From NCBI GenBank assembly GCA_026018925.1, contig JAKSZU010000003.1:188763639-188827638 (forward strand): a stretch of DNA of 64,000 nucleotides, in the 5' to 3' direction. The position numbers were made by a program, and so were the translations under genes. Below the pieces are notes generated by a model, which saw only the letters and a list, made by a program, of their open reading frames with translations, ran no database searches and was not told where the DNA came from. Source of the DNA: Tupaia tana. Its lineage: Eukaryota > Chordata > Mammalia > Scandentia > Tupaiidae. Position 1 is the first letter of the stretch. The number at the start of each line of letters is the position of its first letter. Positions 1 through 64,000 of the stretch are shown piece after piece.

Positions 1-1440
1 GCACTTTCTAAGCCAAAAGAGAACCTGTATCACAGAGGACAATGTTTAACTCAAAGACACAAGCTTCTAGAGATTAGAGATATGGCAGGACACCCTGCCA
101 TAGACACCAAACCATTCCATAAGGGTAAGGGGCCACACAGTGTCACAATCTTATCATGTCCCTACAGCTCCAAGGGCTCTGCCTACTTTACAGGCTACTT
201 TTTCCAGCAGGTGCTGGCCTGGCCTAGTGACTGCAGACCCCTAAGTGGATATCTGAATGCAGGAGGTATACTGGGTACTGCCCTCAGGATCAATCCCTGT
301 GGAAGAAGTGATCAAGGTAGGATTGGGCAGAAGAAGAAGTTGGGCTGTGATGTTCCCACAACAAAGGTCTGAGCCGATCCTAAGGGGAGCTCTGCAGCTA
401 GGATGACCTTGCAAAACTGTCTCAAATTAGGACAAGGGGACTGAGCCTTTTTACTCCCTATAACCCAGTCATTCGATGTGAGCTACCTTCAGGAAGGTGC
501 AAACCTTAGGCTCTCTTCACCTGAGGGCAACAGTCTGGCAAAGGAGAGATCAGCAGTCAATGCCCCCAGCACTTGGGGAATAATGCTTCAAGCCTAGAGA
601 AGGATCTGTGCATCACAGAATCAACCCCTACACTCAAGCTCAGGAATTATCTTGACACAAGCTAGAGACCGAAGCCAAAATTCTGCTCCAGGAAGTCAAA
701 AGACACACAGATCTGCAGAAAGTGGTTTCTCTGTGTCTGGCTTATCAAACAGATTGATTGACCTATACACAAGACCTGGGCATCTCATCTTCCCTTGGAC
801 TTGTCTGACTCCCAAGCAACACCAGAATGCCACCTCCTCTCCTGCTGGCATTTGCTGACTTCCAACTCTCAAGCCACTTACGCCAGGTGAACACACATTT
901 ACATGGAGGAATACATTGTCTTTTAGGATTGTGATCATTACATAAAGTGAGGTTCAACTGTAGACATGACACTGAACTTCAGAGTTTAATGTTTTTTACT
1001 TGGGCAGTACCATCTAATCCAAATAACCTAAGCTGCACTTTTTGCTCAGTTCATAATTACCTGGCCTCAACTACATATCCCCACTAGGCCATCTACACCC
1101 ATAAAAAGTATGTGATGGCCACTGCCTTCAAGGAGATTTTCATGAGAAGCTAAGACCATCCTATAAAACTGTCACACATTAAGTGCCATGTTGCACAGAC
1201 TGGAAGTGAGATCGTTATTAAAAAGGCTCTATGGGCTCAGAATGACCTCATGACCCAGTAGTCTAGAAAGAGACTACAGGCATCACCAGAGATTCCTACC
1301 TGAAATCCAGGACTCTCTAAACGCTAAGCTTTTTCTGCCACTCTACTTTGGGGAAGAGAGACTTTTGTTTGCATAGAAAGACAGCTGAAATGTGGAGATG
1401 ATGAAAGGAAAAAGTAAGAGCATTTCAGGTCAGCTGACCC
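1..1440. other. Unique or unrecognised sequence, no gene
   Basis: I see no SINE, LINE or simple repeat here, and no open frame with protein-family character; the longest readings are under 100 codons and low complexity in composition. Very ancient repeat cannot be excluded. No splice-flanked exon is convincing. Confidence 0.4.
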
Positions 1441-1790
1441 CGTGAGCTCCAAAAGTCTTTGCTCAAATCTCACTCTCTCAATGAGGCCAGTGTTGATCAG
1501 CCTATATAATACTACAGCCTACTCACACCCATACCACCCACGTTCACCTGGGGAATTTCAACACCACTTACCTTGCTTGGTACTTTTTCTTTTTCCATGG
1601 TCTTTATCATCTTACCATATACTACCTCACTTATTATTTACTATGTTTACTGTCTAGTATCATCTTCCCCTGGTGAAATGTAAGCTCCATAAGGACAGGG
1701 ATGTTGTCTGACTTCTGAACTGATGTATCCTAAGCTCCTAGAATGATGCTTGAAACACAGTATTCACTCAATAAATACTTAAATGAATGA
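1440..1790 (+). repeat. L2 LINE 3' fragment
   Basis: The sequence follows the 3' end of L2: a region resembling the end of the reverse transcriptase reading frame, then 'tgtaagctccataaggacaggga', abbreviated here to the key phrase 'gtaagctccat...ggacaggg', and a terminal 'caataaatacttaaatgaatgaa' type end. It is an inactive fossil shared by mammals. Confidence 0.8.
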
Positions 1791-1910
1791 ATAACAGCTA
1801 ATATTTGTTGAGCATGTACTATGTATCTGGGGATGATATGAACAAGTCAGAAACTCCACCCTCCAGAGCTTGCAGTTAATCAGACTAGTGCTTCCTCAAC
1901 CTGTTTCTAA
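1790..1910 (-). repeat. Old mammalian repeat, MIR/L2 class
   Basis: The text 'atatttgttgagcatgtactatgtatctgg' type opening (abbreviated: 'gagcatgtactatgt') followed by 'gaacaagtcagaaac...agagcttgcagt' is typical of decayed MIR/L2-class fossils read in antisense. Exact family not resolved. Confidence 0.45.
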
Positions 1911-2001
1911 ACAAGGAGAGAGCCCTGAAGTCCTAAGCCACAGGGGTGAGTGACCCATGGTCCCGGGGCCAAGTCTCAGCCACTGCCTGTTTTAGCAAAT
2001 A

Positions 2002-2254
2002 TTTTTTTTTTAAAGAGAGATTTTTGCTATAGGGGACGTGTGCTTGCTGGAAAGAGAGAGAGACAGAAAGTGAGAAGTCATCCTCCCAGGAGGGATGGCC
2101 ACACCACAATCCCTTCTCCTCCATTCTCCTCTCGGGATCTTGATCATGAGCACATGAGCCCAGCATGAGTTTTAAGTCTCCAAGTCTGGGACTCGAAATG
2201 TGGTCAACTACATGGGAGTCCAGTGACGTAACCATTATGCCATCTGCTGGTCCC
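2002..2254 (-). mobile_element. SINE-A copy (antisense)
   Basis: T-run at the left is the reversed A-tail, followed by the reversed 3' module, a reversed pyrimidine tract, body and tRNA-like head ending in 'ctgctggtccc'. Imperfect duplication 'agcaaat'/'agtaaat' flanks it. Moderately diverged. Confidence 0.9.
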
Positions 2255-2264
2255 AGTAAATAAA

Positions 2265-2403
2265 TTCTTATTATGTATTGTTTGGGACTGCTTTTGTGCT
2301 TCAGTGTTAAGAGTTAAGTTGTTTTGACACAGACTGTATAGCCCACAGAGCAAAAAGATTTAGTTTCTGGCCCTTTTGAGAAGGAAGTCACCAATCCCTG
2401 ATC
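2265..2403 (+). repeat. hAT-Charlie type DNA transposon fossil
   Basis: Contains the widely dispersed mammalian phrase 'gactgtatagcccacagagc' followed by 'tctggcccttttgagaa' and a terminal 'accaatccctga'. This matches short non-autonomous hAT elements known in eutherians; the precise family name is not assigned. Confidence 0.6.
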
Positions 2404-2740
2404 TAGGGCATCCATTAACTATAATAAATTAACTTCTCCATGTTCATTTACAATTATACATTATGTACCATCCTTGGGGGAATTGAGGAAACAGTCATTC
2501 ATGACTGTTTTGTGTTCTGTGGTCCAGATGAGAAATCCTATTTGAGAAACATAGTAAATGAAACAGATAAGCAAACAGGAAAATATCAAATGGTATATTA
2601 GGTACTGACTGGAGGAAGCACAGGCAAGATATAACGAAAGTACATAAGAAAACTGCACATGGGCCAGCCCGTGGTCTGGTGGTTGATGCGGCTGGATCTC
2701 ACATGGCTGACCACTCAGCTTAAAAATCATGCCAGGTGGA

Positions 2741-2934
2741 GAAGTCAACAGATGGTGTGAAGGTTAGGTCACAGGACTCCTATATGCCCGACTGTGGTTC
2801 AAGTCCTGGACCTGGCGGCTTGAAAAATCACACTGGGCGTGTGTACATGTGTACCAAAAATCCCAGGAGGAGAATGGAGGAGAAGGGAGTGTAACATGGC
2901 CAGCCCCCCCTTGGGGGTGATTTCTCACTTTACC

Positions 2935-2996
<62 letters not shown>

Positions 2997-3078
2997 TCTC
3001 TCCCTCTCTCTCCCTCTCTCTCTGATGACTGCATATGCTCTATGGCAAAATAAAAAAAAATTAAAAATTTTAAAAAAG
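2741..3078 (+). mobile_element. SINE-A copy nested in another SINE-A
   Basis: A full head ('cagatggtgtgaaggttagg'), B-box-like 'ggttcaagtcc', body, expanded (CT)n tract and the end 'gctctatggcaaaataaaaaa' are present. Its extra length comes from the expanded CT run. It interrupts the copy whose halves flank it. Confidence 0.8.
2931..3023 (+). repeat. (CT)n microsatellite inside a SINE
   Basis: An almost pure CT/CCCT run of about 90 bp. It grew from the pyrimidine tract that is a normal module of the SINE, so it is a SINE-seeded microsatellite, probably polymorphic in length. Confidence 0.95.
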
Positions 3079-3349
3079 TTGAGTGAATGTGTGTGCATAT
3101 CCATAATCACAACAAAAGGGAGAAATGGGGAAAGGGTTGCAGTGTGACCATGCCCCATGGGGGGTGCTTTCTCACATTCTCTCTCTCATTCTCTCTTTGT
3201 CTCTCTCCAGCAAGAGCACATGTCCTCTGGCTTAAAATAAAAGCAAAATAAAAGAAAACTAATGTATCCTGATATGAAGGATCTAAGAAGTTTCTAGGAA
3301 AAAGTTACATCTAACATCAAGGAAGGCTTCCTGAAAGAAGACATATCTG

Positions 3350-3857
3350 AGATATTACGACTGTTGTTCCATGACTACTACTACTCCAAATAAGTTATTC
3401 ACAAAATATATGACATCAGTGCAATAAACCTAAATAACATGGACAATAACCAATAAAATTGTATCCGATTCCTTAGTAATCTGGTTATGTGACAGTATTC
3501 TGAAACATAAAGTTGCCTTGTCAGTTGATGCCAGTATGTGGAGAACCTCAACATATCCAGATATTTTAACATTATCAGACTGAGTAGATGTACTTACAAG
3601 GTCATTCAGGTTCAACTATAGAGAAGCTAAAGTCCCTAAGAGTCTGTCCCAGAGTCCCCATGTGGAGCCCTTTGCCTGCCCTGAGATATACAGAGCCCCT
3701 GTATTCTCTCCTCCCCTCCAGTAACAATCTGTCCCAGATAAATCTCTCCCAAATTTCATTTATACTGATACTCAGAAGACTGATAGGATGGCATGGTCCT
3801 CTACAAAAGCTGTACTTACCCTAGTCATAACAAGGTTTAAGTTTCAGGAAAGACTTT
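3350..3857. other. Unique sequence, no gene seen
   Basis: AT-rich to moderate composition, with no repeat I recognise beyond a possible reversed L2 scrap just upstream (about 3280-3345, 'aggaaggcttcctgaaaga'). No supported coding region. Confidence 0.4.
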
Positions 3858-4085
3858 TTTGTTGTTTGTTTAATCACCAGAGGGCACGTGTGCTTCTCAG
3901 AAAAAGACAAACAGAGAGAAAAAGAGGGAAAGACCGCAGCCCCTTCTCCATTTCTCCATCCTGTCAGGATTTGGTGTATGAACACACACACATATCCACA
4001 TATTTTTCAAGCTGCCAGGGATTTGTACCACAGTCGGCCATGTGGGATCTGGTTCCTTAACTACTATATATTACAGACCAGCCCC
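3858..4085 (-). mobile_element. Old SINE-A copy (antisense)
   Basis: Reads 'caccagagggcacgtgtgct', a purine-rich reversed pyrimidine tract, 'ccatcctgtcaggattt', and a decayed head ending near 'ttccttaactactata'. It belongs to the older subfamily that carries 'ggatctggctccctta' at the head. Confidence 0.7.
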
Positions 4086-4219
4086 CAGAAAAGACTTTCT
4101 AAAAGTAGAATTTCAAGGACTGTAGTAGAGTGGGAAAGGTGCTCTGTGGAATGGGAGGACATTCCCAAAGTCTCATTTTCATTACATATGGCAATCTGCA
4201 GTAGTAAAAATATCCTATC

Positions 4220-4345
4220 GTTTAGGAGGCCCTTGATTTTTAGGTTTAGTTCTCCCACTTTATAACTACATAATCATGACCAAGGTATTTAAAGTCTCTG
4301 AATCTCTTTCTCTCATCATTAAGATGAATGTGAGAACTAAAGAAG
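4220..4345 (+). repeat. MIR fragment (weak)
   Basis: The order of motifs resembles the MIR core and 3' half: 'cactttataactac', 'gaccaaggtatttaaa', 'ctctgaatctctttctc', 'cattaagatgaatg'. Divergence is high. Confidence 0.45.
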
Positions 4346-4850
4346 GAAAATTAACTTTTATCACTCCTGAAAAAACTCAGTAAACAAAAATTCCCCAGAA
4401 AAAAATGTGTATTGCTTTTATATGACTCCATCTCCCCACCCCTTTAGGCATCTCTTCTAGGTAACACATTTTTGCATCAAACTCACATAAGCCATAAAAC
4501 TAATAGTCCTAAAATATTGACTAGAAAACTATAGGAAACAGGACTGATCTTTTTAAGTGAATACTCTGGGCACAAGAATCTCAATTGTGAAAGGAAGGCA
4601 ATCTCTTCAACAAATGGTCTCCATCTTTATATCACAGGGAAAATACCATATGTCAAGTATAGGAAAAGGGCATGCATTCCTCAATTAAGTCATACCTTGT
4701 TTTCCTGAGTCGAGACATAGTAACCATCCTCCTCTCTAAAAATAAAGGCAAATGCTAACTAAACAAAACTCAACTGGCCTTAAAACTGACCTTGCAAGAG
4801 TCCAAACTATCCACATCAGTTGCCTTCTGCTCAAGTGTTCTCCCAGGTTA
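4346..4850. other. Unique sequence, no gene seen
   Basis: No recognisable repeat, exon or RNA gene. The last 18 bases before the next SINE are the left copy of its target-site duplication. Confidence 0.4.
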
Positions 4851-4870
4851 GAAAACACCTAAGGTTCTTG

Positions 4871-5135
4871 GGACCAGCAGTTAGCGTAATGGCTATGTCG
4901 CTGGACTCCCACATAGTCGACCGAGGTTCGCATCCCAGATCCGGTGACTTAAAACTCACGCCAGGCGCATGCGCGTGCCCAAGATCCCGAGAGGAGAATG
5001 GAGGAGAAGGGATTGCGGCATGATCATCCCCCCTGGGGGGTGATTTCTCGCTTTCTGTCTCTATGTCTCTCTCCGTCTGTCTGGCGAGCGCACGCGCCCT
5101 ATAGCGAAAACCTTTCCAAAAAAAAAAAAAAAAAA
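4871..5135 (+). mobile_element. Young full-length SINE-A (reference copy)
   Basis: This is the clearest copy of the dominant SINE. The head 4871-4940 is tRNA-like, with an A box at 4882-4892 (tagcgtaatgg) and a B box at 4925-4935 (ggttcgcatcc), the internal RNA polymerase III promoter. The body follows, with 'gagaggagaatggaggagaa' and a conserved hairpin of a C-run facing a G-run (about 5018-5042). Next come a pyrimidine tract, the 3' module 'gagcgcacgcgccctatagc' and a poly-A tail. A perfect 18-bp TSD (4851-4868 and 5136-5153) proves insertion by L1-type target-primed reverse transcription. CpG density is high, so it is young. The RNA itself codes for nothing. Confidence 0.95.
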
Positions 5136-5336
5136 GAAAACACCTAAGGTTCTACTATTTCCACATCCCTGTTTTCTTCACCACAAAATTTTCATTAACA
5201 GCATCCTTTTAGGTAAATCTGAGAAATATTTTCAAATTACATGAATATAAAAATTTACATTCACACTTTAAATGGTTTACGAGTAATAAATAACTCTTTG
5301 TCTCCCATAATCTGTTGAGCAAACACACAAACTTGA

Positions 5337-5598
5337 GGGTTTTGTTTTGTTTTGTTTTTAGAGAGAGATTTCTGCTATAGGGCACATATGCTCGCCAGAG
5401 AAACAGAAAGCAAGAAATCATCCCTCCCCCCAAGGGGGATGGCCACGTCGCAATCCCTTCTCCTCCATTCTCCTCTTGGGACGTTAGGCACACATGCACA
5501 CACACCCAGTGTGAATTTAAGCCACTGTGTCTGGGACCCGAACCACAGTCGACTACGTGGGAGTCCAGCAACACAACCATTTTGCCATCTGCTGGCCC
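5337..5598 (-). mobile_element. SINE-A copy (antisense)
   Basis: Runs from a (TTTTG)n tail through 'gatttctgctatagggcaca' to a reversed head ending 'gccatctgctggcccc'. Full length, moderately diverged; no clear long TSD. Confidence 0.9.
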
Positions 5599-6197
5599 CT
5601 AGTTTGATTTTTTAATGGAATCTTTCTTGGGAGAAGTATCTTTTCAGAGACAGAAAAGAAACTCATAGCTCTTGACAGTGCAAATATACTTTGTTAAATC
5701 CCAAACAGCTCTTCAGGCTTGGAGTCCTCAGCAACATGAACATATGCCCAGTGCTGCTCTTTTGAGGTGTGGTTTTTATTTTTCTTCCTCTTTTCTGATC
5801 CCATGTTGAATAAGGGACACAAAACTATCCAATCTTGTCAGTGTTGTTGAACTATAAAAACATAAAATATACCTATAAACCAAAGATCTCCTCTATACTG
5901 ATTTAGTCCTTTCTTTATAACCCAGATGGGTCTAGTACCTAGAATCCAGGTAGGCATATTCCTAAGCTATTGTGTAATATGCTTCACTTATGACAAGGTG
6001 AAGAAACCCATTCTTTCCCCTGGAAAGAATAGCCAGAGCAACCCCCAACCCAACTCTGCCCTATTCAGAGTCAGTATGCAGGCTGATCAGACTACCAATA
6101 TTCCTAAGCATATTTTCTGCTTTAACATGAAAAATTAGCCCCTGTGGAGGATCAGACCTCCAGCACAGAATCTCTAGTACAGATTCAAAAACAGCTG
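5599..6197. other. Unique sequence, no gene seen
   Basis: No repeat or exon could be supported. The region contains ordinary AT-rich sequence with scattered short open frames only. Confidence 0.4.
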
Positions 6198-6366
6198 CAC
6201 TCCTGGGGCTGGATGGGTCATGGAGGTTGAGGGCGCTAGACTCTCACATGGTCTACTACAGTTCAAGTCCCGAACCTGGTGGTTTGCTTTCTTACTTTCC
6301 CTCTCTCTCTCTCTGGTCAAATTAAAATAAAAATAAAATAAAGTTAAATAAAATAATTCTTTAAAA
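6198..6366 (+). mobile_element. SINE-S (short variant)
   Basis: The tRNA-like head ('gggctggatgggtcatggag', B-box-like 'gttcaagtccc') passes directly from 'cctggtggtt' into 'tgctttcttactttccc', skipping the usual body. The tail 'ggtcaaattaaaataaa' with AATAAA repeats and a final 'attcttt' differs from SINE-A. AATAAA plus TCTTT-type tails are known from SINEs classed as T+; assignment to that class is my inference. Confidence 0.85.
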
Positions 6367-7069
6367 AAATGCACTCCTGAGTTTGTAAATTCCTTCAATA
6401 CCAGGAGCCAGGGATCGTAATCTTACAGAATCTGAGTAGTATCCTTCAACCCACTGCTACAGGGAAGAGAGAAGGAAAAAGTAAGAGAGAATGAATGTGA
6501 GACACACAAATGCAATGTGGAGGCTACGGCAGCCCCTTAGCTGGTATCACATCTGCTGGCTATTTTATAACAGTATCAGCATCATACTTATCTTTATCTT
6601 CATGTAAAGATAATGGAACTGACGCCTGGAAAGAGGACATGTGTTTGGGGTGAGGATAAGTTTCATGGAGATGTCCATGCACTTTCTCTCCACTCTATGC
6701 TCAATCTACTCTTCCTCAGTCTCCCATGAGCCAATGCAAGAACAGACTGCATCATGCCTTCCACTGACCTAACCACCTGAAAAAATCAGCCAAGGACTCT
6801 TGGTTGAAGTGATGTGGTATCAGCTCTTTTTATTTTCCAAGAAGAGAATTCTGAACCACTGAACAAGTCTGTGGAGCCCAGGCTCCTAAGACATCATAGT
6901 AACCATTGTCAAAATCTTTCTTTTGCAAATAGAGAATGATATCTCTGGTAGGGAAATCAGAAAGAGAGAGGGGTGTAAGTGGGAGAAGAGGTGAGAAAGG
7001 GAAAGCCTTAATTGGAAAACACAATATAACACAGCCTAGTAGTTACCAGTCAGTGTTCCAGAGCCATTG
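6367..7069. other. Unique sequence, no gene seen
   Basis: No recognised repeat. There is some resemblance to generic low-divergence unique mammalian DNA; no exon signals I would trust. Confidence 0.4.
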
Positions 7070-7255
7070 TGTACTGAGTTCAACTCTGCACTATCACTTA
7101 TTATATCTGACTCCAAACACATTATGAATCCTCTCTAACCTTAAAGGAGAGATGATAACCACACCTTCCTCATACAATTGTTATGAAAAATAAATGACAT
7201 GATGCATGAAAGCACTTAACATGGGAACTTGATAAATGGCAGCTGTTGTTTTCTC
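7070..7255 (+). repeat. MIR element
   Basis: Carries the MIR order of motifs: 'gttcaactctgcactatcac', a run with 'cataca attgttatgaaaaataaatgac' (abbreviated), 'gcatgaaagcacttaacatg' and a closing 'gataaatggcagct'. Ancient fossil. Confidence 0.6.
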
Positions 7256-7282
7256 AGATATTGAAAAAAACACATGAACTGG

Positions 7283-7380
7283 TGAAGAGAGACCTGGACT
7301 TAGAGTCAAACAACCTGGGTTTTCAATTCCTCATTTGTAAAATAAGGGGCTTATAATTAAAGTATTTTCCAGTTAGGACA
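7283..7380 (+). repeat. MIR fragment
   Basis: 'gacctggacttagagtcaaa', 'cctgggttttcaattcc' and 'atttgtaaaataaggggc' follow the MIR core and its splice-like 3' half with an internal deletion. Confidence 0.55.
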
Positions 7381-7681
7381 TTTTTAGAAGTCTGAGACTG
7401 AGATTAAAATGCCATGTGGATATTACTATAGTAATATAAAATGACACCCAACAATACACTCACCACCATCAAAGAAAGCAACATACATAATAAGATAATG
7501 TGACAAGTGTGTTTTGGGACATGGAAGTGTTGGGGGAGGGGTGTTGTTGGGAACAGGGTGGTAAACCTCAATTGTCAATGCTTTTATTGCTATTCTTTGT
7601 TTTGCTAGACCAGACTCCAGGGAAGTGTCTGATCATCTAGATATTAGGCAGGCAATTAAAGTCTTATAAAAAGGCTCCTCT

Positions 7682-7948
7682 GGCCAGCTTGTGGTCTACT
7701 GGTTAAGAGAGCCATATGCCACATGGCCAGCTATGATTCAAATCCTAGTCTCAGCAGCTTGAAAAACACACCAGGCACATGTGCATGTATGTTCAAAATC
7801 CAAACAGGATGGAGAAATAGAAGAGAAGGGATTGTGGTATGACTGTGTCCCATTGGAGGGTGCTTTTCTCTCTCTTCCTCTCTCTCTCTCTTTCTCTCTG
7901 TGTCTCTCCTGAGTGAGCACACACACCCTCTGGCAATTGAAAAAGAAG
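7682..7948 (+). mobile_element. Old SINE-A copy
   Basis: Starts 'tggccagcttgtggtctact' and ends 'ccctctggcaattgaaaaag'. Represents the older subfamily whose 3' module reads 'ccctctggcaatt' in place of 'ccctatagc' and whose B box is decayed. Confidence 0.85.
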
Positions 7949-8339
7949 TTTCCCCTAAAGTCAAAGGGAGCAACTTCTCCTTAACCTAACATTGATCCTT
8001 TGCTTTTGGAAGCCAAAACTGTAGTACCTTTAATTTATATAGGATAGCTTCTCATCCATCATCTTATTCCCTTGGTGGGAAACAAATGGCTTTCTGAAAG
8101 GATGTGAAGTTTAAAAATCCACTTAGAGAGCAAGGCATGGTGTTTATATCACCTCCCTCAGCCTAGTTTAAACCAGCAAAGGCTTTAGCTTTCTTCTTGG
8201 CTTCCCGGAGTTCTGGAGTAGTATGAAAATACATGCCCCAAATATGCAATAAGAAGCACAAACCAATGCCATGGCAGGAAACTAGAGTCATGAGGGTTCA
8301 AATTATAGCTAACACATCTGAGTGGAATAACACATGTAC
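7949..8339. other. Unique sequence, no gene seen
   Basis: No repeat or coding region recognised. Confidence 0.4.
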
Positions 8340-8635
8340 AAAAGCTTAATTGGATCCTCTACACTACCTGGAATTCTCTCCCTTATAGTCAAATTCCTCT
8401 TATTCCTTAAGACAGAATTAAAATCCACCTCCTTCTGTAAGCCTCCACTGATCTCTCTCATTGGGGATACTAATTCCAACTCCTGTCTACTGGTTGGACA
8501 TACAGAACATTTTGTCATTGCATATTTTCTATCTTTCATACACATCTCATTCTCATGAAAGAGCTTTCAAAGTGTTCTGATGCATCTCCCCATTACCTTG
8601 TGTTTGGCTCATGCTGAATAAAAAACTATGGCCTA
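8340..8635 (+). repeat. L2 LINE fragment
   Basis: Motifs in L2 order: 'acctggaattctctcc', 'attaaaatccacctcctt', 'gcctccactgatctc', then a decayed 3' end near 'gctgaataaaaaacta'. Fossil. Confidence 0.65.
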
Positions 8636-8884
8636 AACAGGCAAGTGAACTATTCTTATATATACATCACTTTTGTCTCAGAAGAAGATTGTACCACTTG
8701 CCTAATAAAGACTAACTGTGTTCCATGAAGTAAAATTAATTTCATCTTCAGTAGATAGGGATTACACTGTAACATTCATCCAGGTATACATCTTTACCTA
8801 GAAAATGTGCTCAGGAAATGACAGGTCTATGAATAAGAACTCTAAGGCCAAATCTTAAACTAAATAGAGCTTGACAATACTAAA

Positions 8885-9010
8885 CTTTTACATACATTCT
8901 TAATCCTGTTTCCATGAAGAAAGTGAGGACCAGGAAGGCTAAGTGGCTTGCCCAAGGTCACTCAGCTGACAGATATCAAAGTCAACCCTGGAATACAGTT
9001 CAGTTCCCCC
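8885..9010 (-). repeat. MIR fragment (antisense)
   Basis: Reversed MIR core: 'gaagaaagtgaggaccagg', 'taagtggcttgcccaaggtc', 'actcagctgacagat'. Confidence 0.65.
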
Positions 9011-9059
9011 TCTAGTATGCCTCAGCCACTTTTCAAAGCCCTCCATGTCACCTACAAAA

Positions 9060-9232
9060 ATGATAGGGATTTTAATGTATTCAATTGACTGATATGAATG
9101 GTATTCCGTCTGTAAAAAGAAATGTAATACACTGTAAAGTTATATGTGATTCAATGTAATATAAACAAGATTATGATAATAATAAAAAAAATTTTTAAAT
9201 TAAAATCAAGAAAAAATGAAAAAAAAAAGACT
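9060..9232 (+). mobile_element. Possible L1 3' end
   Basis: 'gtgattcaatgtaatataaa' followed by (ATA)n and A-runs resembles the 3' ends of the L1 copies at 10441 and, reversed, at 18455. Short and diverged, so tentative. Confidence 0.4.
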
Positions 9233-9331
9233 GCTGATGAACAAGGCAATAAAAGCAGAAGCCAAAGGCTCCCAGAACACACCTGTTGATTCCTGTAATC
9301 GACATTTTTTTTTTTAATAAGAAAAACATAT

Positions 9332-9590
9332 CTAGCAGCAGATGGCATAATGGTTAACATCACTGAACTCCCATGTAGTCCATCACAGTTCAAGTCCCAG
9401 ACCTGGAGGATTTGGGGCATGCATGCCAGATACATGTGCATGCATGCCCAAAATCCCAAGAGGAGAATGGAGAAGGGATTGCTACGTGGCCATCCCCCCT
9501 TGGAGGGTTATTTCTCACTTTCTGTCTTTGTCTCTACCTTTCTCTCTGGTGAGCACATGTGTCCTATAGCAATCTCTCAAAAAAAAAAAA
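9332..9590 (+). mobile_element. SINE-A copy, first of a tandem pair
   Basis: Starts 'tagcagcagatggcataatg' and ends with an A12 tail at 9579-9590. CpG sites have mostly decayed, so it is older than the copy that follows. A likely TSD for the whole pair is 9320-9333 and about 9915-9929 ('agaaaaacatatct' against a close match). Confidence 0.9.
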
Positions 9591-9852
9591 GGGGGGGGGG
9601 GGCGCCAGCAGTTAGCGTAGTGGCTATGTCGCTGGACTCCCACGTAGTCGACTGTGGTTTGAGTCCCGGACCCGGTGGCTTAAAACTCACGCCAGGCGCG
9701 TGTGCATGCGTGCCCAAGATCCTGAGAGGAGAATGGAGGAGAAGGGATTGTGGTGTGGCCATCCCCCCTGGGGGGTGATTTCTCGCTTTCTATCTCTCTG
9801 TCTCTCTGTCTGTCTGGCGAGCGCACGCACCCTATAGCAAAAGCCTCTAAAA

Positions 9853-9885
<33 letters not shown>

Positions 9886-9920
9886 GAAAAGAAAAGAAAA
9901 GAAAAGAAAAGAAAAGAAAA
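9591..9920 (+). mobile_element. Young SINE-A, second of a tandem pair
   Basis: A G12 run (9591-9602) joins the A-tail of the preceding copy to 'cgccagcagttagcgtagtg'. Body, hairpin and 3' module are near-consensus. The tail has expanded into (GAAAA)n at 9871-9920. No separate TSD is visible, consistent with insertion into the A-tail of the first copy. Confidence 0.93.
9871..9920 (+). repeat. (GAAAA)n microsatellite
   Basis: About ten units of gaaaa grown from a SINE tail. Confidence 0.95.
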
Positions 9921-10019
9921 ATATATCCTGAGAATGAAGGCTATATAGCCAAGATGCCAGGACACTATCCAGAACCTAAAGCCAGGCAGTAGTAACTGAA
10001 AATTCTAGACTGTTCAAGT

Positions 10020-10440
10020 TGCTTGAAAAGAAGAACTGAAAGTAGCGTCTTCTAAAATAATATAAGAACAGGCTATGCCATCATAGTATGAAGAAAGAAA
10101 AGGACATGTATTTGTAACATATACCAATTATCCACACTCTATGGTAGAAACTGAAAGACTGGAGGACATAAAAGCATTAAAAATTGTTATGGACACTAGA
10201 GACAGAGTGGAAGGAGAATGTGGGATGGGAAGAGTGCAGGAAAGGAAATCTGGGGGAAAAAATGGAGAGGTAAGATATTTGTGGGACACAGATATGGTTT
10301 ATTATCTGTTGATGAGGATGTATATAGTATTCTCAACTGGATTGAGATGTATATCACACTGGGTAAAGTCTCTTTACAATCTAAATGATGTATAGCAATT
10401 GAATGTATAAATAATAATAATAATAAAATTTTAAAAGAGC
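10020..10440 (+). mobile_element. L1 3' UTR fragment
   Basis: A G-rich polypurine stretch (about 10195-10275) is followed by 'gggtaaagtctctttacaat', 'gcaattgaatgtataaataa' and (AAT)n. The last part reappears in reverse at 32403-32500, so it is a dispersed element; a G-rich polypurine tract is a known feature of mammalian L1 3' UTRs. Left boundary is uncertain. No ORF2 sequence is present, so the copy is strongly 5'-truncated. Confidence 0.6.
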
Positions 10441-11167
10441 ATGTGTTAAGATGTTAAAACCAGTGAGCTTTCCTGAGTAGCAGAAACTCCACAGTAGGCA
10501 GAAGTGCCTGGTGAATCATGACCATCATTGAGACAAACTGGTTACAAAAAAGGACAGTACCTTCCCAATGAACAGCTCCAAGCAGTATACACTTAACCTA
10601 AAGCCCAGAAACACATCTGTGTTAAAAATTAACACTTGAACCTCTGGCCCTGGAAGACTCCTGGGGCTCATTACAGGTACCCTCTAATTACTTCCTTGGA
10701 AACACAAGAGAACTGGATTCTGGCATTCATAGGGGCCTCTCTAACCCCCTTGTATATTTTAACAGGGAAGACTCACAGTATTTTCTATTAAGAATCTCTA
10801 GAGGCAAAATAACCAGATACATAACCATGTGGATTAAAAGCTCTGAGAGTGTAGAAGTTACCTCTCATACTTTTCCACCAGCAGCAAATGGAGAATAAAT
10901 GTTGTTAACTTATCTTCTAAACTACTATGTACTCCTGGGTTTCTATGAAGAGAGCCAAAAGGTACCTTTGTTACACACACACAGTGAGATTAGACTCCAG
11001 TGGAAAAAAGTCAACTCTGTTGTAACTACTGAATTACACCTGGCTGTACACACAGATACAGACACAGACCACACAATCAATAATTCCAAGAAGTTTAAAG
11101 ATGGGTCCCATCTGACTTCTTCCTGCTTCCCAGACAAGATCAACCAAGACCCAAGGTTTAATTTAAG
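10441..11167. other. Unique sequence, no gene seen
   Basis: No recognised repeat or exon. Confidence 0.4.
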
Positions 11168-11919
11168 CAATGGTTCCCAAGTATGGTCAAAGGACCTGAG
11201 GGGTCCTTGAGACCTTTCTTGCTAGGTCAGAATTATTCTCATAATAGTACTTATGTATTTTTTAGTCTCTTTCACTCTGATACTCTCATGAGTACACAGA
11301 AGCTACATGACATGTGATAAGGACAACAGACTGAAAGTAGAAGCAGATAAGAGAATCCAGCTGGCATCTATTAAACCAGACATCACAGAGATTTGCAAAA
11401 TTATAAAACAATGCCATGCCTCAAAGACTTGTTTTGGAAAATGTAGTTATATTTTATAAAAATATGCTCTTCGTGTTAACATGTAGTATGTTTACTTGTT
11501 AAGTAATCTAGGATTTATCAGTTTTAATTTTAATGTGGTAAATATGATAAATATAGCCCTCATAAACAAAATATTTCTGGAGGGGCCAGCAGATGGTATA
11601 GTGGTTACATTGCTAGACTGCCACATAGTCAACCATAGTTAGAGTCCCAGACCCATTCATGCTGGGTGCAGTGTGTGTGTGCCCAAAATCTCTAGAGAAG
11701 AATGAAGGAGAAGGGACTGCAGTATGGCCACTCCCCTGGGGGGGGGGGGGTGATTTCTCACTTTCTGTCTCTCTGGAGAGCCCATACACCCTGTAGCAAA
11801 AATCTCTCTAAAAAACAAACAAACAAACAAACAAACAGAAAACACTCTGGAGTCTTCAATAATTTGAAATATTTAAGTTTAAAATTTGATCTTGAGACCC
11901 CAAGTTTAGAGAACTGCTA
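11168..11919 (+). mobile_element. hAT-Charlie type DNA transposon, split by a SINE
   Basis: Opening 'caatggttcccaagtatggt' and closing 'agaccccaagtttagagaac' form imperfect terminal inverted repeats. Internal text such as 'gctacatgacatgtgataag', 'taaaccagacatcacagag' and 'gttttggaaaatgtagttat' fits an old eutherian hAT element without transposase. A SINE-A lies inside at 11583-11838. Confidence 0.75.
11583..11838 (+). mobile_element. SINE-A copy inside a hAT fossil
   Basis: 'ggggccagcagatggtatag' to an (AAAC)n tail (11811-11838). Short TSD around 'ctggag' on both sides. A G13 run sits at 11738-11750 where the body hairpin lies. Confidence 0.92.
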
Positions 11920-11999
11920 GTTCATAAGAAAGAAAGATAACTGCACCCCATCTGTGTGTCTCAAGAAATTAAGTCTGAACCAAACTGTTGCCTTTTGTC

Positions 12000-12180
12000 T
12001 GTCAGACTCTATCCATTCCTCAGGGTCTGGTTTAAGTCCCACCTCCTCCACCAAATCTTCCTGGACTCTGACATAGCCCTCGGAGAATTCTATGTTCTGC
12101 ATTTCCTTGACAACTAGATTTTCTATGCCACCTAGTATTTCACGATTCACTGACTACCCTGAGACATCCACTGCACAACT
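12000..12180 (+). repeat. L2 LINE fragment
   Basis: 'attcctcagggtctggttta', 'gtcccacctcctccaccaaa', 'tcttcctggactctgaca' follow L2 in order. Fossil. Confidence 0.65.
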
Positions 12181-12261
12181 ATCCTGGGTTATGTAACTTC
12201 TGTTGTTAACTTTTCAAATGAGTATATCTTGTTTCCCCAAGGCACCACAAAACTGTGAAAA

Positions 12262-12375
12262 ATGAGTCTGAATCCCAGCTCTGCTTCTTAACCAGCAGGC
12301 TGACTTTGGGCAAGTAACTAAAGACTCGGTTTCCTTATTTCTAAAAGGCAGAGCAGGCAGCCATCCAGTGAAATC
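12262..12375 (+). repeat. MIR fragment
   Basis: 'gagtctgaatcccagctctg', 'gactttgggcaagtaacta', 'ctcggtttccttatttcta' are MIR core motifs in order. Confidence 0.65.
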
Positions 12376-14410
12376 CAGACAGTTGTACCTACTCTTCGAG
12401 CACCACTTAGCTCAGGACTTTTTTGTGAACTAACAGCAGTAACAATCTTGGGCACCAAGCACGTGCTGGCACATAGAAGGCAGACCAGTCTTCTTCCCAA
12501 CAGCATAGCCATAGCAGGCAGAAATGACCTCAACTATCACCTATCAACTATCATGAAATATTAGGTGGATGAATGATGTGTGAATCAATGCATCAAGTTT
12601 GGATCTCACTAGAGGACAGTACTGCCCTCCTAAGGGACATCAAAAATGAGTATGGGCAAAGAGGGCTACTGGCTTGTAATGAACAAGAATTATTGGCATT
12701 TAGTGGGCAGGGACATAACTAAGACTCCATCTTCTCAAACACCACAGATTTCTATCTCAGACACGAACTTTAGGATCTCCATGTCCTGATGCCTCATATT
12801 GTTCCTCTCATTGAAGAGTGTCCCCCTCCTGTTCCTCAAGCTATTCCTGCTAGGGGTTGGGGGATTCTCAGTCTCTAGGAGAAATAACAGCTCTGCAACC
12901 TCCTAGATAGTTCTCTTATCAATTAATAGGTTGAAATGATAGTGCATCCATTTCACTTCATCTCAACTCCCTTACTTTACTTCCCCTTCCTAGAGGGGTA
13001 GAAAAGCAGTCATTCTACCTCTAATGAGGGCTTCTTTCTCTCGTGTCGAATACCTCATTATGGTTCTTCTTACCCTCTAGCTCCATTCTTTTTCTTTCTC
13101 CCTCATTCTGGCAAGTGGCCCACAGTCCCATCAGAGACAACAGGAAGCAGCCAAGGAATGCTGTTTCTGTGTGAATTCAGATTCCTCTGCCTTGGACTAT
13201 GATCCCTGGGAAGGGAGGCCAGAAAAAAAGCCCTGTGCGACCTCACTATAGACAATCTGGGTATTTTCATTGTTTTCTGGGGGGTAGGGAGCCCATGATT
13301 TTGTTTGATCCAGATTGCAAAGAGGGGGGAGAATATGTGTTCCAAGCATTTACACCTGCCCTGCATATTTAACAACTACATAGTTGTTAAAAAGGGGAAC
13401 ATACAACACACTGACATATTTGTTAAATGAAACGTTGATCCTCTTTCAAATGTGACCCACAGCCATCTGTTCACTTGGGACATATTTCTCAAATACCCAC
13501 TCCCCATCACTGCTTTTCCCCAGAGAAGGAATAAGACCAAAATGGTCCTTTCATGGTCCATAGGACATCCTGGAAATACAGGCTAAAGAGATGTCAGCAC
13601 TTGGGCCTCCATTGATAGTCCTACTAAGCAAAAATTTTAAGAAACATAGTTTGTCCTTCAAGAATAAGATTAACATAATAATGAATCAACACAGAGATAT
13701 ATAAGCAAAATCAATCACTGAGCTAGATCTCAATCAGATGAAACATATTAACATCATCTCAAAAACGCTGGAGTCTGTGTGGAGCTGGGGAGGACAGAAG
13801 ACCAGCCAAGAAGGCCAAAGAAAACGAAGTCCCCACGCATACAATGGCAGTGCCCGTCCTAGCACTGCCGCGGAGGGTATATTTGAGTGAGATTGATATC
13901 TCCAGACTTCTCAACCTATTGTTAATAACAATTTTTCCAAACTTAGATTGTGAAGTCGAATCCCCAAGAAATACGTCATGATTTTCAATAAAGGTTTCTA
14001 ACAATGAATATCAACTCTCTAGTAGATTAATAACCCACAGTAGCATATTAAAGGTTCCACCATGTTGTGAAATAAAGAAATCTGTTTCACTTTTAACTCA
14101 AAGCCTCCCAAACTTATTTGTCCAAACCTTTTCTTTACAGAACAACCACTAATAGCCCCCAGAATTAGTGATCCTTGGAACTCCAGTTTAAACCATGGAG
14201 TCTCCAATTCATTTTTCTGACTAATTTCATCATTAGAGTTGTGCTTTCTTCAAAGCCTGCCTCCAGAGCTATTTCAGATTAGTGAACAGATCCTAGAACC
14301 TCAGTTGGCATAACATATGATTCACCTTGTAACTTGAACTTGCATACTGACTTTATATAACATTTGCAAGCACTTACTTCCTGTTAGCTCTCCCCACATG
14401 GAGCTTCTCT
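12376..14410. other. Mostly unique SINE-free sequence
   Basis: Two kilobases with no SINE. It contains a perfect 10-bp-arm inverted repeat (13369-13390). A possible hAT scrap lies at 14090-14205 ('cctcccaaacttatttgtcc' ... 'ttagtgatccttggaac'). A CpG-bearing patch sits near 13840-13875. No exon is supported; small open frames lack family features. Confidence 0.4.
13369..13390. repeat. Perfect short inverted repeat
   Basis: Arms ttaacaacta and tagttgttaa separated by 'ca'. Function unknown; likely chance or a small cruciform-capable site. Confidence 0.8.
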
Positions 14411-14613
14411 CAGGTACTAGTGGTACTTATCTGGGGCCAATTTTGTTCGAGGTGGGGGCATTTGATAGCTGTCCTTATTAGGAGGAAAGTGCTATTGCTA
14501 TCTAGTGGACAGAAACTAAGTATGCTGCTGGACGTTCTACAACACATAGAACAGTTCTCTACCACAAGGAACTACCTGGCCTAAATGAAAGTAGTGCTGA
14601 GGTTGGTAACCCT
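14411..14613 (+). repeat. MER20-like DNA transposon
   Basis: 'ggtgggggcatttgatagct', 'gtgctattgctatctagtgg', 'gctgctggacgttctacaac', 'acatagaacagttct', then 'agtgctgaggttggtaaccc' match the motif order of MER20, a short hAT element found across placental mammals. Confidence 0.75.
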
Positions 14614-15180
14614 ATAAACTCATAGCCTGGGTCTACAAGGCTGAGAATCTTGGTAAATTCACCAAAACAATTAATGCTGCCCTAAAAGGGTTCTTACCAA
14701 CCAGCCAGTAGCTTATGGAGGGACGAGGAAGCATCTCTGCTCATGTGCAAAAGGAGCTTTTCCTTTAATGTCCATAACAGATACAATCTGGGGCTGGGGG
14801 GCAGATGCCAATCTTCTAGAGAGTGAACCTGTGATACTAGGACATTCTCTGTCCAGTCCTCTACCCATAGCTAACAGCCACATGAGGCCATTTATGCAGC
14901 ATGACTCTCATTTGCTCAAAAAGTAACAGCCAACTATGAAAGTAGGAAAGTCAGTGGATACTGGGACCTTTAGCTGCTTCCCTATGCTCAGGAACCACCA
15001 CATGGGCAGGAAAAAAAGTACGATGTCCCTCACAGACTATTGTAATCAATGCAAATAAAAAGACAAGCTACTAGGAAAGAAGGCTCAGGGTTCTCTTCCT
15101 ACAGTCAAGACAAATTAAAGGACATGAATAGGTTGTAGAGTAGCATACCACAACTGACTGAAAAAAAAAAAACAGACATT
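14614..15180. other. Unique sequence, no gene seen
   Basis: No repeat or coding region recognised. Confidence 0.4.
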
Positions 15181-15186
15181 GCAGAT

Positions 15187-15290
15187 GTGTGTATATATAT
15201 ATATATATATAGATGTGTATATCACACACACACATACACACATACATATATATATATATGTGTGTGTGTGTGTATACACATACACATATC
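15187..15290. repeat. (TA)n/(CA)n/(TG)n compound microsatellite
   Basis: Blocks of TA, CA and TG alternate so that the CA part and the TG part are reverse complements around a TA core. This purine-pyrimidine alternation can form hairpins or Z-DNA. Confidence 0.95.
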
Positions 15291-16504
15291 TCCAATGTGG
15301 TGTCCTTTGTTAAAAACAACGAATATGGTATTATCCTTGATTTGATTGTTGCACAGTACATGCACACTTTGAAAGTCCATGCTGTGCCCCAACAAAGATG
15401 TACAATTAGAATGTAAATGAGAAAGTATAAAATAAAGAACTTGGACAGAAGGGGCACACTATGTTTCCTGGAACCTTCAGCTATGTACAAAGTATGCATT
15501 ACGCTTTAAGAAGAACCCAATGTGGTTTCTTTATGCAAACAATACTCTTCAAATACACATGTATCTATATTATGTCATATGCATATATAGATAAACAGAT
15601 TAGGAAAAAAAAAAAAGGATGGTGACTAGGGGGTAGATGATTGATTGAGAAAGAAAGAGAATAAAAGACAAAGCTGTTGTTATCTAAGTGCTGGAAAGGT
15701 CCAGCTCTCCTTTCCTTCATGTGACTTACACACAGACAACCCAAAAGCAAGAGAAGCTGGTCTTGGGGTGGTGAGTGAGAGAATTAAGCTCCTTCTCCTT
15801 CCCAGCGCTTACCTGATCCCTGTTTGGACCCAGCCTATTCTGGGAGGCAAACAAAGTGGGATCCCATCCTTTCACTCAAAGACCTTGTACAGGTTCAGGA
15901 CAGCAGGCCTATCATCATGCAGCAGCCTTGACCTTTGAAAGTTAAAGAAATGACCTTTTCCAAGGATTTTAGTTCTGTCCAGAATTCTCTTCAAATGAAG
16001 GGGAGTAAGAGACAAAAGCAGAAAGACAAAGAAGAGAAAGAAATGGCTTGCAGTTTTCTGAAGGCACTTTAGAAAAACTGAAACAAGATTTTAACACGTA
16101 GGATTCAGCTGAGAATGTGAGGCCCAACACAGGAAACAGAGACCTTTGGGCCTCTCCAGGAGGAGGGTACAAGGGTGCTTTGAGATAAAAAGTGCCCTCA
16201 GGGGAGGTGTAGAAAGGGGAGGAGAAGCAGTAAAAACAGGCTCTGCATAGTACAGTTTACCTTCAGCTAACACAGCTTGGTCTGCCCCAAACTATCAGAC
16301 CCCATCCTGCCCCCAAAAAAGGAGGGAGAAGAAATAACTGAGTCATCAAAGAAAGAAGTATGTGTGTGATGAGATGAGGTAGCCAGAGTAAGAAAAATTG
16401 AACTACAGACAAGAAATGGAAACGGAGGAGAAACAAGTGACATGGGCCATGCCGGGGGAGGGAGGAGCACATCTCCCTCACAGCAGAAGTTACTATTCAC
16501 CAGT
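15291..16504. other. Unique SINE-free sequence
   Basis: No recognised repeat. The reverse strand is pyrimidine-rich around 15970-16480, which creates chance leucine/serine-rich frames without family character. Confidence 0.4.
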
Positions 16505-16680
16505 GAGAGCACAGGAAACTAGGCACCATGGTGTGGTGTGCACTTACCAGCTCTGGAGTCCAAAAGAAATAGACTCAAGTCCTGGTTCCACCGATAAGGA
16601 GCTGAGTGACTAGGACTAGGTGTTTTATATCCCAAGACTCAGTTTCCTACTCTGCAAGATGGCAGCAACAATTCTTTTTT
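16505..16680 (+). repeat. MIR element
   Basis: 'gagagcacaggaaactaggc', 'tctggagtccaaaagaa', 'gactcaagtcctggttccac', 'gctgagtgactaggac', 'cccaagactcagtttcctac', 'tctgcaagatggcag' follow MIR from tRNA-like head to 3' half. Confidence 0.8.
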
Positions 16681-16943
16681 CCCAGGGCTATGAGGCTTGA
16701 GGTGTTGTAAGTAAGTCAGGGGGTTTTCAGAATCCAACCACATATGGTCCTCCCTTTCCCCACTAACCTCATCTTCAAATCCTCACCATGCAGAGTTTAT
16801 TTCAGAAAGGAATTTGACTTCTTAGGATATACTAGCCTATTTTTATGGAAAGAGTAGACTGAAACTTGTAGAAAATTCCAGAAGATGCCAAGTTTTTGAA
16901 AAAGATGGGTAGGAATCCCGAGTTTTTCAGAAGCCCCATGGCT

Positions 16944-17190
16944 GGGACCAGCAGATGGCATAATGATTACGTCACCTGGCTGACCATGGTTCTAGTCCCT
17001 GACTTTGGCTTAAAAATCACACAGGGCATGCGTGCATGTGTGCATACCCAAGAGCCCTGGAGGAGAAGTGATTGTGGTGTGGTCATCCCCCTGGTTGGGT
17101 GATTTCTCACTTTCCCTCTCATTATGTCTGGCTCTCTGATGAGTGCATGCATTCTAAGGTAAAAACCTCTTTAAAAAAATAAATAAATAA
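16944..17190 (+). mobile_element. SINE-A copy with 12-bp TSD
   Basis: 'gggaccagcagatggcataa' to an (AAAT)n tail. The TSD agaagccccatg occurs at 16929-16940 and 17192-17203. Part of the pyrimidine tract is short. Confidence 0.95.
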
Positions 17191-17203
17191 AAGAAGCCCC
17201 ATG

Positions 17204-17529
17204 ACATTGGAGGACAATGGTTAGATAAAAGCAAGAGGGGAGTAAGTTCCTCCAAAATGAGAAAGCGAAATCAGTCAGAGAGAAAAACCAACCATATGTT
17301 TACCAACCATATCTTTAAAGACTCCAAAACCCTGAGGCACCAAAGCCAGTGATGTAATTAAAGATTCACTAGTACCTACTGGGAATGTCAATGGGTCTGA
17401 AGAGAAGGAAAGAGAAACTTTCTCCCACTAGAGCTTAAGCCTGGAACAAGTGACATGACCAGTACACTGGGATAGCCCAAGGCAAAAGACGCCAAAGTGG
17501 AGACCAGGACATCTGATGACAGGCACACC
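17204..17529. other. Unique sequence, no gene seen
   Basis: No repeat or coding region recognised. Confidence 0.4.
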
Positions 17530-17612
17530 TCTTCTCCTTATAGTGCCCCTTACAGTGCTACGCAGTCAGTGCTCAAGAAATATTTGTTAGTTGAGTGAAT
17601 GAGTTATTCATT
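17530..17612 (+). repeat. L2 3' end
   Basis: 'tgcccctt...gtgctcaagaaatatttgtt' and 'gagtgaatgag' resemble the final bases of L2. Confidence 0.5.
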
Positions 17613-18221
17613 CAACTCACGGCTCTGAGTTGCTTGCTTGTGGACAAACTCTGTGAAGCCTGGTCTCATTTTCTGCCAAAGAACAATTCCAGCCTGTTTT
17701 AGGGAAAACAACAAAGGCCAAGGAGGAACCTGCAGAGACTGGAAACTAGGAGGCTAAAAGGTGAGACACCTGTGGTTGTCCACTCATCCAAACACCCATA
17801 CCACGAGGCTGCAACTGGCTTACTCACATCCATAGAAGTTATTAATACCCACAGGCTAGTGGCCAATGCCTCAGGTCTACCTCGGTTCTGAGGGACACAG
17901 AAATTAGACTCCAAGAAAGTCAAAAAGATTCCAGGGTCAACAAGCCCAAGGCCCATCACCCTCTGAATCAGAGAAGACATCCACTAAATCTAACTTTGAT
18001 GCCCTATTCTCCTCCCAATACAGTCTGCACTTCCCTGACATAAGAAGTAGCATCTTCTGAACAGAATTAGTAGTGCTGAACCAAGAAAACCTTTCACTAA
18101 ACTGCAGCAAATCTCAGGGAGAGAGGAAGGAAAGATATTATTTTAAGTTTCATACAGTTGAATGTATTTAAAGAGCCATCTTTTAGTCTGAGATGTGTCT
18201 ATCCCACTTTTTCTGCTTACC
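17613..18221. other. Unique sequence, no gene seen
   Basis: No recognised repeat or exon. Confidence 0.4.
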
Positions 18222-18400
18222 GACCTTGAGAATACCAAGTTCTTTCCCACCTGAGGACCTTTGCACATACAGTCTTCTCTGCCTAGAACCCTTGCTTCCC
18301 TTTCCATATCAAGCTTCTTTTTTTCCCTTCTGTGCTTCTACTTAGCACAGCATTTGCAGCAGACTGGATCTCAATAAGTGCTTATTCAACTATTGCATTA
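18222..18400 (+). repeat. L2 LINE fragment
   Basis: 'ggacctttgcacatacagtc', 'tctctgcctagaacccttgc' and 'ctcaataagtgcttattcaa' are L2 landmarks in order. Confidence 0.7.
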
Positions 18401-18454
18401 AGCACTGTTTATTGATGAAACAATTCTGATAGCAAATGTATTGTTTAAATTCTT

Positions 18455-19852
18455 TATTTTATTTATTTTTTTATTTCATTTTCTTTTATACATTCAATCA
18501 CATTATTTTTTGGCTTACAAAATGGATATTTCAACAGGTGAACATTTCTCCCTAGTACAGTTGATAAAACTATAAAATATTTTCAATACATAATACCACA
18601 TTTCTTTGTGCCATTAATGTTTTGCCTCCCTATTTTTCTTCTAAATGTCCTGCCTCAGACCCTCCTCTTTCACACACACTATATCTGGTATTTACATCTA
18701 TATACTGTGTTTCTATATCCTTTAGTCAATTAGTTTCAGTCATAGACCCTCAATATATATTAAGTGGGGACATACAATGCCTCTCCTTCATAGCCTGGCT
18801 TGCTTCACTCAGCAGTAAATCTTCCATATTCATCCACTTCCTGCCAAAAGCCAGGGTTTTGTTGTTTTTTTATGGCTGAATAGTATTCCATAGAGTATAT
18901 GTGCCACAGTTTTTCTATCCATTCATCTGTTTGTGGGCAATTGGGTTGTTTCCATGACTTAGCAATTGTGAATAGTGCCACAATAAACATCGATTTGCAA
19001 GCACTTTTCTGATTAAGTATTCTTCTGTCCTTTGGGTAGATACCAAGGAGTGGAACTGGATAGTAGTTCTATCTGTAGATTTTTGAGGAATCTCCAAATT
19101 GTTCTCCACACTGGCTGGACCAATTTACATTCCCCCCAGCAGTGTAAGCGGGTTCCCCTTTCATCACACCCCCTCCAGCACTTACCGTTTTTTGTTTTTT
19201 GTTTTTTTAAATCTTAGTCATTCTGACTGGGGTTAGGTGGCATCTCATTGTTGTTTTGATCTGCATTTCCCTTATAATGAGGGATGTTGAGCATTTTTTC
19301 ATATGCCTTTTAGCTATTCCTATGTCATCTTTAGAGAGTGATTTTTTTCAACTCATTCTCCCATCTTTTAATAGGATTGATCTTCTTTTTTCAGAACAGC
19401 TGCTTGAGTTTCTTGTGAATTCTGATTATCAATCCCTTATTTGATGCACAGTCTACAAAAATATTTTCTCATTCTTAGGGCCGTCTATTCACACTAATTA
19501 CTGTGTCTTTGGCCATGAGAAACTTCTTAGTCTGATGTAATCCCACTTGTCTATTTGGGGGATTATTGATTGTGCTTTGGGGGTCTTATTTAAGAAGTCT
19601 TTGCCTACCCCAATGTCTCCCAGAGTTTCCCCAGTGTTTTCCTGGAGTAGCTTTATAGTTTGAGGTCTTAGACTTAGATCTTTGATCCACCTTGACTTGA
19701 TTTTTGTCAGAGGTGAGAGGTAGGGGTTCAGATTCATCTTTCTGCAAGTGGAAATCCAGTTTTTCCAGCACCATTTGCTGAAAAGGTTTTCCTTTTCCCA
19801 CTAGATTGACTGGTACCCCTTGTCACAAATCAGCTGACTGTATGTTTGGGAT
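18455..19852 (-). mobile_element. 5'-truncated LINE-1 (L1) with TSD
   Basis: The reverse strand encodes the C-terminal part of L1 ORF2 (reverse transcriptase/endonuclease protein); the recognisable peptides include 'MEYYSAIKKQQNPGF' (18880-18930 region) and 'CLLWHYSQLLSHG'. The frame is broken by several stops and shifts, so it is dead. The left end is a T-rich reversed tail after a 3' UTR ending in 'gattgaatgtataaaag' (reversed). A 15-bp duplication with one mismatch (attgtttaaattctt 18440-18454; attgttcaaattctt 19853-19867) marks a single insertion of about 1.4 kb. Confidence 0.9.
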
Positions 19853-19867
19853 ATTGTTCAAATTCTT

Positions 19868-20285
19868 ACTGGGTAAAACTAAAAGAACATAACTCTAGGT
19901 CAGTCCCCCTCTTTATTTTTTCAGAGCAGGAGATGAGGGGGAAGAGTATTTTATGGTTTCAAAATATGGAAAAGTTTGCAAATGAATGCTTCATACAATA
20001 AAAGTCTTTTTTGTATAAATAAAGATGGTTAAGATGGTCATAGAGATCTGTCTGTTAAAACCACAGACCTACTTCTGAAATAGGTCCCTATAAATGATAT
20101 GTCTGCAAATCCACATCTCTTTTCAGAGAGATTCACTTTTTCAGAAGTGTTTCATCTTCATTTCACATTCACCATCAGAGGACACTAATACTATGCCTTT
20201 AGCCTTTTTGCCTTCCCCTTTTAGGCCTTCCAAGCTCTTTATTATGTCAGTTTTAATATATCTGCTTGTAAACATTCATGAGTTC
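19868..20285. other. Unique sequence, no gene seen
   Basis: No repeat or coding region recognised apart from the SINE tail that starts next. Confidence 0.4.
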
Positions 20286-20590
20286 TTTTTTTTTTTTCTT
20301 TTAGTTTTTTGCTCTGGGGCATGTGGTGCACTCGCCAAAGACAGACAGGCAGAGAAAGAAAGAATGAAAGAGGAAAAGTGAGAATCACCCCCCCAAGGGG
20401 AAGCTATACCACAATCTCACCTCCTCCATTATTTTCTCAGAATTTTGGACAGGCGCGCACACACACACACACACACACATACACACACACGCCAGCGTGA
20501 TTCTCAAGTTGACGTGTTCAGGACTTGAACAGTGAAGTCAGCCATACGGCATCAAGCCACCTTAACCTCTATACCACCTGCTGGCTCCTA
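20286..20590 (-). mobile_element. SINE-A copy (antisense)
   Basis: T-run, 'ttgctctggggcatgtggtg', reversed tract, then a head ending 'accacctgctggctcc'. An internal (CA)n has expanded (20457-20490). Flanked by 'tgagttc'/'cgagttc'. Confidence 0.9.
20457..20490. repeat. (CA)n microsatellite in a SINE body
   Basis: About 15 CA units grown from the alternating purine-pyrimidine text in the SINE body. Confidence 0.95.
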
Positions 20591-20618
20591 CGAGTTCATG
20601 TTTAAAGAACTGCCAGTG

Positions 20619-20852
20619 AGGGCCAGATGGTGATACAAAGTGAAATGTGATGCTTTGTAAGGCAGATGCACATGGGAAAGTTACCAGTTCATGTCCAGAG
20701 ACCTCCCTGAATATTCTGGGCATGCATGTGCCCATTGTCTGGGCTGGCTGGAACGGGGGTGGATCACCGCATCAAGATCCTGTCAGGGGTACTGTATCTC
20801 TTTTGCGCTTTCTATCTCTTTCACTCATGAAATTAAAAAATAAACTTAAAAG
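20619..20852 (+). mobile_element. SINE-B copy
   Basis: Starts 'agggccagatggtgatacaa', contains 'acctccctgaatattctggg' and 'gggggtggatcaccgcatca', then 'ctctttcactcatgaaatta' and an AATAAA-bearing tail. These phrases recur at 54217 and are absent from SINE-A. Confidence 0.8.
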
Positions 20853-20862
20853 CAATGTCCAT

Positions 20863-21135
20863 AGGCCAGCCAGGTAGCATGTTGGCTAAGGTGACTGGAT
20901 CCTATATGGCTAGTTGCGGTGCTAGTCCCAGACCTGCAGTTTGAGAAACATGTGGGATGCATGTGCGTGCATGCCCAAAATCCTGAGAGAATAGAAAAGA
21001 AGGAATTTTGGAATGGTCATCCCTCTTGAAGGTGCTTTCTCATTTCTCTCTCTGTCTCTCTGCCTCTCAGTCTCTCTCTGGCAAGCTCATGTGCTCTATA
21101 GCAAAAAGAAAAGAGAGAAAGAAATTAAAAAGAAA
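20863..21135 (+). mobile_element. SINE-A copy
   Basis: 'aggccagccaggtagcatgt' to 'ctctatagcaaaaagaaaag'. It follows the preceding SINE-B after about ten bases, so it probably inserted near or in that copy's tail. Confidence 0.9.
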
Positions 21136-21539
21136 CACAATTTTCTTTAAATGAAGTACAATTTTTTATTGCATTACTAACTCTCCACTGTTTAATTGGT
21201 TCGGATGTTCCTAGATAGTTTTATTAAAGCAGGGTTCACTTATATGCATTGGATGACTCTCTATGGGCTTGGCCTCCTGATCAGTAACACAGGAGGTAGA
21301 TATATATCCCTGCAGTGACACAGGACATAAGGAGTCTTTACAGCTATCCATTACCACCAGGCATTGCACAATTATGTAGGGCACAGACATACATGTTATT
21401 CGCCACCCTCAAGCTGGTGCTCTCCTGTGGTTGTTCCCATCTGGCAATGTGATCGGCTGTGGAATCCAAGGACAAGATGTGTAAAAACAATGACACCTTC
21501 TGTATGTCTAGAGCTGGATTCCAAACATATTCTTAAATA
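21136..21539. other. Unique sequence, no gene seen
   Basis: No repeat or coding region recognised. Confidence 0.4.
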
Positions 21540-21660
21540 AGCACCCATTCCATCTTTACAAGATCCTTGAGAAAGGTGACTGCAGATCATTTACAGGTGG
21601 AGAAACTGAGGCCCAAGTTGATGAGCCAGCTTACTGAAGATGGTATCAGTGGTGGGTAGG
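21540..21660 (-). repeat. MIR fragment (antisense)
   Basis: Reversed core with 'ggtggagaaactgaggccca' and 'gatgagccagcttactgaag'. Confidence 0.55.
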
Positions 21661-21845
21661 GAGGAGGGAGCAGCAAGAAGTTAACAGGAGTACCTGGAAG
21701 CACAAAGACCAGTGAGGAGAAGGCGTTATTGTTCACGTGACAGTGGAGGGCTAAACTAGGGATCTACCTCCTATCACTTAACCTTTCATCTGACAGCGAA
21801 ATAGTATTGTCCTGCCTCCTTTATTAAGCTATTATAAAGTTAACA

Positions 21846-22100
21846 ATAATAATAAAAATAATAGCCAACACATATTGAGCAGTTATGTATTTTATTTAAC
21901 AAATACTTAGCATTTGCTAGGCACTAGGCATTGTTCTGTGCTTTACAAATACTTATTCATTTAATCCTTGCAATAGTCATGTAAAATAAAGACTGTCATT
22001 GTCCCATTTTACAGGGGTGGAAATCGAGATATGTAACTTACTCCAGGTCACACAGGCAGTAAGTAATGAAGCTGCAATTTTCACCTAGGCAGTTTTCTTG
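21846..22100 (-). repeat. MIR element (antisense)
   Basis: Near-complete reversed MIR: 'gctaggcactaggcattgtt', 'catttaatccttgcaatag', 'gtcccattttacaggggtgg', 'gtaacttactccaggtcaca', 'caggcagtaagtaatgaagc'. Confidence 0.8.
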
Positions 22101-22114
22101 GTCACAATGTCCTC

Positions 22115-22310
22115 AGCCTCTTGCTTGTAATATGCCCAGCACTGTGCTAAATACCTTATAGCTGTTGTCTATTAGTTTGGTCCTCACAATAGTTCTTTTT
22201 CTTCTCTGTTCTGTAGGTAGGGAAACTGAGACACAGAGAGGAAATGTACTTTGTACAAAGTTACACATCTAGTAAGTGGGTGAGTTGCAAGTTGATCTAT
22301 GTGATTCCCA
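22115..22310 (-). repeat. Second MIR element (antisense)
   Basis: Independent reversed copy: 'atgcccagcactgtgctaaa', 'ggtcctcacaatagttc', 'tagggaaactgagacacaga', 'aagttacacatctagtaagt'. Confidence 0.75.
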
Positions 22311-22420
22311 AGTGTTTGCCTTCAATTACTCTCCACTCCATTCTTTCTAAAAGTATGAAAGCTAAGAAAGAGGCAAGGAGGGAGCAGCGACCTAGAATAA
22401 GGATGAACACGTAGAATAGT

Positions 22421-22675
22421 GGGGCTGGTGCCAGAAGGTGGTGCAGTGGTTAAGGTGATGGACTCACACATGGCCAACTGCGGATCAAGTCCCAGACATG
22501 GTAGCTTGAAAAACATGCTGGTGCATGTGTGTGCATGCCCAAAATCTTGAAAGGAAAATGGAGAAGGGGTTGCAGCATGACCATCCTCCCTGGGAGATGA
22601 TTTCTCACTTTCCCTCTCACTGTCTCTCTGTCTCTCTCAGGGAGCACATGTGCCCTATGGGAAAGAAAAAAAAAA
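22421..22675 (+). mobile_element. SINE-A copy
   Basis: 'ggggctggtgccagaaggtg' to 'gccctatgggaaagaaaaaa'. Flanks share 'atagtggg' (about 22416-22424 and 22679-22686). Confidence 0.9.
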
Positions 22676-22687
22676 TGGATAGTGGGA

Positions 22688-23244
22688 CCACCAGAAGCAA
22701 TATGTTTCTGCCTGGAAGAATTTCCACCTGGAGTTAAGCAGAGACAGGGAAAAGCAAGCTGCCTCTCCATCCCAGTATCCCTGGATCAGCTTCCAGCTAT
22801 CAGGCTGTGTCAGCTCAACAGTAAGACACCCACCCCCCTAGGCATGAGGGTCTGCAGGCCTCAGAGCTTGGAACAGGCCAGCAAACAATGGTCTTTCAGG
22901 CAGGCCCTCACTTGGCTGATTGGGCCTGGCAGAAACAAGATGTTAGTTAGTAACAGCTGTAAATTCCTATGACAACAGCTCCCCAGGCCCCAGGCGCATT
23001 CTGGGCCCTGCTGGAGCTGCACTGTCCAGAGCATTCTCCTGCCACTTCTTGGGATTGGGAGTCCTGGCCTGGGGCCTGGCAGTGGAATCATTAAAATTTT
23101 ACAGAAGACAACGGAGCTAAAAAATAAATTCACCAGGGTTCAGCCATCTACAACTGTGGTTCTGAAGCAAAATCCTTAGCAGGATACATTAGAGGGTCTG
23201 AAGGACATGTGGACTTTGCAGGAGCACTTACGAGAAACTACGCA
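22688..23244. other. Unique, relatively GC-rich sequence
   Basis: No repeat recognised. The stretch 22970-23080 is GC-rich for this window. No exon supported. Confidence 0.4.
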
Positions 23245-23470
23245 TCAAGGGCACAGTCTTTAAAGCCATACTCTCTGGGTTCAAATCCCAGCTTGGCCTC
23301 TTACTAGATGAGAGATTTGGGGCATGTTCCTTAATCTCTCTGGGTCTCTGTTTTCTCACCTGTCATAAGAATAATGATAGTACCTCCATCATCAGGTTGT
23401 TAAGGAACCGAATGAGTTAATGAGAACAGTGCCCGTGTGCACCTATGCAGTGCTATGTTCACATAGAGTA
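23245..23470 (+). repeat. MIR element
   Basis: 'gcacagtctttaaagccata', 'gggttcaaatcccagcttgg', 'gagatttggggcatgttcct', 'ctctgggtctctgttttctc', 'gatagtacctccatcatcag', 'taatgagaacagtgccc' cover nearly the whole element. Confidence 0.85.
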
Positions 23471-24202
23471 AATAAGATGATGAATGGGCTTTGGAGGAAA
23501 CATGAGACCTCTCTCTCCAGTGGAAGGTATCATAATATCCAGCTTAACAGAAGAAGGGATGAGGTGTGAGAAATTTTCTATTTCTTTTTGAAGAGTTGAG
23601 GTTTGAAAGTCTCTGCTTAGGGTCACAGGGGAAGTTGGCATGCTATTGAACAACATGCTGCAGAAACCATACTCAGGCTGAGCCACAGCCTTGGAATCAG
23701 GATTGGGTGGGGCAGCCCAGAGAGTCTTGAAACTTCTTGGGTGTAGCAGACTAAAAGCTTTCAGCATTCACACTCACAAATATCTAGGATTATCTAGTCC
23801 ACACCCGGCCACTGCACTGCAAAGGCATCATGCTGAGGGTCAGGGCAAGGCTTGTCCAAGGTCACATAGCTGGCTGGTGTGGGGCACAGAGCAAGTGCCA
23901 AGATCTGCTATAACTGGGGCATTTTCCACCACATCTTCCTTTTGTCCTCAACCTAGGCAGGCTGACAGCCCAGCACACAGGTCTGAGCCTGGCTGGAGCA
24001 GCTGTTGCCATGGCCTGGCGAGGCATGCAGGGTACACTGGCCCCAGCCCAGAGTGCTCCTGACCAGCACCTGCAGTACCTAGAGACCTAGGCCAAATTTT
24101 CCCTTTCAGAAGTGAAGATTTAGAGTCCTCCGTCCTATACTTTCATAGCTAGAGGGGGCTCCAGGCCAAGGCACTAACCCAGAAGTAGCCTAAGAAGTTC
24201 TC
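23471..24202. other. Mostly unique sequence, possible MIR scrap
   Basis: A weak reversed MIR/L2-like scrap at 23790-23900 ('tgtccaaggtcacatagctg') is the only repeat seen. No exon supported. Confidence 0.4.
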
Positions 24203-24219
24203 AAAATCCCACCTGCCTT

Positions 24220-24488
24220 GGGAACCAACAGTTAGCGTAATGGCTATGTCGCTGGACTCCCACGTAGTCGACCATGGTTCGCGTCCCGGACCCGGTTACT
24301 TAAAATTCACGCCGGGCGCATGTGCGTGCGTGCCCAAGATCCCGAAAGGAGAATGGAGGAGAAGGGATTGCGGCGTGACCATCCCCCCTGGGGGGTGATT
24401 TCTCGCTTTCTGTCTCTATGTCTCTCTCTGTCTGGCAAGCGCACGCGCCCTATAGCGAAAAACCTCTCCAAAAAAAAAAAAAAAAAAA
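24220..24488 (+). mobile_element. Young SINE-A with perfect 17-bp TSD
   Basis: A box 'tagcgtaatgg', B box 'ggttcgcgtcc', intact hairpin and 3' module, A-tail. TSD aaaatcccacctgcctt at 24203-24219 and 24485-24501. Rich in CpG. Confidence 0.96.
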
Positions 24489-24775
24489 TCCCACCTGCCT
24501 TATCCGGACTGATTCCATGTTCCTGACTCAAGTCAGTGTCTCTGTCCCTGAAACTGGTATATTAGGGCAACAAGTAAATTCCAAATCTTGGTGGCTGCAA
24601 TGCAATTTGCAGTCCAGACCTATACAACTATAAATTCCAAACTAATACCTATGCCCACAGAAGTGGCTCTCTCCAAATAGGATTTGGAGACAAAGGTTCC
24701 TTCCCCTGTGGCTCTGCTCCCTCCAACCCTTGACACCCTAAGACCATCATGACTAGCTGTTCCTGTTCTTTTCCT

Positions 24776-25021
24776 TTTTTTTTTTTTTTTTTTTTTTTGC
24801 CATAGGGCACATGCACTTGAGAGACAGGGAAAGTGAGAAATCACCCACCAGAAGAGATGGCTATGCTACAATCCCTTCTCCTCCATTTTCCTCCTGGAAT
24901 CTTGGGCACACATGCATGTACATGCACCCATTATGATTTTCAAGCTGTCAGGTCCAGGACTCAAACTGTGATCAGCCATGTGGGAATCCAACACCTTAAC
25001 CACCACACCACCTGCTGGCCC
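24776..25021 (-). mobile_element. SINE-A copy (antisense)
   Basis: Long T-run (reversed tail), 'gccatagggcacatgcactt', head ending 'caccacctgctggccc'. The body is intact; CpGs mostly decayed, so middle-aged. Confidence 0.92.
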
Positions 25022-26224
25022 AATGAATGGCTGTTTCAAGCCTACGGAGGGAGCAGCACCTAAGGCTGGCCTAAAAGAGGCACTTAATCCTTTCACCCAC
25101 ATTCAACTGACCAAAATGCAGCCACATGACCACATATGGCCACACCTGGCTATAAAGCAACGAGCGTGTGGTTTAACTATTTGCCCAGGACACAGGCTTT
25201 GGTGGATACACAGGCTGTCTCTGCCACAAATGACCTCATAGCTTTGCTCTGTGGCAGTTGATGGTCTTGGACTGGAATCCCAGCATAAGTCAGTAACTTG
25301 CTTTGCTCAGAAAAGTGTTAAAATCTGATAGTCCTTGATATGCAGTCTGTGATGGGCAGTGGTAAGTGAGAGGGATGAACTCTGATAGTAATCTGGGAGC
25401 TCACTGAGGGCAAGACCTGTGCACAGTTCCCTGTGGCATCCCTGCATCCCTCACACACGGCTGACCACAGAGCAGGCTCCCTCCCAATATTGGTTTGCTG
25501 AATGGGAGAAGGGGCCCTCATGCAACCTACAGCAAGTTGTGCTGCAGGAGCACCTCAGCCTAACTAAGTGAAGTTTAGTGCCTTACATCCCCAGGTCTAC
25601 TTCCTGACTTGGCAGCTAGGAACCAAAGAGAAGGAATGGCCAGAGCCATCTCCCGCTTCATGCCGCTCTCACGTCAGAGGCAGACTCTCAGCTCATCTGT
25701 GTGGGAAGGAAGCAGGAGCTGTTTCCATTTTCCATATAAAAATTTGTCACGAACTATGTCCCACAGACATGAGAAACCACCGAAAAAGAAATGTTCTCCC
25801 TCTTCCATGCAGCTCCTCAAAAGCAGAGCTTCCAGGGAAAAATGATGGGAACACCCTTGACCTTGGTAAGCAGACAAAGCCTCCTCCAAAAAGGATCCGC
25901 ATAGGAGAAAGGACAAGAAGCAAGAACAGCCAGGAGCCTGCATTGTGACCTTGGGCAAGTGGTAAATTTTCTGTGCATACATTTTCTCCCCATCTCTCAA
26001 AGGAAGATGATAAAGGTTGTCCCAAAGTGAGGATGAGGTAATATTTCAATGGCTCTGGAAAGTATGAAGCTTTTTATGGGGATATAAGGTATTATTATCT
26101 ACTCACCTTGCTGCCCCTCCAGGGAATTCGGATGTTTTGGTAACATTAGACATTTATCATTTGACTAAGACTCAGTCTTAAGAAAGTATGCAACAGCCTC
26201 CACATTTAAGAGATGAGAACTGTG
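25022..26224. other. Unique sequence with a weak L2 scrap
   Basis: 25395-25500 ('tgggagctcactgagggcaa', 'caggctccctcccaatattg') resembles an L2 end. The rest is unrecognised, and no gene is supported. The left TSD of the following pseudogene is 26209-26224. Confidence 0.4.
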
Positions 26225-26770
26225 CTTTTCCATTATACAAGATGACAGGTGAAAAAGCTACGAAACAGGATACTTAGGAGAAGAAACCTGAAGCCATGAA
26301 GGCTGATGCCAGTGGCAAAGTTAAAAAGGTTGACCCCGAGGTTAAAAAGCCCAAGAAGGAGAAGCCCTGAGCTAGCATCACTCCTAGGACCATTCTGATC
26401 AACCTCACTGGACGCCACAGAGGCAAGAGAGTGGTTTCCCTGAAGCAGCTGAGCAGTGGTTTGCTACTTGTAACTGGACCGCTGGTTCTGAGTTCCACTG
26501 CATAGAACATACAAGAAAGTTGTCATTGCCACCTCCACGAAAATTGATACTAGCAAAGTAAAAATTGCAAAGCATCTTACCAATACTTACTTCAAGAAAA
26601 AGAAACTGCGGAAGCCCAGACACTAGGAAAGTGAGATTTTTTTTTTTAATTTGGTTTTATTTTTCATATTTCCCGATTACGAATAGGATTGCACTTTTCC
26701 TACACACGTTGGTCATTTGGATCTCCTCTTTGATTAAGTGCCTGTTTAAGTATCTTGCCTTTAATTCAGT

Positions 26771-27035
26771 TTTTTTTTTTTTTAGAGGTTTTTGCTATAG
26801 GGCACGTGTGCTCGCCAGACAGACAGAGAGAGAGACAGAGAGATAGAAAGCAAGAAATCACCCCCCACGGGGGATGGCCACACCGCAATCCCTTCTCCTC
26901 CGTTCTCCTCTCAGGATCTTGGGCACGCACGCACACGCACCCAGCGTGAGTTTTAAGCCACCGGGTCCGGGACATGAACCGCGGTCTACTACGTGGAAGT
27001 CCAGCGACATAGCCATTACGCTAACTGCTGGTCCC
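26771..27035 (-). mobile_element. Young SINE-A copy (antisense), in RPL6 pseudogene
   Basis: T-run, 'gaggtttttgctatagggca', reversed tract and hairpin, head ending 'gctaactgctggtccca'. Near-consensus and CpG-rich. Confidence 0.93.
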
Positions 27036-27050
27036 AAGATTATTTATTTT

Positions 27051-27306
27051 ATTTTTTTTTTTAGAGCTTTTTGCTACAGGGCGTGTACACTCGCCAGACA
27101 GACAGAGAGAGAGAGATAGAAAGTGAGAAATCAACCCCTGGGGGGATGGCCACGCCACAATCCCTTCTCCTCCATTCTCCTCTCGGGAGCTTGGGCACGT
27201 GCGCACATGCACCTGGCGTGAGTTTAAGCCACCGGGTCCAGGACTCGAACTGCGTTTGAATACATGGGAGTCCAGCGACATAGCCATTATGCTAACTGCT
27301 GGTCCC
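27051..27306 (-). mobile_element. Young SINE-A copy (antisense), in RPL6 pseudogene
   Basis: T-run, 'gagctttttgctacagggcg', reversed body, head ending 'gctaactgctggtccc'. It abuts the right copy of the 13-bp TSD of the composite block. Confidence 0.93.
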
Positions 27307-27565
27307 AGGAAAGTGAGATCTTTGACACAAAGGAGAAATACGAGATTTCAGAGCAGCACAAGGTTGATCAGAAAGCTGTGGACTTGCAAATTTTACCAAA
27401 AATCAAAGCTGTTCCTCAGCTCCAGGGCTATCTGTGATCCGTGTTTGCCCTTACGAATGGAGTTTATCCTCACAAATTGGTGTTCTAAATTTTTTGCCAA
27501 GAACCTAATTAAATAACTGATCATACGTATATTTTTAAAAGAGAGAGAGAGAGATGAGAACTATG

Positions 27566-27869
27566 ACATAGGCCTGGGTTGTATACAGACCTGTTACACA
27601 TGTTATAACAAAAGAATATTTGCCTGTGAAATAATGAACTAGGATCCACAAAACACTTCCACTCTTTTGATAGCACCCATCAAAAGCAGCTCTCACAGAC
27701 ATGGCATCTGTTGGACCGTGAGCAATACGGCAGTCATAAAATCACAGAATTCTAGATTGGCCCAGACCTCCATCCTTGAGGAAAGGAGCTAATTCCCAAG
27801 TAAAAGTAGAAAATTGATTCAATATCCCACTGACCTGTGAAAGGCAAAACAGGTTTATGTCTTTCATCA
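27566..27869. other. Unique sequence, no gene seen
   Basis: No repeat or coding region recognised. Confidence 0.4.
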
Positions 27870-27960
27870 CTTATTTAGGTTGGGATCTTGAGCAAATCAC
27901 TTAACCACCCTCTCTCTGTCCCAGTTTCCTCCTTACAGGAATAAGGAATGGGAAGGCACT
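27870..27960 (+). repeat. MIR fragment
   Basis: 'gatcttgagcaaatcactta', 'accaccctctctctgtccca', 'gtttcctccttacagg' match the MIR core. Confidence 0.65.
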
Positions 27961-28271
27961 TTGCTAACAAAGCCAATGTTCAAATGAAAGGTATTTCTTG
28001 CTACTGATGATAAAATCTGTACCTATGAGTAGCAGTGTTCTCAGATTCTCTCACACAGAGAAGACACAGGTTCCCATTTTCCTTTCTTTGGAATTTAATT
28101 CATCGTGGTTGGCTAACCTGTCCAGTAGCCAATACAAAATTCTACCTTGGGTTGACCAACAGAGAAGATACTGCTGGGATGAAATGCCAGAGATTGTGAC
28201 ACATGCAAACTATTGATGAAATCAAAGCAGAAGGAAGGGCAAAGATCATTCTGGATTTCAGTCTTATTCTT

Positions 28272-28274
28272 TTA

Positions 28275-28305
<31 letters not shown>

Positions 28306-28561
28306 TTTTGAGAGGTGTTTGCCATAGGACGCGTGCACTCACCAAACAGACAGAGAGAGACAGAGAGACAGAAAGCGAGAAATCACCCCCCCAGAGGGGA
28401 TGGCCACACTGCAATCCCTTCTCCCCCATTCTCCTCTCAGGATCTTGGGCACACACGCACACGCGCCCGGTGTGAGTTTTAAGCCACCAGGTCCGGGATG
28501 CGAACCACGGTCGACTACATGGGAGTTCAGCGACATAGCCATTACGCTAACTGCTGGTCCC
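28272..28561 (-). mobile_element. Young SINE-A (antisense) with perfect 13-bp TSD
   Basis: TSD cagtcttattctt at 28259-28271 and 28562-28574. The reversed tail begins with a (TA)n run (28273-28298) before the T-run, so the poly-A tail gained a TA microsatellite at its far end. Body CpG-rich. Confidence 0.96.
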
Positions 28562-28574
28562 CAGTCTTATTCTT

Positions 28575-28726
28575 ACATTGGCCGATTCCAGGCTTTCCAG
28601 ACACATCTCAATCAATTCTGGTTGGCAAACCTTGGTTCAAGTTCCTCTGGCCTAGAAGAGAACCACTGAATGAGGCCAGAAATAAGGTCTGGGAGCACTC
28701 AAGGGAAAAAATTAAGGATGAGAATG

Positions 28727-28758
<32 letters not shown>

Positions 28759-30089
28759 AGGACACTTTCAAGAGTGGTGTTTTCTTCTGACCGTTAGTGT
28801 GCATTTGTTTCCTCTGCTGCTGGGGGGGGGGGGGGGGGAGAGGACAGCAGTTCCATTGACAGTTTAAGGTACTCCTATGTAATATTTCACTTTCTAGCCT
28901 CCTTTTCCTTCCAACTACAACAGCAGCTATTAGGTGTTATTCTCCTGACCAGTCCTGCAGCATTTCTATACCAGCATGAACTCAGAATCCATTTTCTCCA
29001 GAGCTCCCACTCCTCATCTTACCCCACCCCTCAAGCTCCTACCTAGATATGTTTCTGCTCTGGTAGAAATGACATCTAGTCTGTGAAGAATGGAAAATTC
29101 AAGGGCCAACTGCAGAGAATCAGAGATCCCTTTATCTGCTACAATGACCTGTGCGACAGAATGAACAGAGAATGGAAAACCAAGCGCAGAGCTCCAAAGC
29201 ATGCATCTAACTTGAAGCACCTCACAGTTGGTGACAAAGGCCCTGTTCAACATCCATGCTCAGAGCTACCTTCAAAAAGCCCCCAGGTCCCACCAGCCAC
29301 TGCACTGGGAAAACTCATTATACTCAGCTTCAAGGCAAGACAGAAGGCTTAGTCAGGTCAGCAGCATTTGATCTGAAAATAAGTACCTTCTTGACACTCC
29401 ATGGATTATAGAAACTATACCTGGCAAAGTGACCTATACCACCATCATGTTAAAGGATATTGAGGGAGAGTCAGATGAGAGGAATAATTATATAATCAAA
29501 TGCTACCAAACCCACAAAAATGAAAGCAAGCCCACCCATCATTCCAAAAGCCAAAGACTTGAGGTTTATCTGACAGTGGAAAAAAAAAAACAAAACAGAC
29601 AACCCTTAAGGGTTTTTTTATGCCTCTCTCTTTTCACCGAACTGGTAACCTGTCAGTGGGGAGGGCTGGATGTTATGGTTAGGGGATGCCTGGCAGGGGA
29701 TGGAATAGTTGGGGTTACACCCAGCCTTCTCTGATGGATACATATACCCCAGTTTGCAGTCACTCCTACATTTTCCGACAAGCCATCGTTTTCAGCTAAA
29801 ATTTTCCACTCCTGGACTCAGCCCAAAGGTGAGTTTATTTTGGAAAGTCTGAGCCAAATTTTTCTGCAAGCAGAGTTTTAAGCAGGTGAAATAAAGGCTG
29901 CTGCTGCTCCTCACATAAAGCTACATCCTAAGCCCAACAACAGCTCAGGCCCTTAGCATTACACAGAGCCAAGGCCACAGATCCAGACAAGCACAAAAAA
30001 GAAATGCCTACAATAATGATACTGAACTGAAATTTAATTTTGACATGTCCAAATAGTGACTGATGGTAGTTAAGTCTCTGGCATTTGTA
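28575..30089. other. Unrecognised sequence with homopolymers
   Basis: Contains an A31 run (28727-28757), a G17 run (28822-28838) and an A-rich patch at 29580-29595. The sequence before the A31 run (28575-28726) could be an unidentified retrocopy, but I recognise nothing in it and see no TSD. No supported coding region, despite an open frame of 89 codons at 29083-29352. Confidence 0.4.
28822..28838 (+). repeat. G17 homopolymer
   Basis: Seventeen consecutive G; capable of G-quadruplex formation and prone to slippage. Confidence 0.95.
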
Positions 30090-30240
30090 AGCTTTAGACT
30101 TCTCAGAATATTCCCATTATCTCATCTGAGCCTCACAGCTGCCTTGGGGAAAAAGAGAGAGCCATCCAGACTCTCATCTGACAAAGGGGCAGAAGAGGGC
30201 TGAGAATTACTTAAGATCACATTATATGTATATTAACCAA
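30090..30240 (-). repeat. MIR fragment (antisense, weak)
   Basis: 'ttcccattatctcatctgag', 'cctcacagctgcc', 'agggctgagaattacttaag' resemble a decayed reversed MIR. Confidence 0.5.
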
Positions 30241-30282
30241 ATTTAGGAAGACCTTTAATAAACATAGGAGTTAAATAGAATC

Positions 30283-30518
30283 TTCTCTCTTTTTTGGCCA
30301 GAGAATGCATGTGCTTGCCAGAAAGAGACAGAGAGGGGAGAGGAGAAGGCACCCTCCCACACACACTGAAAATGGTTCTCCTTCATCTTTCCCTCCTTCA
30401 GGGATTTTGGGCATACATGCATTTGCATGCAAATGCAACTGGTATGTTTCTCAGGTTGCTGGGTCCAGTACTTGAAACGATCTGGCGGTCTTAACCACCA
30501 GGTCACAGAGACAACTTC
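30283..30518 (-). mobile_element. Old SINE-A copy (antisense)
   Basis: 'ttttggccagagaatgcatg' to 'aaccaccaggtcacagag', with an 8-bp flank repeat agaatctt (30275-30282 and 30519-30526). Strongly diverged head. Confidence 0.75.
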
Positions 30519-30567
30519 AGAATCTTAAGCTATGGCACTAAACCTTGCTATCTAAATTTCTTGAGGA

Positions 30568-30795
30568 AGCTGGGTGGTGATGTAGCGGTAATACAATGCT
30601 CCACAAGAGGGATCCACAAGGTTCTGGGTTCACATCTAGTGAACTCCAAGAACACACTAAGCATACATGTGTCCATGATCCATGCTAACTAAAGCTGCAG
30701 GTGAACCATGGCATGACGACCTTTTGAAGGTATCTGTCTCTCTTTCTCTCACTATCTCTCTTGTCTTTCTTCTTTATGGAAGAAATAAAGAAAGA
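30568..30795 (+). mobile_element. SINE-B copy
   Basis: 'gctgggtggtgatgtagcgg', 'caaggttctgggttcacatc', 'gaactccaagaacacactaa', 'gcatacatgtgtccatgatc', then 'ctctctttctctcactatct' and 'gaagaaataaag'. Order of phrases matches other SINE-B copies. Confidence 0.75.
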
Positions 30796-30804
30796 GCTTT
30801 ACAT

Positions 30805-31072
30805 TTATGTATTTATTTATTTTAAGATTTTTGCTATAGGGCACATGTGCTTGCCCAAGAGAGACAGAGAGAGACAGTGAGAGGTAAAGTGAGAAATCAT
30901 CCCCCGAGAGGGACAGTCATGCTACAATTCCTTCTCCATTCTCTTCCTGGGATTTTGGGCATGCACACACATACGCCCAACATGATTTTCAAGGTACCAG
31001 GACCGGAATTCAAACTGCAAACAGCCATGAAGGAGTTCAGTGTATTAACCACTATGCCATCTATTTGCCCCC
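30805..31072 (-). mobile_element. SINE-A copy (antisense)
   Basis: (TTTA)n-type reversed tail, 'gatttttgctatagggcaca', head ending 'tatgccatctatttgcccc'. It sits directly behind the SINE-B tail, suggesting insertion into A-rich sequence. Confidence 0.9.
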
Positions 31073-31086
31073 AAAAAGAAACTTTT

Positions 31087-31344
31087 TTCTTTTCTTTTTC
31101 TTTGGAGAGGTTTTTGCTATAGAGCGCATGTACTCACCAGAGAGACAGAGACAGAAAGCGAGAAATCACCCCCCAGGGACATGGCCACGCCGCAATCCCT
31201 TCTCCTCCATTCTCCTCAGGATCTTGGGCACGCACATACACACGCCCGGCATGAATTTAAGCCACCGGGTCTGGGACTCAAACCTCGGTCAACTACATGG
31301 GAGTCCAGCGACATAGCCATTACACCACCTGCTGGTCCCCCAAC
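31087..31344 (-). mobile_element. SINE-A copy (antisense) with perfect 12-bp TSD
   Basis: TSD aaagaaactttt at 31075-31086 and 31345-31356. 'gaggtttttgctatagagcg' to 'accacctgctggtccccc'. Confidence 0.95.
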
Positions 31345-31434
31345 AAAGAAACTTTTAAAAAATATTTCTTAGGCATAACATTTAGATGAAATCTACTACA
31401 CAATATCTTAAAAAGTTACAGGGAGAAGGAACAG

Positions 31435-31590
31435 ACTAAAATTTACTGAGCATCCACACATGCAGACATCATATGAGGCATTCTGATCTCACTGTAAATC
31501 TGTAATACTGATACTCTGATGCTCATTCTTCACTTGAGGTGGGCAAGAGTTGCAGATAGCAGCTGACAGAGTTAGAACCAATAATCAAGT
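31435..31590 (-). repeat. MIR fragment (antisense)
   Basis: 'aaatttactgagcatccaca', 'gcattctgatctcactgtaa', 'cacttgaggtgggcaag', 'gctgacagagttagaacc' follow a reversed MIR. Confidence 0.55.
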
Positions 31591-32402
31591 GAATCTGCTG
31601 ACAACGCACATGTTCCTCTACCATGATGCCAGGTGATGGAAACCTCAAATATTCCCAAGTTACATTTTATACAGGAAAGTCACTTTAGGACCTGAGTTTG
31701 GAACTAGTCTTTAACCAAGTAGCTAATAAAAAGCAAAACTAATGGCTTTACCCCTGCTTTCCTGTCTTTCAACTACCCAGTATCTGATGAGAGAGGGACA
31801 TGGAAGGTATAGAATATTCAGGGAATGAGAGAAAGAATGAAAAATAAATAATGTAAAGACCAGAAAAACCAAGCCCTACATTTTAAACAAGTAGTTTCCC
31901 TCAGATATACTATACTGAAAAGGTACATATAGATTTCTTTCTTGATTTAATTCTAAAAGCAATGAAAGGAAGTAAACGGAGGCAAAATGTTAATATTCTA
32001 CATATTATATGCTGCTTCCTGCCGAGACTTCCTTGATTTTTTTTTCTATACAATTATGAATCACCCATATGTTTTGGGGCCTTGTACTAAATAAATGCTC
32101 AATGAATGCTGATGGATGGATGAATGAGTGGATGGATAAATGGATGAAATAATAATGTTGTCAGAAAAAAATGCCCTCTTATCCCGGGGAAATTTAAATC
32201 TGCATTACTCTATCCATTTCATATTTGGAGATGTATTTTTAATTTTAATGCCAGTAATGCAAAACAAGCTATTTTAGCTTTATCTTCTATGAACATATGG
32301 ATAAATTAATATAAAATTTTTTGTTGTTGTGAGTGAACAAGCTGCATAGTAGAAGCTAGTTTTCCAAAGAATATAAGAAAAGCCCAATTTTTTTATTCTT
32401 CA
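31591..32402. other. Unique AT-rich sequence
   Basis: An L2-like end ('actaaataaatgctcaatga', 32088-32107) runs into a (TGGA)n patch at 32108-32150. No gene supported. Confidence 0.4.
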
Positions 32403-32510
32403 TTCCTTTATTATTATTATTATTATTTATACATTCAATTGCTATACACTATTTAGATTGTAAAGAGACTTTACCCAGCATGATATACACCTCGTTCTTA
32501 AAAAAGCAAA
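32403..32510 (-). mobile_element. L1 3' end (antisense)
   Basis: Reversed (AAT)n, then 'tacattcaattgctatacac' and 'gtaaagagactttacccagc', the exact reverse counterpart of 10335-10430. Very short copy, 5'-truncated. Confidence 0.75.
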
Positions 32511-32556
32511 ACAAAGTAATTGTTCCAGGAAAGAATCTTTTAAAAAAACATGTGGC

Positions 32557-32836
32557 AGGGACAAGCAGTTGGTGTAATTGGCTATGTCGTTGGACTCCCA
32601 TGTAGTCGACAGCGGTCTGAGTCCCAGACCCAGTCACTTAAACTCACGCCGGGTGTGTGTGCGTGCATGCCCAGGATCCCAAGGGAAGAATGGAGGAGAA
32701 GGGATTGAGGCATAGCCATTCTCCCTGGGAGGTGATTTCTGTCACTTTCTGTCTCTCTGTCTTTCTGGAGAGCGCACACGCTCTATAACAAAAACCTCTA
32801 AAAACAAACAAACAAACAACAACAAAAAAAAAAAAA
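32557..32836 (+). mobile_element. SINE-A copy
   Basis: 'agggacaagcagttggtgta' to an (AAAC)n/A tail. CpG partly preserved. The flanks share an A-run plus 'acatgtgg'/'acacgtg', a plausible decayed TSD. Confidence 0.93.
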
Positions 32837-32841
32837 CACGT

Positions 32842-33660
32842 GATGATTTCTACTTAGGACAATAAAAGAAAACCTAAAGAAGCAGCAGTTCCATGAATAG
32901 TTTGTCCTTCAAATTCCAAATGAGGAATGATATCACATGATTCCTCAACCTTTGAGGGGCTTCTAATCAAGTTAACTATGTATGAGTTAGAGAATAAAAT
33001 ATGGGAGGAAAGCAAATGGTTTGTGGAATATCACTCCAATAGAGGAGATATAACAACAGTTGTTAGTAATACAAAACTATAATACAGAGGCTGAGGTCCA
33101 ACATGTTCCACCTTTACTAAAGACAACTAAATTGTAAGACTTGAGTTAGGAATAACCACTGACTTCCTTTGGTGGAGGGGAGGAGGATACTTTCTTGAGA
33201 AAACTCTGATAATAAGAAAGCTCTTATCTGGTGAGACTGTTAGCCATAACGTTACCAGTTGATCTCAGGGTCCTAAGACCCAGAAGACATTTACCTTACT
33301 GCCTTCTCATTATTTACTTTCTTGTCTGCGTCTTCTCAAAATTAAGATACTATAGAAAAATGGGTCTTTCCCTATCTCTCTCCCTCTATTAATCCCAATG
33401 TTCAAATTGTTTCACTGTTGCTATTAGAACTCAATAAAGGCTGGCCAGTTGGGTAGTGGGTGAATGAGTTAACGATGAGTTACAAAGTGAAGGGTGAAGG
33501 AATGGCCAGGTCATTTTCCTCTGTGTACCACACAAAGTCCCTCTTTGTAGTTGGGCCTGTGCAGGTCAGAGTGAAGGCCCAGTGTGTCTTCTGATCAGTG
33601 CCCGTGCTAAGTGGGCCACTGGACAGGGCTCTGCTGTCTTTATCTGCATATGTATGTATA
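32842..33660. other. Unique sequence, no gene seen
   Basis: No repeat recognised except a short L2-like 'actcaataaaggctgg' near 33430. Confidence 0.4.
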
Positions 33661-33671
33661 TAAATATATAT

Positions 33672-33676
<5 letters not shown>

Positions 33677-33702
<26 letters not shown>

Positions 33703-33715
33703 TATGTATGTATTT
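33677..33715. repeat. (TA)n/(CA)n microsatellite
   Basis: Alternating TA and CA units continuing from 33655. Confidence 0.93.
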
Positions 33716-34214
33716 TTTTTAAAAGGAAGATGGGTTATAGTCACCTGAAGACACACTAACAGGTAAATGACTAATACTCAAATCTTTGTTGGGGGGCGCT
33801 GTTTTGATACCACGAGGAGAGAGCATGTGTCTACCAGAGCAGTATAGGCCGAAGTATAGAGGAGAATGCCCAAGGAGAGGTAACACAGTGGGGAAACAAG
33901 TCTTGCCTGCCTCTCTGGTTCACTATGGCGTGGTTCCTCAGATGAGGGAGAATTTTTCATATTGGTCCAGGCTGCTTCCCATTCCCGCTTAAACTTCAGG
34001 CTGATAAAGGCTCACCTTTCACATAGGTGTTTTAAAAGACACCTAGATTCTTAGAGACATCAGTGAGTCTAGATTATTTCCTTCCTCCCTTAGTACCTGA
34101 AGTTTGAGACTCACTATCATAAAGCAAACACAAAGGTGAGTAATACACTTGAAATGGAGAGTCACATGCTGAGGTATGTATACAGAGATCAACCAGGTTT
34201 AGTAACCAGTGAGG
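33716..34214. other. Unique sequence, possible decayed SINE
   Basis: 33790-33850 ('gagagagcatgtgtctacca') faintly recalls a reversed SINE-A 3' module, but no head is found. No gene supported. Confidence 0.35.
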
Positions 34215-34385
34215 AAGCTCTGATGTCAGGCAGCCAGGGGTACTAGTCCCAGCCCTTTGGCAAGTTATTCGCCTTTCTTTTGATGTCATCTGTAAAATGG
34301 GGATGATAATACCTAACCATACAAGCATTTCTTGTGTGGTGATCAGATGAGATAGCATCTGTGAACTGCCTAGTCAGGCCTCTGG
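34215..34385 (+). repeat. MIR element
   Basis: 'ctctgatgtcaggcagccag', 'ccagccctttggcaagttat', 'catctgtaaaatggggatga', 'taatacctaaccatacaagc', 'gatgagatagcatctgtgaa' follow MIR. Confidence 0.8.
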
Positions 34386-34544
34386 CCCATCCTAAGAGCT
34401 TGGTCAACAGAAGCAGATGTAGTGAAGTGTGTTTATCCTGAGCTGTGGGTTATATGCCTCCTGAAGGCTGATGGCTAGGATTAACTAAGACAACTAGTTC
34501 TATACGTGGTTCAATAAATATTTGTTGAATGAATATTGAATGAG

Positions 34545-34660
34545 ATCTTTTTAGAGAATTTGCCAGAGGACACATGTACTCAGTAGAGAAATACAGAGAG
34601 GTAAGAGCAAAGGATTGCTGAAGCCTATGGGGGAGGAGCCGTGATACCTCTGGAGACTAG
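34545..34660 (-). mobile_element. Decayed SINE-A remnant (antisense, weak)
   Basis: 'tttagagaatttgccagagg' and 'cacatgtactcagtagagaa' resemble the reversed 3' module of SINE-A; the head is not recognisable. Confidence 0.4.
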
Positions 34661-34776
34661 GGGAAGACCCTCCTTGCCTGCCAATGAAGGGATTGTAAGA
34701 CAGGGAGGAGGGCAGGAAGGAAGAGGGGGCTCAAAGCAGAACTTTGAGCAGAAGGAAGAAAACTATGCTACAGGGG

Positions 34777-34808
<32 letters not shown>

Positions 34809-37800
34809 ACATGACTTGCCTGAGGTGTAGGGTGTCTATTAAAAATAGAAATAGATGAAGCTAAAAAGATAAAACTGAAGGTTAGTTTATAAAAGACTTG
34901 TAATTAGCTGACAAGGTGTAATTTGCTACCACTTTCTTGACAATCCATTAATTTCAGCCAATTACTAATGGTGAATTTTTAAGTTTATGGATGTTAATTC
35001 TCCCAAAAGGGAGCATAACCACACAGACTTTCTATATCTTTTGCCTGTTTTATTCATACCTACAGACACAACCAGACTCCAAGAAAACTAACAACTCCCT
35101 CCAAGTGGCAGAGTACTTGGTTACCCTTAGTGCCCTATCAGATGGGCTATTTCTAAGATACTTGGTATCTGCAATCATGCAAGATACAAGAATGTATTTT
35201 TGAAAAACTGGATTTCATCCTTGTTTTTCCTACTCACACTGCTGCCCTCCCTCCCCCTCTTCCTTGCTTTTCTCTTCCTTCCTCTCTTCCTTTATATATT
35301 TATTTCTGTATTCACTGCCATTTGCAACAGCTGCTGAATTTCACATATCTGGGAAGTTCATTAACTTGCTGTTTACTTGAGTTCCACATCATTAGCAGAG
35401 ATGCTGGGCAAAATCAAGCTTCTCACCCCCACCCCCCACCCCTAGTCCTGCCCCTACTCCAGGGAGCCATATCCACATGGCTGGGAGCATTCCCCCCAAA
35501 CAGCCTCTTCCCTGCACTGACATCTCCAACTGGATATTTATATTTTATATCAACCTAGTCTACATTAATTTTGTTAAAGTATAATTCTAATATGACTTGG
35601 GATTCTCATAGAAAACAATTCCACCAAATTCACCTACCAGTAACTTGGGTACTTTCATGTGACTCTATGAAGCAGATCACCACACACAAAATTCTATTTT
35701 AACCACTTTTCCAGAAGCTTGCCCATAAAACACATATGCACTGCCTGACCTGCAGCTAAACATTACATTTGCATGTGGCACTCAATGGTGCATTTGTGGG
35801 AAATAATCCCAGCACAGACTGATGTCTGCTCGAATTGCAGCTGCCTGCAAATTGAAAATAAATCTTCAGGGAGATGCCACACGCTCAACAGCTTGTTAGA
35901 AACTGTTCTACTCTCTCTTCTCAAAAGGCTCCCATTCACCCTGGTTGGGAATGGTGGATGCAAGAGTTCAATGTTCTTAAGTTCTTTCAAGGTGAAAAAC
36001 ACAAACATGCATACACACAAATAAGATTCTGAGGCTGAATCCCACCTACCTGCAGGAATACGTGGGTGCTGATTGATTCAAAAAGGTTACTGGAAATTGG
36101 GATAGTCAGAGGAGCTAGTCTGATGGTTCCACCTGAAAAGGGGAAACTCAGGAGAAGGTTGAGACTCTGAAACAGGATACAACTTCCAGTCAGTTCCTAA
36201 GAATGGGACAGATGAAGGCTAAGGGCCTCCAGGTAAAAGTGGCACCTGCAAGGAGGCCACCTAAGGGGTGAGGTCATCAGGGCTGGAGTGAAAGGAAGGG
36301 CTGGAGATGCCACCTCTATGGTACTGACCAGTGTATACTGAGTAAAGAACAGAAGCCTGTACTCAGCCCCTCCACCTCTCTGCTTTTGTTGAGGGAGCCT
36401 CTGGTTGCCATTTCCACTGTGGTTTAGTTTTATTTTGTTAGTCCTTTTCTGCCCTGGTTAAATGAAGAATAAAATACATTTTCAACCATATTTAGGCCAA
36501 CAACAACAGAGGGTCAGAGGATCTTTGGAGGCACAGAAGGCAATAGCCAGACCAGAGCTCTCCAGAGCCCCAAGCAAACCACTGGTCCAGAGCCAAGGAG
36601 AATGTGGGTATCTGGGTGGGCAGGGCAGGGCCAATGGAAGCACTCACCTACCCCACCTGCACAGGCCCTCACAGGTAGAGCACTAGCTCTGTGAAAAGAG
36701 GGTGCAATCACTATTACCTACATCAGAGCATTTCATTTTATTTGCAGGCATTTTTCTGGGTATTAGAATTATATGCCCCTTTGATCTCAGGGGATAATTC
36801 CAATCTCAGGAGTTACTCTTCAGTATCACCATAGACAGTAATAGAAGAATGGTCATAAAGGAATTTGCTTTCAGCTCTGCACCAAGCATGGTCCTTGACA
36901 GATATAAAAGCCAAGAGGAAAAGGAGTTTCAAGGGAGAGGAAATAAAAGGAAGTGAGGTGTAGGTACCCCAGGGAGAGAACAGGAGATTTGTAGTCATGG
37001 GGTCAGTCACATGATCAACAGAGTACTGAGCAATCACTTCATAGCTCTTACCTACCCAATCAAGGTTATTAGAGCTGGTTCAAGCTCTGTGATGAGTTTG
37101 AAAGTTGACCCGAAGTCCCACATTAAAACATGAGGCCACAGAGTGGCCATATTTCACTATGAGAAACAATCAAACAGTCAGCATTCTCAGTTTCCCATGA
37201 GAAGATTCTAGATCAGGGGGAAAACTGAGATCCAGGCTCTTAGATCTCCACCAACCTCTACCAGCTCCAAAGCTCCCTATCACATCTTTTACCTATTCAG
37301 AAAGGCCTCAATTTTTCAAAGCAAATGAAGAGCTGATACCAAGTGCATCTTCACATACCACACAGCCCTCTGGGGAGGACAATACCAAATTAAAGATGTG
37401 ACCTGGATTAAACAGAGAAAATGTGCACAACATATCTCAAAAAAATCCTGAAGTGCAAAGGCAAGGAGAGAATGGGTACACTTCACTGCCTCCTGCTCAG
37501 ATCCTCCAAAGATCTGGAAAAACAAGGTGTCTTTTTTTGGAGCTCCAACAAATCAATTGCAAGGAACTGCAGCTGGTACTTAACAGGGCCCCAGAAAGTC
37601 TTTTTCATAATTTAAAAAAGTAATTATTTTAACCACTGATGTGTATAATAAACTCTTGTCAACCTGACATTAAAATCTGTTTCTTTTCTCTGTTCCCCAC
37701 CCCCTTCCCTGAGAGCCTTGCATCCCACAAGTATGGCACATGTTCTATTAATGTTATTTTAGGATTTCTTCAAGGAGCTCTGTGATGGGCAGTCATTTTG

Positions 37801-38152
37801 TGAAGTGCTGGTGCATTTCTCTCAACCATATAGCATCTCTCTACAGGAGAGGAAAGGGAGATTTTAATGCAGTTGACCTCACAACCTCCAGCCTGGGTTA
37901 TTTTTCTGAGGGTGATGATGGTCTCATTAAAATCATTGTGGGAACAGGGAAAATTTAAAAAGGAATTTTATCAAGATTCTTAGAGGCTAAGGACAAAAGA
38001 CCAAAGTCAAGGGAAAAACGAAGAGAAAAACTGAAAAACAGATTTTTCTCCTCGAGTTTTCCAATGACTTGCATCTGCGTGGTTTAAAAAGAATAAATTC
38101 AAGCTTCTGGGGGAAAGTTTCCTAAGTTAGAGAAGAAAAAACAGGACAAACT
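34661..38152. other. Long SINE-free, mostly unique block
   Basis: About 3.5 kb with no SINE or LINE I recognise in a window where SINEs average more than one per 1.5 kb. Contains an A30 run (34777-34806) and a pyrimidine patch (35245-35300). Candidate conserved noncoding stretches lie at 34880-35000, 35750-35960 and 37740-37960. No exon supported: open frames here are under 95 codons. Confidence 0.45.
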
Positions 38153-38409
38153 TGCTGTTTTTGTTGTCATTTTAATTGCCAGAGGGCTTGTGCATACTTT
38201 TTGGAGGGAGATAGAGAGACAGAGGGAGAAAGCATCTCCTGATGGGGCGTGGTCATGTCCCAATCCCTTTTTCCCATTTCTCCATCCTGTCAGGATTTAG
38301 TGCAAGCATGCATGCACACCTGGCACATCTTTCAAACACTGGAGTGGAGACACAAACTGTGGTCAGCCTTGTGGGGTCCAGCTCCCTTAATCACTAGATT
38401 ATAGGCCAG
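38153..38409 (-). mobile_element. Old SINE-A copy (antisense)
   Basis: 'ttaattgccagagggcttgt', 'gatggggcgtggtcatgtcc', 'ccatcctgtcaggatttagt', head ending 'ttaatcactagattataggc'. Same old subfamily as 62440-62693 and 46085-46317. Confidence 0.85.
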
Positions 38410-38689
38410 TTAAAGAACTGGCTTTCTGAATGTGAGTTCACTACAGACAAGGAACATGGCAAATGCATCCTGCATGAAGTGGTCAGCCCTTTAGAGCCAA
38501 ACTGAAGTAGAAGGAAGGGGCAGTTCCATCCTAAAATACCAACTTCTGCATATATATTCCCCTTCTCTTTAACTTTCAATAACCCTCAATCATTTTCAAA
38601 AAGCCTATTCTATTCAATCTGATATTGAATGCGCTCTTTAACCCAACTTCATCCCACCTAATCACAGTTCACTCCCAGATATGCTCCCT

Positions 38690-39015
38690 CTATTCTGACT
38701 AGTTCTACTGTCATAAGGGCATGCTACATTATTTCCAAAATGTTGGTCATCTACCTGATTTACTCTTCCATTTCTTACCCATCTATCCAAACTGCCCATC
38801 ATTCAAGGGCCTACTCATGTCCTCTACAAAAATCTTTTCAACTACTCTAGCCAACATCGACTTCTTCTTTCTCAACCACACAACTAGTATGAATGCATTT
38901 CCAAGGAACTCTTGTCTCCCCCACTAGCATAGGACAGGCTGTAAGTCTGTTATGGCATAAAATCTATTCCTCTTGTATCTGTTAGCACTTGGCATGGGCT
39001 GAAATGGTCTGATTC
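38690..39015 (+). repeat. L2 LINE fragment
   Basis: 'gggcctactcatgtcctcta', 'aaaaatcttttcaactactc', 'ggctgtaagtctgttatggc', 'tgttagcacttggcatggg' follow the L2 3' region with strong decay. Confidence 0.6.
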
Positions 39016-39124
39016 CTCTGGCACCCAATAAGCATGGCACAGGGTTGAGGTCACATACTCAGGCTTCCTCACCACATTTGTACATGTCTGATTTAGAAAT
39101 TCAGATATAGGGGACAAAAGGTGG

Positions 39125-39612
39125 TATTTCTACAAAACACAATGCTTACAAGGCTGACCCACACGGGAAGATTCCAAATATGTCTCTGGAATCCTTCCTA
39201 GATCCACCCAGCACAAATATGCCTATGATCTGAGAATGGCTGAGGCTGGGGATCACACCATCAGACCCAACTTGAGGGTGGGAGTGGGGGGCAGCAGGTG
39301 GCATAGTGGTTAAGGCACTGGATTCCCACATGGCTGACCGTGAAGGCTTGAAACTCAAGGCAGGCATGTGTGCATGCATGCCCAAAAATCCCAGAAGGAG
39401 AATGCAGGAGAAGGGATTGTGGCATGGCCATTCCCCAGGGAGGTGATTTCTTAGTTTCTAGTTCTCTGTCTCTCTCTGTGTCTCCAGCAACCACATGTAC
39501 CCTATAGCAAAAATCTCTCTAAATACCAAATTGAGGGTACTAGCTCTAAGTATTTCTTTCTCTCTTCTTCTTCTCTCTCTCTCTCTGAAGAAATAAGTAA
39601 AAAATAAACTTA
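39125..39612 (+). mobile_element. SINE-B copy split by a SINE-A
   Basis: Left part 39125-39280 ('acaaggctgacccacacggg', 'ggatcacaccatcagaccca') and right part 39528-39612 ('agctctaagtatttctttct', 'gaagaaataagtaaaaaata') form one SINE-B. The insertion duplicated 'ccaacttgaggg'/'ccaaattgaggg' (39268-39279 and 39526-39537). Confidence 0.85.
39283..39525 (+). mobile_element. SINE-A copy nested in SINE-B
   Basis: 'ggggggcagcaggtggcata' to 'accctatagcaaaaatctct'. The B-box region is deleted ('gctgaccgtgaaggcttgaa'). Confidence 0.9.
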
Positions 39613-40189
39613 AAAAATAAAGAAATTTGGATCCAAAGAGAGGCAGAGATTAGGATAAAAGAATAGTTGCTCCCCCAAGGTGGTGATGGAAGGAAAAGAG
39701 TTATTTCCAGGTAAGGCTCCTATAGCACTTTTGTTTCCTAAGTGAGGCATCTTACTTGGTTTTAGCTCTTGAGCTACAGAAAGCCTAAATGGGATGTCAA
39801 AGCTATCATTTAGTTTATCAAACCACAAGAATCTATGGGGAAGCTCTTGGACCTGGGGAGTGAGCCTTCAGTCCTTAAATCAGTAGAGCACAGCCAAGCT
39901 CAATAACCACAAAACTGTGTCCACAGATCACATTCTCCAGTCTTCAGGGAGAACTGTGGCGCTCACCTATGAGAGTGACCCACATGGATTAATAATTTCC
40001 ACATGATTCAGACTTCTTCCACACGATGACCCTGTACATTGTTCCCAAGATTTCCCTGAGAGTCTCTTAAGCTTTTCTCCATGCTATTGATCCCACAATC
40101 TTTGATCTGGAACTTGCCTTGTCAAATAATCTTTTCCTTTCTATCTCTCAGATTAAGTAAATATTTCTTCTCTTTACCCTGCTGTCTTA
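39613..40189. other. Unique sequence, no gene seen
   Basis: No repeat or coding region recognised. Confidence 0.4.
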
Positions 40190-40470
40190 GGTGTCTATTC
40201 CCTTTCACTTCCGCCTCCTAGACTTTGCCAGAGTGACAGTCTCTCCAATTGCCTTACTTCCACATCTCCTTAACCTCTTGAAATTTGGATTCTGCCCCAA
40301 TCACTTCTCTGAAAGAGTTTTCTTAAGATCAACCTCTCAGACAGAACATCAACTGTCAAATGTGACATTCTCCTCATTTTTCATTCTTCTCAGCTAGTTC
40401 AAGGCAGGACTCAGCCCTGATAAGCACAACTCTCTCCTCCCTGCCTTTCCAGCCCACACTATTGCCCACT

Positions 40471-40508
40471 CTTGTCGATCCTGCACTATCTTGTCGATCC
40501 TGCACTAT
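40471..40508 (+). repeat. 19-bp perfect tandem duplication
   Basis: Unit cttgtcgatcctgcactat occurs twice without mismatch, each with a CpG, inside an ancient L2. It must be far younger than its host element. Confidence 0.93.
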
Positions 40509-40631
40509 CTAGCTCTTCTCTTCTGTTCCTGTCCACTTTCCTCTCTCAGTCACTTCAGCCCCTCCCATGATTTCAGCTATCACATTGATATCCTTGCCTC
40601 TAGCTCTGACCTCCCCTGTAGACTGCCAATC

Positions 40632-40899
40632 TTTTTGTTTTTGTTTTTGAGAGGTTTTTGCTATAGGGAGCGTGCACTCGCCAGACAGACAGAGAGCGAC
40701 AGAGAGACAGAAAGCGAGAAATCAGCCCCCGGGGGGATGGCCACGCCACAATCCCTTCTCCTCCACTCTCCTCTCGGGATCTTGGCCACGCACGCACATG
40801 TGCCCAGCCTGAGTTTTAAGCCACTGGGTCCTGGACTCGAACCACGGTCGACTACATGGGAGTACAGCAACATAGCCATTACGCTAACTGCTGATCCCT
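40632..40899 (-). mobile_element. Young SINE-A (antisense) inside L2
   Basis: (TTTTTG)n tail, 'gaggtttttgctatagggag', reversed hairpin, head ending 'gctaactgctgatccc'. CpG-rich. Confidence 0.94.
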
Positions 40900-41528
40900 T
40901 CAAACTTAACATATTTATAAGCAAAGTTTCTATCTTCTCTTTCAAATATTCTCTCTTTCTGAGCTTCCCATTTTGCCTAAAAGCATCACCATGGTCCCAG
41001 TCAACCGTACCAAAAGTTCAAGGGTCCTTTCCCCACCTACCCATCCACTGCCACTGTCCATCAACTTCACTCCAACCCTCTCCCACAACCCCTGACTTTC
41101 TCATCTCACCACCATTTCTAAGTTCAGGTCCTGCTAAGCTACCTTGGCTTCCTGTAGAATCCTCTACATTCACTCTGCAGCTCTCCAATCCTTCTCATAT
41201 TTTACTAAAAGCATCTTCCTTCCCAGGCCTGACCAAATGTACTTCATGACTTTGCTCATGCTCACCTTAAAGTGCCCTCCACTGCCCACTTCTCTATCAC
41301 TAAAGTTCCACCTATCCCTCAAGGCCACATGTCAAGACACACTCCTCCCCAGAGCCTTTATACTTGTCAACTCTGCAATGTCCATAAAAGTGTGTATGGT
41401 GTTGGTTAAAATGTGTGTATCCTCTCTGGGATTCTGGCAGCAAAGTGCATGGGTTTCTTTGGCACTGAGACCACTATCTTTTCCTATCAGTTTTCTCCAC
41501 TAAATTGGAAGCTTCCAGATAAAGGTGG

Positions 41529-42248
41529 TGGTATGGGTTAAATAGCGTCCCCCAAAAAGTTGTATTGAAGTCCTAACTTGCAGTACCTGGGAGCGTGACT
41601 TGGTTTGGAAATACGGCCTTTGCAGATATAATCAAGTTAAGATGAGGTTTGTAGGGTGACCCTAATCCAATATGATTGACTGTCCTTAAAAAAAAGAGAA
41701 GACCAGCTGGTGGCATAGTGGTTAAAGTGGCTAAATCCCGCATGGCAAACTATGTGGTTTGCGTCCCAGACACAGCAGCTTGAAAAACATGCCAGGCACA
41801 TGTGCATGCATGTCTGAAATCTTGAGAGGAGAATGGAGAAGAGATTGTGACATGGCCATTCCTGCAGAGGGTGCTTTCTCACTTTCCCTATCACTCTCTC
41901 TGTCTCTCTCTCTCCAGCAAGCATGTGTGCTCTAAAGTAAACTTTAAAAGAAAAAGGAAAAGACAAGAAAAGGAAGGAAAGACATATAGAAAGACAGAGC
42001 CAGAGAGTGGAGCTGTACTAACACAAGCCAACGAGTGCTTGGGGCAACCGGAAGCTGGGATTGGCAAGGAAGGATTTGCCCACAAGTTTCAGAGGGAGCA
42101 TGGCCCTGCCCACACCTTTGTTTCTAACTTGAGGCTTTCAGAACTGTGAGAATACATTGCGGCTAATTGCGGTTAAAAGCCCTCCCCGACCCCTCCCCCC
42201 CTCCCCAGTTTATGATACTTTGTACAGCAGCCCTAGGAAACTAAAGTA
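41529..42248 (+). mobile_element. Solitary MaLR/MLT1-type LTR split by a SINE
   Basis: Starts 'tggtatgggttaaatagcgt', continues with 'ttggaaatacggcctttgca', 'taatccaatatgattgactg', and ends 'gcagccctaggaaactaaag'. A 5-bp duplication ggtgg (41524-41528 and 42249-42253) fits LTR-retrotransposon integration. Without the inner SINE it is about 475 bp, a lone LTR left after recombination, with no internal coding region. Confidence 0.8.
41700..41950 (+). mobile_element. SINE-A copy inside the MaLR LTR
   Basis: 'agaccagctggtggcatagt' to 'gtgctctaaagtaaacttta'. It separates 'gtccttaaaaaaaagagaa' from the purine-rich middle of the LTR. Confidence 0.9.
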
Positions 42249-42410
42249 GGTGGGAACTGTCTAACTTACTGTTTGTGGACCTCTCAGTGCCCACAGAGTC
42301 CTTGTAACTCTTCAGCTTCTTGGAAAATTCATGAACAAAAAATGACCCATACACACTAAGGACTTTTTGCCATGAGTTCAGTTTTTTTTTTTTTTTTAAA
42401 TTAATCCTTT

Positions 42411-42638
42411 GGGGACCAGCAGATGGCATAATGATTATATCACTGGATTCCCATTTAGTAGACCATGTTTCAAGTCCCAGTGTGTGTGTGTGTGCCCAAA
42501 AGCCTGAGAGGAGAATGGAGGAGAAGGAATTGTGACGTGTCCATCCTCCTGAGCGGTGATTTCTCACTTTCTGTCTGTCTCTTTCTGTCTCTCTGGGAGA
42601 GCCCATGTGAGCTACAGCAAAAATCTCTTGGAAAAAAA
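42411..42638 (+). mobile_element. SINE-A with internal deletion and 9-bp TSD
   Basis: TSD taatccttt at 42402-42410 and 42639-42647. The segment just after the B box is missing ('caagtcccagtgtgtgtgtg'), so it is shorter than usual. Confidence 0.92.
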
Positions 42639-42658
42639 TAATCCTTTAGATTCAAATG

Positions 42659-42699
42659 TTTTTTTTTGTTTGTTTTTTGTTTTTTTTTTTTTTTTTTAG
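42659..42699. repeat. T-rich run
   Basis: A T/TG run; possibly a reversed tail of an element too short to identify. Confidence 0.7.
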
Positions 42700-42799
42700 T
42701 TTCAATCCTTTTACTTGGGAAGGCTGTCAGGAGGACAAACAAAATTACACAAATGTACAGAGAGTGAAGGATTTAGATTCAAAAAACCAGGAGAGCAAT

Positions 42800-43215
42800 A
42801 CACCTTAACTTTTTTATTATAAATATATCAAGTATTCAGAAATGATAATAATATAGTAAATATACATGTACTAATCACAAAACAGTGTCAAATCTTAAGA
42901 TTTTGCTATTTTTTCTTTTGCTCCTAAGTGAAACAGTTTTTCTGAATCCAACAAAACCCCTTCCCCTGATTCTTGAGGTTACTAACCTGGTATTTCTAAT
43001 CTCTATACACCTTTTATATTTCTAGTTTACTTGTATGTGTCCACATGATCCCCATATTATTTTACATGTTAAAATATATATAAAGTTTTTAACCATTCAA
43101 GATCTACAAAATGCTCTGTCAAGTTGGGGAAGGGAATCAAAATGTAACCATAAGGATTATTTTAGGACTATGGAGGATTTTCTACTCTTTTTTTCTAATC
43201 TTTTATTTTTCTATT
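42800..43215 (-). repeat. Possible old L1 3' UTR scrap
   Basis: AT-rich text with 'tactaatcacaaaacagtgt', 'tgctattttttcttttgctc' and 'ttgaggttactaacctgg' resembles the 3' untranslated part of ancient mammalian L1. Low certainty. Confidence 0.4.
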
Positions 43216-44229
43216 TCAACTATCATTTCCCGAGACAGAAATACTGATGCATAATTAAAAACTCAGATCTGTGTTTGTGCCCAGAGAAAGTCAGGGGTGG
43301 GGTGGGCTGAGTTTTAAGCCACCTGTACCCTCTTCACCTGGCCTCCCCCATGCCTCATAGAAACGTTGGCAAAGCAGCTGGCTGGACCTACAGGTGTCTG
43401 CTACAGGAAGGAGAGTCTGTCCTCTGTGCAGAGCAGTGACCTTGTACTCATTAGCACAGTGCTCCGTTCCACTGAGCTAATTACCTCAAATACCAGCCAG
43501 CAGAAATTAGATTCACTAAAAAGGGGTGTGGGGAGGGAGGGCTGATAAAGACTGTGTTTCTTCACACACAAAGTGAAGCAGGGCATAATTATCAAGATAC
43601 CAATACTAAGAGCGAAATGCTTTCAATTCGACGAAGTGGACACTTGAACCAAACACCTCTTAGGAATGAACAGGCTAGGAGAAGGCTGCTGAATGTGCTA
43701 GAGTTAGTCTTCTTCTTTTCTCTTTCTTAAATAGACACTGAAAACCAACATGTGGGGACATTGCAGAAAACCCTTTAGTGGACAGAGGGGAAACACTATG
43801 AGCTGTGTCACTCAGTCTGTTCCTCAGTCTCAACCAGTCTTGGTGCCCATAAATAATACTCATGAGTCACAATGAAAGTCCACAATCTCTCTGGAGACAC
43901 AGCAAACCAGCAACAGGTGTACCAGTCTGTTCCTGTGAGGAGATCAAATCTAGGGGGTGGCAAAATGAATATTTTTGCCACAAAAAATGTAAATGGTTTA
44001 TTCTTCTCCACAGGGGCAGGAATAAAGGACTGCCCAACCTGGCTGCTGATGGACATAGCTCTTCAGTCTCCAAAGGTCCTCACTCAGGCCTGCTTACAGC
44101 TTTGAGAGTCTCAGTCCTGAAAGATGATACGCCCATGTATGTAATTTTAAATAAAACTAATTCTAAACCACCGGAGAAGAAAGTTCAGATGCTTCCCATA
44201 ATATGTACTTTGAAGCTTTTTGGTAATTT
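43216..44229. other. Unique sequence, no gene supported
   Basis: No repeat recognised in 43260-44200. A 160-codon open frame at 43862-44344 runs into the next SINE and matches no family I know. 43260-43560 is a candidate conserved stretch. Confidence 0.4.
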
Positions 44230-44456
44230 TAAAACTGTATTTATTTCTTCCACTAGTGAGAGAGATGGCACCCCTAACAGTCAGTCACAGTCACAGCCTG
44301 GGTGCTGTGATCTACTCCCAACTTCAGCCAGCCCCAGATCATAGGCACAGACACGCCCAGTATACTCAGGGAGGTCTTTGCACACAAACCTGGAACCTCC
44401 CCATGTGGGTCAGAGTCACGGAGCATGCATTTTATCACTGAGCCATTCTCTAATCC
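44230..44456 (-). mobile_element. SINE-B copy (antisense)
   Basis: 'tatttatttcttccactagt', 'gctgtgatctactcccaact', 'gatcataggcacagacacgc', 'aacctccccatgtgggtcag', 'cattttatcactgagcc' are reversed SINE-B phrases. Confidence 0.75.
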
Positions 44457-44465
44457 CGTTTTGGT

Positions 44466-44606
44466 AGATATTAAACATAACTTCTATGAAAGACAGACAA
44501 CAGGGTCCTCATGCATTCTCAGGGAGGGCTCAGGACACAAAACCAGGACTTCTCCTCTATGGATGTTGGTGGTCACTGCTGTGCCACCGCCTGACTTGAC
44601 ATAACT
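44466..44606 (-). mobile_element. Partial SINE-B copy (antisense)
   Basis: 'acagggtcctcatgcattct', 'cagggagggctcaggacaca', 'tgctgtgccaccgcctgac' match a decayed reversed SINE-B. Confidence 0.6.
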
Positions 44607-45507
44607 TCTTTTAAAAAGAAATTTGTGTCTCTACTTTGCTGGAACTCTAAGGTACCTGCTTTTACCAGCTTAGAGTAATCCAGTATAGCCCATGTCAAAT
44701 TGCTCCTAAACTCTGGGAACACCAGGCTAGTCTATGATTGTGTTTGCTCTGTGCCCCACTCTACCCCCGAAAAATGTAGTAGCTCTCCACTTGATATTAT
44801 TATACGTTGAGGGAAAATCACTTGTACCTTCTCCTCTATTAACTCCCTTGTTTCCAATTCCTACACCATATACCCAACCCTCTCTGTAATCCTAGATGAT
44901 TTTTTTTTCATTTTTTCAACATAAAAACCCTATTACATATATCACTATTTTAAAAGGCAGTGAAGTTTTTGTCCCCAATCTGATTTAATCTTTTATCAGT
45001 GACTCAGTAATCACAAGAACAGCAGTTCCTCGTGTGGGGACAGTTGACGATGCAGGAGCCCTGTCCCCACCATGAATAAATGTGTGTCATCCACTTCCCA
45101 CCTCTGCTGACACATAGACTAGTGTCTCATCCCTTGCCTTACTCTGTACCTGACCATGGCCAAGGGTTAATAACAGGTGAGCCTTTATCTCCCAAGAGGA
45201 GTGACACATGTAATTTGTAACAACTATTTTTTTCTTACTAAGATATCCCAGGCATCTTTTTAAACTTAGATGTTAACGTTATAAAATTTAGAGCTGCAGG
45301 GAACTGAAGAGAAAATCTACAAAAACAAACTAAATATTCACCAAGGCACTAGGTAAACTAATTATTGAGCTATGGATTAGTAGACCATAGAGTCTTTCAA
45401 AAGAAGAAAAATCAATATGAACTTATAATAATAATTTCCAAAATTGTTAAATAAAAAACACAAGAGGAGGACTATGTTTATGAAGATTATCCCACTGGTT
45501 TTCAAAA

Positions 45508-45510
<3 letters not shown>
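44607..45510. other. Unique AT-rich sequence
   Basis: No recognised repeat or exon. Confidence 0.4.

Positions 45511-45559
<49 letters not shown>
45511..45559. repeat. (AT)n(AC)n microsatellite
   Basis: About 17 AT units followed by seven AC units. Confidence 0.96.
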
Positions 45560-45731
45560 TATGCAGATATGGATAGATAAATAGACACATACATGTGTAT
45601 GCACAATGCTTATAGAATGCATACATGCAAAGAACATGGCTGGAAGGATATATAAGGAACTAGCCACCCCTGGAGAGGATGAGGAAACTCTGGGATAAGA
45701 AGAAGGTTAACTTTTAAACATTAGCCTTTTA

Positions 45732-45960
45732 AAAAAAAAAAAAGTCTATTAATTTATTTCTTCCATCAGAGAGAAAGAACAGAGACAGAGAGACAAGCAC
45801 CCCCAGTAGGATCTCCATGCCACAATCTACCTTCAGACTCTGCCAGCCCAGGTCTTGGGCACATGCACAGGTGTCCAGGATATACAGAGAGGGATGAAAA
45901 CTGAGGACCTTTCCATGTGAGTCCAGCTGCACCACCTCTGTTCCACCATCTGGTCCCACC
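45732..45960 (-). mobile_element. SINE-B copy (antisense)
   Basis: 'attaatttatttcttccatc', 'cccccagtaggatctccatg', 'ctctgccagcccaggtcttg', 'ggtgtccaggatatacagag', 'ggacctttccatgtgagtcc', 'ttccaccatctggtccc' reversed SINE-B. Confidence 0.75.
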
Positions 45961-46080
45961 ATTTGTCTTTTAATTGTTTGAATTCTTTACTATGCATATT
46001 TATCAAATACTTTTAAGATATTAATATATATATTAATATATTTTTAAAAGAAAGCATAGCATAGATTACATTATCAATTT

Positions 46081-46317
46081 GAGTTGAGGAGGCACGTGGA
46101 CGTGCCAGGTACAGAGAGAGAGAAAGGGAGAAAGTGTCCCCAATGGGACATGGTCACACCACAATCCCTTCTCCTTTACGTCTACATTCTATTGTGATCC
46201 TGGGAGCACACACACATGTGCCTGCTGTGTTTTCCAAGCTGTTGGGACTGGGACGCAAGCCATGTAGCAGTCCATGTAGGATCCAGCTCCCTTAACCAGT
46301 AGGACACAGAGCCAGAC
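46081..46317 (-). mobile_element. Old SINE-A (antisense) with perfect 15-bp TSD but no visible tail
   Basis: TSD ttacattatcaattt at 46066-46080 and 46318-46332. The head ends 'cagtaggacacagagccaga'. No T-run is left at the tail side. Low CpG suggests age, yet the TSD is intact. Confidence 0.88.
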
Positions 46318-46334
46318 TTACATTATCAATTTTT

Positions 46335-46430
46335 AATGAGAAGAGGGACCTTGAATTCACCAATGAGAAAACCAAGGTCTGGAGAACAGCCTGAAGGTGA
46401 CTGAAGGCCAGACTCTATAGCCTTTCAGTT
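46335..46430 (-). repeat. MIR scrap (weak)
   Basis: 'aatgagaaaaccaaggtctg' and 'gaaggtgactgaaggccaga' weakly resemble a reversed MIR core. Confidence 0.35.
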
Positions 46431-47043
46431 CAGTTCTATCTACTTTTTAGCTGCACTAGCGCATTCATGATCATGTCCTGGTTGTCCAAAGCAACCTGAA
46501 ATCTGCTCCCTAGTTCAATGAGACATCACTAATTTTTAATTCCTTTATATGACATGCTTTAAACTAGGAGTCTGTGATCTAGGTTTTTTGTAAATCAAAT
46601 TCTATTCCCAATGTAATGCGAGAGTTGTGCTTAAATCACTCCTTTCTTGTAACGCAAGTAGATGATCTCTAACTTGTTAGGTTTCTTTGACCTTGCTTTT
46701 TTTTTCCCCCTATGAGGTTTGCTTTAAAAAAAAAAAAAAAAAAAAAAGCACACCCTATAGCTGACTTGTATCTACAATATCTTATTCATTTTCTCCTTTT
46801 GTTCTTATGTACTGGCCATATCAGCAGTATTTGCTTTGAAACATAAGCTCCCAAATGGCTGGCATCAATTCGTGTTGTTGAGGCACAACCAATGAATTAT
46901 GATTCCTTCATGCCGGCAATATGGAGGCCTTTTTGACAGGACTCTCTTTTCGGCTAATGCAACTTAATCCAAGGACCAAGGTACATTTGCTATAGGTGCA
47001 ATTTATAAAATTATCATGACAAATAATTAGAAATTATATTCTT
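46431..47043. other. Unique sequence with candidate conserved element
   Basis: Repeat-free apart from an A-run at 46725-46748. 46840-47030 carries several TAAT-type and 'gctaatgcaacttaatcc' motifs, compatible with a conserved regulatory stretch, but this is inference only. Confidence 0.4.
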
Positions 47044-47272
47044 CTAGGGCCAGATGGTGGTGCAATAGTGGCACAGCTTGATTCATATGAGAAGATGCTG
47101 GATTCACTTCCCAAGGTCATCCTGTACACACACCATAGCACGTACTTCCATGTCCATGCCAGGCTGGATAGGAGAGGAGTAGATTATGGCATGGGAACTC
47201 TGTTGGAGTTGCTCCTCTCTCTCTCTCTCTCTCTCTTATGAATTAAATAAATAAATATATGTAAAAAAGAAA
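47044..47272 (+). mobile_element. SINE-B copy
   Basis: 'tagggccagatggtggtgca', 'tccatgccaggctggatagg', 'agattatggcatgggaactc', (CT)n, then 'tatgaattaaataaataa'. Confidence 0.75.
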
Positions 47273-48369
47273 GTGCACTCTTTCCAACCTAAATAGAAAG
47301 CTTTATTCAAAATCCTACTCTGCTTCTCCTTGTTTAAAATTTAGCAATGTAATAGCTGAAATGTTACATAATTTAGGATGAATAAAAATACTTGATCTCT
47401 TTCAAGAAACCCACAAAATCAACAAAATCATTTGGTGGTTTAGGCATTTGCCATTAGCAAACCCAAAACCAATGCTCTATTTCTTATGCATAATATATAC
47501 GGCCAAGTTAAATTCTCTTCAATTTGCTAAATTCTAGTGTCTGCTGTTGATAAACCCTCAGAATGGTTATTTTATTAGAGTTTATTTTGGGATCAAGAAA
47601 ATAAAGAAGGAAATCTCACATGGTATCTTTAAAATAATATTTTATAGAAGAAAAGAATTTATAACCAGAGCTTGTATATCTATGAATCTCAGTTTAACTA
47701 CTTCTAACAAACCCTTTTCTGTGTAGATACTGGCTTTGGCATCTTACTCTAGGACATTTTTATTTTTTTAACATTAAAATAAATTTTTACCCGTCCATTA
47801 ATTAACTGAAAATATTTCCTTTTGGCCTCCAACTGCTCAGGGACCTCTCTTAGCAATTTCCTCACCTATAATTATGCTGATGGGCTGTGTAACAGGTTGC
47901 ATCATTATCTAAGTCACATTAATGTTGGTGGGAATGTTAACTTGTCCAGTCTGAGGGCTCTTCACTTGCTGGGTCCCAAGAAGGTTGGTCCTAGAGGAGC
48001 TTTATCCTTGAAGCACTACCAGAAGGTCAAAGCTGGATTCCAAGCAGGGAGGGGCACATTATCTGGGTGCTGTGTTCCATCTCTGAGAGTCTAGTACCAT
48101 AAAGCACACCAGTCACTCACATCATCACCTGGGCCTCCAAACAGGGTATCTTCCATACAAGTGAAAACCTAGCATGACAGGGCTGCCTTTGCCCTGGCAT
48201 TTGAAAGCACAGGGTAATTACCTCATAATTAAGACTCTCTCCTTTCTGAAATACCAGAATAATGCCCTAAATTTAAAGAATACCTTTCTTTTCCTTTCTG
48301 TCAGTCTCCCTTGTTTCTGAGATGCTCTTCTACTGGCCATTTCAAGTGCTAAGAAACTAGAATCATTAT
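47273..48369. other. Unique AT-rich sequence
   Basis: No repeat or exon recognised. 47820-48240 is a less AT-rich stretch without repeats. Confidence 0.4.
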
Positions 48370-48756
48370 TCCCACTTCAGAGATGAGCAAAATGAAACAC
48401 AGCATAACAATAGACATTTAGATGCTACAATACACATTCTTTTACATGTCTCTGCACATAAATATTTCTGTAGGATACATTTCTGGAAGTAGAATTAGTA
48501 AGTGAATTGGTATGGGCATTTTTCATTTTGATAAAGATGATCACTATAGACGTCATCGTGATTTATGTTACTACACATGGATATTTGGTTTTTCCATTCT
48601 TGGTTATAATTGTTTTTATGTTTACCATTCTGATAGTGAAAAAAGATAAACTACATAAGTTGATTTTTTTATATATTTAAGAGTCATTTGTATTTCTTTT
48701 TCCCAACAAGTATCTGTTTATGTATTTATCCCATTATATTATTGATATTTTCTTAT

Positions 48757-48900
48757 TAATTTATTAGAGCTTTTTTATAAAATAAGGCTATTGTCCTTTA
48801 GTTTTTAATGTATTATTCTCAATTGTTTGTCTTATTAGAGCTCTTTATAAATTAAGGCTATTGGCCCTTTGGTTTTTATATATGATTATCAGTTCATTGT
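48757..48900 (+). repeat. About 71-bp tandem duplication inside L1
   Basis: 'ttattagagc...aaggctattg...' occurs twice about 71 bp apart (48761 and 48832). Normal L1 has it once, so the copy duplicated this part after or during insertion. Confidence 0.75.
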
Positions 48901-49109
48901 TTGCCTTTTGACTTCATTTAAAGTGATCCATGAAGCTATCAGGAACTCAGGCTTCATGCAACCCAGACTTTTTAGTTTTTTGAAATTTAACATATCAGTC
49001 TTTCTCTTTATAATTTCCTATACCTAGGAAAAACACTCTACCACAAGATTTTTTTTTTCAACATTTCTTTCTTCTACGAGTTTTTTAAAGAATTATTTAA
49101 TTTTATTCA

Positions 49110-49259
49110 TCATTATTAATTTTTAAAATTTGACCAGAGAGAGACAGAGAGAAAGAGAGAGATAGGAAAGTGGGAAAGCAAGCCACCAGGTCCAGGACTT
49201 GAACCATGATCAGCTGAGTGGAGTCCAGCACCTTAAGCACCATGCCACCTGCTGGCCCC
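49110..49259 (-). mobile_element. SINE-S (antisense) inside L1, 9-bp TSD
   Basis: TSD ttcttctac at 49069-49077 and 49260-49268. Reversed tail 'aattttattcatcattatta', 'aatttgaccagagag', purine tract, 'gaaagcaagccaccaggtcc', head ending 'gccacctgctggcccc'. The SINE-A body is absent. Confidence 0.88.
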
Positions 49260-50121
49260 TTCTTCTACTACTTTTAATATTTAAACATTTTATCCATCTG
49301 GCATTCAAGTCGGTATAAGAAGTAAGATATAGATCCAATTTCTGTTTTTCCAGATGACCATCCAGTCGTTCCAAACTAATGAATATAAGTTCCTCTTTAT
49401 ACAAAATGCCACTAAGGACAAATTTTGTGTGTATTGATGTCTAGATCTGGATTATATTTAGTACTGTTGATCTCTCTGTCTATTCAAGTGTCAATACCAC
49501 GCTAACATATATATAATATGGTTTAAAATATGTATGATCTGGCAGAGCTAGTTCATCTTTACTATGAATGGGGACTTCGCTTCCATTCTATTTTCTATCT
49601 GGCTGTTTTCCTCTAAGGCTATTTTTGTATATTCATTCTATGCCAAACCATCTCACTATATTTACTTATTATAGGTAATAAGTAGCATATCATAGGCACA
49701 TAATGCTAATTCTATCTCTTGTGTCACACATATACATTTATATTTCTTTTGTGCAAGTACATCAAGTGGTACCTACAGAACTATCCTTAATAAAGGTAGT
49801 GATAACAGACATCTTATTTTGTTGACAGCATGACCTCTAAAGACAGGTTGGTTCTGTGTTCTGCAAACCCTTGAGGAAGGAGAGAAAGGGGAACAAATCA
49901 AATTGCTCATTTCTTCTCTGAGATCCAAGTGAAATGGAACAGAATCAGAAAAATTATGAAGAAGAAAAAGGTTTCATCTAGGCCACTCCAACTACATTTC
50001 TCCAGTTAAGGACCTCTGGGTTTCTGCTTGCCTTCCCCTCCTCTTCAAAACTAGCTATGCTTTGTAGGGCCAGGTGTGTGATTTGTAGATGACGAACACA
50101 AGATAAGAAACTATGATCCCA

Positions 50122-50371
50122 GGACCAGCAGTTGGCACAATGGCTATGTCACTGGATTTCCATGTAGTTGGCTGCGGTTCGAGTCCTGGACCTGGTGGCT
50201 CAAACCCACACCGAGCACATGTGCGTGCATGCTTAAGATCCCGATAGGAGAATGAAATTGCGGTGTGGCCATCCCCCTGGGGGGGTGATTTCTCGCTTTC
50301 TGTCTCTCTACCTCTCTCTGGCGAGTGCAAGCGCCCTATAGCAAAAACCTCTCTGAGAAAAAAAAAAAAGG
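50122..50371 (+). mobile_element. SINE-A with perfect 17-bp TSD
   Basis: TSD aagaaactatgatccca at 50105-50121 and 50375-50391. B box 'ggttcgagtcc' perfect. The body lacks a few bases after 'gaatg' compared with the reference copy. Confidence 0.96.
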
Positions 50372-50444
50372 AAAAAGAAACTATGATCCCATTCTAAGAA
50401 TTTGCATATGTCTCTACTTTATTCCTGCAAAATCTTCAGAATCT

Positions 50445-50693
50445 ATTTTTTTTTTAGCTTGCTATAGGGCATGAGTGCTCAGCAGAGAGACAGAGAAAGA
50501 GAGATAACATGAGAAAGCACTCCCCAGGGACTTGGTCACCTTGCAATCCCTTCTCTTCCATTTCTCTCTCCTTTTGGGTTTTAGTCACTCATACACACAT
50601 ACCCAGTGTGTTTTTCAAACTGCCAGGTCTGGAACTCAAACACAGCTGTCAGCCATGTGGGATCCAGCCACCTTAACTACCATGGCCCCAGCT
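50445..50693 (-). mobile_element. Old SINE-A copy (antisense)
   Basis: T-run, 'agcttgctatagggcatgag', 'gtttttcaaactgccaggtc', 'gccatgtgggatccagccac', end 'ctaccatggccccagc'. Confidence 0.88.
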
Positions 50694-50796
50694 TGTTCAT
50701 TACATTTTTAAACAGCAACAATAACCAAACCTTGCTAAGCTGTAGGTTGTCTCTTAGGACTACTGGATGGTCAGAATTCTAAGGGTGGGTAGGTAT

Positions 50797-50862
50797 AGGA
50801 CTTGAACTGCCATGGGCCATGTGGGAATCCAGGGCCTTAACCACAACATCACCTGCTCGTCC
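50797..50862 (-). mobile_element. SINE-A head fragment (antisense)
   Basis: 'ggacttgaactgccatgggc' to 'catcacctgctcgtcct' is only the tRNA-like head. The rest of the copy is missing. Confidence 0.7.
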
Positions 50863-50879
50863 TGGTCTGGGCACTTTCT

Positions 50880-51138
50880 TTTTCTTTTTTTTTTTTTGGA
50901 GAGGTTTTTGCTATAGGGAGCGTGCGCTCGCCAGACAGATGGAGAGAGACAGAGAGTCAGAAAGCAAGAAATCACCCCCCGGGGGGGGGATGGCCATGCT
51001 GCAATCCCTTCTCCTCCATTTTCCTCTCGGGATCTTGGGCACGCACGCACACACGCCCAGCATGAGTTTTAAGACACCAGTCTGCGGTCGACTACGTGGG
51101 AGTCCAGCGACATAGCCATTATGCTAACTGGTGGTCCC
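50880..51138 (-). mobile_element. Young SINE-A (antisense) with perfect 13-bp TSD
   Basis: TSD ctgggcactttct at 50867-50879 and 51139-51151. Reversed hairpin has a long G-run (50978-50988). Part of the B-box side is deleted ('agacaccagtctgcggtcga'). Confidence 0.96.
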
Positions 51139-51164
51139 CTGGGCACTTTCTGATGCTTGCACAT

Positions 51165-51275
51165 GTGTAAGTTTTACCTTCTCTTAAATTCTGCTCCCCA
51201 AGGGCAATGACTTGTCAGTGCCTACTCAGTGTTGGGGACACAGTGGACATTTAATAAATATTTACTGAATGATGA
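51165..51275 (+). repeat. L2 3' end
   Basis: 'ctccccaagggcaatgactt', 'gtgcctactcagtgttgggg', 'acatttaataaatatttact', 'gaatgatgaa' follow the L2 3' terminus. Confidence 0.65.
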
Positions 51276-52310
51276 ACTCTGAGTGACACAAAAGAAATGC
51301 CTGTGCTTTACATGATGTTATCAAGGGCAGGAGGGGAAAAGAAAACTATTTTTCTTACCCTGGGCAATTGTTATGTTAACTTTAATTAACTCCCTGACAC
51401 TCCCTTCTGGCACAATGGCCATTATTTGAATAACAGCAGTTCAGTCTCTTCTGCTTTCAGGAAATATATTCTTAGTGACTAGCAAGAAGTGAAGAAAAGT
51501 CATAGAATGCAAATGAGGGCATTCAAGCAGATGGGCAATCTCATGTTTTTTGAAAAGAAATTATTATAATCCACAGTGACTATAAGAAGCTACTTAAACA
51601 ATATAGTATCTGACTCAGGCCCAGGTGCAAAGAAAATATTCAACAAATGTTTGTTGGTCAACTTAACAATATTTTCCATTTTCAACAGAGAACAGATCTT
51701 TCTTTATTTTTCCACACATAGAAATTCAGCTCAGTCCTCTAGCAAATCTTGGTTATCCAAGAGTGAGTAGCCAGGGTTTAGGTTGCAATGGCTTTTTTTT
51801 CTCCTCACCTTGGTTCAGCATCTTCCTGATCTTTTGGATTATTTTCAGACCACAAAGTGAAATGTGGAAGAGTATGTAAGGAAAAGCCCAGGAAGGCATT
51901 CTACCCAGTCCCAAAGCCAGGGCAGGCATCCTCTCTCCTCTGGATCTAGTGTCTCCTCCCCCAGGCCATTCTACCTTCTATTTCCCTACACAATGCCAGC
52001 CACACAAATCTACCTGTAAATTACAAACAAGGTGGCTATAGAAGTCCCATGCATTCCTTCCTCAGACACGTGGACTGCCCCTCTAACACATTATTAAAAG
52101 CACTCCTAATCCTGGCAGACCCAGCTCCTAGTCTGGGTGCCGACTTGGCAAGAGAAATGAGAGCCAAGGTTCAGCCTCAACTTGTTCCCTGGCACCCAGG
52201 TACAGAAGACCTGAAACAGTGGCTCTGCCTGGCCCTGTCAGTCACGTGCCACTTGTGGGCTATGAAACTAATTTAGCAGGTCCAACCAATATTTAAAAAG
52301 AAAAAAAAAA
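51276..52310. other. Unique sequence, possible hAT scrap at the end
   Basis: 51290-51490 has 'caattgttatgttaacttta' and TTAATTAA-like text and no repeat. 52210-52300 ('gggctatgaaactaatttag') faintly resembles a hAT fossil. No exon supported. Confidence 0.4.
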
Positions 52311-52313
52311 AAT

Positions 52314-54215
52314 AGGGAGAAGAAGACTGAGTCTTCTATGAGAGTTGAGATCTAGAGATTTCAGGGAATAAGAGAAATGAAGATTTTCTGCTGAGAAGTC
52401 ACCTGGAGAGGCAAAAAGGGCAGGCCTTTAAGAGAAGATTGAGTCCTCCATGAGAGCTGAGATCTAGTGCATTCATGCAGCAAGCACACCACACAGTTTT
52501 CATTTTTTGTTTTTTAAAATAAATAAATTGTTTTCTTTTTTCTCTTTTCTCTTTTTTCTTTCTCTCTTCCTCTGTTTCTTTATCCTTTTTCTTTTACCTC
52601 ATCACTTTGCTACTCAGCCTCCACACATTGAGTGCCTGGACAGGTCTAAGTGAAACATAGCCAAGAATCCTAATACTATTAGGGTCAACATATTCCTCAA
52701 TTCCCACTGAACCTGTGGCACAAAAGGAGAAAAACGGAACAGCAAAAAAGTTTGCAGATCACCTCCTTCTTCATGCCTCTGATAGCTCAGATGGAACCTC
52801 TAGAAATTAGGAAGAAACGAATAACCCATCAGATGACTAGAAATCACTGCAGAGGGACAAGAAATATGAGAAACCAAGAAAATATCTCACCTCCAAGGAA
52901 AAAAAAAAAAAACTCCTCTTCATTCACAGACAGTACAATAGAATCATGGAAATGTCTGATAAAGAATTTAGAATGTTCATAGTGACAACGCTAACAGAGA
53001 TGGAAGAGAAGAGAGACAATGAATTCCAGAAGAAAAGAGCCAACGAGTTCCAAGAGGTGAGGAAGTTCTTGTGATAGCTGAAAGAGGAAATACATACCAT
53101 AAAGAAGAATCAAATGGAACTGTTGGAGCTGAAGGCTATAATACAGGAAGTCAAAACCTCCCTTGAAACTATTAAAAACAGAGTAGATCATACAGAAAAT
53201 AGAATCTCAGATGTAGAAGACAGAATCGCTGGGCTAATAAAATCCACCACGAAGACTGAGAAAATAGCCCCCCAAAAAGAAGAATAATATATGAGAAATA
53301 CTTGATACCATTAAACATCTAAACATCTGGATAATCAGTATCCCTGAAGGTGAAGAGACTAGTAAAGGCATTGATAATCCATTCCATGAAATCCTAGAAG
53401 AAAACTTTCCAAACGTAGAGAGGCATTCAAAGATCCAGTCCCAAGAAGTACAAAGGACCCCACATAGGATCAAACCAAGATCTTCTCTAAAACACATTAT
53501 AGCCAGATTGACCAAAACCACAGACAAAGACAAAATACTAAGATTGGCAAGAGTGAAACATCAAGTTACCTACAAAGGATATCCCATCAGGCTAACAGCG
53601 GACCTCTCATCAGAAATAATGCAAGCAAGGAAATAATAGGAAAATATACTCAAAGTATTGAGTGAAAAACAATCTAAACCAAGAATACTAGATACAGCAA
53701 GATTATCCTTCACGTGGGAAGAGAAGACAAGAACATTCTCAGATAAATAAAACCTAAAAGAATTTACCAACAACAGACCAGTTCTCCAAGAAGTTCTGAA
53801 GGGAGTACTATCTCAAGAAAACTAAAATCAGACACACAGAAATAAGAGTTCTAAAACAACTAAGAAAATGGCCAGCTTAATGGTAGGCACAAGTCCAGAG
53901 ATGAACGTTATCTTTCAGAATTTAAACAGAAAGATCGAACCGCAACAGAAGATAGATTAAGTACATAAGTATGAACTGGTGAAATAGAATTTTATGACTT
54001 TTGACTAAAACATTACTGATCTTCTTGTATGCTTTGTTTTCCAGAGTTAAGGATTTTTTTCTTCTCTTGAGATTCGAACAGAATCTTAACCTGTTTCCTG
54101 GCTTTAAGTCTTAAGCAAAGTTCTCTTAACATTTTTTTATTTTGATTTATTAAAGCTAAAAGTGTCTTTCTTTAAATTAAAAAATATATTAAAAAATAAA
54201 TAAATAAATAAAATA
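52314..54215 (+). mobile_element. HAL1-type (half-L1) retrotransposon, decayed ORF1, no ORF2
   Basis: 5' UTR 52314-52750 contains two partly repeated units about 112 bp apart and a pyrimidine tract. ORF1 relics follow in shifting frames from about 52773: N-terminal 'QMTRNHCRGTRNMRNQE', coiled-coil-like 'MELLELKAIIQEVKTSLE', RNA-binding-domain-like 'ILEENFPNVERH' and 'VQRTPHRIK', and C-terminal 'HQVTYKGYPIRLTADLS' with 'ILKVLSEK' and 'QEVLKGVLSQEN' then a stop near 53822. L1 ORF1p is an RNA-binding chaperone; HAL1 elements carry ORF1 only. About 390 bp of 3' UTR and an (AAAT)n tail follow, with no ORF2 reverse-transcriptase sequence. Several stops and frameshifts (for example near 52982 and 53073) show it is dead. 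Confidence 0.85.
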
Positions 54216-54216
54216 G

Positions 54217-54442
54217 GAGCCAGACTATGGCACAGCAGTAATGCAACACTCTGCAAGGCTGACCCATGTAGGTTCATTCCAGAAACTTCCCTGAGCATAC
54301 CAGACACATGTATGCCTATGATGTGGGGCTGCTTAAAGCTGGGGGTGGATCACAGTCTGAAGACCTTATTAGGAGTTCAGGCTCTCTTTCTCGCTCATTC
54401 ATGAAAGAAAGAGAGAGAAAACTCAAAAGATAAAAATAAAGT
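54217..54442 (+). mobile_element. SINE-B copy inserted at the HAL1 tail
   Basis: 'gagccagactatggcacagc', 'caaggctgacccatgtaggt', 'cttaaagctgggggtggatc', 'tctcgctcattcatgaaaga', AATAAA-bearing tail. Begins immediately after the HAL1 A-rich tail. Confidence 0.85.
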
Positions 54443-54747
54443 AACAAGTCATTAAAATAGATCAGATGCCTCTCCTGTAGTAAGGGTCACTATTGCTCCT
54501 TTACTCCTTATCTGTGCACACTGTCACAAGCAGAATGTATTTCTTACCATGGGTCTAGGTCAGATATTTAAAAGCCCAGCCCTCAGCCTGCGTGATACTC
54601 ATATGAGGAATATGAAGCAGGACTTGTCCTCCCCAGCACAATCACAGTATCATAATTGCCTCCTCCCTCATCTCCTTCTGGTTCCTTCACCAGGAGTCAA
54701 AGTCACTCAGTTCACCAGGGTGGCCCAGATTCAAAAGTCAAATTGCC

Positions 54748-54908
54748 CGGGTCCAGCAGGAGGCATGGTGGTCAACGTGTTGGACTCCCACATGGCAGAC
54801 TGCAGTTCAAATTCTGGACCTGGCAGCTTGCTTTCTAATTTTCCCTCTTTGGTGAGCACTCATGCCCCATAGGAAATTAAGAAAATAATAATAATAATGA
54901 TAAATAAA
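54748..54908 (+). mobile_element. Internally deleted SINE-A, SINE-S-like junction
   Basis: The head reads 'cgggtccagcaggaggcatg', then 'ctggacctggcagcttgctt' joins straight to 'tctaattttccctc', as in SINE-S. Unlike SINE-S it keeps the SINE-A 3' module 'gtgagcactcatgccccata', and its tail has 'aataaaattaaataac'. Confidence 0.8.
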
Positions 54909-54922
54909 ATTAAATAACTTTT

Positions 54923-55186
54923 TTTTGAGAGAGATTTTTGCTATAGGGCATGTGCACTCGCCAGACAGAGAGAGACATAGAGACAGAAAGCGAGAAATCA
55001 CCCCCCAGGGGGGATGGTCACGCTGCAATCCCTTCTCCTCCATTCTCCTCTCGGGATCTTGGGCACGCATGCACACGTGCCCGGCGTGAGTTTTAAGCCA
55101 CCGGGTCCAGGATGCGAACCGCGGTCAACTACGTGGGAGTCCAGCGACATAGCCATTACACTAACTGCTGGTTCCCATTAAATAAC
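54923..55186 (-). mobile_element. Young SINE-A (antisense) with perfect 14-bp TSD
   Basis: TSD attaaataactttt at 54909-54922 and 55187-55200. Near-consensus body, head ending 'actaactgctggttccc'. Inserted into the tail of the preceding SINE. Confidence 0.96.
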
Positions 55187-55200
55187 TTTTTAAATTGAAA

Positions 55201-55690
55201 ATTGCCTAAGAGTGGGAACCTACTGACTTATAGTCACACTAGGCTCATTGTAGCTGACTGCAGATGTTCCTGAGAGCATATTTTAATGAGGTGGAGTGAG
55301 ACCATTGCATCACTAAGTGGAGAGGAGAGAAATGAAGAGATCTTCCTTTAACTACACTATTTTGTCCAGCTCTGGTACAACTTCTCACTTCATGTCATTT
55401 CCCAGCACCAAGTCCATTATACTCTGAAGTTCTCTATGGTGTTCAACAGCAAGGAAAATTAAAACTTCTGCCTAATAAGGCCTTGGGTTGATTGTGAGTT
55501 TAGCATCACATATTATTTCAGTTCCCCACCACCACCACAAATGGTTGAGAACTGGCTGCAAATTTAGCTGCCCATCAATGGAAAACACATGTCTGGCCAA
55601 GGGATGAAAAAACAGGAGCATCCACTTCTAACGGCTGACATCAGATCCAGTGAAGTGTGGCTGAGGAGTGGGAGCACTCCAAAATGTCTG
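55201..55690. other. Unique sequence, no gene seen
   Basis: No repeat or coding region recognised. Confidence 0.4.
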
Positions 55691-55694
55691 TGGG

Positions 55695-55945
55695 CTCTTT
55701 TTCTTGGTTTTAATTTTGTTTATGTACATATATTTCTTACAAAGGTGAGACAGAGAAAGAGAGAGAGAGAGAACCTCTAAGAGAGTCTTGACACCACAAT
55801 TCATCCCGACCAGCCCTGGTATCATGGGCACGCATGTGTCCAGTGTACTCTGGAAGATCTCCAGAGATGAATTGGAGCCTTCCTGTGTGGGTCTGCCTCG
55901 CAGAGCATTGTGTTTTACTACTGCACCACCATCCAGCCTCCTAGA
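55695..55945 (-). mobile_element. SINE-B copy (antisense)
   Basis: 'gtttatgtacatatatttct', purine tract, 'ccagccctggtatcatgggc', 'gtgtccagtgtactctggaa', 'ccttcctgtgtgggtctgcc', 'actgcaccaccatccagcct' are reversed SINE-B phrases. Confidence 0.78.
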
Positions 55946-58900
55946 CTCTATTCTTTGGGCATCTGTGTGTAGGTCCAGCTCTAATGACTTGTTTAAGATA
56001 AAAAGATATCTTTGTAAATGGCCATAAATATTGCTCCTAAGAAATATTTCCCTAGTTACTATGAAAAATTCAAGCTTGATTACATCCCATCTCTCATTCT
56101 TCCCAACCAGAGGCAAAGGTACTTGAGAAAAAAGGCCTTCATCATCTTCTCCTGCTGGGCTAAGCCCACAGCTAGGTCTAGAATACACACTACTTGGCAT
56201 CTTATTCCCCGGGTATTTTTTCCCCTTATCTCACTTCCTCCCTATTTCTGAGAAAAGCAGGACTCACTGAGACTGAGCCTGAAAATAGTTTTGCCCCTTT
56301 GATGATTCCAAAGAAAGATGTCTCACATTGGCTGACTGCTTTGGTTTAAAAAAAAAAAAAAAAAAAAGTTACAGTCCATGGGGGTGCTAATTAGAATCAA
56401 TTAAAACTCAGCTGGCTTGTCCTGGCACTGAATCACCTTGCAGGACTTGTTCAGCCCTTGTGAAAATCAAAGAAGAATCCAGAGAGAAAGAGATTCTGCA
56501 GCGATAGGAATATCAACTTACTTTCAAGACTAAACCTTTCGACCAAGCTCCAGTCCACAGCATCCTTTCACTCAGAAAGTAAAATCTTTGCTGAATTTGT
56601 CAAGAGGATAAATGGCCTAAGTTGCTGGGTCCATTATCAACTATACTCCATTAAAAACAAATAAAAAATATAAAATATTCTCTTTTGTACAGGGCACAGA
56701 GATGACTTTGCAACTACGTACACCTGACTTTCAATGAGCAGGACTTATTGCATGCCTATCACATGCCTCACCTTACCATGGCAGAAAATTAGAAACTGAA
56801 AATTCTCTGGGAGCCAGATTATCCAAGTGTCCATGATCCCAGTGTTGACTAAGGCTGGGGTGAATTGCAGCATCCAGTTCTACTGGGGCGTTGGCCCCAT
56901 GGCCTACTAGTTAAGGAAGCATGGTCCCAACAAGGCCCTTACCACCAATATGAGTATCATTTCAAAAGTTCCTTCCTCATACTCTTAGATAGGAAATGTA
57001 AATAAAACTGGTGCTTATCAAATGTTATTTAGAGGCAAAAAAAAAAAAAAATAGGAAGAAATCAAGTTCTCAAGTTCATACATATCAAATTGCACTCTAA
57101 ACATGCAGCTTATTGTATGTCAATGACATCTCAATAAAAGCTATTTTATTAAAGCAATTCACTAGGTCAATTGGTAACTTAATGAACAATATTTACATTT
57201 TTAAACAATATTTATAATTTAAGCTAAACACCACTATTTCATAATTAAACAAAAATCAAATTTGCTCCCCCTAAGGATTTGAATGGGGTTGGAAAACCCC
57301 ATGTGAGCATTGCTGGGGCAGAGCAACTTGGGAGGAGAAGCAAGTGCTTGGAAAGGGTACTAATAATCCAAAACAGGAGGTAATGCATGCCAAATGAGGA
57401 ACTCAGACCCCACATGTTACAGTAGTGACTACTGACTATGCACTTAGGGACAACCAAGCCATTCTACAGTTTTAAATATGATTTAAATACAGCATGTACT
57501 CCTCTCACAGTCCTCAGTCTTTGAATTTCCATAGGCATTGTGTCTACTCATATAAGCATGGCAGCTGTGTCATTAAAAAATAGCACTAGCTCTGATTTCT
57601 CCAGTCTACCCACACGCCAACGAAAGGATAACCAGCAGACCCATATACATTTGGGGATAAAATTCCAGATGAAATTGCTCTAGGAGTCAGATGGAGTACA
57701 AATGCTAAAACCAAATCACAGGTATAAACACTAAAACCAAAACAGACTGGCCTCTGTTTAGGTGCACCATATTCCCACCTGGGCACTCAGAAAACTTCAT
57801 GACTCAGTTTATACATAGGTATAATGGGATCATTTTCCAAATTGCAATTTAAAACCACCTGGTTGAAGTTTAGGATAACTACATCATTGCCGTAGACACT
57901 CAATCACAATTACTTCCGATCATGAGACAAATGAAGAGTGGCTATAGTGATTATATGAAGAAATCGCTACTCTTTACATGACATTTATGGATTGTAATAT
58001 CTAACTTATTAGCATTTTAAAATCTCCAACCTCTAACATAAGGCCTGTGACATAGTAAATAATTGTCTATTAAATGAACAAATATGCCAAATGACAACTT
58101 TAGAGTATCTAAGACAATTTTCTAATTTTTTTATATATGTTAGTTTGGTTTTCACTATAAGTACCTTGAAATAAACCACATCTTATTATTTATCCTCACA
58201 AGTTAAAAAGCACAAGGTTATTGGAAAGTTTCTATAATATGTACATTTGTTAAGAGATTCTTTTTCTTTCCCCAAAAATATATTTCAACAGTAAGATGTT
58301 CTGGGTACATAGGATGTACATATCAGAGGGTTTGAGTTCCAGCCTAATGGCAGAAGTCAGCTGTGCTTTATCAGCTTGTCTTTATCTTACTTTCCTAGTT
58401 TGGCTCTCCATGTCCTGAGCATGTAAACAATCCAACTTTAATGTTTAACCCTGGGCACCATAAAACTATCAGTTGAAAGAACAGGTTTGAGCCTAAAGGG
58501 CCAGAGTCAGTATTTCCACCACAGGTTGGCTCATATTTGGAATATCAAGAGTGTGGCTTCTTTTTTCAGTCTCATCCCCAGCAGGGCAGAAAGAATACAG
58601 AGTGTGAGGAGTGTGTTCATTCTAGGATTCAGGCCTTAACAAAACGAAATCTCCTAACTCAGAAAGAACTAATCTCACTGCTAGATTCCCTAAGATTGCT
58701 GGTGTTCACCATTCAAACCCAACAAAGTAGATAACTTCTAGTGGTTTATAGCACCAACACCAAACTATTCCCTCGTGATTTGCCTAATGACTTCCATTGT
58801 TTGTAGAACAGCCAGCACTGGTCTGTGAATTCTGCCTCAAACTTGTATCCTCTCCCTTCTCAACATATCCTCTCCCTTCTCTCTGATTGTTTCTAGTTGC

Positions 58901-59299
58901 CTCTCTCTCAGTAATTATTAAGATCTCTCTCTCTCAAAATGCTCTACCAATACAGAGGGATGATAAATCTCCTCCTAGATCTAACAATATGACATAGAAG
59001 TGTGGAAACAGGCAGATTCTAGGTTTTGGGGAAAAAAAAACTTCTCATTCCCTTTGCTCTACAAGGACTTCACCTTTGTGTTGCACAGTCCTTTGGTTAA
59101 ACCTGAGAGGTAGAGCTGAGCCAGCCTTCTCTGTCCTAGCTGGAGGGAACAGCTGCAGGAAGGTCAAAGTATCTATGGAGTCAATCAATAAACCCACAGC
59201 AGGGTCCCATGCATCCTAGCAGGCTCCAGGCCCCACCCCACCCACCCACACCCCCAATCTCAGTGATCACCAGCTCCCCATACTCCCTTTTGGTGTAGG
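55946..59299. other. Long SINE-poor, mostly unique block
   Basis: Only a doubtful SINE scrap at 56810-56930 ('gggagccagattatccaagt', 'ggccccatggcctactagtt') and A-runs (56347-56367, 57038-57051) are seen. 56300-56480 holds 'gctaattagaatcaattaaa', a candidate conserved element. 58860-58885 repeats 'atcctctcccttct' in tandem. No exon supported. Confidence 0.4.
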
Positions 59300-59475
59300 A
59301 GTTCCACATGCACCCACTTCCATGCATTGTCCCATCTTTAAGCCCATACTTTGAGTTCTACTACTTCTAGGAAGCCATCCCTGACTACTATGGCTACACA
59401 CCCATGAGCTTGACCTTCTTAGATCCATGGCAATTCCTATCTGTATTACCTTCTCAGAATATATTACAAACTGAG
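59300..59475 (+). repeat. L2 LINE fragment
   Basis: 'aggaagccatccctgactac', 'gacctt...gatccatggcaatt', 'tctgtattaccttctcagaa' follow L2 order, strongly decayed. Confidence 0.55.
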
Positions 59476-60420
59476 TTAGATTTTAATATTTGCGCATTTT
59501 ATTTTTCCAGTTGAATTGCAAACTGAGGGTAGAATTTTCTCTAGCAACACCACCTTCTACTTAGTAGCATGCTGTAAAAAATTGAATTAATTTGAAATAA
59601 GGTGAAATAACTATTGTCTTCCCCAGTATAGATTTTACAGGAGAAAGAAAATCCCAGTCCTGGTGGGAATAAATAACTAAGCTTCCAATACTGTATTTTT
59701 CTTTTGGACTTAGTATGTATGTTTATAATTCAGCGGTTACATCAAGGTTTGTCTATGGAAGTCCAGAGGCAGAGTCTATTGTAGCCTCAATGCCATTTGT
59801 TGCTTGCATATTTATGAAAAATTATCCTTTCAGGATGAAATTTTCCATGACTGCCTTCAAATCCAAAATAAGGGTGTTTCTCTCTCTTTTTTTTTCTCTT
59901 TTGGAAAATTTGAACAATATCCAGTCAGCCATGTAGAAGTTGGGCATTAGTGTAAAAAACAATGACATGTTTTGTCTTTCAAAATCAATGTAAGCCTTTC
60001 TTTTGCATGACCAATTAAAAAACAACTAACTTCAAAATAAAAAACTTTCCACTTCTCCAGGCCTCATCACAGATAAAACTTACTGATCATATGAGCAAAC
60101 CAAATGGAAACAGGACACAAATAAAAGGAATATGTATCTCTTCACTATGTTTGCTTTAAGTTTCACAAATTCCCAAAGTTGCATTCCTCTCCCCATAGCT
60201 TCTGAAATTAAAAAAATCATTGTATTTATGAAAACTCTGAGTCCACTGAAGCTGAGCTAAAATCTTAGATAAATGGTGGGGGGGAAAGTTTATAGATAAT
60301 TCTAGGATAAACTCTGGACAGTAAATAACTCAGTTATCTTGAAATAAGGGTGTCCTCCAAATTTACCTTAATATAGACTTTTATGCCTTCTAATCTCTCA
60401 TCGAGAAAATTTTCCCACTT
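59476..60420. other. Unique AT-rich sequence
   Basis: No repeat or exon recognised. Confidence 0.4.
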
Positions 60421-60422
60421 AA

Positions 60423-60675
60423 TTTTTTTTTTTTTTTTTTTTTCTTTTTTTTTTAGGTTTTTGCCATAGGGCATATGTGCTCACCGGAGAAAGATAGACA
60501 CAGTGTGAGAGAATGGCCACACAACATCCCTTCTCCTCTATTCTCCCGCCAGGATTTTGGGCATGTGCACACACACACGCCTGACATGATTTTCAAGTTA
60601 CCAGGTCCAGGACTCAACCTGGGTTCAGCCATGTGGCAGTCCGGCACCTTAACCACCATGCCACCTGCTGGCCCT
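60423..60675 (-). mobile_element. SINE-A copy (antisense)
   Basis: Long T-run, 'aggtttttgccatagggcat', head ending 'tgccacctgctggccc'. Flanks 'cacttaat'/'cacttagt' suggest a decayed TSD. Confidence 0.92.
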
Positions 60676-60790
60676 CACTTAGTACTTGTTTTGCTACTCC
60701 AAATCATACGTATTTATTCTGTGTTCTTACTACTAGAAAAAAGTTTGGAAATGACTAGTCAACTTAACTAGTAAATAAATTCCCTTTCTT

Positions 60791-61039
60791 TAGATTTTTG
60801 CCATAGGATGTGGCCACTTGGAAGAGACAAACAGAAGAGAGGGAAAATGTACACACTCCCGCTCATACACAGGAGTGATGGCCATACTACAATGTCTTTT
60901 CCTCCATTCTCCTCTTGGAATTTTTGGCCATGCAAGAACACGCATTTGGCATGTTATTCAAGCCACTGGGTCCAGATTCAAACTGCTCAGTTGGTCATGT
61001 AGGACCCAGCACCTAATCATCACACCACCTGCTGGTCCA
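60791..61039 (-). mobile_element. SINE-A copy (antisense) with 14-bp TSD
   Basis: TSD aaattccctttctt (60777-60790)/aaattctctttctt (61041-61054), one mismatch. 'tagatttttgccataggatg' to 'caccacctgctggtcc'. Confidence 0.92.
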
Positions 61040-61252
61040 CAAATTCTCTTTCTTCCTCCCTTTCTTTCTTTCTTTCTTTAAAGAGGTTTTTGTCTTAGGC
61101 CACATGCACCCACTGGAGAGAGAGAAAGACAGAGACAGTGATAGAGAAAGTGAGAAATCACTCCCTGGCAGGATGCCTACACCGCAATCCTTTCTCTTCC
61201 ATTCTCTTCACAGGACCTTGAACACACATACATGTGTGCCTTGAATGATTTT

Positions 61253-61737
61253 TCTGGTTTTCTTTTTTTTTTTTTTTTCTAATTTTTTTTATCTATTTAT
61301 TTAATTTTATTTATTCATTCATTTATTTTAAATTGACAAGAGAGAGGTACAGAGAGAGAGAGAGGGAAAGTGAGAAAGCAAGCCACCAGGTCCAGGACTC
61401 AAACCATCCTTGGCCATATGGGAGTGTCCAGCACCTTAACCACCATGCCACCTGCTGGTCTCTTTCTGGTTTTCTTTTTTTTTTTTTTTTCGGAGAGGTT
61501 TTTTTCGCTATAGGGTCAGTGCGCTCCCCAGAAAGACAGAGACAGAGAGCGAGAAATCACCCCCCACTAGGAGAGATGGCCATGCCACAATCCCTTCTCC
61601 TCCATTCTCCTCTTGGAATCTTGGGCACACACGCACACGTGCCTGGCATGAGTCTAAGCCACAGGGTCCTGGACTCAAACCGCGGTCGACTACATGGGAG
61701 TCCAGCGACATAGCCATTACGCCAACTACTGGTCCCC
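61253..61737 (-). mobile_element. Young SINE-A (antisense), middle layer of the nest
   Basis: Its body is 61491-61735 ('gaggtttttttcgctatagg' to 'gccaactactggtcccc'). Its T-rich reversed tail begins 'tctggttttctttttt' at 61253 and is itself split by a SINE-S. TSD gaatgatttt at 61242-61251 and 61740-61749. CpG-rich. Confidence 0.85.
61282..61462 (-). mobile_element. SINE-S (antisense), innermost layer of the nest
   Basis: Reversed tail 'atttaattttatttattcat', 'ttttaaattgacaagagag', purine tract, 'gaaagcaagccaccaggtcc', head ending 'gccacctgctggtctc'. The text 'tttctggttttctttttttt' occurs on both sides (61251-61270 and about 61463-61482), a long TSD within the tail of the SINE-A around it. 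Confidence 0.88.
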
Positions 61738-61826
61738 CAGAATGATTTTCAAGCCACCTGTTCCGGGACTCAAACTGTGGTCAGCTAAGTGGGAGTCCAG
61801 TGATGTAACTGCTATGCCATCTGCCC

Positions 61827-62439
61827 CCTGCAAATAGATTCTTAATTTGGCAACAGCAGTTATAAAACATTTGCAATCTGCAAAATGCAACAACATGGAG
61901 AGATTGTTTTAAACTGATCCCTCACTAATGTTACCAAAATTATACATTACAGCCAGTAACAAGTGCCAAAAAAAGGATCTTAACTTTGTTTTTTAAATCT
62001 ATTAATTAATAAAGAAAACTTTAAGAGTATTTTGCATTATATAATTAATTCAAAAGAACTGTATTGTAGATTCTGAATACATTAGAACATAGGTAGAATA
62101 TTAAAGGCCTTAGAAAGAAAATACAAAGTTTTAATATGATATCCAAACGGCTCCCAAGAAAACCAAAGAGAAACAAGTGAGAAAGCCAGGCAAGTGGGTA
62201 GAAATCCCCTTATCAGAACAACAGGCTTTCTCCATGGATCTGTGAATGAACTACTGCCTTATTTGATTGGATTCTAAAAGATTCTTCAGCTCTAAGTACA
62301 ATAAAGTTGATAAGTACACTATAGGGACAGAAAAAAGAGCAGGAAAAGCTGTTAATGTGCTCAGACCAGTTCCCACTAACCTTTTCAGACCTTTCATCAT
62401 ATAACTCACCTTTCAATTGTCAATGCTGCCCATCTTTTT
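61827..62439. other. Unique AT-rich sequence
   Basis: No repeat or exon recognised. Confidence 0.4.
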
Positions 62440-62693
62440 TTCTTTTATTGCCAGAAGTTGCATGCACTTGCCAGAAAAAGATAAAGAGAGATTGAGAAAG
62501 AGAGAAAGAGAGACCTCCCAATGGGACGTGGTCACGTCACAATCCCTTCTCCTCTATCTCTTCACCCTGTCAACATTTTGGGCACACACATGCACATGCA
62601 CCAGGTGTATTTTCAAGCTGCTAGGACAGGATTCCAAGTAGACAGCAAGCCACATGGGATCTGGCTTCCACTAGGCCACAAGGCCAGCTCCCA
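62440..62693 (-). mobile_element. Old SINE-A copy (antisense)
   Basis: 'ttttattgccagaagttgca', 'caatgggacgtggtcacgtc', 'ttcaccctgtcaacattttg', head ending 'ggccacaaggccagctcc'. Confidence 0.88.
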
Positions 62694-62879
62694 CTGCCCA
62701 TCTTAAACATCCTTATTTCTGAAACAAAATTTCCCAAAGCAGACATAATGCAATCACCAGTCACAAAAGTCAGAGTCCACCTTAGTAAATAACACCCAAG
62801 TTCATGCCAGAGCTTCTTTATCAGCTAACTAACTACAACTGTCCCCAATTTTTTTTTTTTAAATTAATCCCTGGTCCTT

Positions 62880-63470
62880 TCTCCAGAGAGATAAAATTCA
62901 ACTCTATTCAAGCTATTTACTCCTCCTTCACTGCTTCCCCATTAATCTCAAAATAAAACCTGAAGTCTCCAATTGCTGTTCACCAACAGTGGTCCCTCAT
63001 GATTCCAGGTTAAATCAGAAAAAAGGAAGGAAGGGAGGGAGACAAAAAAGAAGGCAAGAAGGAAGGAAGGGAGGGAGGGTAAGAGACAGATGCCAACTGA
63101 CAAAAACCTCCTGCTTGTCCCGATGCCTGCAACTGGCTTCTACCTATATCCTACTTCACAATGCAGGCACACTAAACTATCTTTAGTATGTACTTTTAGG
63201 TCTCTGTTTAAATGTCATCTTCTCCCAAAAGCCTTCTCTAACCCCATGTGTCTAGATCGGGGCCCCTTTGAAGGGTCGCAGTGGCATACATCACAGCACT
63301 TTTCATACCATATAGTAATGGGGCATTTGCTTATCTGTCAACCCATCTGAGCACAAGCCCACAGAGATGGGGGTCCAAATCTATCACGTTCATAGTTATC
63401 ACTCTAGGGCCTAATTTGATGCCTGGCACATGGCAGGGCTCCTTGATGGTTTGTTGATAAATTAATGACT
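62880..63470 (+). repeat. L2 LINE fragment with a purine-rich insertion
   Basis: 'ctccttcactgcttccccat', 'ctcaaaataaaacctgaagt', then after a (GGAA)n patch 'tttaaatgtcatcttctccc', 'aaaagccttctctaacccc', 'tttgatgcctggcacatggc' follow the L2 3' half. Confidence 0.72.
63019..63080. repeat. (GGAA)n purine-rich patch
   Basis: 'aaaggaaggaagggagggag' and similar units; simple repeat within L2, capable of slippage. Confidence 0.9.
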
Positions 63471-64000
63471 TAGAAATTATGAAGAAAAAAGAAGAGGATG
63501 AGGATGCTGGATATCTTCCTCTTTCCCTAAGTAGTGATGACTGATCCCAGAGAGGTGCACGTACTACCTTTATTTACCGCCTCCTTAGAATCTGGGCTGA
63601 ATTTTTTTATCATTCCCTTCATTATAACAGCTTTTTATCACAATGGAGCCACGTGTGTGTCCAATCAGGAATGCAGTAGGCAATGGTACCTGCAATCACT
63701 GGCACCACTTCCTAGCTCTTCTGTGGTGTATGGATCAGAACTCATTTCACAGTAAAAATCATCCTCCTCTCTATCCATGCTCTAGTCTGGAACTTAGTTC
63801 TCTTAATGTAAAAATATAAAGTTTATTGATGTCATTCTGAACTACATGTGTTAAGAGAGGAAAACACTCTATGTCCTTAAACATCATTAAAATGTTTTAA
63901 ATAGTTTTGTTACACTTGTTTTAATTTTTAAAAATCTTTTCTGGAGAGCAACATTTCAATCACTGTAATACTGGCATTGTGAAGCAAACAGCTACAAGAA
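63471..64000. other. Unique sequence to the window end
   Basis: No repeat or coding region recognised. Confidence 0.4.

Follow-up and report, generated by a model that had tools for sequence, protein, structure and literature searches.

The tRNA-headed repeat copied throughout a 64-kb window is very probably a Tu SINE of tree shrews

The repeat at positions 4851 to 5153 of the window (the whole stretch of DNA analyzed here, 64,000 nucleotides) is a SINE insertion with a tRNA-like head, and we are highly confident that its family is that of the Tu SINEs (Tu-SINE2/3; TUS, Tu-III), the published tRNA-headed SINEs of tree shrews (Scandentia). This is a family already known and not a new kind of element. 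The first-pass annotation of the window could not name it; primer sites and genome share now allow it to be called a Tu SINE, with the sub-name (TUS, Tu-III, or another) not fixed. Tree shrews serve as stand-ins for primates in research, and the repeat marks this group of animals. The comparison of published PCR primers with a whole genome also shows how a repeat can be named where a repeat library is lacking.

The index copy at 4851 to 5153 has all of the parts that had been read from it earlier (head, boxes, body, pyrimidine tract, 3' module, and A tail), each where the first-pass annotation had placed it (Table 1). Its boxes were scored against the A-box consensus TRGYNNARNNG and the B-box consensus; both are visible, with the B box one base off, and in the family consensus the B box reads GGTTCGAGTCC. 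The boxes and the tRNA-like head bear out the earlier description of the family as tRNA-headed. At non-CpG sites, the index copy diverges from the young consensus by 5.7%.

An nhmmer profile seeded from 13 window copies gave 48 matches in the window at an E value of ≤1e-3, covering 15.8% of its bases (16.8% when the short-form profile described below was added), and the same scan of the reversed, uncomplemented window plus 200 kb gave 0 matches at that cutoff. Joining of fragments left 46 elements (20 on the plus strand and 26 on the minus strand), or 47 after one wrong join at 61064 to 61460 was split, and 4 of the 47 are of a short, body-less form; the true number may be lower than this count, given three adjoining pieces in 2746 to 3254. 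Near-full-length copies number 28, and BLAST too finds the family throughout the window. The earlier claim of more than 30 copies is thus sustained. At 26770 to 27306, 9336 to 9868, 30808 to 31339, and 61475 to 61824, adjacent copies share one orientation and lie back to back, an arrangement expected if newer insertions had hit the ends of older ones.

Table 1. Parts of the index copy, other copies of the SINE family, and an older repeat, in window positions
Feature	Positions	Strand	Basis or remark
5' target-site duplication (TSD) GAAAACACCTAAGGTTCT	4851..4868	+	read directly; 18 bp, perfect
SINE copy, near full length, model 1-269	4870..5134	+	nhmmer, 300 bits
A box TAGCGTAATGG	4882..4892	+	fits TRGYNNARNNG
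B box GGTTCGCATCC	4925..4935	+	one base off consensus
Body, begins GCCAGGCGC (7SL-like start)	4960..5044	+	sequence comparison
Pyrimidine (TC) tract	5045..5083	+	read directly
3' module CCCTATAGC	5097..5105	+	read directly
A18 tail	5118..5135	+	read directly
3' target-site duplication GAAAACACCTAAGGTTCT	5136..5153	+	read directly
Copy, near full	2002..2254	-	profile
Copy, partial	2746..2959	+	profile
Fragment	2990..3061	+	profile
Copy, 5' truncated	3078..3254	+	profile
Copy, 5' truncated	3857..4047	-	profile
Copy, near full	5346..5598	-	profile
Short body-less form	6219..6340	+	short-form profile
Copy	7692..7936	+	profile
Copy, near full	9336..9590	+	profile
Copy, near full, non-CpG divergence 2.9%	9605..9868	+	profile
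Copy, near full	11582..11825	+	profile
Copy, near full, TSD 12	16944..17189	+	profile
Copy, near full, old	20285..20587	-	profile, divergence
Copy, near full	20870..21114	+	profile
Copy, near full, old	22431..22673	+	profile, divergence
Copy, near full, TSD 17	24221..24487	+	profile
Copy, near full	24778..25020	-	profile
Copy, near full, back to back with 27043..27306	26770..27035	-	profile
Copy, near full	27043..27306	-	profile
Copy, near full, TSD 13	28295..28561	-	profile
Fragment	30292..30479	-	profile
Copy, near full, old	30808..31071	-	profile, divergence
Copy, near full, TSD 12	31086..31339	-	profile
Copy, near full	32558..32818	+	profile
Copy, partial	38172..38384	-	profile
Copy, near full	39289..39526	+	profile
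Copy, near full	40632..40898	-	profile
Copy, near full, old	41701..41959	+	profile, divergence
Copy, near full, exact repeat of 9 at ends	42412..42639	+	profile
Copy, partial	45768..45957	-	profile
Copy, partial	46091..46298	-	profile
Fragment, weak	47140..47235	+	profile
Short body-less form	49109..49258	-	short-form profile
Copy, near full, TSD 17	50122..50369	+	profile
Copy, partial	50446..50673	-	profile
Head fragment	50791..50862	-	profile
Copy, near full, TSD 13	50880..51138	-	profile
Short body-less form	54750..54893	+	short-form profile
Copy, near full, TSD 15	54915..55175	-	profile
Copy, near full	60436..60673	-	profile
Copy, near full	60788..61038	-	profile
Copy, 5' truncated	61064..61253	-	profile
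Short body-less form	61310..61460	-	short-form profile
Copy, near full	61475..61736	-	profile
Head fragment, abuts 61475..61736 copy	61736..61824	-	profile
Copy, partial	62435..62636	-	profile
Older decayed repeat	20622..20809	+	
Older decayed repeat	30569..30753	+	
Older decayed repeat	39119..39279	+	
Older decayed repeat	44255..44452	-	
Older decayed repeat	54219..54396	+	
Older decayed repeat	55752..55937	-	

In the accessible part of PMC4408798, which also gives the names TUS and Tu-III, Tu-SINE2/3 make up 21% of the Tupaia belangeri genome. We measured the corresponding share in a genome of 2.948 Gb (1198 contigs) by using 20 pieces of 10 kb taken at round-number positions on 10 large contigs, which together with the window make 264 kb. 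The profile of the bodied form covered 19.0% of the non-N bases of the 20 pieces (bootstrap over pieces, 14.5 to 23.4%; 0 to 37% in individual pieces), and the bodied and short-form profiles together covered 20.1% of the sampled genome. This share equals the published one within error. Scaled to the genome, it comes to about 1.45 million near-full copies (1.1 to 1.8 million) and 2.8 million matches (2.1 to 3.5 million). The 126 near-full copies showed a bimodal distribution of divergence from the young consensus at non-CpG sites, peaking at 2.5 to 7.5% and at 17.5 to 20%. We divided these 126 copies into young (≤12%; 74 copies), middle (12 to 20%; 42 copies), and old (10 copies) tiers; for the counts of tails and of TSDs per tier, the cuts were instead ≤6% (young; n = 49), 6 to 12% (middle; n = 23), and >12% (old; n = 73). 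The young copies lie about 2 to 6% off the consensus at non-CpG sites, compared with an average identity to consensus of 98% for TUS copies in PMC4408798, a difference that speaks against the naming.

Published oligonucleotides provided the other link to tree shrews. An Alu-LTR type PCR on tree shrew cells employed two reverse primers, labeled AluI and AluII (PMC8312864, in the text available). Unaltered, AluI has 10 exact sites in the 264 kb, all 10 inside matches to the SINE family, and AluII has 14, of which 13 lie inside such matches; the reversed primers have 0. We take neither primer to be human Alu. When the last base of AluI (22 bases) was widened from T to Y, there were 399,473 exact sites genome-wide and 0 for the reversed pattern. 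In the index copy, the AluI motif (PMC8312864) lies at 4995 to 5016, inside the body, with C at the last base, where the primer has T. The host could be approached in the same way. The check-F primer for tree shrew APOBEC3 has a single site in the genome, with 2 of 29 bases mismatched (reversed control, 0), and the APOBEC3 sgRNA site (1 of 21 mismatched) and check-R primer (5 of 24) follow it in the right order within 154 bp. A tree shrew NTCP primer pair has also been published (PMC5575003, seen in excerpt). Both NTCP primers match with 1 mismatch in 20 and delimit a 123-bp product. The product lies in a frame that reads as NTCP. Both sets of oligonucleotides mark the host as a tree shrew. 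To judge from the mismatches, it is probably of another species than the animal for which the primers were made, although those in APOBEC3 could also reflect a paralogue.

The family thus resembles the published Tu SINEs in host order, tRNA head, A tail, genome share (19 to 20% here, 21% published), and primer stretches, the likening being by share and primers; it differs in that the species is probably not that of the primer donor and in that the 7SL part is weakly visible here. The earlier suggestion that the repeat is lineage specific and useful for identification proved right at the level of the order, from the tree shrew primers and the genome share within a tree shrew genome. A core 21-mer of the SINE had 0 matches in viral and general genome contig sets, a result uninformative about other mammals.

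Ves and Rhin-1 of bats, Eri of hedgehogs, and Tal of moles have the same layout of tRNA head, body, pyrimidine tract, and A-rich tail, and this common layout would speak for a TC-tract SINE from some other order, in a host that is not a tree shrew. We consider this explanation extremely improbable, given a genome share as published for the tree shrew, primers used on tree shrew cells that match the family, and the location of tree shrew APOBEC3 and NTCP oligonucleotides in the same genome. Furthermore, Ves, Eri-1, and Tal, which have TC tracts, are T+ families (PMC8466645, in the part consulted), whereas AATAAA occurs here in 7 of 49 young copies; the families are set apart on their descriptions. 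The same holds for the T+ tRNA SINEs Can, Ves, Dip, Eri-1, Tal, and C together: they have a tRNA head and TC tract in common with the present family, the short form of which usually has AATAAA, but by description they differ from most young bodied copies, which end in a plain A tail (T- type). SINEs of bats (Rhin-1), hedgehogs, moles, and colugos were tried as first candidates and set aside; the family's genome share pointed away from bats.

The SINE sequence that can be compared with tree shrew publications amounts to the 46 nt of the two primers, whose design repeat is unnamed in the available text of PMC8312864, and the sub-names are not fixed. Both points leave some room for a tree shrew SINE other than the published Tu-SINE2/3 that shares the primer stretches by chance, an explanation that we rate as slightly less remote than a foreign SINE and still very unlikely. 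After masking of the family, no repeat of like density was seen in the 264 kb at the BLAST settings used, and therefore nothing else in these sequences competes as the source of the published 21%. The largest group remaining (self-BLAST of 264 kb, E value of 1e-8, at least 60 bases) had 15 pieces, so that the earlier statement that the family dominates the window is fair for copy number. This group may consist of unmasked ends of the short form because its hub piece bears that form's TC tract and AATAAA tail.

Neither ARAGORN nor the Rfam tRNA model called any of the window's SINE heads as a tRNA. Against 29 human tRNA genes, the two old heads scored about equally with Gly, Arg-CCT, and, for one of them, Ser-AGA, and the young head scored best with Arg-CCT. 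Because several tRNAs are nearly equal, we name no parent tRNA. Across all Rfam families, there was no match in the window at the gathering score, and the best subthreshold hits (mir-297 and kin) fell on TG/TA simple repeats. These repeats, at 15180 to 15295, 33630 to 33710, and 45490 to 45580, score below the cutoff as microRNA families, probably by chance.

Tu type SINEs have been described as chimeras of 7SL-derived and tRNA-derived SINEs (PMC7245038, in the portion seen, citing Nishihara 2002), and we assume Tu type SINEs and Tu-SINE2/3 to be one group. The body of the young consensus begins GCCGGGCGC and is co-linear with 7SL from nucleotide 1 over 59 to 63 nt. When the body was aligned with human 7SL, its score was reached by 6, 54, and 243 of 1000 shuffles for the young, middle, and old tiers, respectively, and under two other scoring schemes by 0 to 5, 129 to 353, and 389 to 673. 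With a 7SL copy from the same genome, the numbers were 16 to 62, 17 to 104, and 212 to 357 of 1000, and no similarity emerged when the body was compared with a decayed 7SL copy. From these alignments, the body may derive from 7SL, as would fit the publication. Alu and B1 likewise carry L1-type insertion marks, but the head here is tRNA-like and the 7SL similarity, which is not secure, extends over only some 60 nt of the body; an Alu stretch gave no significant match to the SINE (score reached by 85 of 500 shuffles). The young consensus gives a better fold than shuffled versions of it (z, -3.8; in a second run, -3.25, with -2.4 for the body alone). For the old consensus, z was -4.0 for the body and -1.7 for the whole, and for the middle tier, it was -1.15 and -1.3; 40 sampled genomic copies had a mean z of -1.4. 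We claim no selection for a conserved body hairpin, as the tier differences are explicable by CpG decay in an alternating sequence.

Mammalian SINEs with a tRNA head are transcribed by RNA polymerase III from their internal boxes, and L1 inserts them by nicking the target and using the A tail for priming. Exact TSDs of at least 12 bp flank 8 of the 28 near-full window copies (those starting at 24221, 28295, 54915, 4870, 50880, 31086, 50122, and 16944), which agrees with the at least eight perfect TSDs of 12 to 18 bp reported before. In the window and the 20 pieces together, exact TSDs of at least 10 bp were found for 40 of 126 near-full copies and of at least 12 bp for 33, with no exact 10-bp TSD in the other 86; permuting 5' and 3' flanks between copies gave means of 0.44 (maximum, 2) and 0.16, respectively. 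Retention fell from 28 of 49 young copies to 6 of 23 middle and 7 of 73 old ones and was 3 of 24 for the short form (permuted means, 0.04 to 0.3). Of 37 copies, 23 had T at -2, 22 had T at -1, and 33 had A at +1; the count of A is inflated, and A at -1 is nearly excluded likewise, because the leading As of the duplication cannot be separated from the end of the A tail, so that the TT/AAAA signal is partly built in. The family thus carries the L1-type insertion marks of an A tail, variable TSDs, and a TT/AAAA-like site (the last partly biased by the A tail), and from these marks its copies were probably mobilized by L1. Directed by the element's own A and B boxes, RNA polymerase III would make an RNA that runs across the body and the pyrimidine tract and ends in the A tail; L1 proteins, the presumed driver, would nick the target at a TT/AAAA-like site and, with the A tail as the priming site, reverse transcribe this RNA, and insertion would leave the TSD, which is 10 to 19 bp where one was found. 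Broken reading frames at about 18805 to 19822 (minus strand) and 52683 to 53665 (plus strand) look to us like L1 ORF2 and ORF1. Such L1-like frames and the A-tailed TSDs together pointed to a placental mammal as the host.

The short form was recognized from head-only matches, 24 of 34 of which end at model position 80 to 82. Of these 24, 23 continue into the TC tract, with 28 or more pyrimidines among the following 40 bases; the exception runs into another SINE copy. After the tract, many short copies read like GGTCAAATTAAAATAAATAA, and some retain a decayed CCCTATAGC module. A profile of 20 short seeds found 29 junction-spanning copies in the 264 kb, four of them in the window and none overlapping a body match. 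In the end region (30 bases before to 40 after the match end), AATAAA was present in 25 of 29 short copies and in 7 of 49 young, 9 of 23 middle, and 21 of 73 old bodied copies (random 70-mers, 5.9%); by AATAAA in the tail, the mark of T+ SINEs, bodied copies do not class as T+ (7 of 49 among the young). Within 75 bases after the junction, it was found in only 11 of 24 because the tail sits further out in many short copies. Runs of ten As occurred in 4 of 29 short copies and in 37 of 49 young, 8 of 23 middle, and 15 of 73 old bodied ones. TTTT or TCTTT, a sign of a polymerase III terminator, did not separate the forms (short, 14 of 29; young, 12 of 49; middle, 5 of 23; old, 33 of 73). From their own consensus, the heads of the short form differ by about 9% (22 copies, counted free of CpG, TG, and CA).

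Tentatively, and with more doubt than confidence, we suggest that the family had two designs, an older short one with a tail rich in AATAAA, probably polyadenylated, and a longer bodied one with a plain A tail, and that only the latter gave the recent bulk of insertions. The short design would be a tRNA head joined to the TC tract, and the longer one would have a body of roughly 100 nt, possibly 7SL derived and hairpin forming. If this is true, the mode of retroposition changed from T+ to T-, coinciding with gain of the body. Can SINEs are reported to switch back and forth between the T+ and T- modes (PMC9599045, in the part available), which provides a precedent for such a change in the tree shrew family. 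The short form would also arise if the body had been deleted between GGTGGCTT and GGTGATTT, which are similar stretches, and either form may have come first. A literature search on polyadenylation of tree shrew SINE tails returned no tree shrew SINE study among the partial texts reached, a weak negative with most subscription papers outside the search. The two tail designs are the part that we did not find described in the literature examined, and they offer a modest, testable example of how the copying mode of a SINE may change.

Other repeats and inserted sequences were seen along the way. The 264 kb contain an older, much decayed repeat that also has a TC tract and whose head is tRNA-like (16 matches, 11 kept; window positions in Table 1). 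Tried as a relative, it showed no secure similarity to the SINE: its score was reached by 18, 172, and 36 of 500 shuffles for the three tiers and, for the body alone, by 182, 473, and 449 of 500. Cytochrome b gave 21 matches, one of them on the 16,812-bp contig C1198, taken as mitochondrial, where a cytochrome b reading frame could be read; pieces on nuclear contigs (e.g., C220:64715621 and C419:3715012) are probably nuclear copies of mitochondrial DNA.
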